NCBI RefSeq assembly: GCF_014466955.1 | Contig: NZ_AP023396.1 | Coordinates: 6,262,001-6,326,000, forward strand | Direction of reading: 5' to 3' | Origin: Nocardia wallacei | GTDB taxonomy: Bacteria; Actinomycetota; Actinomycetes; Mycobacteriales; Mycobacteriaceae | DNA length: 64,000 bases | Shown: positions 1 through 64,000 of the stretch, one piece after another | How the letters are laid out: every line of letters starts with the position of its first letter | How positions within the stretch are numbered: the stretch's first letter is position 1 | Translations under genes and position numbers: made by a program | Notes under the pieces: generated by a model | Database searches by the model: none | Told to the model about the DNA's origin: nothing | The model's input: the letters and a program-made list of their open reading frames with translations, nothing else

Positions 1-63
1 GACGAATTCGCCGCCGGTGCCGCCAGGATGCAGCGGTGGCACATGGCCGCGGTTGCGAGTTGA
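1..63 (+). CDS. C-terminal tail of an upstream gene (partial)
   Basis: Frame 1 is open from the first base to a TGA at 61-63 and encodes a 20-residue tail ending HMAAVAS. It is too short to assign to a family. If real, the upstream gene lies on the same strand as the modification cassette that starts at 224 and could be part of it. An open frame of 20 codons is weak evidence in high-GC DNA. Confidence 0.35.
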   Translation, partial: DEFAAGAARMQRWHMAAVAS

Positions 64-223
64 TCGTTCTTCCGCAGACGGCCGTGCCGAGCGAGTGCTT
101 TAGACCCTAGAACTGCTTGTGGGCGAAGGGAAGGATAGTCAGACAGCGCGGATCGGGGTCAGCGCGTGGTATACGGGGGATCGCTGGTAAGGCAGTGGTC
201 ACGATGAGATAGTTGAGAGTGCC

Positions 224-1186
224 ATGGAATTTTCCACCTACCAGCAGGCGGCGCACGAGACGAGTCAGCTTCCTGCAGGCGGGCCGCGGGCGGCGCTTCA
301 GCCGATGCTGGGATTGGCCTTTGAGACCGGTTCGATTCTCAATGTCTATATGAGATATCTCCGCGACGGTATTGATATGGCCTCGAACCTGGAGATTTTA
401 CGCGAAGAGATCGGTGACCTTCTCTGGTACGCGGCAGAAATCGCGACGGCGAGTAATCTGGATTTGGACGAGATCGCGGTCACGAATCTTAGCCGCATAC
501 GGGATAGGTACCCCAGCCCCGCGCAGCCGGTTGATCTGACGAGCCTTCCGATCTACGACGCCGATAGCCCCGAAACTGAGCGTTTCCCCCGCACGATGGT
601 GTTCGAGTTTATCGAGCGTACATCGCCAAGTGGGTCGGTTGTGGCAGCTATGGAACTCGTTAGCGCCGAACCCAACGCGTTCAAGGACGGGCCAGTGAGT
701 CTGCCGAACGGCAAAACGGCAGGCTATGCCGTCGGGAAGCAGCTCGGCGATCCGCTGACAGACAACTCTCGTCATTCGGACGGCTACCGCTACCACGATG
801 CCATTCATTTCGGGTTTATGGCGGTGTTCGGATGGTCGCCGAACTCGCGGGCGCTGCTGCGTATCAAGCGAAAATCTGATCCAGTGAAAGATGAGTGCGA
901 GGACGGCGCGCGGGCCATCTTCGCTGAGGAGGGGCTGGCGGCCGTGTTGTCGAAACTGGCCAAGCGGCGACTCGGGTTTCTGCATGAGATGAGTGTTGAC
1001 GGCGAAGTTGTCGAGGCAGCGAGAGCTGCTGCCGCTGACCTCGAGGTCGCCGATGCGCCAGCCTGGCTGTGGCGGCGGGCAATCGCAAATGGATTCCGCG
1101 CCTACCATCAACTGATAGAAAATAAAGGTGGGTACCTGATCGCCGACTTGGATCAGCGGACGCTGACCTACAAGAAAGTCCACTAG
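224..1186 (+). CDS. MazG-like nucleotide pyrophosphohydrolase with C-terminal MazG-associated domain
   Basis: This 320-residue protein has a MazG/all-alpha NTP pyrophosphatase-like segment at about residues 25-105. Its helix pair ends in REEIGDLLWYAAEIA, the E-x-x-D type metal-binding pattern of the superfamily. The C-terminal 190 residues form a second domain with the stretch SDGYRYHDAIHFGF, which I associate with the domain that follows MazG in base-modification gene clusters. The family hydrolyses (d)NTPs to the monophosphate. In this setting it could supply or clear an unusual nucleotide, but that is inference. The ATG at 224 is preceded by a weak GAGAG. It is the first full gene of a four-gene run that includes DUF1599-like, TylF-like and thymine-pyrophosphorylase-like genes. 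Confidence 0.75.
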   Translation: MEFSTYQQAAHETSQLPAGGPRAALQPMLGLAFETGSILNVYMRYLRDGIDMASNLEILREEIGDLLWYAAEIATASNLDLDEIAVTNLSRIRDRYPSPAQPVDLTSLPIYDADSPETERFPRTMVFEFIERTSPSGSVVAAMELVSAEPNAFKDGPVSLPNGKTAGYAVGKQLGDPLTDNSRHSDGYRYHDAIHFGFMAVFGWSPNSRALLRIKRKSDPVKDECEDGARAIFAEEGLAAVLSKLAKRRLGFLHEMSVDGEVVEAARAAAADLEVADAPAWLWRRAIANGFRAYHQLIENKGGYLIADLDQRTLTYKKVH

Positions 1187-1208
1187 TCGAGAGCGGAATG
1201 AGAGGTTC

Positions 1209-1802
1209 TTGGCCGAGGTAGCCGATAGTGCGTCGATAAAGGGCGCTATTATGCGCCTTCATGCTGCAAAGAATGCCGCGTACCGGGATGCCTGGAAGAA
1301 GCGCGGTGAAGTAATCGGCGTCATGGCGAACCTTGCCCGAAAGGTCGACCGCCTGGAGTACGTATCGGTTGACGCGATTGCCACAGCGGACGAATCGATG
1401 GCCGATACAGCCATCGATCTTCTCGTCTACTCGGTCAAATATCTGACATTCCTCGCCGATCGGGATACGTCGATAGCCGAGCACCTATACGGCGATACCG
1501 AAGTATCACCGCCATACAGCGATGGAACTGCCGGGTTCGACAGTCTGGTCACCCGCATCCAATTTTCGACGGACGGCCCACTCCCATCCTCACTCCCGGC
1601 AGCCGTTCAGGGAGTGGCGGCCACGTTTAACCAGCTTGAGCAATGCTTCGTTCCCGGTCGGCCTACGCCGATCGAGCGACGATTTCGCCTGGGGCAGCAG
1701 CTGGTGCGTGACGCGGTGAAGCTGGTTGGGATGTTGGTCCGTCACGCGCCCGAACAGCTCGTCCTCGCGTTTCATCCCTACGATCAGGGCAGGTACCAGT
1801 GA
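1209..1802 (+). CDS. DUF1599/Nmad1-like nucleotide-modification-associated protein
   Basis: The protein has 197 residues and starts with TTG, preceded by a purine-rich GAATGAGAGG. The N-terminal 90 residues carry the pattern KNAAYRDAWKKRGEVIGVMANLARKVDRLE and ADTAIDLLVYSVKYLTFL. This resembles the DUF1599 fold, called nucleotide modification associated domain 1 in comparative genomics of base-modification systems. The C-terminal half is less conserved and I do not recognise it. The gene is 22 bp behind the MazG-like gene and overlaps the next start by four bases (GTGA), so the genes are probably translated together. A role in handling modified nucleotides is inferred from family and context. 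No enzymatic activity is assigned. Confidence 0.65.
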   Translation: MAEVADSASIKGAIMRLHAAKNAAYRDAWKKRGEVIGVMANLARKVDRLEYVSVDAIATADESMADTAIDLLVYSVKYLTFLADRDTSIAEHLYGDTEVSPPYSDGTAGFDSLVTRIQFSTDGPLPSSLPAAVQGVAATFNQLEQCFVPGRPTPIERRFRLGQQLVRDAVKLVGMLVRHAPEQLVLAFHPYDQGRYQ

Positions 1803-2758
1803 ATACACCCGATTACGACAAGCTACTGGAAGACGTGGAGCACCACATTATGGGAGGTGCGCGGTCGATCGGCATCATCGGAGCCACACGTACGACAGCG
1901 CGCCTGATCGAATCCCTGACGCCGTCCGGGCTCATCGCCACTGTGGAGGCTGCCTACACAGCCGAACCGTGTCTCCTGTCGCTCACGGTGCCGGTTCGGA
2001 CATTCGAAGCACTGGCGAAGGCCGAGCACGACGTCTTGGTCGTCGCCGCCGATGAGGAAAAGGAGGACCTGCTCCTTGCCGCGCTCCCGTTCGTCACCAA
2101 TGCGCCGAAGGTAATCGTCGCGGGCTACGAGCACCTGGGGTTCCGTGATCCCGTGTTCCGCGAGGAACTGATGCAGGTGCTGGCGCCGAGTCTGGCGAAC
2201 GGGTACCCCAACAGCCTGATCCATCTGTATCAGTGCCTGCTCAACGCCCATCGGCTCGGGGTCGACGGCATCGTTGCCGAGTTCGGGATGTACAAGGGCG
2301 GCACGACGATGTTCCTGTCGCGAGTGATCGAGCGGCTGGGCCGACCGTGGCCGGTGTTCGGCTTCGACACCTTCGGCGGCTTCCCGCCACGTCGCAGTGC
2401 CCTGGACATGTACGACCACCCGGACTGCGTCTTCACCGATTTGCCTGGCGTTGAGCGCTACCTGGCTGGGCGAAATATCCGCATCTTGCCGGGCGACATC
2501 GTAGAAACGGCGCCGCGGCTCGCGGCACACGACGTCATCCTGAGCTTCATCGACACCGACAACTACAGCTCAGCCAAGGCCGCGCTCGAAGTCGTCCAAG
2601 ACCGTACTGTGGTCGGTGGTGCCATCGTGTTCGATCACTTCACCGGCGTGGACCGCTTTCGTTACACTCTCGGCGAACGTATCGCAGGCCGCCCGCTCCT
2701 CGATGATCCGCGATACTTTCACCTCCACGGCACAGGCGTATTCTATCGGCAGCGGTAA
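1799..2758 (+). CDS. TylF/macrocin-type SAM-dependent methyltransferase with N-terminal Rossmann-like domain
   Basis: The protein has 319 residues. An N-terminal Rossmann-like part (GIIGATRTTARLIESL, about residues 24-39) resembles a nucleotide- or sugar-nucleotide-binding module. From about residue 150 it matches the TylF/MycE class of methyltransferases: AEFGMYKGGTT is the SAM loop, GFDTFGGFPP follows, and FIDTDNYSSAK gives the acidic metal-binding motif. TylF relatives methylate sugar hydroxyls or phosphorylated substrates. The GTG start lies inside the GTGA overlap with the upstream stop, indicating translational coupling. In this operon it may decorate a modified base, nucleotide or sugar, which is inference from neighbours. 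Confidence 0.75.
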   Translation: MNTPDYDKLLEDVEHHIMGGARSIGIIGATRTTARLIESLTPSGLIATVEAAYTAEPCLLSLTVPVRTFEALAKAEHDVLVVAADEEKEDLLLAALPFVTNAPKVIVAGYEHLGFRDPVFREELMQVLAPSLANGYPNSLIHLYQCLLNAHRLGVDGIVAEFGMYKGGTTMFLSRVIERLGRPWPVFGFDTFGGFPPRRSALDMYDHPDCVFTDLPGVERYLAGRNIRILPGDIVETAPRLAAHDVILSFIDTDNYSSAKAALEVVQDRTVVGGAIVFDHFTGVDRFRYTLGERIAGRPLLDDPRYFHLHGTGVFYRQR

Positions 2759-2779
2759 TTATTGTAGAATGGACACAGG

Positions 2780-3802
2780 ATGAAACGGCCGCCAACTCCC
2801 CGAAAGGGGATCTACGAATACTATTGGCACTTCGCCTCCGAGCGTCAGCGCGCGTTCGAACGTCGCGTGAGTGGCATGCAGTGGCCGTGGACCGATGACA
2901 CTATCTTGCAAGAATTCAAATTCTGCAACGTCTTTCGGGCAGCCGATCGGGTGAGTCAGTACATGATCCGGGAGGTCTGTTATCACGCCGAACCGTGCTC
3001 GCCGGAAGATAGACTCTTCCAGATTACAGCCTTTCGCACATTCAGCAAGATCGAAACCTGGCGCTCCGTGCGCGACATACTCGGCCACTACCCAACACTT
3101 GACGATCTCGCGAGTGGCGCATTCACCAAGGCGCTGGATGAAAGCAAGCAACGTAACGGCGGCCTCTATACGGGTGCGTTCATTCTTTGTGCTACCGATG
3201 CTTACGGCCAGGGGCTGAAACATCTCAATCACGTCGAACTATTTCGGCACATGTTCCTGATCGACGGGCTCGGCGATGAACTCCTCAAAGCCCAGTCATT
3301 ACGAGAAGTCTACGACCTGCTACACCGGTATCCACTCATGGGCGACTTCATGTCGTACCAAACCTCGATCGACCTGAACTACTCGGATCTGATCAACTTC
3401 TCCGAAAATGAATTCACCCAGGCCGGGCCAGGCGCTCTGCGCGGGATCAAGAAATGTTTCGAAGATCTAGGCGACTACACCCCGACCAATGTCATTCTGT
3501 GGATGGTCGAGCACCAACAGCAGGAACTGAAACGTCTCGGACTGCCTTTCGATGGCTTGTGGGGCCGACCGCTTCATGCTATTGACTGCCAGGGCCTGTT
3601 CTGCGAAACCGACAAGTACTGCCGCCAGGCCGCGCCCGAAATCGCCAGTGCCCGCAAGCGCATCAAAGCTAAATTCTCCGCGACGCCCGAACCGATCCAA
3701 CTGTTCTTCCCGCCGAAATGGGGAATCAATGAAAAGCTCCCGACCAGCGGCGTATTCGGTGATGCGGTAGTAACCACTTCGGAGCAGACAGCTCTGTTCT
3801 AA
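2780..3802 (+). CDS. alpha-glutamyl/putrescinyl thymine pyrophosphorylase / HMUDK-helical-type DNA base hypermodification protein
   Basis: The protein has 340 residues. The conserved opening IYEYYWHFASERQ followed by PWPWTDD and KFCNVFRAADRVSQYMI is the signature I associate with the aGPT-PPlase / 5-hydroxymethyl-dU DNA kinase helical-domain group. That group is a DNA-glycosylase-like all-alpha family found in phage thymine hypermodification clusters. Characterised phage systems make hypermodified thymines through phosphorylated 5-hydroxymethyl-dU in DNA. Which clade this belongs to, and whether it is catalytic or only DNA-binding, cannot be settled by eye. It lies 21 bp after the methyltransferase and ends the cassette. 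No P-loop kinase or thymidylate hydroxymethylase is visible in the window. They could lie to the left. Confidence 0.7.
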   Translation: MKRPPTPRKGIYEYYWHFASERQRAFERRVSGMQWPWTDDTILQEFKFCNVFRAADRVSQYMIREVCYHAEPCSPEDRLFQITAFRTFSKIETWRSVRDILGHYPTLDDLASGAFTKALDESKQRNGGLYTGAFILCATDAYGQGLKHLNHVELFRHMFLIDGLGDELLKAQSLREVYDLLHRYPLMGDFMSYQTSIDLNYSDLINFSENEFTQAGPGALRGIKKCFEDLGDYTPTNVILWMVEHQQQELKRLGLPFDGLWGRPLHAIDCQGLFCETDKYCRQAAPEIASARKRIKAKFSATPEPIQLFFPPKWGINEKLPTSGVFGDAVVTTSEQTALF

Positions 3803-3872
3803 GCCCAACCGGACACGCCACGGCTCCGAATACCTGACGGCCGGACCGAAGAAGTTCCGCCGTGCAGGGCAA

Positions 3873-3922
3873 CCAGCCTGCTGGCGTCGGGTACCCCTTC
3901 GCGCCGGACTCCAGCAGGCTGG
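3873..3922. terminator. Inverted repeat after the modification cassette
   Basis: Perfect 12-bp arms CCAGCCTGCTGG (3873-3884) and CCAGCAGGCTGG (3911-3922) are separated by 26 bases. They lie between the end of the cassette (3802) and the convergent lsr2 stop (3977). There is no T-tract, so a two-sided terminator is plausible but unproven. Confidence 0.4.
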
Positions 3923-3976
3923 CTCCGGATACTGCCGGCTGTTTCACGCCGGGCGGAATCCTGGCGTCACGGTCAA

Positions 3977-4312
3977 CTAGCTCGCCTTGTTGTACGCCTC
4001 CACGACATCTGCCGAGATGCGGCCGCGGCTGGACACGTCGTAGCCGTTCTTCCGAGCCCAATCCCGGATCGCGCCAGTCTGCTCCTTGTCGGCTGCGGTG
4101 CGACCACCAATCTTGCTCTTGCCCCTCGGGATTCGACCGACCTTGCGGGCGGGACCAGTCCACTGCTCGAACGCCTCACGCAGCTTGCCCGCGTTCTTCA
4201 TCGACAGGTCGATCTCGTATTCCACGCCGTCGACTCCGAAGCGCACTGTCTCCTCAGCCTTGGATTTACCGTCGTAGTCGTCGATCAGCTCGACGGTGAC
4301 CTTCTTCGCCAT
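3977..4312 (-). CDS. lsr2: Lsr2-family nucleoid-associated protein
   Basis: The 111-residue protein begins [15 protein letters not shown], the canonical Lsr2 dimerisation start. It ends with [19 protein letters not shown], the DNA-binding domain with the RGR minor-groove (AT-hook-like) loop. Lsr2 coats AT-rich, often foreign DNA and silences it, the actinobacterial counterpart of H-NS. I chose the ATG at 4312 over an upstream in-frame start at 4387 because it matches the family N-terminus and has a GAGGGG ribosome site just upstream. It sits beside foreign-looking genes, so it may be an extra paralogue brought in with the island and not the chromosomal copy. That cannot be decided from this window. 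Confidence 0.9.
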
Positions 4313-4441
4313 GCGTATCGCCCCTCGTTTCAGAAATGCTGGAGCGGTCAGTTTAGAACGCCGCCCGACCAGGTGCTCGACCGGCACGCGGGAACGCCTG
4401 CGGCTTTCCGCGTGCGCCGAGGAATCCGGAGCGGATAATCC

Positions 4442-4771
4442 CTACCGCTCGCCCGCTGCTTCGGCTTCGACGTGTCGGCCTGCCGCGGCGAGGATGGCTT
4501 GAAAGTCTTTGCCTAGTGCGTTCGTGAGGTGCTGCAGATCAGCGACAAGGTCGACCAGGGCAGTATCAATTTCCTGGGTATCGCCAACCCGCTTAGCGTA
4601 GTGCAGCAGGGTATCTGCCGCCCACAGGGTGCGAGTGTCAATGTCCGCCCCAAGGTCGTCGTCGGTGATGTGGCGCTGATCGAGGTTGATATCCCGGAGG
4701 TGTTGTTCCAGTTCTGGAACAGTCTTTGCCTCAATGGGTGTTGCTTTGTGGTTCGATGCTGCTGGGGGCAT
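4442..4771 (-). CDS. Hypothetical acidic helical protein
   Basis: This 109-residue protein is rich in Asp, Glu and Ala with predicted long helices (ELEQHLRDINLDQRH and LVDLVADLQHLTNALGKDFQ). There is no signal peptide or membrane segment. An AAACGGAGATCAC stretch upstream of the ATG can serve as ribosome site. Its general style resembles the 144-residue protein at 8496-8930, which also has a helical core that counts residues between Ala/Leu heptads, but the two are not clearly homologous. I do not recognise the family. Confidence 0.55.
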   Translation of the reverse strand: MPPAASNHKATPIEAKTVPELEQHLRDINLDQRHITDDDLGADIDTRTLWAADTLLHYAKRVGDTQEIDTALVDLVADLQHLTNALGKDFQAILAAAGRHVEAEAAGER

Positions 4772-5007
4772 ACATGTGATCTCCGTTTACTGTCCGAATT
4801 ATATAACTACCTCTGTTGAACATCAATAGGGAATGTAGATAATACGTCACACAAGCGTCGTGGCGACGAAACTACATCTCTTTCTTCGCGGATCCTGTTG
4901 ATGACAACCGCGAAGAGAGTTAAGACTGAAACATAGGGAAGGTGCACAGCACCCGCCAAAGAGGCACTTGTGTCCCCTCCCTAACATCAAGCGCAAGAAG
5001 GTAAAGG

Positions 5008-5033
5008 TTGACCGGATTATCTAATCCGGTCAA
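5008..5033. promoter_or_regulatory. 26-bp perfect palindrome just upstream of the gene at 5045
   Basis: Arms TTGACCGGATTA (5008-5019) and TAATCCGGTCAA (5022-5033) are fully complementary around a TC centre. The element ends 11 bases before the ATG at 5045 and is followed by AAATAGGATCG, which contains the likely ribosome site. It could be an operator for a dimeric repressor, or an mRNA hairpin affecting translation of the downstream gene. Confidence 0.55.
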
Positions 5034-5044
5034 AATAGGATCGA

Positions 5045-5629
5045 ATGGAAGACGAATATCCCAAATACGAACTCCTCGCAAAACACCTCGATCCACAGTT
5101 CGGCAATATCTACCGATACAACGTCGGCAATGGCGGCGACGTTGGCTTTGACATTCAAGAGTGGACACCAGAACTACGCGAGGTCATCAAGAACTACCTA
5201 CTGCACCACTGCCCGGGCGCCGTGCTCGACCAATTGTTCCTCGACGATGCCGGGCGGTCGATCGAACCGAGTCAACGACTTGCCGCGGTCGAGGGCCTCA
5301 TTGCCGGTTTGGAGCCGTGGGAGATTGCCTTCGATGTCCGCCGCGCTGCCGTCTCGGCCGTCCCCACGCTCCATGATCTGATCGGTCATCTTGAGGAATG
5401 GCCGAGCGAGGACGATCGCCTCGACGCCGAAACCTGGCTTGAAGCTCATAGCGATAACGTTGACTGGCAGGCGCTCGCCAGAGTGACCAACCACTTCGAA
5501 CTGCTCCCGGTCACCATGCTCTCCGGCGCTACCCGCCAACCGTATGCTGACGATCTTGTCCGCAGGCTGACGCCAGCCGAACTGCTGTTCGCGTGGGTGA
5601 GGTTCCCCCGCTTTCACGGAGAGCTCTGA
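5045..5629 (+). pseudogene. Hypothetical protein gene truncated by the IS3 element
   Basis: The frame encodes 194 residues. Its last codons (FPRFHGEL) lie inside the left end of the insertion sequence that begins at about 5596, and the TGA at 5627-5629 is supplied by the element. The authentic coding part is therefore about 183 residues: acidic, with repeated Trp/Leu helices such as LHDLIGHLEEWPSEDDRLDAETWLEAH. The pattern loosely suggests an immunity-type or alpha-helical repeat protein, but I do not recognise it. No continuation is evident after the right end of the element at 6890. The gene is preceded by a 26-bp palindrome. Confidence 0.6.
5596..5611. repeat. Left terminal inverted repeat of the IS3 element
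   Basis: GGTGAGGTTCCCCCGC is the exact reverse complement of 6875-6890. Similarity continues imperfectly inward, with GGAGAG on both sides. Confidence 0.85.
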
Positions 5630-5662
5630 CGTGGTCCGATAGGGGCCGGAAGGAGTTCATCA

Positions 5663-5968
5663 GTGGCAGCATCGAAGAAGTATCCGGACGAGTTGAGGGC
5701 TCGGGCGGTCAGGTTGTATCGGGATGCGGATCCCAAGCCGACGATCCGGAAGCTGGCCGCGCAGCTGGGGGTGCATCACGAGGCTCTGCGGAACTGGATC
5801 CGCCAGGCCGAAGCGGACGCCGGCGAGCGTAGCGATCGGCCGACGACCGACATGGCCGAAGAGAACAAGCAACTACGCAAGCGGGTCGCTGAACTCGAAC
5901 GCGTGAACGCCGTATTGCGTGATGCGAGTGCGTATTTCGCGTCGGAGCCCGGCCAGACCCGGAGGTGA
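5663..5968 (+). CDS. IS3-family transposase OrfA (HTH, leucine-zipper protein)
   Basis: The 101-residue product starts at a GTG. It has a helix-turn-helix of the InsE/HTH_Tnp_1 type (KYPDELRARAVRLYRDA and IRKLAAQLGVHHEALRNWI). A C-terminal leucine-zipper-like helix follows (EENKQLRKRVAELERVNAVL), used for dimerisation and for assembly with OrfB. The stop overlaps the OrfB start in GTGA at 5965-5968, with OrfB in the -1 frame. OrfB can thus be made by coupled initiation or by the programmed -1 frameshift typical of this family. Confidence 0.92.
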   Translation: MAASKKYPDELRARAVRLYRDADPKPTIRKLAAQLGVHHEALRNWIRQAEADAGERSDRPTTDMAEENKQLRKRVAELERVNAVLRDASAYFASEPGQTRR

Positions 5969-6858
5969 TCGTGCGGTTCGTGAAAGATCACCCGCAGCAC
6001 TCGGTCGAGCTCGTATTGCGGGTGCTGGGCATCGCGTCGTCGACGTTCTATGGATGGCTGGCCCAGGCCAAGAACCCCTCGCGGCGGCGGCTGGCCGACG
6101 AACAATTGCTGGCTGAGATCGTCGATATCCACACCAGCTCCGGCGGCACCTACGGATCGCCGCGAGTGCACGCGATGCTGCGCCGCCGCGGTATCGCGGT
6201 CGGCCGCAAACGAGTCGAGCGGCTGATGCGGCGGGCGGGGCTGCAGGGCGCGTTCCTGCGTAAGAAATGGCGTATTCCCTCGACGCGGCAGGACCGCCGC
6301 GCCACGCCGGCACCGGATCTGGTCAACCGTGACTTCACCGCGGACACCCCGGACCGGTTGTGGGTGGCGGATGCGACGCGGATCCCGACCGGCGAGGGCG
6401 TGTTCTGGCTGGCGGCGGTCCGGGACGCGTTCTCCAACCGGATCGTGGGCTGGAAATGCTCCGACCGCTGCGACACCGAGCTGGTACTCGGGGCCCTGGA
6501 ATACGCGGTGTGGGTGCGGGATGTGCGTGACGGACAACTGGTCCATCATTCCGATCGCGGCTCGACCTACACAGCCATTCGGTTCGCAAACAGGTTGGCC
6601 GACAACGGAATAGCCCAGTCGATGGGGTCGGTCGGAGACAGTTACGACAATGCGCTCATGGAGAACTTCTTCTCCACACTGAAGACCGAGCTGGTGTACC
6701 GGAACTCCTGGCGCACAAGGGAAGACGCGGAGAACGCCTTGTTCTCCTACATCGACGGCTGGTACAACACCCAGCGCATCCAGAAGAAGCTGGATTGGCG
6801 ATCACCCGACGAGTACGAAGCCAGCTACCATCAACGGGTTCTGGCCGGAACCAGATAA
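5965..6858 (+). CDS. IS3-family transposase OrfB (DDE integrase domain)
   Basis: The 297-residue product has an N-terminal HTH_21-type segment (LLAEIVDIHTSSGGTYGSPRVH) and an rve integrase core. Catalytic acidic residues are visible in LWVADATRIPTG (first D), LVHHSDRGSTYTA (second D) and YDNALMENFFSTLKTEL (E), spaced as in the IS3 group. An SD-like GGAGG directly precedes and overlaps the GTG start at 5965, inside the end of orfA. The frame is uninterrupted, so the element appears functional. Confidence 0.93.
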   Translation: MIVRFVKDHPQHSVELVLRVLGIASSTFYGWLAQAKNPSRRRLADEQLLAEIVDIHTSSGGTYGSPRVHAMLRRRGIAVGRKRVERLMRRAGLQGAFLRKKWRIPSTRQDRRATPAPDLVNRDFTADTPDRLWVADATRIPTGEGVFWLAAVRDAFSNRIVGWKCSDRCDTELVLGALEYAVWVRDVRDGQLVHHSDRGSTYTAIRFANRLADNGIAQSMGSVGDSYDNALMENFFSTLKTELVYRNSWRTREDAENALFSYIDGWYNTQRIQKKLDWRSPDEYEASYHQRVLAGTR

Positions 6859-6874
6859 TCCGCTCTCCGGCTCG

Positions 6875-6890
6875 GCGGGGGAACCTCACC
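6875..6890. repeat. Right terminal inverted repeat of the IS3 element
   Basis: GCGGGGGAACCTCACC matches the left end in inverted orientation over all 16 bases and lies 16 bp after the orfB stop. Confidence 0.85.
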
Positions 6891-6996
6891 TTATCTCCCG
6901 GTAACCGGCGGGGGCAACAATACACACTCAGGGGTGTATAGTTCGCCGAGCCGATATAGATACACTGGAATCATTAGCGCTTTAGATACATAGACC

Positions 6997-7044
6997 CACA
7001 GAAGGAGTCGGGTTATCCGCGAACACGACCCGACTCCCCCTGTG
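6997..7044. terminator. Long interrupted hairpin, probable terminator of the small gene at 7063-7275
   Basis: A 10-bp stem GGAGTCGGGT/ACCCGACTCC (7004-7013 and 7028-7037) is extended by an outer CACAG/CTGTG pairing (6997-7001 and 7040-7044) across an internal two-base bulge on each side. It lies 18 bp beyond the stop of the minus-strand gene at 7063. There is no U-tract on either side, as is common for actinobacterial terminators. Confidence 0.6.
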
Positions 7045-7062
7045 TAGCTGTGCGTGATCTCC

Positions 7063-7275
7063 TTAGCCGACCAAGCTCCGGATCACGTGCAGCAGCCACC
7101 CCGCCAGTTCGGCGAGAGCCCTTCTTGCCGTGCTGGCGGGGTTCTCCCACAGCTTCGGCAGGGTCCGAACCGTGACATCAACGATCGTCACGACGGTTCG
7201 GAACACCAGAAACAGCTTCCACCACCGGCTGGCACCATCCCGAACGTGCCGGGATGGATCTGACGGGTCTGCCAT
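7063..7275 (-). CDS. Small basic amphipathic or membrane-associated protein
   Basis: This is a 70-residue protein with a very good ribosome site (GAAAGGAAGGTA directly before the ATG). The middle (WKLFLVFRTVVTIVDVTVRTL) is hydrophobic enough for one membrane-associated helix, and Arg/Trp residues flank it. I do not recognise a family. It lies between the IS element and a structured intergenic region and has its own apparent terminator at 6997-7044. Strong initiation signals make it a likely real gene despite its size. Confidence 0.6.
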   Translation of the reverse strand: MADPSDPSRHVRDGASRWWKLFLVFRTVVTIVDVTVRTLPKLWENPASTARRALAELAGWLLHVIRSLVG

Positions 7276-7301
7276 TACCTTCCTTTCGACTCACACAGTT
7301 G

Positions 7302-7885
7302 AGCCGCCACCGGAGCGGCGGCTGTAGCCACGCAGTTCGCGGCTACGCTCATGGACGCCAAACAGGCGGACGCACAGTGCAAGTCGAAGGATCGGCATGG
7401 CCAATCCGGTCAGACGGCATGAGTTTACGCATACCACCCTTGGGCCGTGTCAAGCGTCTCGACGCGAACCGGCGCGGCGGACGGATAAATGAGCTGGCGA
7501 GGGCAGACGACGTCATTATCGCCAATAGAGAATGCCCGCTCGGTGACGAGCGGGTTTGTTACCTTTGGTCCGCCCACCGATACCTCCGCAGCCGACACAG
7601 GCCCGTTTTCAGGCCCCGTCGGGCCGCGTGTCGGCCGTTCGCCCGACAACCGGCAACCGTGCCCGTTGTCGGTTACACAACGCGAAAACCGCTGCCACAG
7701 CGGTTGCTTCACGTGGCGCACTGTCGGCGTAACCGCCCGTCCGATCGTTCGTCCCAGCGCCCGACGCGCCGCCCGATAAGCGGATTGAGCCTGATGCCTC
7801 GCCGTTCTTAACTGAGATCGGCTCCACCCGAGCCAGCGGCCTCAGCAGGGCGACCCGCCCGACATACCCGTCGGTTGGGTCGCCC
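7302..7885. other. Structured non-coding region with at least five hairpins
   Basis: No convincing gene lies between 7276 and 7970. The stretch contains AGCCGCC/GGCGGCT at 7302-7308 and 7317-7323, and CCCGCTC/GAGCGGG at 7535-7541 and 7548-7554. It also has CCGACAAC/GTTGTCGG at 7643-7650 and 7665-7672, and AACCGCTG/CAGCGGTT at 7687-7694 and 7698-7705. A nested GGGCGACCC/GGGTCGCCC lies at 7848-7856 and 7877-7885. Such density suggests a plasmid-type control region (origin, transfer origin or structured leader) ahead of the operon at 7971. No replication or mobilisation protein is visible, so the role is open. Confidence 0.45.
7535..7560 (+). terminator. Rho-independent-like hairpin with T-rich tail
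   Basis: A 7-bp GC-rich stem CCCGCTC/GAGCGGG around GGTGAC is followed immediately by TTTGTTA on the plus strand. No plus-strand gene precedes it, so it may be an attenuator or terminate a short RNA made in the structured region. Confidence 0.45.
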
Positions 7886-7970
7886 GTGACGGGCCGCATC
7901 GTCGGTGTCCTGCGGCCGAACCCGTAAGCGCAGCAAGCGTTTACCGGCCGCTCGCACCGAGGAGGACGCG

Positions 7971-8384
7971 ATGCCCGAACCGTCGAGCAAGGAAATCACC
8001 CTTGCCATACGGATTGACACCGCCCGGCACGCCCAGCTCACCTGGATTGCCGAACTGCGCGGCAGCAGTCTGAAAGCCGAGTGCTTCCACGCTGTCGATG
8101 CCTACATCGAAGCCGCCAAGAACGATCCCGACCTGATGGCACGGGCCAACGCCGCCCGCGCCGCCATCGAGGAAGAGGCCCGCGCCCGGCAAGCGGCGAT
8201 CGACAATCTGTTCACTGCGGCGCCGCCACCACCGCCCGACGACGATGACGAACACCCGGTCATCGAGACATCGGAAACGGCCGACAAAGCCGAGGGGGCC
8301 GAAGGCGAACCACCGCAGGGCAATCGCCGTGCGCGGGGGCGCCGCGGCGGACAACAGGCAGGAGGTGAGCAGACGGACAGCTGA
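7971..8384 (+). CDS. Putative ribbon-helix-helix (CopG/Arc-like) DNA-binding protein
   Basis: The 137-residue protein starts with ITLAIRIDTARHAQLTWIAELRGSSLKAE. This is a beta strand followed by two helices in the manner of a ribbon-helix-helix domain. A helical segment rich in Ala/Glu follows, then a Pro/Asp-rich and a Gly/Arg-rich low-complexity tail. I chose the ATG at 7971 because of the GAGGAGG ribosome site, although the frame is open further upstream. Such proteins regulate plasmid copy number, transfer or toxin-antitoxin genes. Here it heads the run leading to ardA, so autoregulation of that operon through the structured DNA upstream is a reasonable guess. Confidence 0.65.
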   Translation: MPEPSSKEITLAIRIDTARHAQLTWIAELRGSSLKAECFHAVDAYIEAAKNDPDLMARANAARAAIEEEARARQAAIDNLFTAAPPPPPDDDDEHPVIETSETADKAEGAEGEPPQGNRRARGRRGGQQAGGEQTDS

Positions 8385-8495
8385 GCCTGGCTCAGCGCCC
8401 GGTGCAAGAGGCCGGTGGGCAGCCGTTCGAGGAATGCGTGAGACCTCACCGCTGTCCACCGGCCAACACTCAAAGCTAACAAGAGGAGAAAGATC

Positions 8496-8930
8496 ATGAG
8501 CGAGAAATACCCACATACACAACACAATTCAGGCGAGAACCCGCTCGACCAGCCCGTCGATGCGGCTCCGTCCACCGAGTCCGACGACCGCGAGCAGCAG
8601 CTCCGTTGGGACATCAGCGACGCGCTGCTCAAAGCCATTGACGACGCCGTCGTGCACCGAAGCGACCAACAGCCCGCGGCCACCGCCGAACTGGCGCTGG
8701 CACTCGTTCAGCTGACCCACTCGTTCGACCTGAACAGCGAGACAGGCAAGCACGCCCTCGCCACGCGGGCCAACTACATCAGCGACCAGTTGAATGGACT
8801 GGTTCGCCACTACGACGATCTGACCACCAGCGATCTGCAAGGTGGTGTGGAAGCGCTGGCGTTCATGCTGGTGAGCAACCAGCTCCCCACCGACAATGCC
8901 GAGTCATCGGAAGGAGGTGAGCATGAATGA
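8496..8930 (+). CDS. Hypothetical plasmid-type helical protein
   Basis: The 144-residue protein has a clear ribosome site (AAGAGGAGAAAGATC before ATG). The first 35 residues are polar and probably disordered. The rest looks alpha-helical (DISDALLKAIDDAVV and ATAELALALVQLTHSFDLNSETG). No known motif was found. Its stop overlaps the ardA start by eight bases (ATGAATGA), which ties it to ardA in one transcript. Confidence 0.6.
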   Translation: MSEKYPHTQHNSGENPLDQPVDAAPSTESDDREQQLRWDISDALLKAIDDAVVHRSDQQPAATAELALALVQLTHSFDLNSETGKHALATRANYISDQLNGLVRHYDDLTTSDLQGGVEALAFMLVSNQLPTDNAESSEGGEHE

Positions 8931-9582
8931 GCGATTTCCAAACGCACTGGGCCACAATGAAATCGGTGTCGGAGAACAACTGCCAGCGGCCGAGGCCGAC
9001 CAGGCCCATGAGCGGGAGCCGCAGCTCAACCCACGCATCTACGTCACTGCCGGCCTGCCCCTGCGGGCTGAACTCACCCGGGGCGCCTGGTTCGACATGG
9101 CCCGCGATCCGAATGCCGTTCGGGCCGACCTGTATGCCGTCTTCGGCGACCACAACGCCGTCGAACCCGAGGGACTCTACATCTGGAACTACGACGACTT
9201 CGCCGACTTCCAGGTGACCACCGGCGCGATCGGCCTGGAGGAGGCTCAGAGCATCGAACTGCTGTCGCAAGTTGCCCGCGGTATCGCTGAACACGGCCCA
9301 GCCTTCGCCGCCTGGGCCAGCGCCCACGAGGATGATCCGCGCCTGTTCGATCACTTCGCTACCGCCTACGAAGGCCACTACGACTCACTGGCTGCCTATG
9401 TGCGCGAACAATTTCGACCGGCTGACTACGACGAGATCCTGGACCGCACACTCCCCGCGGAAGTTCGGCCCTACGCCAGCATCGACTACGAGGCGATCGG
9501 CGAGGAATGGCAACGCGACATGGACATGGTGGTGTTCCCCGCCACGGGTGGCGGGGTGTGGATTTTCGATGAGAGGGCCTAA
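8923..9582 (+). CDS. ardA: ArdA-family antirestriction protein
   Basis: The 219-residue protein has the ArdA pattern: PRIYVTAGLPLRAELTRGAWFDM at the start, an acidic surface throughout, WNYDDFADFQV mid-protein, a repeated helix-strand module, and a C-terminus ending VWIFDERA. ArdA dimers mimic the shape and charge of B-DNA and block type I restriction-modification enzymes, usually protecting plasmids and conjugative elements on entry. The start at 8923 is preferred over 8896 because GGAGGTGAGC directly precedes it. The gene overlaps the end of the upstream frame. It marks this region as derived from a transferred element. Confidence 0.85.
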   Translation: MNERFPNALGHNEIGVGEQLPAAEADQAHEREPQLNPRIYVTAGLPLRAELTRGAWFDMARDPNAVRADLYAVFGDHNAVEPEGLYIWNYDDFADFQVTTGAIGLEEAQSIELLSQVARGIAEHGPAFAAWASAHEDDPRLFDHFATAYEGHYDSLAAYVREQFRPADYDEILDRTLPAEVRPYASIDYEAIGEEWQRDMDMVVFPATGGGVWIFDERA

Positions 9583-10009
9583 CCTTCCCGCCACGTCCTA
9601 CTCGCCGTGATCGATGCGCAGGGCCACCAGGCCAGGTTCTGCTCGACTCGACCGCAAGCCCACAAGCCGTCACGGCGGAGCCACAATAGGCCCACCCAGC
9701 CCAACCAATCGCCACATAGGCGACCAGCAAACTCTTGGATAGAGGCTAAAGTCCCAATTAAACACACAGCCTCTCCGTAACAATCGCAGGACCGGAAACG
9801 CTCATATTGGTACATGACCACGCAGTTGCGACCACGGATCCGCAAGGAGGAGGCTACATCCAGCATCGACTATCGACGGGACCGTATACCATTGATCTTT
9901 TGTTTCTTCATGAATTTTGGCATAATTTATTCATAGTTTAAAGTGAGGTAAAAGTGACTCAAATTCGTGACCATTCACACGGATCCCTCTCGGTACGAAA
10001 GCAGCAATC
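9583..10009. promoter_or_regulatory. Intergenic region with AT-rich promoter-like DNA ahead of CBASS
   Basis: No gene is visible. From about 9890 to 9955 the DNA becomes strikingly AT-rich for this genome (for example GGCATAATTTATTCATAG). This is expected for a promoter and also for an Lsr2 binding site. The CBASS operon begins at 10010. Exact -35 and -10 elements cannot be assigned with confidence. Confidence 0.4.
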
Positions 10010-10900
10010 ATGACCGCCCTCGAAGATATGCTCGGCGGATGGATTGGCCCCTCAACCTCAACGGAGCAGGACAAACAGGATCGAACGGAGAGGATGATCC
10101 GGGATGCCGTCAAAGAGCACCCCGCATTTGATTCGTGCGGCCTTACGGTCTACGCGAAGGGCTCCTACGCCAACAACACCAACGTCAGGGCCGACAGCGA
10201 CGTGGACATCGCTGTGCAATGCAGCGATGTCATATATTGGGATGAAGCGACAGATGACGCGCATTCGGGAGGAAGCCCCTACACCGGCATCTGGACTCCA
10301 GCAAGGCTCCGTTCAGAGCTAAAGACCGCGCTCGAAGCGAAATTTCCTGACCAAGTAGACTCTTCTGGATCCACGGCTTTTCGAATTCACTCGAGCACCG
10401 CGCGAGTCGACGCAGACGTCGTCCCTTGTTTCGACTATCATTACTACTTCTCGCCGACACACTTCCGCGAAGGAGCCAAGGTATTCAAGAAGGACGGAGC
10501 ATCACTTATAAACTATCCTCAGCAGCAGCTCGACAACGGTGTCGCGAAGAACACTCGCACAAACCGGCGATACAAGCAGGCCGTCCGCATCATGAAACGT
10601 GTCGAAAACAGAATGGTCGAAGACGACGTTCATCGAGAAGTGCCGTCGTTCTTTGTTGAGTGTCTTGTCTACAACTGCCCAGATAGCGTTTTACGTCGAT
10701 CAACGTGGACTGAGGTTGTGCGGGGTGTCATCATACACATCTGGAATGAATTGGAGGGATCCGAACCGTCCGAAGAGCCAGAAAGGTGGCGAGAGGTCAA
10801 CGAATGCAAGTATCTCTTCCACAGCGGCCAGGCGTGGACACGCCAAGACGGGCGTGATTTCGCAAAAGCGGCTTGGAATTACCTGGGATACAGCTCGTGA
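10010..10900 (+). CDS. CD-NTase (CBASS cyclic-oligonucleotide synthase)
   Basis: The 296-residue protein has a polymerase-beta-type nucleotidyltransferase core. GSYANNTNVRADSDVDIAV (about residues 48-66) carries the G-S helix start and the D-x-D metal ligands. STARVDADVVPCF near residue 130 supplies the third acidic residue. Length and order match the cGAS/DncV-like nucleotidyltransferases, which sense phage infection and make a cyclic nucleotide signal. The stop overlaps the GTG start of the next gene (GTGA), so cyclase and effector are co-translated. Codon use is visibly less GC-rich than the core genes, consistent with horizontal transfer. The exact clade and product are not assigned. Confidence 0.88.
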   Translation: MTALEDMLGGWIGPSTSTEQDKQDRTERMIRDAVKEHPAFDSCGLTVYAKGSYANNTNVRADSDVDIAVQCSDVIYWDEATDDAHSGGSPYTGIWTPARLRSELKTALEAKFPDQVDSSGSTAFRIHSSTARVDADVVPCFDYHYYFSPTHFREGAKVFKKDGASLINYPQQQLDNGVAKNTRTNRRYKQAVRIMKRVENRMVEDDVHREVPSFFVECLVYNCPDSVLRRSTWTEVVRGVIIHIWNELEGSEPSEEPERWREVNECKYLFHSGQAWTRQDGRDFAKAAWNYLGYSS

Positions 10901-11517
10901 AGCACACCATCACTATCCGTGTCATCGTCGGAGTGGTGGTCTTGATAATCGTTGGGGCTACCTGGCTACAGGACGGACGGCCTGATCTCGCACTACTCAA
11001 GCTATTCTCTGCTGCCGTCCTTGCATGCGTGGCCGTACTCAATATTTGGGATTTTTGGCTTTGGCGAATCCCGCTAATTCAAAAAATACCGGGGGTGCCA
11101 CGAAGCATACGAGGAACGTGGAAAGGCACCCTCACTTCCTTCTGGATTGACCCGACGACTGGCGCTAAACCTGACCCGAAGCCTGTCTACCTGGTAGTAC
11201 GACAGACTGCCTCGCGTGTCATTGTGAAACTTCTGACTAACGAGTCACGATCCTCCTCGGCCATTGCCAGCGTGTCCGTGGTGGACGACTCCTGCATGCT
11301 CGCTTACTTGTACCTCAACAAACCTGATATGCGCGTTGAGCATCGCAGCCGCATTCACCACGGATCTACCGTATTAGATGTTTCAGGCAAGCCACCCCGA
11401 AGTTTGAAAGGACGCTATTGGACCGATCGGGATAGTAAGGGCGAGCTAGAGTTCGCCGAACATAGAAAAAAGTTGGCCGATAGCTTTGATGAAGCGGCAG
11501 AACTCTTTGCCGAATGA
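10897..11517 (+). CDS. cap15: Cap15-like CBASS effector (two membrane helices plus beta-barrel domain)
   Basis: The 206-residue product has two hydrophobic helices (about residues 6-24 and 32-52). A beta-rich domain then begins with VPRSIRGTWKGTLTSFW and continues in alternating strands (VYLVVRQTASRVIVKLLT). This is the architecture of the SMODS-associated 2TM beta-strand effector, Cap15. In that family the barrel binds the cyclic nucleotide and the membrane part oligomerises to disrupt the inner membrane, causing abortive infection. I chose the GTG at 10897 overlapping the cyclase stop over the ATG at 10873, which would lie inside the cyclase. With only cyclase and effector present and no Cap2/Cap3, this is a type I (minimal) CBASS. 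Confidence 0.82.
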   Translation: MKHTITIRVIVGVVVLIIVGATWLQDGRPDLALLKLFSAAVLACVAVLNIWDFWLWRIPLIQKIPGVPRSIRGTWKGTLTSFWIDPTTGAKPDPKPVYLVVRQTASRVIVKLLTNESRSSSAIASVSVVDDSCMLAYLYLNKPDMRVEHRSRIHHGSTVLDVSGKPPRSLKGRYWTDRDSKGELEFAEHRKKLADSFDEAAELFAE

Positions 11518-11652
11518 TGACGGAGAGTTTAGCGGGCTGCATGGTCGCCCATACTACTGACGGGCTTAGTCAGTCATTTCGCACGCGAGCGATCACCGAT
11601 GATCGACAGATGGCATTCAACGCCATCAATCGATTCTTACCCCAATAATCTA

Positions 11653-12190
11653 TCAGGGGTTATTGAAAGGCTGAACCTTCAATACTTGATTTTCAAGGAT
11701 GGTTTCCAACTCGTTTAGGGCGATAGGTGCCCTACTAATGAGCATAGGAGTGCAGACAGGAAGCCCTTGCAGATCTAGAGCAGCCTCCAATCCCGGCGTG
11801 CGTTGGAATGTCCTGAAGAATGGATCAATAACTATCCACAGCATCCTTTCATGAGATGACGGATCCTTCAGCGTCACATAGCGAACCATTCCATGTCTTT
11901 TGGAAATAGTTCCAACATACGATAGCTGATTCCCCGCAGGGTCGGTGTCGGATCCCGTTGTTCGGAGGAGAAGTCGGCCCGTGAGCAAAGAGTATTTTCA
12001 CACGGTAATGCGCTTCGATAATCGTTCCGTCGCCGACCGTGCTTCGATGGTACGCCCAAAGGTTACCGAGAAACTTCTTCCTTGACGACTGGGTCGTATA
12101 GTTGATTAGGATGTATAACTGCCTGGCTACCAACGGAACGAGTCCAAGAGAAAAGCCCGTCATTACTTCTGGCCAGTTTATGTCGTTCAA
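11653..12190 (-). pseudogene. Frameshifted gene for a membrane-anchored beta-rich protein
   Basis: Two adjoining frames make one protein after a single shift at about 11985-12003. The first part begins at a likely TTG (12190, CGGAG five bases upstream) as LNDINWPEV, with a membrane helix (GFSLGLVPLVARQLYIL) and then FLGNLWAYHRS. The second frame continues GRLLLRTTGSDTD, GMVRYVTLKD and LWIVIDPFF and ends at 11653. Joining them needs skipping one base. The layout of one N-terminal helix followed by a G-x-W-type strand-rich domain recalls Cap15-like effectors, but the similarity is only architectural. It lies beside the CBASS operon on the opposite strand. A sequencing error cannot be excluded. 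Confidence 0.5.
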
Positions 12191-12594
12191 TGTGGCTCCG
12201 CGGCGGGTAATTGACTGATCGAGCGAATTGCATGTAGTCACCAGTTGTCGCACACCAATAGATTTCCCCCGTCTAGCCTTTAGACAACCACTGAACCTTA
12301 CCCAGCTTGGCATTCGCATCTCCATGCCACATCATGAAACGCCAGTCACTGTCCACCGGCTAGAGGAATAGGTCCTCAGTATGCACGGCAACGTGTAACC
12401 ACCATCCCGGCTGCTCTGCGCAATAGGCCACCATCGCTCACAACCCACTGGCTGGACAAGAGCCCATGACGAACGGGTTGAGGCCATGCTCAAATGGATA
12501 TCTTCCACTTGGAAGAGCAACTCAAAAGTCGAAATCGGAATATAAATGGCAACGGCTGAACCAGACCCGATTCCCATTTTGGGGACGTCTGGTT
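12191..12594. other. Intergenic stretch without recognisable gene
   Basis: Only short overlapping frames with atypical composition occur here. I see no RNA gene or repeat. It separates the frameshifted membrane gene from the HTH gene. Confidence 0.5.
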
Positions 12595-13050
12595 CTACTT
12601 TCTCCTTGCCACCGACTCCCGCATCTTCACCCCTCGCCGTAGCAGCGCCAACCGCACCGTGCCAGCATCCGCGCCCAGCTTCACTCCAACCTGCTTGAGA
12701 GTCAGACCCTCCACATACAGCTCGGCCGCCCGGTCGACCTGCTCCTCACTGAGCCCCTGCTGTCGCATCGGCACGCCCATCCGGTGCAGGTGCTTGCTCA
12801 CGGTTTGACGCTGGATCGAGAATTTCTCGGCCAACTGATACACCGTCAGACCCCGCGTGTAGTCCCGCGCCAGCTCGGCCTTCTCGGCATCCGACAGCTT
12901 CCGGTTTCGCGGCGACATCGGCACCACGGGGCGATCAACACCCTGTTCAACCTCAGCCTGTGCCTCCGCTAACAGGTTTGAAAGCCCCTGGCCTGCGGCA
13001 ACGAGATTGGAGCTGTGCCTCAGAAACCGCACCTCGAGAAGCCTTGGCAT
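12595..13050 (-). CDS. Helix-turn-helix protein, recombinase-associated type
   Basis: The 151-residue protein contains two HTH-like repeats. The first is LARDYTRGLTVYQLAEKFSIQRQTVSKHLHRMGVP. The second is AELYVEGLTLKQVGVKLGADAGTVRLALLRRGV. This double-HTH arrangement with the leader QGLSNLLAEAQAEV recalls small actinobacterial proteins found next to, or derived from, serine recombinases. No resolvase catalytic domain is present. The frame is open to 13212, but MPRLLEVRFLRH at 13050 looks like the natural start. It sits at the right edge of the accessory region, which fits a relic of a mobile element. Confidence 0.6.
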   Translation of the reverse strand: MPRLLEVRFLRHSSNLVAAGQGLSNLLAEAQAEVEQGVDRPVVPMSPRNRKLSDAEKAELARDYTRGLTVYQLAEKFSIQRQTVSKHLHRMGVPMRQQGLSEEQVDRAAELYVEGLTLKQVGVKLGADAGTVRLALLRRGVKMRESVARRK

Positions 13051-13514
13051 CTCCACTGCCAGAGCTTTGTCATTTCGAGACTCCGATTCGTCCGTGGTAG
13101 AGGTCGCGGTCTCCGTTAACTTCCCACGGTTGCCCCACGATTGAGCGACCGTCCGCGAACCGTTCGAGCGCCGCACTCGAGTCAGGCACCAAAGTTCGCC
13201 GGACCACGCCAACCGCCAGCACGAGACGGGAAGGTCGGGGGACTCGTCGCCCTCGCTCCAGTCCTCAGCACCCAGTTCGATCAGGACCGCTGCCGCGAAC
13301 CGCGGAAGAAATGCGTCAAGTCACCAATTCTCACCACATCCGGATCGTGTCACATGAGGCGTCGGAAGCTCGGCCGGCGCGGCGGCAGTACGCGAACGGG
13401 CAATGGACTCGACATCCAGCCACAGGGGGGCAAAGCAGGGACGAAATGCCCTATTGCGGTGAGGGAATCGGAGGTCAGGCTTCGAGGCATCGATGTTTCA
13501 GATGAGGACAGATC
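13051..13514. other. Intergenic boundary between island and core genes
   Basis: I find no convincing gene in this 460-bp stretch. Several short overlapping frames exist on both strands without good starts. It marks the change from accessory genes to the core-like block beginning with the MmpS-like gene. Confidence 0.45.
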
Positions 13515-14030
13515 ATGACGATGCCGCCGCTGTTTCCACCGCCGACGGGGTCTGCGCGCCCCCCGAGGGAGCGTCTGCTGTGGCCCTGGATCCTGTTCGG
13601 CGCAACGGTTCTCGCTCTCTGTGGATATGCCGCGGTGATCAGTGCCGCCGTGGACTCGGCGATCCGGTCGTCCACCGAGACTCCTGCTGCGGTTGCTCCC
13701 CCCGCGGAGAGCCCCACACCCACTCCGGCGGTGCTGATCCCACCGTTGCCTGCCATACCGCAACCCAAAACCATTACCTACGAAGTCATCTCGAATGCCG
13801 CCCTGAATACTGTCGTCTACTTCGACGAGCGGTCCGATCTCGCGAAGGAGCCGGGTGTTCGCGCGCCGTGGACGAGGACCGTGGTGAACAATTCGGCGGT
13901 GACCGTCTCAGGGCTCAGTGCGCAGACCAACGGCACGTCGATCACCTGCCGGATCACCGTGGACGGGGTGGTGGCGGACGAACGGACCGCCACGGGCAGG
14001 TATGCGGCGGTCAATTGCTCCGCGCGCTGA
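13515..14030 (+). CDS. MmpS-like membrane protein
   Basis: The 171-residue protein has a short Pro-rich cytoplasmic start and one membrane helix (WPWILFGATVLALCGYAAVI, about residues 23-42). A Pro/Thr linker leads to an outside beta-rich domain (ITYEVISNAALNTVVYFDERS and TSITCRITVDGVVADERTATG). This matches the MmpS accessory-protein layout, including the final conserved Cys in a VNCSAR ending. MmpS proteins normally partner MmpL lipid or siderophore exporters. No mmpL gene is nearby, so this is a stand-alone copy. The ribosome site GAGGA precedes the ATG. Confidence 0.75.
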   Translation: MTMPPLFPPPTGSARPPRERLLWPWILFGATVLALCGYAAVISAAVDSAIRSSTETPAAVAPPAESPTPTPAVLIPPLPAIPQPKTITYEVISNAALNTVVYFDERSDLAKEPGVRAPWTRTVVNNSAVTVSGLSAQTNGTSITCRITVDGVVADERTATGRYAAVNCSAR

Positions 14031-14101
14031 TGTTCGCACGAATTGCCTTGCGCCCGAGGGGCTGTAGTATGAGCGTCTCGCGGTAGACGAAGGAGTGGGG
14101 G

Positions 14102-14479
14102 ATGCCGTACGCCGTTGTGGGGGTTGTGACCCTCCTTTTGTGGGTGTATTGCCTGATCGATGTCATCACGGCGCCGGAGAGCGAAATTCGGCAGTTGCCG
14201 AAGGCCGGGTGGTTGCTGGTGGTCATCCTGTTGCCGACCGTCGGCGCGCTGCTGTGGTTGTTCATCGGGCGGCCGATCTCCGAAGGCCGTAGTACGACGC
14301 CGAGCCGGTATCCCGAGTATGACCGGCCCGGACGGTATGTACCGCAGAATCCGGAAGCGGACGAGGACTTTCTGCGGGGCCTGCGAGAGCGAGCGGAGCA
14401 GCAACGGCAGGAAGCACGGCGGCAGGAGGCGGCCAGGCAGGCCGAGATCGACCGGCAACGCGAAGCGGATGAACTCTAG
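14102..14479 (+). CDS. PLD-nuclease N-terminal-domain membrane protein
   Basis: The 125-residue protein has two membrane helices (about residues 2-21 and 35-56) bracketing IDVITAPESEIRQLPKAGWL. The second helix holds LLPTVGALLWLFIGRP, the PLDc_N signature. The C-terminal half is a charged coiled coil (LRERAEQQRQEARRQEAARQ). PLDc_N proteins without the catalytic domain are common in actinobacteria and have no established function. SD AAGGAG precedes the start. Its stop overlaps the convergent lepB stop. Confidence 0.8.
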   Translation: MPYAVVGVVTLLLWVYCLIDVITAPESEIRQLPKAGWLLVVILLPTVGALLWLFIGRPISEGRSTTPSRYPEYDRPGRYVPQNPEADEDFLRGLRERAEQQRQEARRQEAARQAEIDRQREADEL

Positions 14480-15258
14480 TTTCGAGAACTCCGCACCGGC
14501 CCGATTCGGCTCGGCGGCCAGATCTTGAAGACGGCCCGGCCGCGGACATCGCTGACGGGAACAGTGCCTCTGAACTCGTCGGACGCGTGCGCTCGCGAAT
14601 CCGATGAATGGTTTCGGTTGTCGCCCATGACCCACAGATAGCCCTCGGGCACTCGCACGGGATCGAATTCACGGCCTGACCCGTTGCTCGACCGGTAGGA
14701 AAGGCCCGGCCGGTACGGGACGGTGTACCGGGCGTAGGGCTCGTCGAGGGCCTTGCCGTCTACGATGACTCGTCCTTGCGGGTCACAGCACTGAACCGTC
14801 TGCCCGCCCACCGCGATGACGCGCTTCACGAGGTCGTTCTCGTCGGGCGGCGCCAATCCGAAGAACGAGAAGAAGTCCTCCACCGGCCGGATGACCGGAT
14901 TGCTCGATCGGGGCGACGAGTATCCCTTGTTCCAGGAATCGGTCGGTCCCATGAACACGACCACATCACCCGGACGCGGGTCGCCGAAGTAGTAGCTCAG
15001 CTTCTCGACGAATATGCGATCCCCGGTGCATCCCGCACAGCCGTGCAACGTCGGTTCCATCGACTCCGACGGGATCAAATAGGGCCGCCCGACGAGGTTG
15101 ACGATGACGGCCGCGATCACCGCGGCGATCACCACCAGGAACGGCAACTCCTGCCAGAACGGCCGCCTGACCTTCTTCGCGACCACCCGCTCGGCCGAAG
15201 TATTCGCGCTGTCGTCCGCCCCCGGCATCGGCACGGAGCCGCCCTCCACGTCTGCCAC
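14476..15258 (-). CDS. lepB: Signal peptidase I
   Basis: The 260-residue protein is a membrane-bound serine protease that removes signal peptides from secreted proteins. One N-terminal membrane helix (LPFLVVIAAVIAAVIVNLV) is followed by PSESMEPTL with the catalytic Ser. Box C is PGDVVVF and LVKRVIAVGG carries the catalytic Lys. WVMGDNRNHSSDSR is the box E signature. I took the GTG at 15258; an ATG at 15228 is an alternative that loses ten residues. A short Cys pair (GCAGCTGD) after the active-site loop is seen in relatives from this group. Confidence 0.92.
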   Translation of the reverse strand: MADVEGGSVPMPGADDSANTSAERVVAKKVRRPFWQELPFLVVIAAVIAAVIVNLVGRPYLIPSESMEPTLHGCAGCTGDRIFVEKLSYYFGDPRPGDVVVFMGPTDSWNKGYSSPRSSNPVIRPVEDFFSFFGLAPPDENDLVKRVIAVGGQTVQCCDPQGRVIVDGKALDEPYARYTVPYRPGLSYRSSNGSGREFDPVRVPEGYLWVMGDNRNHSSDSRAHASDEFRGTVPVSDVRGRAVFKIWPPSRIGPVRSSRN

Positions 15259-15296
15259 GCCGAACAGCGTAGCGGGTGCGCCCGGACGGAAATCAC

Positions 15297-15320
15297 TTTC
15301 ACTTAGGAAAGCTAATGAAA
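15297..15320. promoter_or_regulatory. Imperfect palindrome in the lepB/MFS divergent region
   Basis: TTTCACTTAG and CTAATGAAA face each other around GAAAG, with one unpaired base in the left arm. The site lies between the divergent starts of lepB (15258) and the MFS gene (15436), and the TTAG...CTAA halves weakly recall an iron-box core. It is a possible operator; the assignment is tentative. Confidence 0.3.
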
Positions 15321-15435
15321 TATCCTGGTAACAGCCGGTTCGACAGCAGAGGAGTACACAACGCGCAGGGACAACGACGACAACGACAGACCTTCGGCGG
15401 ACCCGGTAGGCACGACTCCCGAACGGAAGATCGGG

Positions 15436-18161
<2,726 letters not shown>

Positions 18162-18241
18162 GACAGCCGCGCGACCTGGTGACATAGGTGGCCTGCATCA
18201 CAGTTTGACCGGGTCTGACGCGCTCGAGTAACGTCGCGGCA

Positions 18242-18883
18242 GTGGCTACGAAGCAGGGCGCCAAGGCCAGGCGCCACTACGGCGGTCGCACCGCCGAAGA
18301 GCGGGCCGGACAACGACGGGAACGACTGTTGCGGGCCGCGCTCGAGTTATTCGGCACCCAGGGGTATTCGGCCACCAGCATCGAGCAGTTGTGTTCCGCG
18401 GCAAGCATTTCCACGCGCAGTTTCTACGAGGAGATGAGCAGCCGGGAGCAGCTGCTGATCGCACTGGCCGACGACATCATCGGCCGCGCGGTCGCCGCCG
18501 CGCTGGCCGAGATCGAGGCGGCCGACGAGCTGCCCATCGCCGAGCGGATCGCCCGGGGAGTCCGCGTCTATCTCCAGATCACCTGTCGCACACCCGCTTC
18601 CGCGCGGGTGTGCTACATCGAGGTGGTCGGGGTCAGCGATGCCGTGGAGCGGTGGCGGGCCGGGTGGCGGACTCGTTTCCGTGAGCTGCTGCAGGACGAG
18701 GCCGAACGCGCGGTGTCGCGTGGCGAGGCCCGGCGGCGGGACTACCGGCTGTTCGCGATCGCGGTGATCGGCGCGGTGAACTCGATGGCCCAGGAACTCG
18801 CCCGCCACGAGCCGGAATCGCCGCTGACGCCGGACGATATCTGCGACGAGATCAGCGCGCTGGTGCTGGCCGGGATCGCCTGA
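18242..18883 (+). CDS. TetR-family transcriptional regulator
   Basis: The 213-residue protein starts at a GTG. Its N-terminal HTH reads RLLRAALELFGTQGYSATSIEQLCSAASISTRSFYEEMSSREQLL, the TetR signature. The C-terminal ligand domain is not assignable. It stands alone between proS and a convergent cupin gene, so its target is unclear. Confidence 0.88.
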   Translation: MATKQGAKARRHYGGRTAEERAGQRRERLLRAALELFGTQGYSATSIEQLCSAASISTRSFYEEMSSREQLLIALADDIIGRAVAAALAEIEAADELPIAERIARGVRVYLQITCRTPASARVCYIEVVGVSDAVERWRAGWRTRFRELLQDEAERAVSRGEARRRDYRLFAIAVIGAVNSMAQELARHEPESPLTPDDICDEISALVLAGIA

Positions 18884-18895
18884 GCCCCTGCGACT

Positions 18896-19270
18896 TCAGC
18901 TGACCCAGGGCGGGGTGAACCGGCTGACGTCGGCGAGTTCGCCGGAGAATCCGACCGGCACGCTCACCATCAGCACGGCCGGTGACTCGCCGGGGTTGTC
19001 GACCCGGATGCGAGCGCCGCCCGGCACGACGGCGGCGTCACCGGCCGACAACCGTTCGGGCACCTCGTCGATCGCGAGCACGATCTCGCCCGCCAGCATC
19101 ACGAACACCTCCTCCCCCAGCACGCGATGCGGTGCTCCAGCGGTGCCGGGAGCCACCTCGAGCCGCCAGACGCACAGCTCGGTGCTGCCGGTGCCGGGCC
19201 GGGCGTAGGAAATGAAGCGGGCGTTGTGCATTTCGTGGACATCGGCCTCGGCGGCACGGACGACGGGCAT
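18896..19270 (-). CDS. Cupin-domain protein
   Basis: The 124-residue protein is a single small beta-barrel of the cupin superfamily. GEEVFVMLAGEIVLAIDE forms motif 1 and PGGARIRVDNPGESPAVLM motif 2. The family binds a metal or small ligand and acts as an enzyme or sensor, but the substrate is unknown. The divergent MarR gene at 19351 shares an 80-bp region with a perfect palindrome, making it the likely regulator. Confidence 0.8.
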   Translation of the reverse strand: MPVVRAAEADVHEMHNARFISYARPGTGSTELCVWRLEVAPGTAGAPHRVLGEEVFVMLAGEIVLAIDEVPERLSAGDAAVVPGGARIRVDNPGESPAVLMVSVPVGFSGELADVSRFTPPWVS

Positions 19271-19296
19271 CGGACATCTCCTCTTTTGTCAAGTTT

Positions 19297-19314
19297 CTTG
19301 ACTATATAGTCAAG
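19297..19314. promoter_or_regulatory. 18-bp perfect palindromic operator between cupin and MarR genes
   Basis: CTTGACTATATAGTCAAG is a perfect palindrome in the divergent promoter region. Extra GTCAAG half-sites lie at 19288-19293 and near 19330. MarR dimers bind such sites, so autoregulation plus control of the cupin gene is likely. Confidence 0.65.
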
Positions 19315-19350
19315 CTACTTGTCTTATCTGTCAAGTGCCAAGATGCAACC

Positions 19351-19809
19351 ATGCCGACCCGCGCCGCCGCGCCCGCCCAGGACCTGCCCATGCTGCTGCT
19401 CGCGGCCGCCGCGGAGGTCACCGACGCCGTGCACGCCGCGGTGGCCGCGGCCGGTTTCGACGATGTGCGCCCCACCCACGGATTCGCCTTCGCCCGCATG
19501 GCGCCCCACGGCGCGACGGTCGGCGAGATCGCCGAACACCTCGGCGTCACCAAGCAGGCCGCCAGCCAGCTGGTCGAGGAATTGGTGAACAAGGGCTACG
19601 CCCAACGCAATCCGCATCCACGCGACGCCCGCTCCCGGCTCATCACCCTCACCCCGCGCGGGTGGGCGGCGACCCGGGCCGCCGACGCCGCGGCCGCCGA
19701 ATTCACCGCGCGATGGGAAGCCGCCCTCGGCCGCGAGCGAACGGCCGGGCTGCGCGAGGCGCTCGCGCGAGTGGTCGCGCCGGGCAGAGTCCGGCCCTCG
19801 GCGTGGTGA
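19351..19809 (+). CDS. MarR-family transcriptional regulator
   Basis: The 152-residue winged-helix protein has the recognition region ATVGEIAEHLGVTKQAASQLVEELVNKGYAQRNPHPRDARS and the wing SRLITLTPRGW, as in MarR proteins. It is divergent from the cupin gene with a palindromic operator between them. The likely role is ligand-relieved repression of both genes; the ligand is unknown. Confidence 0.85.
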   Translation: MPTRAAAPAQDLPMLLLAAAAEVTDAVHAAVAAAGFDDVRPTHGFAFARMAPHGATVGEIAEHLGVTKQAASQLVEELVNKGYAQRNPHPRDARSRLITLTPRGWAATRAADAAAAEFTARWEAALGRERTAGLREALARVVAPGRVRPSAW

Positions 19810-19852
19810 GCGACTAGGCTCGACGCCACCGTCCCCGCGATACGAGTCCGCC

Positions 19853-20185
19853 ATGCCCGACTACGCACACACCGACCACGCCGCCAAGGGCCGCGCCGAC
19901 AAGGCCCGCCGCCTCGCGGCCTATCTCTGGCAGCGCGACATCACCGGCGCCGACCTGCTCGCCCTCCCCGCCGCGACCCGGCGCAAACTCGCCCGCGCGG
20001 CCGACACCAATCCGCCGAGCACCGACGAGACCTGGGCCATGGTCGCGCGCCTGCTCGACGAGAAAGACGACTGGGCCGCCCGCCACCCTGGGCACCCCGC
20101 GGCACGCCGATCACACCGCGACGAGAAGATCCTGTGGGTGAAGCCGCCGGTGAAGCCGTGGACCGCGCCCGGCCCGGGGTCTTGA
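19853..20185 (+). CDS. Conserved hypothetical protein
   Basis: The 110-residue basic protein has the helical start KGRADKARRLAAYLWQRDITGADLLALPAATRRKLARAA, then TWAMVARLLDEKDDWAARHPGHP. The first half resembles a small helical DNA- or RNA-associated domain, but I cannot name a family. The gene is nine bases before the crotonase gene and on the same strand, so they may be co-transcribed. Confidence 0.6.
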   Translation: MPDYAHTDHAAKGRADKARRLAAYLWQRDITGADLLALPAATRRKLARAADTNPPSTDETWAMVARLLDEKDDWAARHPGHPAARRSHRDEKILWVKPPVKPWTAPGPGS

Positions 20186-20194
20186 CAGCAAGAA

Positions 20195-21259
20195 ATGAAC
20201 AAGGGTTCACTCCTTGATGTGGCACCCGACTACGAACAGCATTCCGGCACCCGCCCCGCGGCCTGGCGCGACGACGCGACCAGCGGCGACGACTCGCCCT
20301 ACGCCGGCCTTCCCGCGCCGGAGGCCGATATCGCCTACCGCACGCTGACCTACGAGGTGACCGGCCGCATCGCGCGGATCACCTTCGATCGGCCCGAACA
20401 CGGCAACGCGATCACCGCCGACACCCCGATCGAGCTGGCACACGCGGTCGAGCGAGCGGATCTGGACCCGCGCGTACACGTCATGGTGGTGTCGGGCCGC
20501 GGCAAGGGCTTCTGCGGCGGCTACGATCTGTCGATCTTCGCCGAGGGCGGATTCTCCCCCACCGGCGCGGCTCAGCCCACCACGGGCACGGTGGTCGATC
20601 CCGCCGTACAGGCCCGCAACCACAATCCTTGGGGCACTTGGGATCCCATGGTCGACTACCAGATGATGAGTCGGTTCAACCGCGGTTTCGCCAGCCTGCT
20701 GCACGCCAACAAGCCGGTCGTGGCGAAACTGCACGGCTTCGCCGTGGCCGGGGGCACCGATATCGCCCTGTTCGCGGACCAGATCATCTGCGCCGACGAC
20801 ACCAAGATCGGCTACCCGCCCACCCGCGTGTGGGGCATCCCCGCCGCGGGCATGTGGGCGCATCGTCTCGGCGATCAGCGCGCCAAGCGGCTGCTGTTCA
20901 CCGGCGACTGCCTGACCGGCAAGCAGGCCGTCGAATGGGGCCTGGCGGTCGAGTCCTGTCCCGCCGCGGAACTCGACGAGCGCACCGAGCAACTGCTGCA
21001 ACGAATCTCGCAGGTGCCGATCAACCAGCTGATCATGGCGAAGCTGGCGCTCAACAGCGCGCTGCTGGCGCAGGGCGTGACGAACTCGGGCATGGTCAGC
21101 ACGGTCTTCGACGGCATCTCCCGTCACACCCGCGAGGGCTACGCGTTCCAATTGCGCTCGGCCACCGTGGGTTTCCGCGAGGCCGTGCGCGAGCGCGACG
21201 AGCCGTTCGGGGACTGGAAGCGGGCACAGTTCGAGAAGGGTTCGGGCGCAGAAGAATAG
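20195..21259 (+). CDS. Crotonase-fold (enoyl-CoA hydratase/isomerase-like) protein
   Basis: The 354-residue protein has crotonase oxyanion-hole segments VSGRGKGFCGGYDLS and KLHGFAVAGGTDIALF. The usual two catalytic glutamates of hydratases are not in place: the second loop reads GGTDIAL (Asp) and the following one PPTRVWGIPAAG. It may therefore catalyse another crotonase-type reaction, such as isomerisation or hydrolysis, or act on an unusual acyl-CoA. A long N-terminal extension of about 50 residues and an insert near residues 115-150 make it longer than the usual 260 residues. Confidence 0.82.
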   Translation: MNKGSLLDVAPDYEQHSGTRPAAWRDDATSGDDSPYAGLPAPEADIAYRTLTYEVTGRIARITFDRPEHGNAITADTPIELAHAVERADLDPRVHVMVVSGRGKGFCGGYDLSIFAEGGFSPTGAAQPTTGTVVDPAVQARNHNPWGTWDPMVDYQMMSRFNRGFASLLHANKPVVAKLHGFAVAGGTDIALFADQIICADDTKIGYPPTRVWGIPAAGMWAHRLGDQRAKRLLFTGDCLTGKQAVEWGLAVESCPAAELDERTEQLLQRISQVPINQLIMAKLALNSALLAQGVTNSGMVSTVFDGISRHTREGYAFQLRSATVGFREAVRERDEPFGDWKRAQFEKGSGAEE

Positions 21260-21302
21260 AGTCTGTATCCCCGACCCGTACAGGACGACCGGAGAACGCC
21301 GC

Positions 21303-21770
21303 TCAGCCGAGATCGATATCCGTGCTGCGCTCAGCGCCCGCGATCACTCTCTCGGCCAGCGACCGGACCGCCTTCGCCTCGTCCTCGGTCATGTCGTCGA
21401 TGAACAGCCGCCGCACCAGCTCGACGTGGTGGGGGGCGGCCTGCTCGAGGGCGCGGCGGCCGGAATCGGTCAGCCGCACCAGGACGCCGCGCGCGTCGTC
21501 GGCGGCGGGGGTGCGCGACACCAGGCCGCGAGTGTCCATGCGGCCCAGATGCTTCGACAGGCGGCTCTTGTCCCAGCAGATCTCGGCGGCCAGCTCCTTG
21601 GCCCGCAGGCAACCGCCCGGCGCCGCCGACAATGCCACCAGAATCTCGTAGTCGGACATCGACAGCCCGTCGCGGGCCAGCCCGGCCGCCATCGCCGCGT
21701 CCAGGCGCTGCCGCATCCGGATGTACGCGGACCAAGTCGCCTGTTCCGCGTCGCCGAGCCATCGCACCAT
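21303..21770 (-). CDS. MarR-family transcriptional regulator
   Basis: The 155-residue winged-helix protein has LRAKELAAEICWDKSRLSKHLGRMDTRGLVSRTP, the MarR recognition helix and turn, with RGVLVRLTDSGRRALEQA as the wing. It is divergent from the pirin gene, with a 59-bp shared region containing GGTTG...CAACC. The pairing of MarR with pirin is frequent in actinobacteria, so it probably represses the pirin gene. Confidence 0.87.
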   Translation of the reverse strand: MVRWLGDAEQATWSAYIRMRQRLDAAMAAGLARDGLSMSDYEILVALSAAPGGCLRAKELAAEICWDKSRLSKHLGRMDTRGLVSRTPAADDARGVLVRLTDSGRRALEQAAPHHVELVRRLFIDDMTEDEAKAVRSLAERVIAGAERSTDIDLG

Positions 21771-21829
21771 GGGAATGATCCTAACCGTCGTTTGGTTGAC
21801 ATGGACACCAACCCATCGAGGAGGTCCCG

Positions 21830-22807
21830 ATGCCCGCCGTCACCGTCGACAACATCCTGGTGCTACCGCGGCTCACGCGGCCGGACGACACCGCGCGGCA
21901 GCGTCCGGTCCGCGGTATCAGCACGGCGCACCGGCAGCGCGAGGGCGCAGGATTCGAGGTGCGCCGGCCGTTCCCCAGCACGGAGCTGCGCCAGGCCGAC
22001 CCGTTCATCCTGCTGGATCAGATGGGCCCGGTCGCCTACGAGCCCTACGAGGCCAAGGGCGCGCCCTGGCATCCCCACCGCGGCTTCGAGACCGTCACCT
22101 ACATGCTCGACGGCACGATGGTGCACCACGACTCGAACGGCGGCGGCGGTGTCATCAGCGAGGGCGACACCCAGTGGATGACGGCCGGCTCCGGCATCCT
22201 GCACGACGAACTGCCCGCCGAGGAGCTGGTGATCTCCGGCGGGGTCTTCCACGGCATCCAGCTGTGGGTGAACCTGCCGCGGGCGCGGAAGATGGCGCCA
22301 CCGCGCTATCAGGACCTGCGCGCGGGCGAGCTGACGCTGGTGAGTTCGCACGACGGCGGCGCGCTGGTCCGCATCATCGCGGGCGAGATCGGCGGCTTCG
22401 CGGGCCCCGGCTCCACCTACACCCCGATCGCCTACGCGCACGCCTCCCTCAGCCCCGGCGGACGGCTGGAAACGCCGTGGCCGCAAGAGTTCTCGGCGAT
22501 GGCGTACGTGCTCGCCGGTAGCGGCACCGCGGGTGCCGACGGCCGCCCGCTCACCGAGGGACAGCTCGCGGTGTTCGGCCCCGGCGACGCGCTCACCCTG
22601 ACCGCCGACGAGGCCCAGCACACTCCGTCCGGTGCGCTGGAGGTACTGCTGCTCGGCGGCGCGCCGATCCGCGAGCCGGTGGTGCAATACGGGCCCTTCG
22701 TGATGAACTCGCGCAGCGAAATCATCGAGGCCATCGAGGATTTCGAGGCGGGCCGGATGGGGCACATTCCGGCCGAGCACGTGACCGGGCGACGACTGGG
22801 CGAGTAA
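21830..22807 (+). CDS. Pirin-family bicupin protein
   Basis: The 325-residue protein has the pirin N-terminal cupin with metal ligands in WHPHRGFETVTYMLDG (His, His) and GILHDELP (His, Glu). The C-terminal pirin domain carries VYVLAGSGTAG-like strands. Pirins bind iron and can act as quercetinase-like dioxygenases or redox sensors. The ribosome site GAGGAGGTCCCG is excellent. It is divergent from the MarR gene at 21303-21770. Confidence 0.9.
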   Translation: MPAVTVDNILVLPRLTRPDDTARQRPVRGISTAHRQREGAGFEVRRPFPSTELRQADPFILLDQMGPVAYEPYEAKGAPWHPHRGFETVTYMLDGTMVHHDSNGGGGVISEGDTQWMTAGSGILHDELPAEELVISGGVFHGIQLWVNLPRARKMAPPRYQDLRAGELTLVSSHDGGALVRIIAGEIGGFAGPGSTYTPIAYAHASLSPGGRLETPWPQEFSAMAYVLAGSGTAGADGRPLTEGQLAVFGPGDALTLTADEAQHTPSGALEVLLLGGAPIREPVVQYGPFVMNSRSEIIEAIEDFEAGRMGHIPAEHVTGRRLGE

Positions 22808-22936
22808 GCGGCTCTCGGCCGCCCAGTTGACAATCCGCCGAGCCATCAGAACAGTAGACTCCGCGGATCCCGGTCCGGCCCCTCGGGGAGTGCCGACCGG
22901 CCCGTCTCAGACGACCCATCAGACATCGAGGAATAC

Positions 22937-23251
22937 ATGAACGTTCGCAGGCTAATCGTGTCCGCCAGCGCGGGACTGATCACCCTCGCGGCCCCGATCA
23001 CGCTCTCCACCTCGGCCTCCGCCGATTCTTTCGTTCCCTCCGGCTCGGCCGGAACCGGCTCCTCCGGCATCGATGACGTCATCGGCGCCACCGGATCCTC
23101 GGGACTCGCCCAGACCGGCTCGGCCGGCGGCACTTTCAAGAACTGCGACGAGGCCCGCGCCGCGGGTCGGGCGCCGCTGTTCCGCGGCGAGCCCGGCTAC
23201 TCCCCGCACCTGGACCCCGACGGCACCGGAATGGCCTGCCCGACCGTCTGA
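22937..23251 (+). CDS. Secreted excalibur-domain protein
   Basis: The 104-residue protein has a Sec signal peptide (MNVRRLIVSASAGLITLAAP...ASA, cleavage near residue 30), a Ser/Gly linker and a C-terminal excalibur domain. FKNCDEARAAGRAPLFRGEPGY and LDPDGTGMACP give the DxDxxG-type calcium-binding loop and the paired cysteines. It is exported and probably acts in the cell envelope. A long perfect hairpin follows it. Confidence 0.9.
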   Translation: MNVRRLIVSASAGLITLAAPITLSTSASADSFVPSGSAGTGSSGIDDVIGATGSSGLAQTGSAGGTFKNCDEARAAGRAPLFRGEPGYSPHLDPDGTGMACPTV

Positions 23252-23281
23252 ACGGCTCTCAGAGCGGCATTCGCGTAAACG

Positions 23282-23320
23282 ACGACACCCGGTGTGGCAG
23301 CGTGCCACACCGGGTGTCGT
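23282..23320. terminator. Bidirectional terminator with 18-bp perfect stem
   Basis: The stem ACGACACCCGGTGTGGCA and its complement surround a GCG loop, between the excalibur gene (ends 23251) and the convergent DUF3618 gene (ends 23331). Confidence 0.85.
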
Positions 23321-23330
23321 GTGTCCGGGC

Positions 23331-23555
23331 TCAGCGGCGGAAGACCTTCACCAGCACCAGCAGCAGGACCAGCGCGCCCGCGCCGATCAGGCTGTACTTC
23401 ACCTTCGGCTCGTTGACCTTCGCGACCACGGCCTGTTTGGTGTTGTCGGCGATCCGCTGCGGGTCCGCCCGCACCGCGAGTTCGTCGAGTGTGTTCGCGA
23501 GCCGATTGCGCGCGGCTTCGATCTCCCGCTCGATGCCCTCGGTTTCCTTCGCCAC
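23331..23555 (-). CDS. DUF3618 small membrane protein
   Basis: The 74-residue protein has an N-terminal helical part (EIEAARNRLANTLDELAVRADPQRI) matching DUF3618 and a C-terminal membrane helix (YSLIGAGALVLLLVLVKVF). It starts at a GTG with CAGGAG upstream. Its position beside bcp matches the Rv2520c-Rv2521 arrangement of M. tuberculosis. Function is unknown. Confidence 0.85.
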   Translation of the reverse strand: MAKETEGIEREIEAARNRLANTLDELAVRADPQRIADNTKQAVVAKVNEPKVKYSLIGAGALVLLLVLVKVFRR

Positions 23556-23665
23556 AAGTGTCTCCTGATATTCGTCGTCGGTCGGCGTGCGTTGCTAGGG
23601 GAGGAGTCTATCCGGCGCGGGGAAGTCGTCGCCGTTGTCACCGCTGTCGATTACCGTGCTTGGAC

Positions 23666-24136
23666 ATGACCGAGAACCGACTCAGTCCCGGCGACACCGC
23701 GCCGGAATTCACCCTCCCCGACGCCGACGGCAAGGAGGTGTCCCTCGCCGACTACCGCGGCCGGAAGGTGATCGTCTACTTCTACCCCGCCGCGAGCACG
23801 CCGGGCTGCACCAAGCAGGCCTGCGACTTCCGCGACAATCTCGCCGAACTCGGCGGCGCGGGCATCGACGTCATCGGCATCTCCCCCGACAAGCCGGCCA
23901 AGCTGGCCAAGTTCCGCGACAACGAGAAGCTCACCTTCCCGCTGCTGTCCGACCCCGACCGCGAGGTGCTCACCGCCTGGGGCGCTTTTGGCGAGAAGAC
24001 CATGTACGGCAAGAAGATCACCGGGGTGCTGCGCTCCACCTTCCTGGTCGACGAGGACGGCAAGATCGCGCTCGCCCAGTACAACGTGCGCGCCACCGGC
24101 CACGTGGCGAAGCTCCGCCGCGATCTGTCGGTGTAG
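23666..24136 (+). CDS. bcp: Thioredoxin-dependent thiol peroxidase (BCP/peroxiredoxin Q)
   Basis: The 156-residue peroxiredoxin reduces hydroperoxides using thioredoxin. The active site FYPAASTPGCTKQACDFRD holds the peroxidatic Cys and a second Cys five residues later, as in the PrxQ class. The ATG at 23666 gives the family N-terminus (LSPGDTAPEFTLPDADG). Note the alanine after YP where many relatives have Lys or Arg. Confidence 0.95.
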   Translation: MTENRLSPGDTAPEFTLPDADGKEVSLADYRGRKVIVYFYPAASTPGCTKQACDFRDNLAELGGAGIDVIGISPDKPAKLAKFRDNEKLTFPLLSDPDREVLTAWGAFGEKTMYGKKITGVLRSTFLVDEDGKIALAQYNVRATGHVAKLRRDLSV

Positions 24137-24147
24137 TCCGCCGCTGC

Positions 24148-24190
24148 CGACGAAACGGCCCGGGACATGCTGTCCCGGGCCGTTTCGTCG
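24148..24190. terminator. Bidirectional terminator with 20-bp perfect stem
   Basis: The arms CGACGAAACGGCCCGGGACA and its complement surround a TGC loop, between the bcp stop (24136) and the convergent gene ending at 24192. Confidence 0.88.
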
Positions 24191-24191
24191 T

Positions 24192-25457
24192 TCAGACGCG
24201 CGGCATCATCTGGGCCGCCCACTGGACCATCATGCGCCAGTGGTTGTCCCACCACTTGCCGAATTCCGCGGTGCCGAACTGCGGCGGCGCGGCCTCGCCC
24301 GGGAACAGCAGCGAGCCGTTGGGGGCGCCGACCGGGACGGTGGGGGCCGGGATCACCGAGGACGGGCCCGTGGCCGCCGGTTCCGCGTCGGAGTGGTGCA
24401 GCAGCGTCTGGGGCTGTCCCTCCGAAACCTCGGAATCGGATGACTCCGAGTCGAATTGCCGTACTCCGAGGCGATCGGAATGGCGGGAGCGCCAATTGAC
24501 GGTGGCCGGGTCGACGGTGATGATCTCGGGATCCTGCTCCGAGACGGCGGATTCGTCGCTGGCTCCCCACTCGGCGCTCCGCCGCTGTGTGGGGAACGCG
24601 CGGTGGGTCTGGGCCGCTACCCGGGCATCGGTCAGCTCGGAGCCGGAGCGCGACGTGCCTGTCGCGTGGTAGGCGCCGCCGACGACCAGACCGCCCGCCA
24701 GCACGCTCGCCGCCGCGAACACGGCTGTGGCGCCGCGCGAGACCCGGGCGCGGGCCTCGCTCTCGGCACCGGCCGAGGGCGGCTGTGCCACCAGCGCGGC
24801 GCCGATCGCCGATCCGGCCGCGGCCACCTTGCACGGCACGATCGAGGCGCCGAAGCCGGCGCCCAGCGCCGAGGTGACGGCGGTATCACCGGCGGCGGAA
24901 CCGATCAGCACCACCGCGTCGGGCTCGACACCGGCGGCCTCGAACTGGTCCCACGCGGCCGTGACCGCGGGCCGCATCGTCTCGCGGGTGATCACGCCAC
25001 CCGCCGTCGTCAGACCGGCCAGCACCCGGTCGCGGCCCGGGGAGATCAGCGAGAAGCCCTGGTAGCCGGGCACCACCTCGCAGATCACCAGATGGTCGAA
25101 GCCGTCGACCCAGGTCATGGCACGGGCCAGTGCGAGATGCGCGGACTTGGCCGACACCAGCGACGCCGTGCGCCACGGGCCCGAGGCCAGGCCGGTGACG
25201 ATCGCGCGGCGCTCGGCCGCGTCGCGGTAGGTGACCGCCGCGCCGACGGCCTCGTAGTCGGCGCCGAGTTCGGCGTCGAGATCCGCCAGCGCGGTTTCGA
25301 CCGCGTGGGCCAGATCGTGTGTGCCGTCGCCGCGGATCTGCTGGGTGCGATGGTGCAGAATTCGCTCCGGCAGACTGTCCGGGCCGTTGCGCAGCGCCAC
25401 CGCCTGCACGGCGCCGCGCTCGGTGGAAACGCCGAATGTCACCACTAATCGAGCCAC
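24192..25457 (-). CDS. Membrane protein with actin/Hsp70-like (ASKHA-type) N-terminal fold
   Basis: The 421-residue protein starts at a GTG. The first 245 residues have an ASKHA-like layout (VVTFGVSTERGAVQAVAL and VVLIGSAAGDTAV followed by GASIVPCKVAAAGSAIGAA). One membrane helix follows (GATAVFAAASVLAGGLVVGGAYH, about residues 245-265), then a Ser/Glu-rich external tail of about 150 residues. The layout matches mycobacterial and nocardial conserved membrane proteins of unknown function. ATP binding is not certain. Confidence 0.65.
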   Translation of the reverse strand: MARLVVTFGVSTERGAVQAVALRNGPDSLPERILHHRTQQIRGDGTHDLAHAVETALADLDAELGADYEAVGAAVTYRDAAERRAIVTGLASGPWRTASLVSAKSAHLALARAMTWVDGFDHLVICEVVPGYQGFSLISPGRDRVLAGLTTAGGVITRETMRPAVTAAWDQFEAAGVEPDAVVLIGSAAGDTAVTSALGAGFGASIVPCKVAAAGSAIGAALVAQPPSAGAESEARARVSRGATAVFAAASVLAGGLVVGGAYHATGTSRSGSELTDARVAAQTHRAFPTQRRSAEWGASDESAVSEQDPEIITVDPATVNWRSRHSDRLGVRQFDSESSDSEVSEGQPQTLLHHSDAEPAATGPSSVIPAPTVPVGAPNGSLLFPGEAAPPQFGTAEFGKWWDNHWRMMVQWAAQMMPRV

Positions 25458-25609
25458 TACTGATCAGCCTTCCGCCTGGTCGATGGACGCTCACTCGGTT
25501 ATGTGTTCGTCACCACATCTGGTACGGATGGGTTATGAACGGCAATCAAACCGGACACACTCGGTGCCGCCGCGTGTCATCAGCGTGTCGCTACCGCTAG
25601 CCTGGTGAC

Positions 25610-26317
25610 GTGGTGGAAGCGCGCACGGCAATGAGGTCGAACCGACGTGCGGACCCCGCGTTGGAGTTGCAGGACGACCCGCGGGAACTCATGCCCCGCC
25701 GCCGCCCCACGCAGGAACGCAGCAAACGCAAGTTCGACGCCCTCCTGCAGGCATCCCGGGAACTGCTGGTGGAAGTCGGCTTCGAATCGTTCACGTGTGA
25801 AGAGGTCGCGGCCCGCGCCGAGGTCCCCATCGGCACGCTGTACCAGTTCTTCGCCAACAAGTACGTCATCGTGTGCGAACTCAACCGCCAGGATCTGGTC
25901 GCGGTCTCGCAGGAACTGGCCGACTTCCACGGCGAGATCCCGTCGATGGACTGGCTGCGCCACATGAACAAACTCGTCGACCACCTGGCCGACCTGTGGA
26001 TGACCGACCCCTCCCGCCGCGAGGTGTGGCTGGCCATGCAGTCCACCCCCTCGACCCGGGCCACCGGCGCCATCCACGAGAAGGAGTTCGCCGAAGTGGT
26101 GCAGCAGATGCTGCGCCCCTTGATGCCCCGCACGCCCCGCGCCCGCCGCTCCATGATGGCGCAGGTCCTCGTCCACGTCGTCTACTCGATGATGAACTTC
26201 TCCGTCCAGGACGGTCTGAGCCACGAGGCCGCCGTATCCGAACTCAAGCGCCTCATGGTCGCGTATCTGCTCGTGGCGGAGAAGGAGTCCCGCACGGGCG
26301 GGCAGCGCGACGAGTAG
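25610..26317 (+). CDS. TetR-family regulator next to acpS-fas
   Basis: The 235-residue protein has an N-terminal Arg-rich arm and a TetR HTH (DALLQASRELLVEVGFESFTCEEVAARAEVPIGTLYQFFANKYVIV). It converges on acpS with ten bases between them and occupies the space between bcp and acpS. Fatty-acid synthesis in this group is controlled by TetR-type regulators such as FasR. This protein could regulate the fas locus, but identity with FasR is not shown by the sequence. GTG 25610 or ATG 25631 may be the start. Confidence 0.82.
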   Translation: MVEARTAMRSNRRADPALELQDDPRELMPRRRPTQERSKRKFDALLQASRELLVEVGFESFTCEEVAARAEVPIGTLYQFFANKYVIVCELNRQDLVAVSQELADFHGEIPSMDWLRHMNKLVDHLADLWMTDPSRREVWLAMQSTPSTRATGAIHEKEFAEVVQQMLRPLMPRTPRARRSMMAQVLVHVVYSMMNFSVQDGLSHEAAVSELKRLMVAYLLVAEKESRTGGQRDE

Positions 26318-26326
26318 GCGGAGTGC

Positions 26327-26749
26327 TCAGGAGTTGATGAGGTCCGCCAGTTCGCCCGGGTCTTCCAGGACGACCATGGCGGCGGCGGTGTCGCCGTCGT
26401 GGGTGAGGGAGAGGTGGACCCGGACCCGGGGAAGGAATTCGGCGGCGAGGCCGTGCAGTTTGATGCTGGGGCGGCCCCAGGCGTCGTTGACCACCTCGAT
26501 GAGTGGGTACGGGTTGTCGCCGATCTGGGGGCTGCGGGCGAAACGTGATGAGGCCCAGGCCTTCAGGACCGCCTCCTTGGCCGCCCAGCGGGCCGCGTAG
26601 CTGCGCGCGGGGTCGGTGCCCTTGCTCTCGCAGTAGCGGCGCTCCCCCGCCGTGAAGCTCTCCCGGAGCATCGTGGTTCCGGCTCGCTTCAACTGTTCGG
26701 CGAACTCGGAAATTGTCACCAGGTCCAGCCCGATCCCCAAGATGGTCAC
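26327..26749 (-). CDS. acpS: Holo-[acyl-carrier-protein] synthase
   Basis: The 140-residue phosphopantetheinyl transferase has ILGIGLDLV near the start (Mg-binding Asp) and AARWAAKEAVLKAW with the catalytic Glu/Lys, as in AcpS. It transfers the 4'-phosphopantetheine arm to the ACP domain of FAS-I, encoded just upstream. The GTG at 26749 gives the family N-terminus. It is separated from fas by 246 bp that include a strong hairpin, so it may have its own promoter or be expressed by read-through. Confidence 0.93.
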   Translation of the reverse strand: MTILGIGLDLVTISEFAEQLKRAGTTMLRESFTAGERRYCESKGTDPARSYAARWAAKEAVLKAWASSRFARSPQIGDNPYPLIEVVNDAWGRPSIKLHGLAAEFLPRVRVHLSLTHDGDTAAAMVVLEDPGELADLINS

Positions 26750-26944
26750 AGCGTCGCAGCTCCTCAACCGTCTGTGCACCGCGGCGACCGCGTCACCGCC
26801 GTTCGTTCAATGAACTCGAACACGACGACCGCCGCTCGTGACGGCGATCACCGATCCGGCTGCAACATACCAGCGGCGCAGCCGTTCCTCACCGACAACG
26901 GGAGACGGACCGCGGGGATGTCCGCCCGCCGGGTGGCATGCGGC

Positions 26945-26980
26945 AACCGCTGCCGCGAATATGGCTGCGCGGCAGCGGTT
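26945..26980 (-). terminator. Hairpin downstream of fas
   Basis: The 13-bp stem AACCGCTGCCGCG/CGCGGCAGCGGTT (26945-26957 and 26968-26980) lies 16 bp after the fas stop and before acpS. It can end or attenuate the fas transcript. Confidence 0.6.
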
Positions 26981-26995
26981 TCCGTCGATTCGGGC

Positions 26996-29900
26996 TCAGC
27001 GGCAGGCGGGCCCGCCGTCGGTCACGTAGGTGCCGTCCTGCGCCAGGCGCGCCTGGGGCGAGAGCAGCATGTCGGCCTCCAACTGCCGGATCTGCCGCGA
27101 CGGCGTGCCGTCCGCGCCCAGCCGGCGGTCGGCGGGCCGCTCGTACAGCGGAGCGCCGCCGCACATGGCCTCGACGAACCGCTGCCGTCCGGCCAGCTGC
27201 CGCTCCTGCGCCCGGCGCAGGTACTCCTCGCGCCGCTGCGGGTCGATGGCCTGAACGAATGCCTGCGGGTGCACGACCGCGAGCAGCCCGGACACATGGC
27301 CGAAGCCGAGCGAGGTGACCAGACCGGCCTTGAGCGCGAACCGATCTCCGAACCGCAGCGGCTCACGCGCCCACACCAGGTGCGGGTACTCGGCCATCTT
27401 GTCGTCGACGCAGTCGAGGCTGCGGTTCGGCGGGATCACGCCCTGTTCCAGCACCTGGCACAGCCCGATCAGCTGGAAGGCCGCCGCGCCGCCCTTGGCG
27501 TGGCCGGTGAGCGACTTCTGCGAGATCACGAACAGCGGCGCGCCCTCAGACCGGCCCAGCGCGCCCGCGAGCCGCTCGTGCAGCTCCGACTCGTTGGGAT
27601 CGTTCGCGGCCGTGGAGGTGTCGTGCTTGGACACCACCGCGATGTCGTCCGGCCCCACTCCCAGCTTGCGCAGTTCGGCCGCCAGCCGCGACTGCGCGCC
27701 GCCCCGGCCCGCACCCAGCGCGCCCAGCCCGGGGGCCGGGATCGAGGTGTGCACGCCGTCGGCGAACGACTGCGCGTAGGCCACCACGCCCAGCACGGGC
27801 AGCCCGGCCTCCAGCGCGATGTCACCGCGCGCCAGCAGAACCGTTCCGCCGCCCTGGGATTCGACGAATCCGCCGCGGCGGCGGTCGTTGGCCCGGGAGA
27901 AGTAGCGGTCGCTGATGCCCTTGGCGCTCATCGCGGCCGAGTCGGCGGTGGCCGACATGTCACCGAAGCCGACGATGCCCTCGATACCGAGATCGTCGTA
28001 ACCACCGGCGACCACGACCTCGGCCTTGCCGAGCCGGATCTTGTCCACGCCCTCCTCGACCGACACCGCCGCGGTCGCGCACGCCGCGACCGGGTGGATC
28101 ATCCCGCCGTAGCTGCCGATGTAGGACTGCACCACATGCGCCAGAGCGACATTCGGCAGCGCCTCCTGCAGGATGTCGTTGGCGCGCGGCTCACCGAGCA
28201 GGTTGTCGATGTACAGCGACCGCATGGAGGACATGCCGCCCATACCGGTGCCCTGGGTGTTGGCCACCAGCGAGGGGTGCACCCAGCTCATCAGCTCGGC
28301 GGGGCTGAACCCGGCGGACAGGAACGCGTCCACGGTGCAGACGATGTTCCACAGCGCCACCCGGTCCACCGAACTCGCCATGTCCGGCGAGATGCCCCAC
28401 TTGGTCGGATCCCAGCCCTGCGGGATCTGACCGCCGACGGTGCGCGACAGCTTCGCCTTGCGCGGCACGCGAATCTCGGTGCCGGCCTGGCGAGTCACCT
28501 GCCAGTCACCGGAATCCGGCACCGGCGCGACGATCGTGTGCTCCGGATCGGCGGCCTGGAAGGCGCGCGCCTCGGCCTCGCTGGTGACCACGAACGACAG
28601 GTCCTTGTCCAGGAACACCGAGGTCAGCAGCGGCGAGGTGTTGTCGACCATGGCGCCGTCGTCGCTGTAGCGGCGCACACCGCAGCGGGCCACGACCGTG
28701 TCGTGGTAGCGCTCGGCCACCTCCGACTCGTCCACGTACTCACCGGATTCGGCGTCGTACCAGCCGGGCTTGGGCTCGTTCTCCCAAGTCACCAGGCCGG
28801 TGGTCCACGCCAGCTCCAGCACGCCGGCCGCCGACAGCTCGTCGGAGACCTCCATCTCGAAGCGGGTGCGGGCCGAGCCGTAGGGGCCGAGTTCACCGGC
28901 GCCGACGATGACGACCATGTCGGTGAGATCGGCTGTCACCGTGCCCCATTCGGGCACCGGCAGCGCCGAGGTCAGCGTCGGCGGCGTGGGCAGGGCGGCG
29001 ATGGTCCGCTCGGCGGACGCCGATTCCGCTGTGCCGGAGTCGGTTTCGGCGTTCTCCGCCTCCTTCGCCAGCGCGGGCAGATCGAGCTTGGCGCGCGCCA
29101 GGCCGCCGGTCAGGTCGATCTGCTGCGGGCCGGACGCGGTCACCACGCGGGCGCGGCTGGTGCACCACTTCAGCAGCTCGTCGGCGATCTCCGTGGTCGA
29201 CCAGGTCTGCACACCGGCCTGCTCGACCGCCGCGACCAGCGGATCGTTGTGGCCCATCAGCCCGGTGCCGCGCACCCAGCCGATCAGCGCGTGCACCAGG
29301 GTGACCCGCTGCGACCACGACTTCTCCACCTTCCACTTGGCGACCACGGCGTCCAGCGCCGCCTTGGACTCGCCGTAGGCGCCGTCACCGCCGAAGATGC
29401 CGCGGTTGGGCGAACCCGGCAGCACCACATGCAGTTTCGCGTCCACGTCGTGGTCGGCGCCGAGGCCGGACAGGCCGCCGATGAGGCGCTCCACCGACCA
29501 CAGCAGCACCCGCATCTCCATCTCGGCGCGGGCCCCGGCGTCGGCCAGGTCGCCCGCCACCCGCGGGGCCGCGAAGGGCAGCAGCAGCGTCGGCGTCATC
29601 GCCGGTTTGACGAGAATCTTCGCGCCACCGGCGTTGTCGGTCTGCTCGTTGCCCACCCAGTCGATCAGCGCGTCGACGTCGGCGTAGGACGCCATGTTGG
29701 CGGGCACCACCCACAGGGCCGCGCCGTGCCGGGCGTTCTCGCGGTAGAGGCGCTTGTAGAACCCGAGCCGGTTGTCATCGAGCTTGGAGGTGGTGACGAC
29801 GACCGTCGCGCCGCCACCGAGCAGGCGCCCCGCGGCCGCGGCCGCGATGGAGCCCTTGCTGGCTCCGGTGATCACGGCGATGTCCGAGGACCAGGTACCG

Positions 29901-32900
29901 GCCTGCTCGGTGTCCAGCGCCGCCTCGGCGATCCGCTCGTAGACCCCGGCGAGCACCGAGCGCGCCTCCGCCATCGCCCGCTGCCGCCACCAGTTCGCCT
30001 GCGCCGCAACGGTTTCACCCGCACCGACGAAGGTGTCGACCGGCAGCTCACCGAGGTCGGCGTCGTCGCCGAGCCACAGCCGCGCCAGATCCTCGCGGGC
30101 GGTGGCCCAGCGGTCGTCGATCAGCACCGCCTTGCGGCCGTCGAAGGCCGGGGCGACCAATCGCGGCCAGTCCGAACCGAGTTCGGCCGACACCAGGTCG
30201 ACCAGCGAGTCGTCGGTGGCCTCCGGCGCGGACGCCTGCTCGGCCAGCCCCAGCTGCTCCAACACGACTCGGGCGGCCGTGGCCAGTACACCGTCGCGAC
30301 CGGTGATCTGCTCGGTGAACTCGCCCAGCGCGGCGGCGTCGACGGTCGCGCCGCCGCCACCACCGGCGGCGGGCAGCGAGACGCTGACTCCGCGCCGGGC
30401 GGCCACCGACTGCACGGCGGCGTCGATCGCGGCGTCCACGGCGGCACCGTCGCCGAGCGCACCCGAGACCAGGCCGCCCAGGTCGCCACCGCGCACGCTG
30501 GCGCCCTCGCGGGTCCCGAGCGACACCTCGGCGGTGACGTGGTGGGCCCAGCCGTCACCGAGTTCCCACACCTTCTTCACACGGTCGGCGATGGCCGCCG
30601 GGCGCTTGCCGGAGGGGCCGAACACCTTGCGCAGGTGGTCGCCGACGGCGTCGGACAGCACCGAGCCGAACGGCTTGTAGGTGCGGGCCAGGCGCTCCAC
30701 GGTCGCCGAGAGCGCGCCCATGTCGGCGTCGGCGGCGCCGTCGATGGCGCCCAGCGACAGTTCCGAGCCGAGGTCGACCAGCAGCTGGTTACGCCGCGAG
30801 GACACGCCGTCGCACAGGCTCTCGATGGTGTCCACCGGGCCGATCTGGTCCAGGCGCAGCTTGGTCCACAGGGCGATCAGCACGCGGGTGGCGTCGGCGG
30901 CGGTGAACGGGATGTCGTCCGGACGCGGACCGCCGGAGGCGGCGACCGGGGCCGGAGCGGCAGCGGCCGGAGCGGCAGCGGCGGCCGGGACCTGTTCGGC
31001 CGCAACCTCTTCCGGCTCCTCCACCGGAGCCGGGTCGGTGTCGGTGGAATACACCACCCCGGCCTCGCGCTCGATATTGAGCACCTCGACCTTGGCGGTG
31101 GCGAACTGCGGCAGCTTCAACGTGTTGGTGGCCAGGTTCGCCACGGTCGGCGTCGCGGCCAGGCCGATCTCGACGAAACGCTCCACCCCGAGCCCGCCCT
31201 CGGCCGGGTCGCCGAACAGCAGGTCCTGGGTCTCGATCCAGCGCACCGGGCTGGCGAACTGCCAGGCCAGCAGCTCGATCAGCACCACCCGGCACAGCTC
31301 GTTCGGGCGCGCGGACCAGTTCTCCCAGTCGGCCAGCACCCGGGCCAGCGGCTCGGACGGGACCAGCTCCGCGATCTCGGTGAGGAACTCGCGCTCCAGC
31401 GAGAAGGGTCGCGGCACCAGGTTCGGAATGTAGCGTCCCGCAAGGACTTCGGGGTGCAGGTTCTCCGGCAGCAGGTCCTCGAGCTTCTGCCGGAACTCCG
31501 GCACGCCCTTGCGCAGCACGGTCGAATGGAACGGCACGTCGATGCCGGGCACCAGCACGAAGGCCCGCTTGCCGCCGAATTCCGCACGGCGGCGCTCGAT
31601 CTCGGCCTCCAGCTCCTCGAGGCCCTTGACCGTGCCGGCGATCGCGTACTGCGAGCCGCGCAGGTTCAGGTTGACGACCTCGAGAAATTCACCGGCACGA
31701 GTTGCGACCTCCGCGACGAAGTCGACGACCTCGGCGTCGGGCAGTCCGATCTGCGACGGCCGGATGGCGGCCATGCGATAGTCGCTGCGGCCCTGGGCAT
31801 CCCGCGGCACCAGCTCGTGCATGGCCGAGCCGCGCTGGAACACCACCTCGAGCACGGCCTCCAGCGGCAGCACCCCGGCGACCGCGGCGAGTGCGTTGTA
31901 CTCGCCGACCGAGTGCCCGGCCAGCATCGCGCCCTCGACGAAGGCCCCGGCCTCGCGCAGCTCGGCCACCTGGGCGACGCCCAGGGTCGCCATCGCGACC
32001 TGGGTGAACTGCGTCAGGTGCAGCACGCCCTGCGGGTGGCGGTACTCCACGCCGCGGGCCTTGAGGTAGGTCGGGTTGTCGCGCACCACGGCCAGGATGG
32101 AGAAGCCCAGCGCCTCGCGGGTGTGCTTGTCGGCGCGGTCCCACACCTGCTTCGCCGCCTTGGAGCGCGAGCGAGCATCCAGGCCCATCCCCTTGGACTG
32201 GATGCCCTGACCGGGGAAGGCGTACACGGTCTTGGGCGCGGCGAGCCGGCCGGTGCCGGTCATCACCAGTTCGCCCGCGGCGCGGCAGGAGACCTCGATG
32301 ATCTCGCTGCCCTGGTCGACGGCGATCCGCTCGACCCGCACGTCGATCTCGGCGCCGGGTCGCACCATGCCCAGGAACCGGGTGGTCCAGGCGGTGAGAG
32401 TCCGTGCGGGAACCGGGGATTCGGGGTCGACGGCGGACACCGCGTGCTGCGCGGCGGCCGACAGCCACATGCCGTGCACGATCGGGCTGCCCAGCCCGGC
32501 CAGCTTGGCGGCGTTGTCGCTGGTGTGAATCGGGTTGTGGTCACCGGACACCGCGGCGAAGGCGGCCATGGCGCGCGGCGCGACCATGGTGAGATCGCGG
32601 CGGCGGCGCCGCGGGGTGTCGGTGGCGGAGTCGGAGACGGTGCCCGCGGCGCGCGGCGGATCGGTGAGTTCACCGGCGCCGGTGCGGCCGCGAATCGCGA
32701 AGCGCTCCACCAGTTTCGCCACGGTCGGGGTCTCGAGGCCGTGATCGCGCATCACGCCGACGGTGACGTTCACCTCGACGACGCGGCCCAGGTCGGTGTC
32801 GAGCACCGACGCGGACTCGGCGCGCACGCTGAGCACCGCCGCGCTGTCGGGCAGCGCACCCACCAGTTCGATCCGGTGATCGAGGTGCACCAGATCCAGC

Positions 32901-35900
32901 ATGCCCTCGATGACGGCGGCGCCCGCATCGGTGCGACCGGCACCGAGCACCGCGAAGACGGCGGGCCAGCACGCGCCCACCAGCACGTCCGGCACGGTGC
33001 GGCCGATGGTGCTCAGGCTCGGCGGCAGCCCGGAGCCGGTGACTCCGGCGTGGTCGGCGATCAGATCCGGGGTCCAGGCCGTGTTGACGTGCGCGACGTG
33101 GATGCCGTCGACGGACTTGACCTCCGGCAGCGACTGCCCGGCGGCGACCGCCAGCAGCGCCGACATGGCGGCCTCGGCATCGTCCTCGGTGATCACCGGC
33201 GCGCCGCCGTTGTAGACCGAGGCGGGCACGGTGATGCGGATGCGCACCGCGTCCCGGCCCTGCCCGTTTTCGCCCGGGTGGGAGCCCTGCGTGGTTCCGC
33301 TCGCCGCCGTCTCCGGGCTCTGACCACCCGGGCGGGGCAGCGGCACCGAAAGTTCCACGTACGCATGGTCGTTCGTGGGGCCCTCGGTGGCGCGCAGGGT
33401 CGCACCGGTCGGCGGGTGCTTGGCGCCCTTGCCGTTCATGGTCCACTCGCTCAGATCACCGAGCCGGTGGATCGGGTTGACCGTGGTGCGTCCGGCCCAC
33501 TGCACATCCGGCGCGGCGAGCACGATGTCGATCGCGCCCGCGGCGACCTCGACGCGGCGGCGGCCGTCGACCGCCTTCGGCGTCACGCCGTCGCGCATCA
33601 GCGCGTAGGCAGTGTTCTGTTCGAACCGGTCCAGCAGCTCGCCGACCGGCTCGTCGACCCGGGTGATGCCCGCGACGGACACCGTGCCCGGGATGACACA
33701 CACCTGGTCGGCGGAGTAGCGCGGGTCGTGGGCCTGCCACAGCGAGTCCGACCGCCACCAGCGCCGCACGTCCTGATCGACGACCGGCACGAAGTTCACC
33801 GGCTTGCCCGGGGTCTTGCACAGCGAGACGAAGAACGGCACGTCGGCCGGATGCAGCACGGTGTTCGCGGCGGCGGGGTACTGCTCCTTCAACGCGCAGA
33901 TCGCCTGCACCGGCTGCTCGAACGCGTCGTCATCGCCGAACAGGGTCGCGATCTCGCCGCGGTCGGCGGGGTGCAGCCGCGATTCGGTGCGGCGCATCAT
34001 CTCCGCGAACCGGTCGCGCCAGGTGATGTCCAGCCACACCGAGCGGGTGGCGTCGGCGATTGCCTCGCCCAGGTCGCTGCCGCAGTCGAAGTCCCTGCGG
34101 CGGTCCAGGCCGACCGCGAGTTCGACGTAGCGCTCCAGCCATTCCAGGTAGGTCATGGTGGCGACGTCGCCGAAGTACGGCTTGGCGGTGCTGTTGAGCG
34201 CCTCGATGATCTCCGCGCGCCGCTCGGCGACCGCGTCGGCGTCCCCGGCGACCTCGTCCAGCAGGCGGCCGGTGCGCGAGGCCGAGTTGTCGATCTCGTG
34301 GATGTCGGCGCCCAATTGGCTTCGGCCGGACGCCATTCCGCCGACCGCGGTGCCCGCGCCCACCCAGTCGGGGGTGCCGGGGGTGTCGACCAGCAGCTGC
34401 TTCACCTCGGGGGCCGTGGTGGCCTCCAGTGTCGCCATCGCGGCGGTGCCGACCAGCACACCGTCCAGCGGCATGGCCGGATAACCGTGTGCCACAGACC
34501 ATTCGCCGGTCAGGTACTCGGTGGAGCGCTCGGGGGTCCCGATGCCGCCGCCGACGCAGACCACCACGTTGGCGCGGTTGCGCAGCTCGGCGTAGGTCTC
34601 CAGCAGCAGATCGTCGAGGTCCTCCCAGGAGTGGTGACCGCCGGCCTTGCCGCCCTCGATGTGCATGATCACCGGGTAGTCGCCGACCGCGTCGGCGATG
34701 CGCAGCACCGCGCGGATCTGCGCGACGGTGCCGGGCTTGAACGCGACGTGGGTGATGCCGACCTCGGAGAGTTCCTCGATCAGCGCCACGGCCTCGTCCA
34801 GTTCGGGGATCCCCGCGGTGACGATCACGCCGTCGAGCGGCGCGCCCGCCGACCGTGCCCGCTGCACCAGCCGCTTGCCGCCCAGCTGCAGCTTCCACAG
34901 GTAGGGGTCGAGGAACAGCGAGTTGAACTGCACCGCGCGACCCGGGTGCAGCAGCGTCCGCAATTCGGCCACCCGGTCGGCGAAGATCTGCTCGGTCACC
35001 TGGCCGCCGCCGGCGAGTTCGGCCCAGTGGCCCGCATTGGCCGCGGCCGCAACGATTTTCGCGTCGACCGTGGTGGGCGTCATGCCCGCCAGCAGGATCG
35101 GCGAGCGGCCGGTCAGGCGGGTGAAGGAGGTCTCGACCACGACGCGGCCGTTGGGCAGGCGCACCGGCCGGGGTGCGAACGCCGACCACGCCGGGGCCAC
35201 CTCGGGCGCGGCGCCCGGGGTGAACAGGCTGCGCTGCCCGGGACGGGTCGCGACCGGGACGGCGCCGACGCCGGTGCCCTTCAGCGAGCCCTGGGTCAGC
35301 CGGGTCAGCAGATCGCCGGGGCCGAGATCCAGAATCCAGTGGGCGTCGGCCGAAACCACTCCGTCGACGATCTCCACCCAGTCGACCGGGTCGACCAGGA
35401 TCGCGCGCGCCAGCTCGGCGGCCAGCTCGGTGTCGATGTCGCACTGGGTGGCCCATGCCGTCACCAGGTCGACCGTGTCGGCCAGTGCCGGGTGGTGGAA
35501 CGCCACCTCGACCTCGACATCCTCGAACACCGGCGCGAACACGGCGCCGCCACGCTTCTTGGCGTCCCGGTCGCGGGTCTGCTCGTCGTGGATCCGGGCG
35601 CAGTGCTGCCGCACCCGGTCGAGCTGGGATACGGTGCCGGACAACACGACTCGACGCCGTCCGTTGCGGATCGACACCACCGCGGCAACATTCGGGTCCA
35701 CGCCCCGCGAGACCTCGGCCACGACGGCGCGCAGCTGTTCCGGGTCGACGTTGGACACCGCGACCATCGGCGACTTCGCGCCCACCGGAATCAATCCGCG
35801 GCGGCGTGCCACCAGCGTCGCGGCGGCGCCGATCAATTGGGCCAGCGCCAGCAGTTCGGCGTCGCGCGCGCCGTGGGTCTCGGCGGCCTTGGCGGCGAGC

Positions 35901-36385
35901 AGGCCCTGCGAGTGGCCGACCACCGCGACCGGCGCGTGCTCGGCCGGGTCCAGTCCCTGCAGCCGCAGCGCCCGCAGCGCGGCCACCTGCGCCAGGAACA
36001 CGCCCGGCATGGAGACCGCGGCGGAACGCAGCACCTGCTCCGAGGGTGCGGCCGACACCTCACCCTCCAGGTCGGCGAGGTCGTCCTCGAGCATCCACCC
36101 GATCGGATCGAAGCCGACGGGCCGCACCACCAGCAGCTGCTCCGCGACCGGCGCGAGCACGGCCGCGGCCTCGTTCACCAGGGCGGTCAGTTCCGGTTCC
36201 AGCGCGCTGTCGCGCCCGATCTCCTCCAGCTCACCCAGCCATTGCGCGCCCTGCCCGCCGAAGGCCAGCGCGTACGTCTCCCCGGCCAGCAGCCGGTCCA
36301 GCAGTGACGACTTGATCGCCGTATCCGGAGTTCCCCCAACAATCTTGGCGTTCGATCCGGTCTCGGTGCTCTCGTTGATCGTCAA
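26996..36385 (-). CDS. fas: Type I fatty acid synthase (multidomain, single polypeptide)
   Basis: About 3129 residues, compared with 3069 in M. tuberculosis Fas, with the same domain order. Acyltransferase: GHSQG near residue 157. Enoyl reductase: AGMTPTTVDAK near 433. Hot-dog dehydratase: SGDHNPIHT near 1280. Malonyl/palmitoyl transferase: AGHSVGEY near 1492. ACP: DGVSSRRNQ near 1862. Ketoreductase: ITGASKGSI near 2175. Ketosynthase: VAACATAAVSVEEG near 2767. It makes the C16-C26 acyl-CoAs used for membrane lipids and mycolic-acid precursors in the cytoplasm. I chose the TTG at 36385 because AAGGAAG lies nine bases upstream and TINESTETG fits the family start; the frame is open to 36490. AcpS next door activates it. 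Confidence 0.97.
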   Translation of the reverse strand: MTINESTETGSNAKIVGGTPDTAIKSSLLDRLLAGETYALAFGGQGAQWLGELEEIGRDSALEPELTALVNEAAAVLAPVAEQLLVVRPVGFDPIGWMLEDDLADLEGEVSAAPSEQVLRSAAVSMPGVFLAQVAALRALRLQGLDPAEHAPVAVVGHSQGLLAAKAAETHGARDAELLALAQLIGAAATLVARRRGLIPVGAKSPMVAVSNVDPEQLRAVVAEVSRGVDPNVAAVVSIRNGRRRVVLSGTVSQLDRVRQHCARIHDEQTRDRDAKKRGGAVFAPVFEDVEVEVAFHHPALADTVDLVTAWATQCDIDTELAAELARAILVDPVDWVEIVDGVVSADAHWILDLGPGDLLTRLTQGSLKGTGVGAVPVATRPGQRSLFTPGAAPEVAPAWSAFAPRPVRLPNGRVVVETSFTRLTGRSPILLAGMTPTTVDAKIVAAAANAGHWAELAGGGQVTEQIFADRVAELRTLLHPGRAVQFNSLFLDPYLWKLQLGGKRLVQRARSAGAPLDGVIVTAGIPELDEAVALIEELSEVGITHVAFKPGTVAQIRAVLRIADAVGDYPVIMHIEGGKAGGHHSWEDLDDLLLETYAELRNRANVVVCVGGGIGTPERSTEYLTGEWSVAHGYPAMPLDGVLVGTAAMATLEATTAPEVKQLLVDTPGTPDWVGAGTAVGGMASGRSQLGADIHEIDNSASRTGRLLDEVAGDADAVAERRAEIIEALNSTAKPYFGDVATMTYLEWLERYVELAVGLDRRRDFDCGSDLGEAIADATRSVWLDITWRDRFAEMMRRTESRLHPADRGEIATLFGDDDAFEQPVQAICALKEQYPAAANTVLHPADVPFFVSLCKTPGKPVNFVPVVDQDVRRWWRSDSLWQAHDPRYSADQVCVIPGTVSVAGITRVDEPVGELLDRFEQNTAYALMRDGVTPKAVDGRRRVEVAAGAIDIVLAAPDVQWAGRTTVNPIHRLGDLSEWTMNGKGAKHPPTGATLRATEGPTNDHAYVELSVPLPRPGGQSPETAASGTTQGSHPGENGQGRDAVRIRITVPASVYNGGAPVITEDDAEAAMSALLAVAAGQSLPEVKSVDGIHVAHVNTAWTPDLIADHAGVTGSGLPPSLSTIGRTVPDVLVGACWPAVFAVLGAGRTDAGAAVIEGMLDLVHLDHRIELVGALPDSAAVLSVRAESASVLDTDLGRVVEVNVTVGVMRDHGLETPTVAKLVERFAIRGRTGAGELTDPPRAAGTVSDSATDTPRRRRRDLTMVAPRAMAAFAAVSGDHNPIHTSDNAAKLAGLGSPIVHGMWLSAAAQHAVSAVDPESPVPARTLTAWTTRFLGMVRPGAEIDVRVERIAVDQGSEIIEVSCRAAGELVMTGTGRLAAPKTVYAFPGQGIQSKGMGLDARSRSKAAKQVWDRADKHTREALGFSILAVVRDNPTYLKARGVEYRHPQGVLHLTQFTQVAMATLGVAQVAELREAGAFVEGAMLAGHSVGEYNALAAVAGVLPLEAVLEVVFQRGSAMHELVPRDAQGRSDYRMAAIRPSQIGLPDAEVVDFVAEVATRAGEFLEVVNLNLRGSQYAIAGTVKGLEELEAEIERRRAEFGGKRAFVLVPGIDVPFHSTVLRKGVPEFRQKLEDLLPENLHPEVLAGRYIPNLVPRPFSLEREFLTEIAELVPSEPLARVLADWENWSARPNELCRVVLIELLAWQFASPVRWIETQDLLFGDPAEGGLGVERFVEIGLAATPTVANLATNTLKLPQFATAKVEVLNIEREAGVVYSTDTDPAPVEEPEEVAAEQVPAAAAAPAAAAPAPVAASGGPRPDDIPFTAADATRVLIALWTKLRLDQIGPVDTIESLCDGVSSRRNQLLVDLGSELSLGAIDGAADADMGALSATVERLARTYKPFGSVLSDAVGDHLRKVFGPSGKRPAAIADRVKKVWELGDGWAHHVTAEVSLGTREGASVRGGDLGGLVSGALGDGAAVDAAIDAAVQSVAARRGVSVSLPAAGGGGGATVDAAALGEFTEQITGRDGVLATAARVVLEQLGLAEQASAPEATDDSLVDLVSAELGSDWPRLVAPAFDGRKAVLIDDRWATAREDLARLWLGDDADLGELPVDTFVGAGETVAAQANWWRQRAMAEARSVLAGVYERIAEAALDTEQAGTWSSDIAVITGASKGSIAAAAAGRLLGGGATVVVTTSKLDDNRLGFYKRLYRENARHGAALWVVPANMASYADVDALIDWVGNEQTDNAGGAKILVKPAMTPTLLLPFAAPRVAGDLADAGARAEMEMRVLLWSVERLIGGLSGLGADHDVDAKLHVVLPGSPNRGIFGGDGAYGESKAALDAVVAKWKVEKSWSQRVTLVHALIGWVRGTGLMGHNDPLVAAVEQAGVQTWSTTEIADELLKWCTSRARVVTASGPQQIDLTGGLARAKLDLPALAKEAENAETDSGTAESASAERTIAALPTPPTLTSALPVPEWGTVTADLTDMVVIVGAGELGPYGSARTRFEMEVSDELSAAGVLELAWTTGLVTWENEPKPGWYDAESGEYVDESEVAERYHDTVVARCGVRRYSDDGAMVDNTSPLLTSVFLDKDLSFVVTSEAEARAFQAADPEHTIVAPVPDSGDWQVTRQAGTEIRVPRKAKLSRTVGGQIPQGWDPTKWGISPDMASSVDRVALWNIVCTVDAFLSAGFSPAELMSWVHPSLVANTQGTGMGGMSSMRSLYIDNLLGEPRANDILQEALPNVALAHVVQSYIGSYGGMIHPVAACATAAVSVEEGVDKIRLGKAEVVVAGGYDDLGIEGIVGFGDMSATADSAAMSAKGISDRYFSRANDRRRGGFVESQGGGTVLLARGDIALEAGLPVLGVVAYAQSFADGVHTSIPAPGLGALGAGRGGAQSRLAAELRKLGVGPDDIAVVSKHDTSTAANDPNESELHERLAGALGRSEGAPLFVISQKSLTGHAKGGAAAFQLIGLCQVLEQGVIPPNRSLDCVDDKMAEYPHLVWAREPLRFGDRFALKAGLVTSLGFGHVSGLLAVVHPQAFVQAIDPQRREEYLRRAQERQLAGRQRFVEAMCGGAPLYERPADRRLGADGTPSRQIRQLEADMLLSPQARLAQDGTYVTDGGPACR

Positions 36386-36770
36386 GACGTTCGACTTCCT
36401 TACTCGTGGCGGCTGGTCCCTCGTGGGGGCCGCTGTCCATGCGCAGGTGTCCCTCGCCCCTGAGGACCTGATGAAACCCGAGGATCGCACAAATCATGAG
36501 GAAATCCTCACGTTTGCCGACCGGTCACCGTCACTACCGCCCAGTATTTCGGTACGTCCGTACAAGAACGATCCCAAACATGACCCTCCCTCATATTTGA
36601 ACCCGCTGGTGGAGCCAGTTACACCGCCGTAGGAAAGTTGAGGGTCCCTCACATTGGCCGTTACCCTATTGTTATAATCCCAGGTCGTGTTACTCGTGGG
36701 TACGAAACACCCCGGGGGAACTTCATGATGGCGGTCAAGCCCGGTAGAGTTTGGACGGTCGTACCACCAC
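36386..36770. promoter_or_regulatory. Divergent promoter region of fas and tRNA-Leu
   Basis: No gene is visible in this 385-bp region. It contains the inverted repeat TGAGGA-AA-TCCTCA at 36497-36510, about 110 bp upstream of the fas start. That is a plausible site for a fas regulator. The tRNA gene must be transcribed rightward from the other end. Confidence 0.45.
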
Positions 36771-36852
<82 letters not shown>

Positions 36853-36885
36853 CAGATTCCCGGCAAATCTGCCGGATCTGCGTGC

Positions 36886-36913
36886 CGTGTGTTCGAGCGC
36901 ACTCGAACACACG
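36886..36913. terminator. Terminator hairpin after tRNA-Leu
   Basis: A 12-bp perfect stem CGTGTGTTCGAG/CTCGAACACACG with a CGCA loop begins 33 bp after the tRNA. A smaller CCGGCA/TGCCGG hairpin precedes it. Confidence 0.7.
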
Positions 36914-37015
36914 GAGGTGACCTGGGAAAATGCGCACCCACCTGCGACAACCTCTGACATGTCCGCCGGGATCGGCGGACAACCGCCCGGCCACCGGATG
37001 CGAACGGGGCCGCCC

Positions 37016-37600
37016 ATGATTCCACCGCTGCTCCCTCCGCAGGCCACGCTCGAACAGCTGATCCGCGGACCACTGCCCGGACCACCGGAACCGGCTCCGG
37101 GACCCGACGACGACATCCTCTTCGGCGTCTCGACACTCGGCGAGGCCGGCCGAGTCCTCGACCGGTATCTGATGTCAGCACTCGAATGGGCACCGGGAAC
37201 GCACCTGCAGATCCCGCCCCTGGACGACCTTCTGCTCGCAGGCCCCTCCCCTGACGGCCCGGTCCGTGTCACCGCCGAGGGCTATTTCCGCATCCCATTC
37301 CGCCAGCGACGCCGAGTCGGGCTTCTCATCGGCCACCGCGTCCTACTGAGCGGACCACATCACCAAACCCGAACAACGCGCCACTGCGTGCCTACGCGAT
37401 CCGCCCGCGGGTTAACGACTTTCACCCCGCCCGTCATCGGCATGGGCTACATCGCCACCTACGCCGCCCGGCACGGGGTTCAATGTCGGTGTCCTCAACG
37501 CCGAGGCCCACGGCCTGGGCATCACCGAAACCATCGACCTGGTGAACACGGCCCGGCCGCACTGGGCAGGATTCAACGCGCCAAAGAATATTTCATGTGA
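37016..37600 (+). CDS. AbrB-like swapped-hairpin domain protein, probably decayed
   Basis: Residues from about 25 to 115 carry GEAGRVLDRYLMSALEWAPGTHL, RVTAEGYFRIPFRQRRRVGLLIGHRVLLSG. This is the pattern of actinobacterial AbrB/MazE-type DNA-binding proteins, in which a strand pair is followed by Y-x-R-I/L-P and G-x-R-V/L-L. After this the frame loses family resemblance and runs into a fragment of a different gene (37382-37607), so the natural C-terminus seems lost. Starts at 36959 or 37016 are both possible. I regard it as a broken gene or a chimera left by deletion. Confidence 0.4.
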   Translation: MIPPLLPPQATLEQLIRGPLPGPPEPAPGPDDDILFGVSTLGEAGRVLDRYLMSALEWAPGTHLQIPPLDDLLLAGPSPDGPVRVTAEGYFRIPFRQRRRVGLLIGHRVLLSGPHHQTRTTRHCVPTRSARGLTTFTPPVIGMGYIATYAARHGVQCRCPQRRGPRPGHHRNHRPGEHGPAALGRIQRAKEYFM

Positions 37601-37607
37601 GCACTAG
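37382..37607 (+). pseudogene. Fragment of a B12-binding/radical-SAM-type gene
   Basis: Reading across three frame segments gives PRVNDF, then TPPVIGMGYIATYAARHG, then FNVGVLNAEAHGLGITETI...ARPHWAGFNAP. This is the N-terminal B12-binding domain style of cobalamin-dependent radical SAM enzymes. Two shifts are needed, near 37420 and in the GGGG run near 37477. Translation ends at 37605-37607 with no radical SAM part. It is a short relic; its source gene is not in the window. Confidence 0.5.
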
Positions 37608-37679
37608 TCCAGGCGCATTGTTGTGATTCCAGCCATAGATGGCGGTACCCAGGTGTTGTTGGCGGCCCACAACGCTGGA

Positions 37680-37949
37680 TCACGGCCAGTGTGTGTCGTC
37701 GTACAGTCCCCACGTGGACGTCTTCGTCCTCGGGTTACGGATCTCCTTGCAGTAGAAGGAATGACCCGGCGTCGTCGACTGCGGATCTCGCCCCTGGGAG
37801 TTCAGCCTGTTGGCCTGCGCTTGACACGCCGCCTTCGAGTTGTACGTGTTGATCGGGCCGGCAGCGGCCGGCCCCGCGTTGATGGCGCAGAGCCCCCCGA
37901 ATGCGGCAACCACCGCAAACGATGCCAGTGCCGAAGCTTTCCGACGCAT
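37680..37949 (-). CDS. Small secreted protein, Cys-pair family
   Basis: The 89-residue protein has a Sec signal peptide (MRRKASALASFAVVAAFGGLCAINAGPAAA) and a mature part of about 59 residues. The mature part holds two Cys (KAACQAQANRLNSQ and HSFYCKEI), probably forming a disulfide. It resembles the tiny secreted proteins at 43033-43851 in layout: GP near the mature start, one Cys in a helix, one in an FYC or DCY context, and a Trp near the end. The ribosome site AGAGGGAC is present upstream. Function is unknown. Confidence 0.7.
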   Translation of the reverse strand: MRRKASALASFAVVAAFGGLCAINAGPAAAGPINTYNSKAACQAQANRLNSQGRDPQSTTPGHSFYCKEIRNPRTKTSTWGLYDDTHWP

Positions 37950-38502
37950 TGTGTCCCTCTCCCGATCTCCCGCCGGCAGCAGGTGCCGCCGGGCCCTTCA
38001 TGACTGGCGAGCTCGTCGAGAATGTTGCCCGCTATCTGGTTCGACGCACGGTCACCGCAAACGGTTCCGTCTTGGCGCCCAATATCTGACATCCACACAC
38101 AGAGCGAGAGGAGACGACCCCGCGGAAGCGATGCGGAATTCTTCGGTCCTCCGGTGCGTCCTCGTGTGTGCAGTGCATCGCCGGACCTCGCGGTCTCGGG
38201 CAGAATGTAGTGGCCTCGGCGACGGCGCTGCGCACTCGGCGACCACAGCCGTTGACCGCTACCAGCCCGGCGGGCCGGAATACCGGCTACCCGAATACCG
38301 GCCCCTGCCGGTCCGGCCTCCCTGGCGCTCGCCTACGCCGTCTGTCGGGTCTGGGCGAGCCTCTGACCTTCGACGCAATGGGAACTAGCACTTCGGGTAA
38401 AGCTCCTGGGCACCGGCAGAACCAACAACTGTTCTGAGCCGAGTCGGGACGACATCTTGGTCGGTTGACGCTCCGCCCTCACGCTCGAAATTGCCGCTCG
38501 CT
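37950..38502. other. Intergenic stretch without supported gene
   Basis: About 550 bp between two minus-strand genes. Frames here lack good starts and composition. It may hold the promoter of the secreted protein gene at 37680-37949. I see no RNA gene or repeat. Confidence 0.45.
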
Positions 38503-41500
38503 TCAGCATTTCCAGTCGTCGAGGAGGGACCCGAGGTCAGTCAGCTCGTCGATCGCACCGGTGGCGGCAGTGCACACGTCGTGTGTCACGTCGTCGGTAT
38601 CGAGGGTCCATCGGCGGCGGCTTCCCTCTCGGTTCGCGGTAATGATCGCGGGACTGTTCGGATCGGTGCTGAATGCCAACGCATGTACGTTGGCCGGGCG
38701 CGAGGTGAGAATGAGAGCAGGCTCGAAACCGGTGGAAGTGCGCTGCCAGATGCGGATCGAGCCATCATCGCCGCTGACTGCGATACCGGCGCTGTCGGCA
38801 CTGAATGTGATGGTGCGGTAGGTGAATCCCGCGCTGCCGGGTCGCCTGTCGGACGTTCCCGATGTGTTGAGAACGGAAAGTACCTGCGCCGCTGGTTTGT
38901 CGACTCCCGGCCGTAGGTCAGCAGCGGGGTAGACCGCGACTGTTCCGTTGTCGGCGGCGTAGGCGAGGTATTTTCCATCGGGGCTGAACGCCAGAGCTCG
39001 GATCGTACTGGCGATGGGAATGCTCACGGTGGGGGAAGTGGGTAGCACCGCACGCGTTCCGAGCCCCCACAGTTCGAGATGGTTCAGGTAGTTACCGGTC
39101 GCCAACAGCGTGTTGTCCGGACTCAACGCCAGCGCGGGAGGGAATCTGGCCACAGGGATGTCGACGCCGAGGTTGCGGTGGTTGGCCAGATCTGAGATCC
39201 GGACGTGACCGGGCCGGCCGTTGCAGCTGAGGACGGCGTAGCGAGCGTCAGTGCTGACCGCGACGGCGTCGGCCGTGCCGGTGGAGGCTTCCGCGCAGCC
39301 GGGCGCGGAGTTCACGGGTTCTCCGGTCGCGGTGTCATAGGTCGTGACTGTGCCGTCGCGGGCCGCCGCCGCGAGAATGGTGCCGTCGACGGTGTAGGCG
39401 AGTGCGGTGGCGTCGGCCCACCTGTGGTGTCGCATCAGAGTGGGGTCGATGCGCCACAGGGCGATGGTGCCATCGACACCCGTGGTGGCAAGCGTCGAGT
39501 AGTCGGGACTGAACGCCAAGCTGGTCACCATGTCGGTGTGGCCGACGAGGACAGCGAGGGAATTATCGTCTGTGGCAGTGTCGAGCAGACGTACCGAATG
39601 GTTTTCCTGAGTCAGGGCGATCACGAGGTTGTCGGCACCGAAATCGATGCTGCGCGCAGCGGTATCGAGAGCGACGAATCGGCCGGTTTCGTCGCCGGTG
39701 TCGAGGTCCCACCAACGCACGGTGCCATTGTGATCCGCCAACACGAGTCGTCGGCCATGCTGATCCAAGGCGATGGCTCGCAGCTCGTTGACTGACTCAC
39801 GGATCGTGCGGGATGGTTTGCCGCCCCGATGGATTTGGACGATGCCGCTGTCGGCCAGAGCCATGGTTTGCCCGTCGCGACTGAACGCGACCGATTGCAC
39901 CTTCGTGATCGTCCCAGCTGGTAGGGGGAGCGGATTCAGACCCTCCGCGTCCCACAACGCAGGCATTCCGGCCGCGTCGACGGTGGCCAGGACTGCAGTG
40001 ACAGGGTTGTATCGCAGAGTTGCCGCACCGTCGTTGAAGCTGCCCGGCAGCACTGTCCACTGATCGGTCTCGACGTCGAATACCGAGATTCTGCGGCCGG
40101 CGTTGACGGCGATGCGACGGCCGGTCGGGTCCAATGACACCGCATAGGGTTTGCCCACGACGGAGGTCGAAACGCGAGGGGTCCACGTGGCGGTGTCGTA
40201 CAGGGTGATCTTTGTGTTCGTTCCGTCTTGCGCGGCGACCACCATCCGAACTCCGGCGCGGTCGAAGGCGAGCTCGACATTGGGGCTGCCGTTTCCCGGT
40301 ATCCGCCCCGCGAACATGTCATCTTGGGTACTGAGCAGGGCGCTGCGTGTCTGGAAGTCGGAGTACCCGCGCTCGGCGTTTGCGGCAAGTAGACCACCAA
40401 CTTCGGGCGCGCCCGAACGCACCGTGTACGACGTCGCGGCTTGTTCGTGAGCGTGGGAAATCCGGTATTGGGCGGTTTGGTCTTGTTCGGCACGCACCGC
40501 AAACACTGCGGTCCCGACCATTACGGCCCCGACCAGCGTCAATGCGACAACGGCTTTGCGCAGTCGCTCACTACGCTGCTTTTCCCGCTGGAGTCGTCGC
40601 GCCTCGAACTCGGCGAGTTCGCCATGATGGGTCACGCTGGCATCGAGGAACTCGCGCTCGAGGATGCTCAGCTCGTCGTGCTGCTCGCTGGCCCACTTCG
40701 CGAAGTCCTCAGTCCTGCCCGCCGATAGCAGACCATCGACCTTCTTCCCCTCGGCCTCCCAGTGCAGAGCATCGACCGCGTACCGATGACGCACTGCTCG
40801 ATCTTCGTGGCTGTCGGCGATCCATTTTCGTAGGAGTGGCCAGGAACGGAGCAGTGCTTCATGAGTGATCTGGATTCCGGACTGATCCGCAGTGAGTAGG
40901 CGCTCGTGAATGAACTTGTCCACCACTGCATCGACCACGTGCGGCGGAATATCTTTCCATTCGAGTTCGCGCCGTGCGACCGGCCGACGAGCCCAGATCT
41001 TTTCGCCTGTCACCGATCTGATCAGCACGCGCTCGATTGCGCGCTGTCCGTCGGAATCCAAACTCTCGTACACGCTGTTCGCCAGCTTGGCGATAGACCC
41101 GCTGATGCCGCGTGACTTTCGGTAATGCGCGACGGTCAGCCGTTTTCCACCGGGGGCACGTTCCTTCCACGCCTCCTGCAGGGCATGGGAAAGGTGAGGT
41201 AGCGCGCCAGGATCATGCGCGCCGTCGCCACCGCTGACTGCCAACTCGGTCAGGATCAGCTCGACCAGGTCTTCATCGGCGGTCACGCCACACAGGGCCG
41301 CAGGCCCGACGATGGCTCGGCGCACCTGTTCCCGAGTCATTGCTCCGACATTGACCGGCGCCCCCAGCCCGGCCGCCAGAAACTCGTGGTTCAACGCGGA
41401 TCCGTAGAAATCCGCACGGATGACCACCACGATCACGGTTTCAGGTCGGTCCGCCACACTCTGCAACTGCTCGAAGAACGCCGGAGCCACCACCGGCCGC

Positions 41501-42219
41501 CCAGAACTGTCAGGCTCGGCATCCTCGACAGGTTCGGTACCGTGCAGAGTCCAGACCTCTTCGCATTGGTCAGCGACCAGAACCTGTCCCGCCTCGGACC
41601 CCGCCAAGTGCCGCACCGCGTCCGAGAGCGCCTCGAGCGGGTTACTTCCGGGCGTAAAGACCTCTACCTTGACGCCTTCACTGATCAAGGGAGCCAATCC
41701 GGCACCCACCAGCGACGATTTGCCTGAGCCCGAAACACCCACGACGACCACGAGGCGAGGGCCCGAACCGGCAAAGCCTGCCGAGATTCGTTGTGCCAGG
41801 TCCTGTGCCAGATCTTCACGGCCGAAGAACTCCTCGGCGTGCTCGGGACCATAGGACGCCAACCCACGAAATGGTGAGGTCGTTCGAGCGTCTCGAGCCT
41901 TCTGCTCGGCGGCGGCCTTCTCCCGCCAGCGTCGCCAGTTCGCCATCGGCTGACGGCCAAACGATCTGCCCTCGCGCTCGGCCGCGCGAGCAGCACGATC
42001 GGCAAGATCCTGCAGCACCACCTCGAGCGACTCGCTCCACGAACGAGGCACCCGCGGATCCGGGTTGTTCGGACCCGGAAGCCAGCCCCGGATCGTCTCG
42101 ATGTTGGTCAATCTGGTCGTCGACACGATCTCCGTCACCGTCGGTGACCCCGCCTGCTGATACAGCCGCGCGAACCGACGGCCCCACTCCGATCGACCGG
42201 CCATCGGGCTGCCCGACAT
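38503..42219 (-). CDS. nSTAND1-type NTPase with membrane helix and WD40 propeller
   Basis: This is a 1238-residue protein. An N-terminal helical region of about 120 residues (RLYQQAGSPTVTEIVSTTRL) resembles the HTH-like start of such proteins. The STAND NTPase begins at SPFRGLASYGPEHAEEFFGRE, with Walker A GVSGSGKSS near residue 164 and a Walker B-like VLVADQCEEVW. One membrane helix lies near residue 560 (LTLVGAVMVGTAVFAV). About twelve WD40 repeats follow (LVGHTDMVTSLAFSPDYSTLATTGVDG is the clearest), forming one or two propellers on the other side of the membrane. STAND proteins are switch-like ATPases used in signalling and immunity. The trigger here is unknown. The ATG at 42219 follows GGTGGGG. 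Confidence 0.87.
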   Translation of the reverse strand: MSGSPMAGRSEWGRRFARLYQQAGSPTVTEIVSTTRLTNIETIRGWLPGPNNPDPRVPRSWSESLEVVLQDLADRAARAAEREGRSFGRQPMANWRRWREKAAAEQKARDARTTSPFRGLASYGPEHAEEFFGREDLAQDLAQRISAGFAGSGPRLVVVVGVSGSGKSSLVGAGLAPLISEGVKVEVFTPGSNPLEALSDAVRHLAGSEAGQVLVADQCEEVWTLHGTEPVEDAEPDSSGRPVVAPAFFEQLQSVADRPETVIVVVIRADFYGSALNHEFLAAGLGAPVNVGAMTREQVRRAIVGPAALCGVTADEDLVELILTELAVSGGDGAHDPGALPHLSHALQEAWKERAPGGKRLTVAHYRKSRGISGSIAKLANSVYESLDSDGQRAIERVLIRSVTGEKIWARRPVARRELEWKDIPPHVVDAVVDKFIHERLLTADQSGIQITHEALLRSWPLLRKWIADSHEDRAVRHRYAVDALHWEAEGKKVDGLLSAGRTEDFAKWASEQHDELSILEREFLDASVTHHGELAEFEARRLQREKQRSERLRKAVVALTLVGAVMVGTAVFAVRAEQDQTAQYRISHAHEQAATSYTVRSGAPEVGGLLAANAERGYSDFQTRSALLSTQDDMFAGRIPGNGSPNVELAFDRAGVRMVVAAQDGTNTKITLYDTATWTPRVSTSVVGKPYAVSLDPTGRRIAVNAGRRISVFDVETDQWTVLPGSFNDGAATLRYNPVTAVLATVDAAGMPALWDAEGLNPLPLPAGTITKVQSVAFSRDGQTMALADSGIVQIHRGGKPSRTIRESVNELRAIALDQHGRRLVLADHNGTVRWWDLDTGDETGRFVALDTAARSIDFGADNLVIALTQENHSVRLLDTATDDNSLAVLVGHTDMVTSLAFSPDYSTLATTGVDGTIALWRIDPTLMRHHRWADATALAYTVDGTILAAAARDGTVTTYDTATGEPVNSAPGCAEASTGTADAVAVSTDARYAVLSCNGRPGHVRISDLANHRNLGVDIPVARFPPALALSPDNTLLATGNYLNHLELWGLGTRAVLPTSPTVSIPIASTIRALAFSPDGKYLAYAADNGTVAVYPAADLRPGVDKPAAQVLSVLNTSGTSDRRPGSAGFTYRTITFSADSAGIAVSGDDGSIRIWQRTSTGFEPALILTSRPANVHALAFSTDPNSPAIITANREGSRRRWTLDTDDVTHDVCTAATGAIDELTDLGSLLDDWKC

Positions 42220-42428
42220 CACGATCCCCACCGTTCCAACCCGACTCGGGTCTCAAAAACCAAGCCATTACCGCAGATCAGGACCGGTCGAGCCACCGCC
42301 CACGGGCAAACAGATGATCCGACTCGAGGTCTAGTTGAACCCGAACAACACAAACCGCCCACCTCTCGGTCGGAAAGAACTGGCCCCTGGGTTGTTCACC
42401 ATTCCACTCAATCAGAAGGAGACCCGAA

Positions 42429-42617
42429 ATGGGTTATAAGAAGGGCGATGACGTCGTCGCCAAGAAGGATCTCGGCGGCGTCGTCCGTGACTCCGTCCGT
42501 GCCGGCAGCAAGGGCACCGTGACCGAAACCAATACGTTCGGCGAACCCACCAAGGTTGCCTTCCGCGACGGCAACAAGACCAAGGAGATCCGCGTCAACG
42601 GCAAAGAAGTCCGCTGA
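42429..42617 (+). CDS. Small conserved KOW/SH3-like protein
   Basis: The 62-residue protein has an excellent ribosome site (AGAAGGAGACCCGAA before ATG). The sequence YKKGDDVVAKKDLGGVVRDSVRAG, then KGTVTETNTFGEPTKVAF, has the beta pattern of KOW- or SH3-like barrels. Very similar small proteins occur widely in actinobacteria without known function. Confidence 0.72.
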   Translation: MGYKKGDDVVAKKDLGGVVRDSVRAGSKGTVTETNTFGEPTKVAFRDGNKTKEIRVNGKEVR

Positions 42618-42741
42618 CCACCTAGCTACTGCGGGGTGCGGTCGCTCGGCGCAGCCCTGACCTCCCGCAGTCCCACCCTCGGGCCGTCGCGGTCCGGTTC
42701 AAATGCTGAACCGCGCCGTCCCACACACCGACGGAGTCAAC

Positions 42742-42948
42742 ATGCACAGAACCCCAAGCCTCACTGTGACCGCGCTGCTCGCCGCTGCAGCGGTAACCGC
42801 GCTCGCTGGCCCCGCTGCGGCGGCGCCAGCCGATCCCTTCAGCCAGATCGCCCACATCATTGCCGACTCGATCTCGACCGGCTCGGTGGTACCGCTGCCA
42901 CCCTGCACGCCCGGCACCGTCACCGACATCGGCTGTGAACCGAACTGA
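42742..42948 (+). CDS. Small secreted protein
   Basis: The 68-residue precursor has a signal peptide (MHRTPSLTVTALLAAAAVTALAGPAAA, cleavage near AAA-APA) and a mature peptide of about 40 residues with two cysteines (LPPCTPGTV and IGCEPN). An ATG at 42703 in the same frame is less likely, because 42742 begins at the signal peptide. It heads a run of tiny secreted proteins. No family is assigned. Confidence 0.6.
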   Translation: MHRTPSLTVTALLAAAAVTALAGPAAAAPADPFSQIAHIIADSISTGSVVPLPPCTPGTVTDIGCEPN

Positions 42949-43032
42949 ACTCCAACAGATTCTATGCCCCGCAGCCGGATCGGAATCGACCCTCCGAACA
43001 CCAACTCGATACCACCTTCGAAAGGAACCACG

Positions 43033-43278
43033 ATGAACATGCCATGGACCCGAATGACCCTGATGGCCGTCACGGCTTCGGCCCTTGCCCTCGGTCCGGC
43101 CAGTACCGCACACGCGGACTTCTACGGTCCCTTCCCTGACGCCGCCGCGTGCGAATCGGCGCGCAAGGCTATTCAGTCGGGAACGCATACCGGGGAAGAC
43201 GGCGAGACCGAGTTCACGGGCTTCTACACCTGCTCCCGGACCGGTGACGGGAACTGGTATGTCGACGGCCCGGCCTAG
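43033..43278 (+). CDS. Small secreted Cys-pair protein
   Basis: The 81-residue precursor has a signal peptide ending ...ASTAHA and a mature part DFYGPFPDAAACESARKAI... with GFYTCSRTGDGNWYV near the end. The Y-G-P-F opening, central Cys and final C...W-Y pattern repeat in the next two genes, marking tandem paralogues. SD GAAAGGA precedes the ATG. Confidence 0.7.
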   Translation: MNMPWTRMTLMAVTASALALGPASTAHADFYGPFPDAAACESARKAIQSGTHTGEDGETEFTGFYTCSRTGDGNWYVDGPA

Positions 43279-43392
43279 CCGAACATTCCGCTCGGCAGCG
43301 CCCTCCGCGGCACCCGGAGAAGCTACATCTTCTGATCTTTCACCGGTGATACGCACTGCCCGCACGGGCGGCCACGAGCAAGGACCAAACCA

Positions 43393-43585
43393 ATGACCAT
43401 GAACCGCATCATCATCGCGGCAACGGTGGCCTCCATCCTCAGCAGTGTCGGCGTCGCCGGCCAGGCGTCCGCGGACACCTACGGGCCCTTCGGAAACGTG
43501 GAGGAATGCGTCGGACAACGACGGGATAATGAACACCGGCATCTGCTACCAGGACGACTACGGCGACTGGTACTTCACCCTCTAG
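43393..43585 (+). pseudogene. Frameshifted small secreted Cys-pair protein
   Basis: The first frame gives a signal peptide (MNRIIIAATVASILSSVGVAGQASA) and DTYGPFGNVEEC. After about 43504 the family continues in another frame as SDNDGIMNTGICYQDDYGDWYFTL, with a stop at 43583-43585. The total of 193 bases is one more than a multiple of three, so a single inserted base explains it. It was a 63-residue paralogue of its neighbours. A sequencing error is the main alternative to real decay. Confidence 0.65.
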
Positions 43586-43611
43586 ATGCGGCAACCGCTG
43601 AAGGAACGAAC

Positions 43612-43851
43612 ATGACGAAACGAATTGCAGTGCTGTTGTCGGCAGCAGCCGCAGTGGGTGCATTGATCGCGGGAGGAGGCACCGCCAATGCGGATGAAGG
43701 GCCGTATGCCTCGTATCCGACCAAAGAGGACTGCGTCCGCGGTGCCGATTCGTACAACCAGATGCAGCAGGAGCGTGGGTACAAGACCCTACGCGTCATT
43801 CGGGACTGTTACCCCGCGTACGGCAGATGGTGGTTCGACGCCCGGTACTGA
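43612..43851 (+). CDS. Small secreted Cys-pair protein
   Basis: The 79-residue precursor starts at ATG with GAAGGAACGAAC upstream. It has a signal peptide (MTKRIAVLLSAAAAVGALIAGGGTANA). The mature part is DEGPYASYPTKEDCVRGADSY, ending RVIRDCYPAYGRWWFDARY. It is the third paralogue in the run and ends the cluster. Its frame also extends upstream through the frameshifted gene, which is fortuitous. Confidence 0.72.
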   Translation: MTKRIAVLLSAAAAVGALIAGGGTANADEGPYASYPTKEDCVRGADSYNQMQQERGYKTLRVIRDCYPAYGRWWFDARY

Positions 43852-44355
43852 GGGCTACTGACCTGCACGAAGCACGAGTCCACGACAGAACTGACACTCC
43901 GTGCAGGTCGAACATTCCGCCGAAATGCCAGCCCGAGACCAGGTTTCAGTATCTGCCTCGGGCTCGGGTGCGTCCCGGGGAGAGAGAGTGGTTCGCCCCC
44001 CGGGGACGAGGACTCGACTGGAAGGAAGCTCTCGCATCACGACAGCAACATTTTCGACCTTGATAGCGGACTGATCCCTGACGCAAACTTGCAGCCGCCA
44101 ACGAGCCCACATGCGCATGGACCCACTCTCGACGAAGAACGCCGCCGTGCTGTGCCAGGTGTTCGAGGAATGGTCGCCGGCGGCGCGACGACTTTTCCGC
44201 AGAAGGCTTCATGGAGCTTGTCCGCCACGCGGACGTATCGCTAGTTGTGCGCAAGGCCGGTGTTCTGGAGCGATTCGAGCCCGTATGGGGCTGACCATCG
44301 GGGAAGTCACAGGTGATCTCCCTTTGACGCAGCCGGGTTGCGATTCGGCGCTCTG
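43852..44355. other. Intergenic region, possible gene remnant
   Basis: No intact gene is supported. A short plus-strand frame near 44189-44294 encodes FMELVRHADVSLVVRKAGVLERFEPVWG and stops, and could be the tail of a lost gene. No repeats or RNA genes were seen. Confidence 0.35.
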
Positions 44356-46578
44356 CTAGTCGACGATCGATTCGACGGTCTGGTCGGTGATCTCACTGAT
44401 GGAGTCGGCGGTGATCTCCAGGACACGGGCGGAGCCGATGTCGAAGAACAGGCCCGTCACTGTGAGTCCGCGTTCGGCGGTGGCTCGGCGAATCACCGTG
44501 TGCGCCTGCAAGATTTGCACCTGCACAGCCACGTTCACCATGCTCAGCTGGGCGGTCTCGTCGTAGCCCGCCGCCGCGGCGGCGACCCGCACCGGATGAC
44601 CGGCGCGATAGGCTTCCAAGCTCGACCGGCCGTGCGCGAGCCAGGTGTCCAGGCCCGGCCCGGCGGAGGTGTCGGCGAGCAGCGCTTTCATTGCGCCGCA
44701 CGAGGAGTGACCGCAGACGACGACGTTGCGGACCTGCAGATTGTCCACCGCGAAGGCGAGCGCCGCTTCCATCGAGGTATCGGAGCCGTCGGCCGGGACG
44801 AGGTTGCCCACATTGCGGACGGTGAACAGATCGCCCGGACCGCTGTTGGTGATCACGTTGGGCACGATCCGGGAATCCGCGCAGGTGAGGAACAATGAAT
44901 GCGGATCCTGCTTGTCGCGCAGCTCGCCCAGATGCGGCCGCACCACATGCGCGTGACTGCGATGGTACGCGGCCACACCGGCCGCGACCGGGTCGTGGTT
45001 GCGTTCAGGCCACGGGCCCAGCAGTTCGTCCAACAGCCCGCGCGTGCGGCCGCGCTGCGGCGGCCCGCTCAGCGCGTGCGCCATCCGGGCGGTACCGATC
45101 TCCACGAATTCCACTGTGCCGCCGGTCTCCTCGTGCTGCCGCGCCCAGTCGTGGATGGCCTCGTACGCGGCGTGGTCGAGGAAGTCGATGGTCAGTTCGA
45201 CCAGCACGTAGGTGCCGGTGGGGACTTTGCCGAACGCCTTGGACAGCTTCGGCAGGGCCAGGAATGTGCAGGTCCCCTCGATGCCGACGATCCACCGCCC
45301 GGTGCCGTCCGCCGGTGCGGCCTGGACCGACACCTTCACCACCCGCCACAGCAGCAGCGCGAACGCCAGCGCCAGGCCGATCAGCACGCCCTCGAGCAGG
45401 TTCAGGAAGACCACGCACGCGATCGTCACGACATAGACCAGCAGGTCGCCGGTGCGGCGAGCGAGGCGAATGTGCGCCAGTTTCACCAATTGAACGCCGA
45501 TCACGACCAGCAGTCCGGCCAGCGCCGATTTCGGGATCTGCTGCACGACGCCGACCAGCGCGATGGAGAACACCAGGATCCAGACACCGTGCAGGAACGC
45601 CGAGGCTTTGGTTTTGGCTCCCGCCGCCACGTTGGTGGAGCTGCGCACGATGACACCCGTGACCGGCAAGCCGCCGAGCATGCCGGAGGTCATGTTCGCC
45701 GCGCCCTGTGCCATCAGCTCGCGATCGAAGTTGGTGCGCTCACCCGTGTGCATCTTGTCGACGGCCACGGCGCACAGCAGGCTCTCCACGCTGGCGATCA
45801 GCGCGATCGTCAGCACCGCCACCGCGACGCCGCCCCAGTCACCGCTGGGCAGGCCGGGCAGACCGATGGCGTCGAACAGCGAGCCGTCGATCTTGATCCG
45901 CTCCGGATCACCCGGCAGGACCAGCGACAGCACCGTGCCCACCACCACCGCCACCAGCGGACCGGGAATCAGGCGCGCCTTCTCCGGCACCCATCGCCAG
46001 GCGACGATGATGCCGATCACGATCACGCCGACGGTGAGATCGACGACGTGCAGATCGAGCAGCTGACTCGGCAACCCGGTGACGTTCGCGAAAGCCGAAC
46101 TGCGCGACGTGCCGCCCAGCAGCACGTGTACCTGCTGCAGTGCGATGGTGACACCGATACCCGCGAGCATGGCGTGCACCACCACCGGCGCGATCGCCAG
46201 CGCGACCCGCGCGATTCGGCTCAACCCGAACATGATCTGCAGCAATCCGGCCGCGACGGTGATGAAACAGGTTGTCTTCCAACCGAATTGATGAATGGTC
46301 TCGGCAACGACCACGGTCAGGCCGGCGGCCGGGCCACTCACCTGCAACGGCGAACCACCCAGGATGCCGACAACGATTCCGCCCACCGCCGCGGTGATCA
46401 GACCGGCGGCGACGGGCGCGTCCGAGGCGATGGCGATGCCCAGTGACAACGGTAGGGCAACGAGGAACACCACGATCGAAGCGGGGAAATCGTGGCGCGC
46501 GATGGACGACAGACGAACGGACCAGGAACTCTGCGACGAGCGACCCGAACGGGGCGGGGTGTCGGTGTCGACGGACAT
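44356..46578 (-). CDS. SulP-family anion transporter fused to beta-carbonic anhydrase
   Basis: This 741-residue protein has about 10-12 membrane segments of the SulP (sulfate/bicarbonate permease) type, starting SSIARHDFPASIVVFLVALPLSLGIAIA. A short cytoplasmic STAS-like linker follows (GTYVLVELTIDFLDHAAYEAI). A beta-carbonic anhydrase domain runs from about residue 540, with zinc ligands in FLTCADSRIVPN (Cys, Asp) and VCGHSSCGAMKA (His, Cys). The fusion suggests bicarbonate uptake or export coupled to CO2 hydration at the membrane. The ATG at 46578 has AAGGAGAGAT upstream. A 57-base in-frame extension to 46635 is less likely. Confidence 0.93.
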   Translation of the reverse strand: MSVDTDTPPRSGRSSQSSWSVRLSSIARHDFPASIVVFLVALPLSLGIAIASDAPVAAGLITAAVGGIVVGILGGSPLQVSGPAAGLTVVVAETIHQFGWKTTCFITVAAGLLQIMFGLSRIARVALAIAPVVVHAMLAGIGVTIALQQVHVLLGGTSRSSAFANVTGLPSQLLDLHVVDLTVGVIVIGIIVAWRWVPEKARLIPGPLVAVVVGTVLSLVLPGDPERIKIDGSLFDAIGLPGLPSGDWGGVAVAVLTIALIASVESLLCAVAVDKMHTGERTNFDRELMAQGAANMTSGMLGGLPVTGVIVRSSTNVAAGAKTKASAFLHGVWILVFSIALVGVVQQIPKSALAGLLVVIGVQLVKLAHIRLARRTGDLLVYVVTIACVVFLNLLEGVLIGLALAFALLLWRVVKVSVQAAPADGTGRWIVGIEGTCTFLALPKLSKAFGKVPTGTYVLVELTIDFLDHAAYEAIHDWARQHEETGGTVEFVEIGTARMAHALSGPPQRGRTRGLLDELLGPWPERNHDPVAAGVAAYHRSHAHVVRPHLGELRDKQDPHSLFLTCADSRIVPNVITNSGPGDLFTVRNVGNLVPADGSDTSMEAALAFAVDNLQVRNVVVCGHSSCGAMKALLADTSAGPGLDTWLAHGRSSLEAYRAGHPVRVAAAAAGYDETAQLSMVNVAVQVQILQAHTVIRRATAERGLTVTGLFFDIGSARVLEITADSISEITDQTVESIVD

Positions 46579-46821
46579 ATCTCTCCTTGACCGGAACCGA
46601 TCGGACCGGTCGGGTCGAACATGTTCTCCAGGCATCGAAGCCGCTGCGGGACATCGATGTCCGGCGGCCCCCCGGAAAGGACGTGCACCGTAGATAGTAA
46701 AGAACCCTCAAAGTCCGAGAAAAGGTTCTTTAGCAAAGGGCAGCACATTTCGCCGAGCCAACGCCCAGAAATGATCTTGTAATGTTTACAACTTATCCCG
46801 GCAGAGGAGACATTCGACGGA

Positions 46822-47148
46822 ATGCGTCACCCACTCACTCTGCCGCAGCGATTCCCGGCGACGTCAGCGGAACGTTTGCCGGACCCGACCGGGGGGTACG
46901 GAGGCAGCGGCAACTCACCGGTGACCAGTGCGGTAGCCGCCGCGAAGTCGACCGCGGTCGCCAACGCCCTCGCCGCGTCGACGCAACGGGCCAGCGAACC
47001 CACCGCGGAATTCGACGAACTGGAAATAGACACCGACGACACCGGCGCCGTCGTCTGGAAAGTCGACCTGGTGCGCGGCGACCACAGCGACGTCACCTAC
47101 ACCGTCGACCCGCACGACGGCGACATCATCGGCTCCGGCAGCCGCTGA
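46822..47148 (+). CDS. PepSY-like domain protein
   Basis: The 108-residue protein has AAAKSTAVANALAAS and then TGAVVWKVDLVRGDHSDVTYTVDPHDGDII, the helix-strand pattern of PepSY/YpeB-like domains. It lacks a classic signal peptide at the chosen start. AGAGGAG lies eleven bases upstream of the ATG at 46822. Such small domains inhibit proteases or bind envelope proteins; the role here is unknown. Confidence 0.6.
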   Translation: MRHPLTLPQRFPATSAERLPDPTGGYGGSGNSPVTSAVAAAKSTAVANALAASTQRASEPTAEFDELEIDTDDTGAVVWKVDLVRGDHSDVTYTVDPHDGDIIGSGSR

Positions 47149-47245
47149 CGCTCGGGCTCACGGTTCGTCATCCCAGGTGTGGCGGGTGTCGTCCCACCTG
47201 TGACCGACCGAGACCATGGCCGAGAACTGCCCGGGCCGGAACGGG

Positions 47246-47569
47246 TCAGCTCTCGATCGGCAGCCCGGCGGCCGTCCAGTCCTGGATGCCGTCGCGATAC
47301 TTGCGCACGTTGGTATAGCCGAGGGCCTCCAGCTTGGTGGCCACCTGCTGACTGTTGGCGCACGACGCGTTCGAGCAGTAGGTGACGATTGCTGCCGACT
47401 TGTCCGGAAGCAGCTGCGGTGCTGTGGTTTCCACGTCGGCTTCGACCAGGTTCAACGCGCCGGGCAGGTGTGCCTTGGCGTAGTACTCGGCACCGAGCGC
47501 GTCGAGCACGGTGACCGATCCGGCTTCGATTTCCTTGGCGAGTTCCTCGCGAGTAATCAGTGCGGTCAT
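47246..47569 (-). CDS. Rhodanese-like sulfurtransferase domain protein
   Basis: The 107-residue single-domain rhodanese has LPGALNLVEADV and the active loop TYCSNASCANSQQVATKL. The catalytic Cys is near residue 64 and a second Cys lies four residues later. It moves sulfane sulfur or handles persulfides in the cytoplasm. The start at 47569 gives MTALITREELA; a longer start at 47596 is possible. It is divergent from a MarR gene with duplicated operator-like sites between them. Confidence 0.88.
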   Translation of the reverse strand: MTALITREELAKEIEAGSVTVLDALGAEYYAKAHLPGALNLVEADVETTAPQLLPDKSAAIVTYCSNASCANSQQVATKLEALGYTNVRKYRDGIQDWTAAGLPIES

Positions 47570-47598
47570 GACGTAGTGCCTCTCTCGAGCGTGCATTT

Positions 47599-47638
47599 AT
47601 GTGCGTGTGCACGCTACTACATATGTGCGCGCGCACGC
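47599..47638. promoter_or_regulatory. Two near-identical 16-bp operator-like repeats
   Basis: ATGTGCGTGTGCACGC (47599-47614) and ATGTGCGCGCGCACGC (47623-47638) are direct copies 24 bp apart, differing at two positions. The second holds the perfect palindrome GTGCGCGCGCAC. They lie between the rhodanese and MarR starts and are the natural binding sites for the MarR protein. Confidence 0.65.
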
Positions 47639-47669
47639 AATTGGTTATGGTCGAGGAGTGCCGACTCCC

Positions 47670-48125
47670 GTGAACCGAACTCACCCAGCGGTCACCGCCT
47701 GGGCGGCGCTGCTCCACGTGCACGCCAGACTGGTGCCCGAACTCGACGCCGCCCTGCGCCGCGCCACCGGGCTACCGCTGAGCTGGTATGACGTCCTGCT
47801 GGAACTGGATGCGCCACAACGCCTTCGGATGAGCGACCTGGGTGAGCGAGTGGTGCTGAGCCGAACGCGGGTGAGCCGGCTGATCACGGAGTTGGAGACC
47901 CAGGGTCTGGTGCGCCGGGAATCCAACCCGGACGACGGCCGCTCGGCCTTCGTGAGCATTACCGATTCAGGCAGGCGTCGGCTGCGCGAAGCCGCTCCGC
48001 ACTACCTGTCCGGCATCGAGGAACGCTTCGCCGCAGTGTCCGTCGACGACCTGAACACACTGGCCGCGACCCTGCGGAAGGTACTGGGCCGAGCCGACCT
48101 ACCCGATCCGGCCACGCCCGGCTGA
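47670..48125 (+). CDS. MarR-family transcriptional regulator
   Basis: The 151-residue protein has a winged helix with LRMSDLGERVVLSRTRVSRLITELETQGLVRRESNPDDGRSAFVSIT, the MarR core with the conserved D-x-R wing. Two GTG starts are possible. 47670 has GAGGAG at reasonable spacing, whereas 47658 overlaps that ribosome site. It likely represses the divergent rhodanese gene and itself, perhaps responding to reactive sulfur or electrophiles. Confidence 0.87.
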   Translation: MNRTHPAVTAWAALLHVHARLVPELDAALRRATGLPLSWYDVLLELDAPQRLRMSDLGERVVLSRTRVSRLITELETQGLVRRESNPDDGRSAFVSITDSGRRRLREAAPHYLSGIEERFAAVSVDDLNTLAATLRKVLGRADLPDPATPG

Positions 48126-48134
48126 GCTACCGCG

Positions 48135-48178
48135 CCCCAACTCGGCGCCCCCAACTCGGCGCCCCCAACTCGGCGCCC
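48135..48178. repeat. Three tandem copies of a 14-bp unit
   Basis: The unit AACTCGGCGCCCCC repeats at 48139, 48153 and 48167 (the last is incomplete), just after the MarR stop. GGCGCC within each copy is self-complementary. It could be a small minisatellite or binding array. Confidence 0.65.
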
Positions 48179-48461
48179 ATGGCCCCCCGGCGCGTTCGAA
48201 AGGCCACGGCGGCAGCGACATTCACCTCGGACACCGAAACCCGCCGGTGCTCTTGCCTTTCCACCCCCGCCCCCGAAACCGGACATCCGGTTGTGGTCCG
48301 CGCGATTTCGGCATCCCGAGCCGGATGTTTGTGTGACACTGAGATTCAGATCATGTATCGGGTTGCCGCGTAGGTAGTCGGCGGAGCCTCCCAACGAATC
48401 AGATGTTGCTCGTGATGTCGGTAGTACTCGACGCCGTGCCCGCGAAGGTTTGGGGGTTGTC

Positions 48462-50069
48462 ATGGGGTACACAGCGGATCGACGAACGCTTCTGAGGGCC
48501 GGTGCGCTCGTCGCTCTGGGAGCTTTCGGGATATCGGGGTTGGGAACGGCGTGTTCGGCGGGCCGTGGTGGGGCCGGAATCCGCGGCGACACAATACGAT
48601 TCGGGTTCCTGGCGAACATGCAGGTGCCCGATCCGGACGTCTTCTACGAGGGAGAGGGCCTGCAGGTCACCCTGAGCGTCTACGAGGGCCTGGTCGCCTA
48701 CCGACCCGATTCGCCCGAAATCGGGCCCGGGCTGGCCGAATCGTGGACGGTCAGCGACGACGGCCGCACCTACACGTTCAAGCTGCGCGCCGGTGTCACC
48801 TTCCACGACGGCACGCCGATGACGGCGGCCACGATGATCGCGAGTTTTCAACGGCGTACCGCGGTCGACCAAGCACCGGCCTATCTGATCGCCGACGTGG
48901 TCTCGATGTCCGCGCCAGACGACGCCACTCTCGTGATCGAACTCGGCCAACCGGTCGAGCCGTTCCTGGACTACCTCGCCTGCCCGTGGGGGCCCAAGGC
49001 GGTCAGCCCGACCGCGGTCCGGGCCCACAGCGTGAACGATGATCTGGCGCAGGGCTGGCTGAGTACACACGACGCGGGAACCGGACCCTACCGGATCACG
49101 GAGTTCGTGCCGAGCAGCCATTACACGCTGACCGCTTGGGACGGCTACTGGGGCACGAACCCGGAATTCACCACACTGCGTATCGAGATCATCCCGGACA
49201 TCACGACGCAACGCCTGCTACTCGAGCAGGGACAGCTGGACGTCATCGCCAAAGGTCTGCCGATCTCCGCGATCGACGCGATGCGGACGAACCCGAAGGT
49301 GACCGTGACCGAACACCCGACGGCGTTCAAGACCTCGATCTTCCTGAACTGGAAGAAGGGCGCGTTCTCCCGCACCGAGTTCCGCCAGGCGATGCGCTCG
49401 GCGGTAGACGTTCCCGCTCTCGTCGAGCCGGCCTACGGCTCGACGGCCGCACGATCCACCCAGTTCTACCCGGCCGGCGTATTACCGGCCGGCGCCGCAC
49501 CGGACCTGCCCGACCACGACGCATCCGAGCTGAGGGCGCTGATCGCGAAGCTCCCGGACAAGGAGAAGAAGATCGACCTCGCCTACGACGAGGCGGGCGG
49601 TGCGACCGATGCCCGTGTCGCCGAGTTACTCCACACGCAGTTGGCGGCACTGGGACTGGCTGTCACGGTGCGGGCCATGCCCACCTCGCAGGTGTTCGCA
49701 CTACATTCGGCGCCCGTGGAGCAGCAGCCGCACATGCTGCTGCACGGCTCCGGCGGCGACGCGCTCGACGCCGACACCACACTGCGGATCTTCTTCCGCA
49801 CGGGGGTGTCACCGATCAACTGGTTCAACTATTCGAACAGCCGTCTCGACGCGGTCATGGACGCCGGTAAGCGATCACTCAGCAAGAAGGACGCCCAGAA
49901 ACATTGGGTCGAAGGCGCGGAGATCGTGATGGATCAGGCCTGGGTCATCAACCTCTGCGACATCAAGGACGCCATCGCGACCAACTCCGACCTCGGCCAA
50001 GTCGTGCACACGCTGCTCGGCACCGGGATGGTGCCCATCAACCTGCTCCGGAGGGTGACGACACCATGA
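48462..50069 (+). CDS. Oligopeptide/dipeptide-type ABC transporter substrate-binding lipoprotein
   Basis: This 535-residue protein has a twin-arginine-type N-terminus (ADRRTLLRAG) and a Cys after LGTA near residue 31 that could be lipidated. It is followed by an SBP_bac_5 domain (LAESWTVSDDGRTYTFKLRAGVTFHDGTPM and GTGPYRITEF). The family captures peptides, nickel or other solutes outside the membrane. Its stop overlaps the next start by four bases (ATGA). The ATG at 48462 has TGGGGG upstream; an upstream GTG at 48450 is in frame. Confidence 0.92.
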   Translation: MGYTADRRTLLRAGALVALGAFGISGLGTACSAGRGGAGIRGDTIRFGFLANMQVPDPDVFYEGEGLQVTLSVYEGLVAYRPDSPEIGPGLAESWTVSDDGRTYTFKLRAGVTFHDGTPMTAATMIASFQRRTAVDQAPAYLIADVVSMSAPDDATLVIELGQPVEPFLDYLACPWGPKAVSPTAVRAHSVNDDLAQGWLSTHDAGTGPYRITEFVPSSHYTLTAWDGYWGTNPEFTTLRIEIIPDITTQRLLLEQGQLDVIAKGLPISAIDAMRTNPKVTVTEHPTAFKTSIFLNWKKGAFSRTEFRQAMRSAVDVPALVEPAYGSTAARSTQFYPAGVLPAGAAPDLPDHDASELRALIAKLPDKEKKIDLAYDEAGGATDARVAELLHTQLAALGLAVTVRAMPTSQVFALHSAPVEQQPHMLLHGSGGDALDADTTLRIFFRTGVSPINWFNYSNSRLDAVMDAGKRSLSKKDAQKHWVEGAEIVMDQAWVINLCDIKDAIATNSDLGQVVHTLLGTGMVPINLLRRVTTP

Positions 50070-52819
50070 AGCACGCACCGAGCGCCGCAGCCAGCACGGA
50101 TGAACACGACCGGCCGCAGGCCACACGCGCGCCGCGTGCACGGGTGCGCGACCTTCATGTGACGTTTCGCGGCCGAGGCGCTGCGGTGCATGCGGTTCGC
50201 GGCGCGAGCATCGATGTCGCCGCCGGAGAGATCGTCGCGCTGCTGGGCGAATCCGGCTCCGGCAAGAGCGTATTGGCGATGAGTCTGCTCGGACTGCCGG
50301 TGGGCGACCCACCTGCCGCGATCACCGGACGGGCCGAGGTGTGCGGTGTCGACATGGTCTCGGCCTCGCCCGCCGAGCGACGCAGAATTCGTCGCGCCCA
50401 CCTGGGGGCGGTGTTTCAGAATCCGATGACGTCGCTGAATCCGACGATGCGAATCGGCGACCAGATCCGTGAGGTCGCCGGTTCGACGGCGGCGGCGGTC
50501 CGGCTGCTCGAGCTGGCCGGCGTGCCGCAAGCCCGGCGCAGGTTGCGGTCCTACCCCCACGAGCTGTCCGCGGGATTGCGGCAACGGGTCATGATCGCGA
50601 TCGCGATCGCCGCGGAGCCGGACCTGATCATCGCCGACGAGCCGACCACGGCGCTGGATGTCACGGTGCAGGCGCAGATCCTGGCGCTGCTGTCCGATCT
50701 GCGGGCCGAGCTCGGCTGCTCGGTGCTACTGATCACCCACGACGTCGGCGTCGCCGCGGAGGTCGCCGATCGGGTCGCGGTCATGTACGGGGGACGCCTG
50801 ATCGAGATCGGCGCCAGGAACGACGTCATCACCGTGCCCGCACATCCCTACACGGCCGGGCTGCTGGCTTCGCGGCTCGATCTCGACCTGCCGCGCGACC
50901 ACCGCATACCGGCGCTGGCCGGCTTGCCGCCGGATCCCCGCGACCCTCCCCCGGGCTGTCCGTTCGCTCCCCGTTGCTCGCTTCGCATCGACGACTGCGA
51001 GAAGTCGTCGATCGCCCTCGCACCGGCTGCCACCCACTCCGGTGACGCGGCGTGCATCCTTCCGGCCGAGGTCGACCGAACCCACGTGCACGGGCCGACA
51101 AAGGCTTTCGCGCCGTGGAACGTCCCTGCCCGTTCGCGGCCCGCCGTCCGATGTCTGGAACTCGGCAAGGGCTTCGGCAGGCGCAACGGTCCGGCCGGGC
51201 GCGAGGTCACGGTGCTGCGCAACCTCAACCTGCAGGTGGAAGCGGGCGAGGCCGTCGCGGTGGTGGGCGAGTCCGGGTCCGGAAAATCGACACTGCTGCG
51301 GATGATAGCGGGGCTGGAGAAACCCGACAGCGGTGTGATCGAGGTGTCCGGATCGTCGACACAGATGATCTTCCAGGACGTGAGCGCGTCGCTGACACCG
51401 TGGCTGACCATCGGCCGACAGGTCGGCGAACGGCTGCCGCGGACGCTCGGCCGGGCCGGTCGCCGGGCCCGGGTGGTCGCGGCGCTCGAACGGGTGGGGC
51501 TCCCGGCGGCGGTCGCCGACCTGCGTGCCGACGCCTTGTCGACGGGCCAGCGCCAACGCGTCGCGTTCGCGCGGGCGACGATCGTGGTCCCCTCGGTGTT
51601 GCTGTGCGACGAGCCGACCTCGGCGTTGGACGCGCCGCTGGCGGCGTTGACGCTCAACATGATTCAGTCGCTGCGGCGCGAGTTCGGGTTGACGGTCGTC
51701 TTCGTCACCCATGATCTGGCCGCGGCGCGTTTCATCGCCGACCGCGTCGCCGTGATGTATCGCGGCGAGATCGTCGAGATCGGCGCCGCGGACCAGGTGG
51801 CTCGGGAGCCGTCGCACCCTTACAGCAAGGCATTGGTCGCCGCGGTGCCCGCTCGCGGGAGTGCCCCGGCACAGCGACGCGACGCAGCGACGGCAGCGAC
51901 GGCAGCGACGGCAGCGACGGCAGCGACGGCAGCGACGGCAGCGACGCATGGTCCGCCGTCGGCGGCCGTCACGAGCAATGGCGCGGTCAGCGGATCGGCG
52001 GGCGCGGCGGTAGCCAGGCGGCGACGCGCGAAACCGGGTGAGGTGGTCATGTTGTGCTTGCTGGCGACGCTGATCGCCGTCATGCTCGGCGCGCCGTGGC
52101 TCGTCCCCTACGACCCCGGTCTCCCGGTCGGGCGCCCGACATCACCGCCGGGAGCGGCACATTGGTTCGGCACCGACGAGGTCGGTCGCGACATCCTGAG
52201 CCGCGTTCTGATCGGCATGCGCTCCAGCTGGTGGGGCGCCCTCTGCGTGATCTGCTCCGGAATCGTCATCGGCGGCATCGTGGGGCTCGTCGCGGGCAGC
52301 CTCGGCGGGATCGTCGACCGGATTCTGATGCGTATCACCGATATCTTCATCGCCCTGCCCGCGACGTTGCTCGCCATCGCCGTCGTCACCGCGATAGGGC
52401 CGTCGTATGGGCATACGTTGTCGGCGGTGGCACTCGTCTGGTGGCCGCTGTACGCACGAGTTGTGCGGGGCGAGGTGACCCGGCTCCGATCGCTGCCACA
52501 TATCGACGCCGCGCGCGTATCCGGTGCCGGTCGATTCGAACTCGCCTGGCTGCACCTGTTGCCCGGGGCGTGGCCGCCGACGATCATCGCGGCCAGTCTC
52601 GACGTCGGCGCCCTGATCCTGACGTTGTCGGGCCTTTCCTTCGTCGGGCTCGGCGCTCCCGCGCCGGCTCCCGAACTGGGCGCCATGTGCGCGCGGGGCC
52701 TGCCCTACCTGCTCGAATTCTGGTGGGTGTCGATCATGCCCGCCATCGGGCTCTTCGTGCTCGCCGTGATCGCGAACCTCGCCGGTGACAGCCTCCGCGA
52801 CCGCCTGACCGATCGCTGA
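50066..52819 (+). CDS. Fused ABC transporter: two ATPase domains plus DppC-like permease
   Basis: The 917-residue polypeptide combines three normally separate subunits. ATPase 1 (about residues 20-300) has Walker [18 protein letters not shown] as the signature and [12 protein letters not shown], followed by the oligopeptide-type tail CPFAPRCSL. ATPase 2 (about 350-600) has [17 protein letters not shown] and [12 protein letters not shown] low-complexity Ala-Thr linker encoded by seven 9-bp repeats follows. The permease (about 650-917) has six membrane helices, including the BPD loop [21 protein letters not shown]. It is coupled to the upstream binding protein and precedes the second permease. 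This import system could bring in a precursor or peptide. Confidence 0.88.
51884..51946 (+). repeat. Seven tandem 9-bp repeats inside the fused ABC gene
   Basis: GCAGCGACG is repeated seven times without variation and encodes an Ala-Ala-Thr linker between the second ATPase and the permease. Identical copies suggest recent expansion and copy-number instability. The reading frame stays intact for any copy number. Confidence 0.9.
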
Positions 52820-52867
52820 CGGCCGCCGGGTTCGCCACTTCCTGCCACCGCAAGGGAGAAGCTTCGA

Positions 52868-53869
52868 ATGCTCAAAGTCATCGCCCGGCGCGGCGGCGCG
52901 ACCATCCTCGTGCTACTCGCGCTCGTTGCCGTGGTGTTCGTGCTCCGGCAAGTCTCGCCGGTCGAGCCGGCGCGGGCCTTCGTCGGCGACCGGGCGTCCG
53001 CCGAGGTCGTCGAGCGGGCACGGCACGACCTCGGCCTCGATCGGCCGCTGCCGGTGCAGTATGTCGACTACGTCGGGCAGGCGGCCACCGGAGACTTCGG
53101 CCAATCCGCCGTGACCCGTCGGCCGGTCAGCTCCGATATCGCCGAGTTCCTTCCCGCCACAGCGGAATTGATCGTCTGCGGATTCGTGCTGGCGGTCTTG
53201 CTCGGCTTGCTGCTCGGGGTGGCGTCAGCACTGCGGTGGCCCGGTTCGGGCGCGCTTCGGCTCCTGCTGATCGGCGGGTCATCGGTGCCGATATTCCTCG
53301 CGGCATTGCTCGGTATCCTGCTGTTCTTCAAGGAATTCGGCATTCTGCCCGCTCGCGGCCGCAGCTCCTTCAGTGACGCGCCCACCGGGCCGACCGGGTT
53401 CCTGCTCGTCGACGCACTGCTCGCCGGACGGCCACGCGTATTCATCGATGCCGTCGAACATCTGATTCTTCCCGTCGTGTGCCTGTCCCTGGTGCCCGCG
53501 ATCGCCATCGGCCGGGCGCTCCGTAGCAGCCTGCAGCACACGCTGCGCTCGGACTTCGTTCGGACTGCCCGCGCGAAAGGCATGAGCGAGTGGCGCGTAC
53601 TGGCCAGGCATGCGTTGCGCAATTCGGTGAACTCGACGCTGTCGATCGCGGGTATGCAGGTCGCCGCCCTGTTCGGCGCCGACATTCTGCTGGAACTGAT
53701 CTTCGCGTGGCCGGGTATCGGCCTGTACACCGCACAAGCGATCAAGGTCAGCGATTACACCGCCATCGCCGGGATAACGGTGACCCTCGGCGCGATCTAT
53801 GTTGTGACGAACTTCCTCGTCGACCTCGGCCAAGCCCTTGCCGATCCCCGGACCACAGGCGACCGATAG
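52868..53869 (+). CDS. DppB/OppB-like ABC transporter permease
   Basis: The 333-residue protein has an N-terminal membrane helix (ILVLLALVAVVFVLRQVSP) and a periplasmic loop with ARHDLGLDRPLPVQYVDYVGQAATGDFGQS. Five further helices and the BPD loop TARAKGMSEWRVLARHALRN are typical of DppB. It pairs with the permease domain of the fused protein upstream. AAGGGAGAAGC precedes the start. It completes the transporter. Confidence 0.93.
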   Translation: MLKVIARRGGATILVLLALVAVVFVLRQVSPVEPARAFVGDRASAEVVERARHDLGLDRPLPVQYVDYVGQAATGDFGQSAVTRRPVSSDIAEFLPATAELIVCGFVLAVLLGLLLGVASALRWPGSGALRLLLIGGSSVPIFLAALLGILLFFKEFGILPARGRSSFSDAPTGPTGFLLVDALLAGRPRVFIDAVEHLILPVVCLSLVPAIAIGRALRSSLQHTLRSDFVRTARAKGMSEWRVLARHALRNSVNSTLSIAGMQVAALFGADILLELIFAWPGIGLYTAQAIKVSDYTAIAGITVTLGAIYVVTNFLVDLGQALADPRTTGDR

Positions 53870-54437
53870 CGCGTCTCCGGCACTCGATCGGCCGCGAATT
53901 TCATGGCATCCGGGTAACATAGCTCGCAGCGAGCCCGTTGTGATCGCATACGGGAAGGGGAATCGTCCCCCATGTTCGAGCTGACAACATCCGAGTAACC
54001 ATCAGCTGCCTTCCGAGGCGGACGTAGGGATCTACGTGGAGCGCCGCTGATGGATTGCGCGGAGTTGTTCGGCGCTGCAGACACAGACCGATACCTGAAT
54101 GGTGACGCCTCGAGAAGCGCGTCATCGTAATAGTTTTGCCTCAGGAATCGACATCGAGATCCAGGGTGCCGATCGCGTTCCTCGGCGTGCGAATTGCGAG
54201 AACTCGGTATTACTGCCGACCACCTCCACAGACCCTCTGGTCGGATTGCCTATTCGTAGCCATCGGAATGACATCTCCGTGACAGCGGATAGCTTTTACC
54301 GAGGCTATTGACACGGTGCGAGCCGCTGGGGCAACCTTGTATATAGATCTTCCCTATCACGTGATCCAGCTCAGTCAATTCGGCCATCGCGCGGATCACC
54401 GCCCGGACGCTTGATCGGAATCTCGTAGGGGGCCGGC
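53870..54437. promoter_or_regulatory. 568-bp intergenic region before the oxygenase-PKS genes
   Basis: No gene is seen. TTGACA occurs at 54308-54313 and a TATATA at 54340, but the spacing of 26 bases is too wide for a standard promoter. A CTCGCAGCGAG hairpin lies at about 53920. The region likely holds the promoter of the biosynthetic genes that start at 54438. Confidence 0.35.
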
Positions 54438-55487
54438 GTGACTGCCAACGAATCTTATACCGACCGCTCAGAGGTCGCGGTAGTAGAGAACGACCTCGAC
54501 AATCTCGAGTATTCGCTCGTCGAAAGTCCCGATGATGTATTCGACGACAGTTTCGAGCCAGTAGTCTGCGACATGGCGGACCTCGACGGCGATACGGCAG
54601 CGCAACGTCGTTTCATCGATCGCCTCGGCCGGGCCATGGAGGACGTCGGGCTCGCCATCTTGATCAACCATGGCGCCGAAACGACGCTACCCGCGGCTGC
54701 TGACGCGGCATTGCAGATGTTCACGACGGTACCCCTCGAGCAGAAGATGAGGTACGTCGCGTCCGACTGCACGTTCGGCGAGCCGCTGATCATGGGGTAC
54801 ATCCCGATCCAGGAGAGTACGGAATCACTGCCGAATTCGGTCGAAGCGTGGGAACTCGACAAAGCGGCTTTCCGCATTCCGGGCGAAGACCCGGCAAAGG
54901 CTCTCACCTTCTGGCCGGACGAGCGTTTCGAAGTAGCGCTGCGCCCCTATTGGCAAGCTTGTGAGCGGATCGTACTTCCTCTCGTGCACGCGATGTTCCG
55001 GTATCTGGGAGTCGAGCCCACGTTGTACGACGAAGAACTTTCTCCGCCGAACAGCACGCTGCGATTCAATCATTACCCGCCGATCGATGACGCCGTGGTC
55101 GATGCCGGGCAGAAGAGCCGCGTCATCGCCCACGAGGACTACGGTCTGATCACTCTGCTGCCGGCCACCCCGGTGGAGGGACTGCAGCTCTACCACCCGC
55201 GGCACAAGACGTGGAGCTGGGTCGAGGCGCCGGCCGGGTCATTCGTCCTGAACAGCGGTGACTGGCTGAAAATGATCAGCAATGACCGATTCCATTCCTG
55301 TACGCATCGCGTCAGCGTGCCTCGCGACCCCGCCCAGTGGGCCGTGCCCCGCCTCACCATCCCGTATGTCGTCCATCCACACGAAACGTCGATGGTAGAA
55401 GTACTGCCGGGCTTCGAGCCGAGATATCAGCCGATCAATGGACGTGATTTCATGACGCGGCTGGCCGCCCGGTGGGCGGCTCGCTAA
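54438..55487 (+). CDS. Fe(II)/2-oxoglutarate-dependent oxygenase (isopenicillin N synthase-like), copy 1
   Basis: The 349-residue protein belongs to the IPNS/ACC-oxidase-like family. An N-terminal DIOX_N-type segment (LGRAMEDVGLAILINHG) is followed by the jelly-roll core. Iron ligands are His and Asp in IAHEDYGL (about residues 232 and 234) and the distal His in SCTHRVSV (about 290). Arg in VPRLTIPY is the 2-oxoglutarate contact (R-x-T/S). It starts at a GTG preceded by GGGGG. It is a full-length paralogue of the next gene and probably oxidises a small molecule made at this locus. Confidence 0.9.
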   Translation: MTANESYTDRSEVAVVENDLDNLEYSLVESPDDVFDDSFEPVVCDMADLDGDTAAQRRFIDRLGRAMEDVGLAILINHGAETTLPAAADAALQMFTTVPLEQKMRYVASDCTFGEPLIMGYIPIQESTESLPNSVEAWELDKAAFRIPGEDPAKALTFWPDERFEVALRPYWQACERIVLPLVHAMFRYLGVEPTLYDEELSPPNSTLRFNHYPPIDDAVVDAGQKSRVIAHEDYGLITLLPATPVEGLQLYHPRHKTWSWVEAPAGSFVLNSGDWLKMISNDRFHSCTHRVSVPRDPAQWAVPRLTIPYVVHPHETSMVEVLPGFEPRYQPINGRDFMTRLAARWAAR

Positions 55488-55575
55488 TTTCTCCCCAGGT
55501 TTCGGACTGCTCGTCCGATCCACGCCGTATAGACAGTCGTCCATCGACGGCTCGGATTCGTTCTGAGGTAACAAC

Positions 55576-56625
55576 GTGGGTTCCAGCAATTCCAAAAAAG
55601 CGCCCGGCAAGGTCGGAGTGGTGGACAAGGACCTCGATTACTCACTCGAGGAAATCCCCGAAGACGTGTTCGACGACAGTTTCGAAGCGCCGATCTGTGA
55701 CGTGTCCGATCTGTCGGGAGACGCGGCCGCGCGGAAACGCTTCATCGATACGCTCGGTAGCGCCATGGCGGATACCGGGCTCGCCATCCTGACAAACCAT
55801 GGCATCACCATCGAGTCGCTACAGGCCACCGATGCGTACGCGCTGGAACTGTTCACCTCTGTGCCCGCAGAACAGAAGCTCGCATTCGCGGCACGCGATT
55901 ACGTGTACAGTGGGGCGTTCCGCCGTGGGTACTTCGCAGTCCAGGAGTGGACACCGACACGGCCGAACGCCGTGGAAGCCTGGGAATTCTTTCGCGATTC
56001 GTTCCGCGTGCCCGGCGAGGATTATGCCAAGGCCCTGACCTACTGGCCGGACGAGAAGTTCGAAACCGCGTTGCGGCCGTACTGGCAGGCATGCGAGCAG
56101 CTGACCCTGCCGCTCGTACGAGCGATGCTCGAATATCTGCACATCGACCCGTCGATCTACGATGAGGAACTTTCCCCGCCGTACGGTGTCCTGCGGATCA
56201 ACCACTACCCGGCCTTCACGGGCGAAGCGCGTGACACCGAAAAAACGGGCCGCTTCATGACCCACGAAGACTACGGCCTGATCACGCTACTGCCGAGCAA
56301 TCCCATCGAAGGGCTGCAGGTTTATCACCCCGAGCGCAGAACCTGGAGCCGAGTCACCGCACCCGCCGGATCCCTGATCCTGAACAGCGGCGACTGGCTG
56401 CAAATGGTCAGTAATGATCGTTTCCGTTCCTGTTCGCATCGTGTGTGCGCGCCCCGGAATCCCGAAGACCGGGCGGTGTCCCGGATCTCCGTCCCCTATC
56501 TCGTGCTGCCCCGGGAGACGTCGGTTCTCGAAGTCTGGCCCGGCTGCACGCCGAAATACGACCCCATCGGCGGCAAGGACTTCATGGCGAAGCTGGCCGG
56601 CAAGTACGTGGACTACGATGGCTGA
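55576..56625 (+). CDS. Fe(II)/2-oxoglutarate-dependent oxygenase (isopenicillin N synthase-like), copy 2
   Basis: The 349-residue protein has the same length and design as the gene before it, with iron ligands in MTHEDYGL (about residue 230) and CSHRVCA (about 288). VSRISVPY supplies the R-x-S 2-oxoglutarate motif. The family N-terminal motif VFDDSFEAPICDVSDLSGDA mirrors that of copy 1, so the pair arose by duplication. The GTG start follows GAGGTAACAAC. Its stop overlaps the PKS start by eight bases (ATGGCTGA), coupling its translation to the PKS. Confidence 0.9.
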   Translation: MGSSNSKKAPGKVGVVDKDLDYSLEEIPEDVFDDSFEAPICDVSDLSGDAAARKRFIDTLGSAMADTGLAILTNHGITIESLQATDAYALELFTSVPAEQKLAFAARDYVYSGAFRRGYFAVQEWTPTRPNAVEAWEFFRDSFRVPGEDYAKALTYWPDEKFETALRPYWQACEQLTLPLVRAMLEYLHIDPSIYDEELSPPYGVLRINHYPAFTGEARDTEKTGRFMTHEDYGLITLLPSNPIEGLQVYHPERRTWSRVTAPAGSLILNSGDWLQMVSNDRFRSCSHRVCAPRNPEDRAVSRISVPYLVLPRETSVLEVWPGCTPKYDPIGGKDFMAKLAGKYVDYDG

Positions 56626-59600
56626 CCACGAAAACTCCGGGCCGAACGGATCGATAGCGATCGTAGGCATGGACTGTCGTTTCCCCGGTGCCGACGATCC
56701 GGATGGATACTGGCAGATTCTTTCCGAGGGACGACATGTCTCCTACGGTCTTCCCACGGAACGTGGCTGGGACCTTCGCAGTGTGTACAACGAGGACCCG
56801 GCCGTCGAGGGATCCACGTATATCCAGCGAGGCGGCTTCCTGCCGAACATCGGCGACTTCGATGCGAGTTTGTTCGGGATCGGGCCGCGTGAGGCCACCA
56901 CGATGGATCCGCAACAACGGATGCTGCTGGAAAGTTCTTGGCTGGCACTGGAACGGGCGCGCCTGAGTCCGCGCTCGCTGAGCGAGGTCCGCTCGGGCGT
57001 CTACGTGGGGGCGACCGACAGCTATTACGGTCTGGCCGGTTCGAGAATTCCGGGGCTGGAACGGCATCTGCTGATGGGCACGATGCTGAGCGCGACCTCC
57101 GGCAGGATCGCCTATTCGCTGGGCCTCAACGGCCCCGCCATCACCGTGGATACGGCCTGCTCGTCCGCCCTGGTGGCCGTGCATCTGGCGATTCGAGCAC
57201 TCCGGTCCGGCGAGTGCGATGTGACGATCGTCGGCAGTGCTACCGCGATCTCCGATCCATCGATGCTGGCACGATACTCGCGGCACCGGGTGCTGTCCGT
57301 GGACGGCTACTCCCGCGGATTCTCCGCGGACGGCAACGGATTCGCGCCGGCGGAAGGCGTCGCGTCGTTGGTCCTGATGCCGTTGGAACAGGCTCAATCC
57401 CTCGGCAAGCCCGTGCTGGCGGTGATCCGCGGCAGCGCGGTCAACGAGGACGGGGCGAGTTCCACTCTGCAGGCACCGAACGGGCGTGCCCAGCAGGCCG
57501 TGATCGCCGCCGCGCTCGGCGACGCCGGTTTGCTTCCCCAGCACATCAACGCGATCGAAGCACACGGCCCCGGCACTCCGCTCGGTGACGCGACCGAGGC
57601 CGCCACGCTGCGGACCAGCTACGCACAGCACCACCGGGCGGACGACCCCCTGTGGGTGGGTTCGGTGAAATCGAACATCGGCCACACGCTGGCCGCGGCC
57701 GGACTCGCGGGCCTGATCAAAATGGTGCTGGCGCTACAGCACGAGCGATTGCCCGCCACGCTGCACGTCGAGAACCCGATCGGGGGTGTGGACTGGTCGG
57801 CGGGGGGTATGCGGCTGCTACATCGGTCTCGTTCCTGGCCACGAACCGCAGCGCCGCGTCGCGCCGGCATCCTGTCGTACGGGATCACCGGCACCAATGC
57901 CCACGTCATCATCGAAGAGGCGCCCGAACCCGCCGCCGTCCGGCATCGGCCCGCGCCTCGGCGCGAACCCGCTGTGCGGCAGCATATTTCGATGTTGCCG
58001 CTCTACGCGGCGTCGCCGTCGGCACTCGTCGCCCAGGCTGCCACGCTGGCCGCGCACATGCGGCGCCACGGGGACCTCACCGCGGAGGATCTGAGCTGGT
58101 CGCTGGGCACCACGCGCAGCGCGCTGACGTATCGAGCGGTTGTCACCGGGGACGGGAAAGACGAATTGGTGGCCCGGCTGGACGCCTTCGCCGCGGCGGC
58201 GATACCGGACCCGGACGGTGTTGCCGTGGGGAAGGTGCGGCACGGTCCGGGTCCGGTCTTCGTCTTTCCCGGCCAGGGGTCGCAGTGGGTCGGGATGGGC
58301 GTCCGGTTGCTTTCCGACTCACCGGTTTTCGCTCGATCGATGGCACGCTGCGCCGAGGCCCTGCGGCCCTACTCGACCTTCGACATCCTGGAGGTGTTGC
58401 GCGGGGAACGGAGCGCACCGGTCGAGCGGGCCGAGGTGATCCAGCCGCTGCTGTTCGCGATGTACGTGTCGCTGGCCGAGTTGTGGCAGTGTCTCGGAAT
58501 CACTCCCGCCGCCGTCATCGGGCACAGTCAAGGCGAGATCGCCGCGGCTCAGGTAGCCGGCGCCCTCACACTCGACGAGGCCGCCCGGGTGGTGGCGCTG
58601 CGCAGCGCCGCGCTGCGGGCAGTCGACCGGCGGGGCGCCATGGCGTCTGTGGTGGCGCCCGCCGAGCGCGCGCGAGAATTACTGGGCCCGTGGACCGACC
58701 GGCTCGACGTGGCGGTGGTCAACGGGCCGTCGGCCACGGTGGTCGCGGGCGATGCGGAAGCGATGCCGGAGTTTCTGCGGCACTGTGAACAACTCGGTGT
58801 CGAAAGTCGCCTGCTGCCGGTCGATTACGCGTCACACAGCGAACACATGGAGACGCTGCGCGCTCGGATACACACCGACCTCGCGGGCATCACACCGCGT
58901 GCGGCCCGGCTGCCCATCATCTCCTCGACCACCGGCGAGGTGCTCGATCCGGCCGACCTGGATGCCTCGTACTGGTTCGAGAACCTGCGCCGCACAGTTC
59001 ATTTCGACAAGGCGATCCGCTGTGCGCTGACCGCGGGATACCGGCAGTTCGTCGAGGTATCGCCACACCCCGTACTGACCGGCGCCATCACCGAAATCGC
59101 CGCCGCGGTGGACATCGACGCCGGGGTCACCGGCACACTGCACCGCGACCGAGGCGGAGCGGCGGACTTTCTCGCCGCCGTGGCCGACGCACACGCGCAG
59201 GGCGCCGATGTGGATTGGGCGGCACTGTATCCCGGTGCGCGCGAGGTCGATCTGCCCACGTATTCGCTACAGCGCCAGACCTATTGGCTACCCACGACGA
59301 CCGGCACCTCACGGAGGATGCGAGACGGATCATTCGATCCCGCGGACCACCCGCTGATCACCGCCACCACCGACCTCGCCGATGGCAGCGTGGTATGCCT
59401 CGGCCGGCTCGACCCCACAGAGCACGCGTGGCTGGCGGACCACAAGGTATTCGACCGGATCATCGTGCCGGCCACCGTGACGGTCGAGATTCTCGCCTGG
59501 TGCGCTTGCCGGGCGGGCGGAAACGGCGTACAGGATCTGGTCCTGACCTCTCCGCTCCCGCTGACCGATACCGCAGTCGACCTGCAGGTGATGTGCGCCC

Positions 59601-62600
59601 CGCCGGGCGAGGACGGCAGCCGACGGATAACCCTGCACTCCCGCGAGCACACGGACAAAGGGCCGTGGCGCTGCCATGGCGAGGCGACCACAACCATCGA
59701 CGCCGCCGCCACTGAGCCCGGAGCCGGCGCAACGGGCCAGGCGTGGCCCCCGCAAGACAGTCGCCGCATCTCCGTGGACGATTGCTACCGCGCCCTGCGC
59801 GACCGGGGCTATGGCTACGGTTCGGCCTTCCAGAACCTGACGGCCGCGTGGAGCGCAGACGCCACGCTGTACGTCGAAGTCCGTCCAGCGCAACGACAGC
59901 GCGCCCGCGCCGAGGGCTTCGCCGTGCATCCGGCTCTGGTCGACTCGATCCTGCACGCTCTACTGCTGACCGGAACCGATCAGGACACCGTCCTGCCGTA
60001 CGCCATCGGATCCGCGCGAATACTGCCGCGGCGGACCGACGAGCTGCGCGCCACGATCACCCCGGCCGGACCGGACCGTTACCACGTTCGGGCGACCGAT
60101 CGCGACGGAAACCCCGTCGCGGACTTCCGGGATCTGCTGCTGCGTCCGGTGACCAAACACGGGTTGCGCAGCATGCTCGCGACCGCCGCCCGCCATGCGT
60201 TCCGAATCCGTTGGCAGCCGGTGGATTTGGACACGCGCAGCGCAGCGGATGGTGCACGGTGGGCGATTGTCGGCTCGCACCGCGACCTTCCCGGGGCGGA
60301 TGTCCACCCCGATGCCTGTTCGTTGTCCCGCGCGCTGCGCAACGGGCGAGGCGTACCGGAGGTCGTTCTACTCGATCTTCGTTGCCCTACTCGCGTGAGC
60401 GAGTTGCCGGGCCGGATCGCCCTGCGCGAACGTCTTTCCCGTCTGCTGGCCGACGCGCGAATGCTGCTGTCCGACGACCTGCTCCGAGATTCGCTCATCG
60501 TCTGCCTCACTCGCCGCGCCTACAGCGCGAGCTTCGCCGAGGGCGCGCCGGACACGATCGGAGCGGCATGCGCGGGCATGATGCGTTCGGTCCTGAGCGA
60601 GAATCCGGGCCGGCTGCGATTGATCGATCTCGACATCGGCCCGCTCGAGCGCCGGTTGCTGATCGCCGCGATCGCCACCGACCATCCGCAGATCGCGCTG
60701 CGCGGGTCCGGCGCGTTCGTCCCGCGGCTCGCTCCGGCGTCCGACGGCCTACTCCGGCCCCCTGCCGTCGAGCAGCCCTGGCGGCTGGTACCGGGCGGGG
60801 ACAAGACCTTGGCCGGTCTCATGACCGCACCGGCGCCCGACCTCACCGTGCCGCTCGAGCCGGGCCAGGTGCGCATCCGCGTGCTCGCCACCGGAGTGAA
60901 CTTCCGTGATCCGCTCGTCGCGCTGGGCATGCTCGACGAAGCCGCGCTCGGTTTCGAGGTGGTCGGGACGGTGGTGGAGGTCGGCGCGCGGGTCACCGAC
61001 GTAGCGCTCGGCACACGGGTCGCCGCGGTCGTGCTCCACGCCGGCGCGCGGCCTGGAGGCTATGGACCCGTCGTGGTCATCGACCGGCGTGCCCTGTTCA
61101 CCGTGCCCGCGCACTGGAGCCACGCCCAGGCGGCGGGCGTGCCCATCGTCTTCCTCACGGCCTACCACGCGCTCGTCGAGCTCGCCGAGGTCCAACCGGG
61201 CACGCGGGTGCTGATCCACTCGGCGGCGGGAGGCGTGGGCATGGCCGCCGTCCAGATCGCCACCATGCTCGGAGCGGAGATCTACGCCACCGCAAGCCTT
61301 TCCAAGCAGGGGATCGTCGAGGCGATGGGGATCGCGCGCGAATGCATCGCCGACTCCCGCACCCTCGACTTCGAGCAGCGGTTCACCGATGTCACCGACG
61401 GCACCGGCGTCGATGTCGTCCTCGGCAGCCTGGCAGGTGAGGCGGTGGATGCTTCGCTGCGGCTGCTCCGGCCCGGCGGGATCTACCTCGAGATGGGCCG
61501 GACCGACCTCAGAGATCCTGCTACCGCCACCGCCGGATATCCCGAAGTCAGCTACGAGAGCGTCAATATCGCGGAACTTCCGATGTCCCGGGTCGAGATC
61601 ATCCTCGACCATCTGTGGTGCATGTTCGCCGACGGTCTGCTGAGCCCGCTGCCCGTGCAAACCTGGAGCATCGGTCATGCGCGGGACGTACTGCGACACC
61701 TCAGTCAGGGGCACAGCACAGGCAAATTCGTGCTGACCCAGCCCGCCGCGCTCGATCCCGAAGAGACCGTTCTGATCACCGGCGGCACGGGCAGTCTGGG
61801 TCGGCTGCTCGCGCGTCATCTCGTCACCGCGCACGATTGCCGCCATCTCGTCCTGCTCGGTCGTCAGGGCGATCGGTCGCCCGAGGGCCGGAAACTGGCA
61901 GACGAACTTCGTGAAACGGGCGCGGAGATCACCTTGGCGGCCTGCGATGTTTCCGACCGCGCCGAGCTGTCGTCGGTGATCCGGAGTATCCCGTCGCGCC
62001 ATCCACTCGGCGCCGTCGTTCATGCCGCGGGAATTTTGGACGACTGTCTGTTCACCGACCTGACTCCCGATCGGCTCCAGGCGGTGTTGTCGCCCAAGGC
62101 ATTCGGCGCTCGACATCTTCATGAGCTCACGGCGGAGATGAACCTGCGCGCATTCGTGATGTTCTCATCGATCGCCAATGTGGTCGGCACGGCCGGGCAG
62201 GCGTCCTACGCGGCGGCGAACGCCTTCCTCGATGCGCTGGCCCACCACCGGCACAGCATCGGTCTGCCCGCGACATCCATCGCGTGGGGATTGTGGCGAC
62301 AATCCAGTGCCCTCACCTCACACCTCGACGACACCGATCGGGCGCGACTGGCCCGGCACGGTATCGCTCCGCTCGACACCGCCGACGCTCTGGCCATCTT
62401 CGACATGGCCCTGGAGCTGGACGAGCCGCTGCTCGCCGCCACGGCGCCGGCGCCCGCCGACCCCGCCACACCGTTCGCCGCGGTGCTGGGCGAACTGCCG
62501 CGGCAACGCACGCCCGCACCGGCCGGCAACGGGTCCGGTCCCGGCCCGCAAGACCTCCCGCGACCGGAACTGCGGGGGCTGTCACCCAGCGAGCGCGTCA

Positions 62601-62845
62601 AAGCGCTGACCGCCTTGATTCGCACTCATGCCGCTCTCGTGCTGGGGCACCGAGATCCCGACGCCCTCGCGACGGACCGGACGTTCCGAGATGCCGGGTT
62701 CGACTCGCTGTCCAATGTGGAGCTGCGCACCCGCCTCAGCAGCGCGACCGGCGTCCGGCTCACGGTCGCGGGCATTCTCGATCACCCCACGCCGACTCGA
62801 CTCGCCGTCTACATCAACGAGGTTCTCGACCATGCCAACAGGTGA
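56618..62845 (+). CDS. Single-module fully reducing type I polyketide synthase (KS-AT-DH-ER-KR-ACP)
   Basis: A 2075-residue protein. KS: catalytic Cys in DTACSSALVAVH near residue 180, His in EAHGPGTPLGD (the usual Thr is Pro) and SNIGHT. AT: GHSQGEIAAA near 634 with YASHS near 737, the motif usually linked to methylmalonyl-CoA. DH: HKVFDRIIVP near 941 with Asp where Gly is usual, and the second acid in HPALVDSILHA. ER: NFRDPLVALGM and SAAGGVGMAAVQ near 1427-1536. KR: ITGGTGSLGRLLA near 1721 with LDD, a B-type mark, and SYAAANAF. ACP: DAGFDSLSNVELR near 2029. No loading domain, docking tail or thioesterase is present. It likely makes a saturated, methyl-branched unit, possibly iteratively. 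Confidence 0.95.
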   Translation: MADHENSGPNGSIAIVGMDCRFPGADDPDGYWQILSEGRHVSYGLPTERGWDLRSVYNEDPAVEGSTYIQRGGFLPNIGDFDASLFGIGPREATTMDPQQRMLLESSWLALERARLSPRSLSEVRSGVYVGATDSYYGLAGSRIPGLERHLLMGTMLSATSGRIAYSLGLNGPAITVDTACSSALVAVHLAIRALRSGECDVTIVGSATAISDPSMLARYSRHRVLSVDGYSRGFSADGNGFAPAEGVASLVLMPLEQAQSLGKPVLAVIRGSAVNEDGASSTLQAPNGRAQQAVIAAALGDAGLLPQHINAIEAHGPGTPLGDATEAATLRTSYAQHHRADDPLWVGSVKSNIGHTLAAAGLAGLIKMVLALQHERLPATLHVENPIGGVDWSAGGMRLLHRSRSWPRTAAPRRAGILSYGITGTNAHVIIEEAPEPAAVRHRPAPRREPAVRQHISMLPLYAASPSALVAQAATLAAHMRRHGDLTAEDLSWSLGTTRSALTYRAVVTGDGKDELVARLDAFAAAAIPDPDGVAVGKVRHGPGPVFVFPGQGSQWVGMGVRLLSDSPVFARSMARCAEALRPYSTFDILEVLRGERSAPVERAEVIQPLLFAMYVSLAELWQCLGITPAAVIGHSQGEIAAAQVAGALTLDEAARVVALRSAALRAVDRRGAMASVVAPAERARELLGPWTDRLDVAVVNGPSATVVAGDAEAMPEFLRHCEQLGVESRLLPVDYASHSEHMETLRARIHTDLAGITPRAARLPIISSTTGEVLDPADLDASYWFENLRRTVHFDKAIRCALTAGYRQFVEVSPHPVLTGAITEIAAAVDIDAGVTGTLHRDRGGAADFLAAVADAHAQGADVDWAALYPGAREVDLPTYSLQRQTYWLPTTTGTSRRMRDGSFDPADHPLITATTDLADGSVVCLGRLDPTEHAWLADHKVFDRIIVPATVTVEILAWCACRAGGNGVQDLVLTSPLPLTDTAVDLQVMCAPPGEDGSRRITLHSREHTDKGPWRCHGEATTTIDAAATEPGAGATGQAWPPQDSRRISVDDCYRALRDRGYGYGSAFQNLTAAWSADATLYVEVRPAQRQRARAEGFAVHPALVDSILHALLLTGTDQDTVLPYAIGSARILPRRTDELRATITPAGPDRYHVRATDRDGNPVADFRDLLLRPVTKHGLRSMLATAARHAFRIRWQPVDLDTRSAADGARWAIVGSHRDLPGADVHPDACSLSRALRNGRGVPEVVLLDLRCPTRVSELPGRIALRERLSRLLADARMLLSDDLLRDSLIVCLTRRAYSASFAEGAPDTIGAACAGMMRSVLSENPGRLRLIDLDIGPLERRLLIAAIATDHPQIALRGSGAFVPRLAPASDGLLRPPAVEQPWRLVPGGDKTLAGLMTAPAPDLTVPLEPGQVRIRVLATGVNFRDPLVALGMLDEAALGFEVVGTVVEVGARVTDVALGTRVAAVVLHAGARPGGYGPVVVIDRRALFTVPAHWSHAQAAGVPIVFLTAYHALVELAEVQPGTRVLIHSAAGGVGMAAVQIATMLGAEIYATASLSKQGIVEAMGIARECIADSRTLDFEQRFTDVTDGTGVDVVLGSLAGEAVDASLRLLRPGGIYLEMGRTDLRDPATATAGYPEVSYESVNIAELPMSRVEIILDHLWCMFADGLLSPLPVQTWSIGHARDVLRHLSQGHSTGKFVLTQPAALDPEETVLITGGTGSLGRLLARHLVTAHDCRHLVLLGRQGDRSPEGRKLADELRETGAEITLAACDVSDRAELSSVIRSIPSRHPLGAVVHAAGILDDCLFTDLTPDRLQAVLSPKAFGARHLHELTAEMNLRAFVMFSSIANVVGTAGQASYAAANAFLDALAHHRHSIGLPATSIAWGLWRQSSALTSHLDDTDRARLARHGIAPLDTADALAIFDMALELDEPLLAATAPAPADPATPFAAVLGELPRQRTPAPAGNGSGPGPQDLPRPELRGLSPSERVKALTALIRTHAALVLGHRDPDALATDRTFRDAGFDSLSNVELRTRLSSATGVRLTVAGILDHPTPTRLAVYINEVLDHANR

Positions 62846-63485
62846 AAACATTTCCTACGCCGCTACCCGAACCGTCGGCGGAAACGACATCGAGGTTCGA
62901 CATCTCCGGCTGTCCGACCTGGACCGAGTCGTGGAGATGGAACGCGCCAAATGGGACCGCGAACAGGCCGCCACCGCGGAGGAACTCTTCGAGCGAATAG
63001 ATCAGCTACCCGAACTCGCCGCCGGGGCGTTCGCGCAGGGCGAGGACAGGCTACTCGCGTCCATGTTCGCTCGACCTGTCACGCTGGAAACCATTCGCGA
63101 GGCGGAAAGCTGGCGGGCGTGTGCCTACGCCCCGCTGCCCCCACGCGGGAGCACCGATTGCCTGTTCGGCGTGAGTTTGACCAGCACCAGCGCGCGAGCG
63201 GCCGAAGCTCTCTTCCGCACCTTCCTGCCGCAACTGGCCGAATCGGGTTACCGGAATCTGTACGGCGGGTCGACCGTCCCGGGTCTGCGCGAATGGATCA
63301 AGGCCCATCCGGACGGGTCGCCCACGACATATGTGCACGCGACGAACGATGACGGCACTCCCCTGGACCGGCAACTGCGCTACTACTATCTGAACGGCTT
63401 CACGACGATCGTCTCGGTCAAGCCCAATTACTTTCCCCACCCGCAGTCCCTGGACTACGGGGCCGTTATTCACCGGCGCCTGTGA
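62832..63485 (+). CDS. GNAT-family acyltransferase
   Basis: The 217-residue protein begins IEVRHLRLSDLDRVVEMERAKWDREQAA and contains RACAYAPLPPRGSTDCLFGVSLT, then RTFLPQLAESGYRNLYGGSTVPGL, the strand-helix order of GNAT proteins. It ends RYYYLNGFTTIVSVKPNYFP, typical of the fold. GNAT enzymes move acyl groups from CoA or ACP to amines. The start overlaps the PKS stop by 14 bases, so it may off-load or modify the PKS chain. The catalytic residues are not obvious. Confidence 0.72.
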   Translation: MPTGENISYAATRTVGGNDIEVRHLRLSDLDRVVEMERAKWDREQAATAEELFERIDQLPELAAGAFAQGEDRLLASMFARPVTLETIREAESWRACAYAPLPPRGSTDCLFGVSLTSTSARAAEALFRTFLPQLAESGYRNLYGGSTVPGLREWIKAHPDGSPTTYVHATNDDGTPLDRQLRYYYLNGFTTIVSVKPNYFPHPQSLDYGAVIHRRL

Positions 63486-63533
63486 TCGAGCTGTGGGTGA
63501 CCGCACACGAGGCCGGATCGAAGGGGAGCAAGA

Positions 63534-64000
63534 ATGGGGCAGCTACCAGCCGCGACGGCGCCATTGCGCGAATATATCGCCAGACGCGAGCCGGGCTTTT
63601 TCCCGAAGCTCGCCGCGGGCTGGCCGGCCGTGCGGCGCTGGGATTTCGACTTCCTGGGAAAACTGCGGCCGGAGTTGCCCATCGAGTTGGTTCGAGGGGA
63701 TCGCGAGAGCGCCGCGACACATTTCACCCGGTCGACGCTGGGCGCGTACATGCAGCACCTCGCGCAGGGCGATTCCGGCGAAGTGCCCTTGTATCTCAAA
63801 GAATTCAACCTCCTGCGCAGATTCCCACACCTCGACGCCGACATATCCCCGCGAAAGCGGCTCTTCCCGCGTCGGGTGGTCGCCCCGCCTCCGGGCGTCT
63901 GGGTGGGTCCCGCGGGGGCGCGCACCGGCGCGCACTACGACCTGCTCGGAAATATCGCCATACTGATCCGCGGCGAAAAACGGTTCCGCATAGCGCCTCC
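63534..64000 (+). CDS. Cupin_8/JmjC-like protein, 3' end beyond window
   Basis: Open frame of 155 codons to the window end, starting ATG after AAGGGGAGCAAGA. FFPKLAAGWPAVRRWDFDFL and RSTLGAYMQHL resemble cupin_8/JmjC hydroxylase N-termini. The segment GARTGAHYDLLGNIAILIRGEKRFRIAP carries the H-x-D iron-binding pattern. It is probably another Fe(II)/2-oxoglutarate-dependent oxygenase and the next gene of the oxygenase-PKS operon. It was identified by direct translation because no stop is reached. Confidence 0.78.
   Translation, partial: MGQLPAATAPLREYIARREPGFFPKLAAGWPAVRRWDFDFLGKLRPELPIELVRGDRESAATHFTRSTLGAYMQHLAQGDSGEVPLYLKEFNLLRRFPHLDADISPRKRLFPRRVVAPPPGVWVGPAGARTGAHYDLLGNIAILIRGEKRFRIAP

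Follow-up and report, generated by a model that had tools for sequence, protein, structure and literature searches.

Four adjoining genes in a genomic island of Nocardia wallacei encode a MazG/MazG_C protein, an Nmad1-like protein, a TylF-type methyltransferase and a protein of the aGPT/HMUDK_hel family, in this order and all on the + strand. We tentatively interpret this cassette as a horizontally spread, phage-type thymine-modification operon that serves its bacterial hosts, most probably in defence against phages, and put the probability of this reading at about 0.4. No paper describing the MazG-Nmad1-TylF-aGPT combination was found in the literature searched; Iyer 2013 and Burroughs 2015, reportedly the key predictions in the field, may list the neighbourhood.

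The cassette and its genomic island

The window, the whole stretch of DNA analysed here, covers 64,000 nt of NZ_AP023396.1 (GCF_014466955.1; positions 6,262,001 to 6,326,000, forward strand). It contains the following features.

224..1186, + strand: gene 1, MazG-type NTP pyrophosphohydrolase domain and MazG_C domain, 320 aa
1209..1802, + strand: gene 2, Nmad1-like (DUF1599-like) protein, 197 aa from TTG, or 183 aa from ATG at 1251
1799..2758, + strand: gene 3, TylF/MycF-type SAM-dependent O-methyltransferase, 319 aa (Pfam TylF, 8.8e-12)
2780..3802, + strand: gene 4, HMUDK_hel/aGPT-PPlase-family protein without a kinase domain, 340 aa
3977..4312, - strand: Lsr2 nucleoid protein, context (Pfam Lsr2, 1.2e-26)
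8896..9582, + strand: ArdA antirestriction protein, context (Pfam ArdA, 4.9e-16)
10010..11517, + strand: two-gene CBASS, SMODS-type CD-NTase and Cap15 effector, context (SMODS 1.8e-4, under the cut-off; Cap15_CD_rec 6.7e-15)
1..16000, no strand: right part of the low-GC genomic island (GC of 2-kb bins 0.53-0.65 vs ~0.69 around)

The tight, co-directional packing at 224..3802 described in the initial annotation was confirmed, the successive junctions being a 22 bp gap, a 4 bp overlap and a 21 bp gap. The Lsr2, ArdA and CBASS genes that it placed beside the cassette were also found by Pfam, with the reservation given above for SMODS. It had further raised the possibility of a larger system past the left edge. 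Extending the sequence leftward did not reveal one; the nearest genes there comprise a short ORF, a DUF6879/DUF5753-XRE pair and mobile-element genes.

The island carrying the cassette is mobile-looking. Its left end lies near a tRNA-Lys gene, ~20.8 kb left of the window. Genes of the recombinase, TraG/TrwB-like and Replic_Relax types are present to the left of the window, and an IS3-type transposase gene is included in the island. A 15-base match to the tRNA-Lys, of the kind that an att repeat would give, was not found in the right-hand sequence searched. A relative (G022) has 20 kb of different genes between the same flanks and offers no clean empty site. The transposase, the absence of the gene 4 family from 145 of 148 near-relative genomes and the broken state of several related loci (L017, L021 and L031) would fit a decayed or orphan mobile-element cargo, functionless at present. 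Against this explanation, which we regard as most improbable, all four frames in the window are open, close-set or overlapping, and keep the residues that are invariant in their families.

Family assignments of the four proteins

The initial family assignments held for MazG, MazG_C, TylF and HMUDK_hel/aGPT according to Pfam, but not for DUF1599 (PF07659), against which gene 2 scored under the Pfam cut-off (E 0.23; 12.3 bits, cut-off 25). Gene 1 has the MazG fold and its acidic metal motif, and fold comparison placed its MazG domain closest to dCTPase-type house-cleaning enzymes. Its MazG_C domain (PF18722) scored 180.8 bits against a Pfam cut-off of 29.7; the fold matches listed for gene 1 span residues 1-99 only. 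MazG-C is a predicted nucleotide kinase according to PMC13092281.

Because of its DUF1599 score, we name gene 2 Nmad1-like only. It has PHROG matches at 2.8e-8 to 3.7e-6. Its family is conserved and occurs in relatives as fusions to ThyA-like (L015) or MazG (L013) domains, the L013 homologue scoring 17.0 bits against DUF1599 (cut-off 25). The idea that gene 2 is a second MazG fold was unsupported, with a profile comparison probability of 0.2%.

Gene 3 scored 45.3 bits against Pfam TylF (cut-off 23), and its N-terminal ~130 residues lie outside any Pfam family. It retains the SAM and metal motifs, the metal-binding residues being assigned by analogy with MycF; the TylF motif EFGxxKGGTT is conserved in 12 of 12 aligned relatives, and D-T-D in 11. 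Its solved relatives, CalS11 and MycF, are both antibiotic-tailoring enzymes. This feature, the actinobacterial hosts and the carrier-protein-like and holo-ACP-synthase (AcpS) genes present in related loci would be consistent with a small nucleoside-type natural-product pathway, with a ThyA-like hydroxymethylase, TylF and a pyrophosphohydrolase acting as in nucleoside antibiotics. Such a pathway seems highly improbable, given that the cassette has four genes only, that relatives across many phyla are accompanied by XRE+M78 or TIR genes and that DNA-modifying phages have gene 4 homologues.

Gene 4 matched PF18723 at 2.4e-97 (Pfam), which places it in the aGPT-PPlase/HMUDK families, as had been expected.

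Kinship of gene 4 with phage thymine-modification proteins

Thymine hypermodification is known from phages. Of 50,697 phage records searched by tblastn, 492 matched gene 4, including that of Pseudomonas phage M6, whose ORF055 is 24% identical (1e-9). The counterpart of ORF055 in the sister phage PAC4 is annotated as aGPT-Pplase1; its neighbours are a putative kinase on one side and Nmad5 on the other, and a thymidylate synthase follows two genes on. Gene 4 gave no sequence match to solved structures. When its predicted fold was compared by Foldseek, PUGT (8z2n) came top with an E of 0.047, not significant by itself, and the matches listed by VIA-align were PUGT and DUF2419, tied for first in Z, and then HhH-type glycosylases. 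These comparisons suggest that the predicted fold is HhH DNA-glycosylase-like and, together with the phage records, bear out the proposed kinship with phage thymine-hypermodification enzymes.

The phage-record search returned 0 matches to gene 3 at 1e-10. For gene 1, 150 phage records matched, none covering 80% of the protein, and the 15 matches listed cover the MazG third only. These counts agree with the earlier description of the set as a bacterial version.

The glycosylase-like fold of gene 4, the failure to detect a dedicated hydroxymethylase in its own genome and the dCTPase-type likeness of the MazG domain could also point to a defence of the Brig type. Gene 4 would then detect hypermodified thymine in the DNA of phages and perhaps remove it, the other genes preventing incorporation of such bases by the host. 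The uracil-DNA-glycosylase-like fold, however, differs from the HhH glycosylase fold. Excision of modified bases as defence is described for Brig1 and Brig3 in PMC11078745 and PMC13160076; Brig1 is reported to be uracil-DNA-glycosylase-like (PMC11078745). The VIA-align matches listed for gene 4 include none of this type, which speaks neither for nor against it. TylF has no obvious role in such a scheme, and residue D269, which is family-invariant and, at a guess, catalytic, is missing from the Det7 and SBSphiC homologues, though it is kept in that of M6. We consider this explanation unlikely.

Modular organisation of related loci

A gene neighbourhood conserved across relatives, which the initial annotation had set as a check, was found. 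The modules mapped were two ThyA-like types, thymidylate-kinase-like, carrier-protein/AcpS, XRE+M78, TIR-Nmad2-SLOG and TylF. A ThyA-like gene is also present in 9 of 13 TylF loci, thymidylate-kinase-like domains occur in relatives, and genes for ThsB-type TIR, TIR and SLOG adjoin relatives of gene 4, Nmad2 likewise being found beside relatives. The order ThyA-Nmad1, tailoring enzyme, aGPT recurs in phage LuckyBarnes, where two glucosyltransferases occupy the tailoring slot, on a Sinorhizobium plasmid and in Glycomyces, where the slot holds TylF. Two loci, L013 and L021, have lost the MazG that precedes TylF or have it in fragments, and the adjoining module retains a whole MazG. With the modular map, it becomes possible to test from which module the base comes and by which enzymes it is used.

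MazG, the Nmad1-like protein and the ThyA-like and thymidylate-kinase-like domains of the relatives resemble free-nucleotide enzymes, and some relatives are partnered by Thoeris-like TIR/SLOG genes, whose systems use nucleotide signals. An antiviral action at the nucleotide level could account for these features: a modified (for example O-methylated) deoxynucleotide would poison the phage polymerase or act as a signal, much as viperin products do, the DNA bases staying unmodified. We find this rather unlikely in view of the DNA-glycosylase-like fold of gene 4, whose top match is a DNA-base transferase, and of its homologues in thymine-modifying phages (M6; phage chemistry in PMC6449724).

Hydroxymethylase and kinase

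The earlier remark that neither a kinase nor a thymidylate hydroxymethylase is in view stood. No kinase family was recognised among the Pfam matches of the four cassette proteins, and no dedicated ThyA-like hydroxymethylase was detected in the N. wallacei genome, where the single PF00303 match is the housekeeping ThyA. A short ThyA-like query found only this same protein (1.5e-4) and had no match in the genomes of L008, L010, L011 and L012, of which those of L008 and L012 have no PF00303 match whatever; L011 carries a ThyA-Nmad1 fusion. A second ThyA-like gene in the L010 genome was rejected, as it lies on another stretch with no further module proteins nearby. The Tmk-like protein of L061 gave weak matches in the N. 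wallacei genome (2.5e-4 and 2.7e-4), away from the cassette. A search of 5 genomes for TET/JBP oxygenases as a source of 5-hmU gave no match, and its control matched nowhere either.

Evidence on a possible defence role

Since some relatives adjoin known immune genes (ThsB-TIR and SLOG), the cassette may be a little-studied anti-virus system. PMC13092281 reports two domains, one of the 5-hydroxymethyluracil kinase and one of the thymidylate synthase type, as newly validated in defence, and aGPT-PPlase, MazG, MazG-C and nucleotide-modification-associated domain systems as predicted and unvalidated. The defence role proposed initially is suggested by these observations but not by PADLOC. None of the four cassette proteins matched a PADLOC model at E up to 1, and the neighbours showed no enrichment over control stretches (26 families for 61 proteins at 11 TylF loci vs 102 for 94 in 8 stretches), a crude count in which much of the control total comes from one kinase-like family, PD-T4-6.

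Proposed function

If the cassette is a thymine-modification operon, the aGPT/HMUDK_hel protein would bind DNA and present a 5-hydroxymethyl-uracil-type base, the TylF-type enzyme would then O-methylate the exposed hydroxyl, filling the slot held by glucosyltransferases in the related phage operon, and MazG/MazG_C and Nmad1 would process the modified nucleotide pool. To our knowledge, the TylF enzymes known so far methylate sugars, so that an O-methylated base is an extrapolation. The ThyA-like enzymes of partner loci could provide the hydroxymethyl group; as none was detected here, either a host enzyme that has escaped recognition or an infecting phage whose DNA contains 5-hmU would have to provide the substrate. 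A more doubtful version is a bacterial immune cassette that, having no hydroxymethylase of its own, draws on the hydroxymethyl-uracil (or nucleotide) of the phage; an O-methyl cap, placed where phages attach glucose, would block the protective hypermodification of the phage or tag the DNA for effectors such as the TIR-Nmad2 and SLOG partners present in sister loci. If bacteria do run a parallel version of this chemistry from genomic islands, the arms race between phages and their hosts would gain a chemical layer.

Comparison with known systems

The HMUDK_hel/aGPT-family protein is common to the cassette and the thymidine-hypermodification operons of M6 and its kin (PMC6449724). M6 and PAC4 have an Nmad-type protein and a thymidylate synthase near aGPT, and in Det7 a MazG gene adjoins the aGPT homologue; MazG is present in the cassette too. 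Unlike the M6-type operons, the cassette has TylF and a MazG_C domain, sits in a bacterial island and lacks a recognised kinase, in a genome without a detected dedicated ThyA-like enzyme. PUGT, the 5-PmdU glycinyltransferase of phage PaMx11, is ~10% identical to gene 4; its substrate, given in the entry title, presumes a kinase. The Thoeris genes (ThsB-type TIR, TIR and SLOG) that stand beside related aGPT genes were not among the genes scanned at the window locus. The likeness to the DefensePredictor systems lies in the same domain families being named, and the passages of PMC13092281 consulted do not name a TylF methyltransferase, which the cassette has. Brevibacterium phage LuckyBarnes, like the cassette, has a tailoring slot in front of aGPT, with a ThyA-Nmad1 fusion and two glucosyltransferases where the window has MazG plus Nmad1 and TylF, and its aGPT is identical at the 32 invariant columns of a 37-row alignment that includes LuckyBarnes itself.

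The cassette and its family matches

The four co-directional open reading frames of the initial annotation were confirmed. Genes 1 and 2 are 22 bp apart, genes 2 and 3 overlap by 4 bp, and 21 bp lie between genes 3 and 4:

224–1186, plus strand: gene 1, MazG with MazG_C
1209–1802, plus strand: gene 2, Nmad1-like/DUF1599-like protein
1799–2758, plus strand: gene 3, TylF-type methyltransferase
2780–3802, plus strand: gene 4, HMUDK_hel/aGPT-PPlase-family protein (PF18723; aGPT)

Pfam bore out the proposed families MazG_C (gene 1, 2.7e-53), TylF (gene 3, 8.8e-12) and HMUDK_hel (gene 4, 2.4e-97); MazG in gene 1 and DUF1599 in gene 2 (E 0.23) were sub-threshold. All four proteins had PHROGs matches (gene 1, MazG-like, 2.3e-29; gene 2, 2.8e-8; gene 3, methyltransferase, 1.4e-9; gene 4, 3.6e-56), and PADLOC models gave no match to any of them. 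The cassette is real; the family assignments and kinship first proposed are largely sound, and the chemistry is unproven.

Genomic setting and distribution

In the 7.89-Mb genome, where the window takes up 6,262,001–6,326,000, the GC content of 2-kb bins falls to 0.53–0.65 from about 6,242,000 to 6,278,000, against about 0.69 around it. Features of this region are:

6241145–6241220 (contig): tRNA-Lys gene, just past which the low-GC stretch begins
L002:1–16181 (left of the cassette): mobile-element genes, namely serine recombinase, Replic_Relax, TraG/TrwB-like protein, MT-A70 methyltransferase and IS3-type transposase
window 10010–11517: two-gene CBASS (SMODS CD-NTase and Cap15)

The mobile-element genes neighbour the tRNA-Lys, which lies in stretch L003. 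The cut left edge had raised the possibility of a larger system; nothing further of it was found left of the window. In a relative (G022), the tRNA-Lys-side and TetR-type-side flanks are 20 kb apart, compared with 39 kb here, with unrelated genes between them, and no PF18723 match was found in that genome.

PF18723 occurred in 3 of 148 near-relative genomes and in 6 of 396 genomes sampled across the phylum, the own genome being counted in both. The other two near-relative matches (L064, L065) belong to the other clade of gene 4 and are without TylF. Searched at 1e-40 in a sample alike in size and type, TylF occurred in 2 of 396 genomes, the own and G318; both are among the six with PF18723, and gene 4 immediately adjoins TylF in both. 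A GTDB scan for gene 4 returned 34 loci, spread over many phyla. The TylF protein had 1137 matches at 1e-3 among 7997 candidates scored, the closest named full-length homologue among these being from Nocardia (88% identity).

TylF-linked loci and their modules

In the gene 4 tree, the window copy falls in a starred 23-row set (98/91) that contains all 12 TylF-linked rows; the other large set, also of 23 rows, contains none. Neighbourhoods were mapped by tblastn of 31 module proteins against 50 stretches, picked, window copies excepted, for holding aGPT; 49 had hits. TylF adjoins aGPT in 13 loci (L008–L014, L017, L021, L031, L042, L059 and the window), nine of which also have a ThyA-like gene; one of the other four, L008, lies on a contig of only 6.3 kb. 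All four genes stand in the window's order in L008, L009, L010, L012, L017, L031 and the window. Of these, L008, L009, L010 and the window keep open frames; in the other three, Nmad1 is short (L012) or has a stop (L031), or aGPT is frameshifted (L017).

In 10 bacterial loci and in the Brevibacterium phage LuckyBarnes, a ThyA-like protein of a second type runs on into Nmad1 within a single frame. Within the window's clade, with the frameshifted L017 added to its 23 rows, ThyA-Nmad1 was present in 10 loci, MazG in 10 (partial in L014 and L021) and neither in four; the two never both adjoin aGPT. The loci are kin, and this pattern therefore does not count as a statistical test. L013, L014 and L021 carry a gene from each tree set, near one another. 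In L013 and L021, MazG 5′ of TylF is absent or fragmented and that of the adjoining module is whole; L014 has a truncated MazG at this position, and its sequence stops short of the neighbouring module. The arrangement suggests that modules can cooperate.

Further modules recur beside aGPT:

Short ThyA-like, XRE and M78/ImmA (many phyla): L009, L013, L014, L017, L021, L028, L029, L031–L035, L037, L040, L043, L044, L059–L061, L064, L065
TIR-Nmad2: L015, L016, L018, L020, L022, L028, L030, L036, L039, L042, L045, L062, L063
Thymidylate-kinase domain fused to aGPT/HMUDK_hel: L029:7275–8981, L032:7251–8960, L034:2850–4460
Thymidylate-kinase domain just upstream of aGPT/HMUDK_hel: L061:8209–8835

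The XRE regulator and M78/ImmA-type peptidase accompany the short ThyA-like protein in 21 of 21 loci (L043 a weak case, L033 and L035 near-copies) and occur in none without it. One Cys, conserved in 13 of 13 aligned proteins, would by analogy be the ThyA active-site Cys. Twelve of the 21 loci had a match to an acyl-carrier-like protein and nine to a holo-ACP synthase. By Pfam, L009 and L040 do encode the synthase, and L013 has a phosphopantetheine site; the putative carrier was under the cut-off in L044 and unmatched in L037 and L040, and the carrier set is therefore partly unconfirmed. On a Rhizobium plasmid, L043:1845–7987 is annotated with holo-ACP synthase, HTH, ImmA/IrrE, C1 peptidase, dCTP deaminase and hypermodification protein; the L059 operon also has a C1-type peptidase.

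TIR and Nmad2 are adjacent in all 13 loci where they co-occur (Nmad2 Pfam-confirmed in L015, L028, L042 and L045). These loci look Thoeris-like, with perhaps a modified-base reader. Some have an additional TIR and SLOG gene, and a Parabacteroides plasmid (L045:5346–10504) carries consecutive TIR, Nmad2, aGPT and radical SAM genes.

Possible role in defence

Lsr2, ArdA and the CBASS pair, from which a defence or anti-restriction role had been suggested, do lie right of the cassette, CBASS at 6 kb. Defence is further favoured by the ThsB-TIR, TIR, SLOG and Mrr genes adjoining relatives, the patchy spread and the mobile-looking island. Against it, the cassette itself is unmatched in PADLOC, and its neighbours were not richer in PADLOC matches (26 families/61 proteins) than controls from eight other stretches (102 families/94 proteins). 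Also in its favour, the newly validated defence domains of the 2026 DefensePredictor paper (PMC13092281) include 5-hydroxymethyluracil kinase and thymidylate synthase, and aGPT-PPlase, MazG and MazG-C are predicted for defence without validation. The link of these families to defence is already published; the TylF variant and its surrounding modular map are added here, subject to the contents of Iyer 2013 and Burroughs 2015.

Proposed chemistry and comparison with LuckyBarnes

The LuckyBarnes operon runs ThyA-Nmad1, two glucosyltransferases (so named in the phage record) and aGPT; in Sinorhizobium and Glycomyces (L011) the order is ThyA-Nmad1, TylF, aGPT. TylF therefore fills the slot of phage enzymes named for glycosylating a hydroxymethyl base. 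In the simplest reading, TylF would O-methylate a hydroxymethyl-uracil-type base or nucleotide. Searching the own genome for ThyA returned the housekeeping ThyA only, and the short ThyA-like protein had no match in the genomes of L008, L010 and L012 (completeness not given); the substrate might come from an unrecognised host enzyme or from a phage. A divergent ThyA-like gene lies away from the cassette in the L010 genome (L078:7174–8178). Compared with the phage, Sinorhizobium and Glycomyces thus have TylF in place of the glucosyltransferase pair, and the window has MazG and Nmad1 in place of ThyA-Nmad1 of the LuckyBarnes type.
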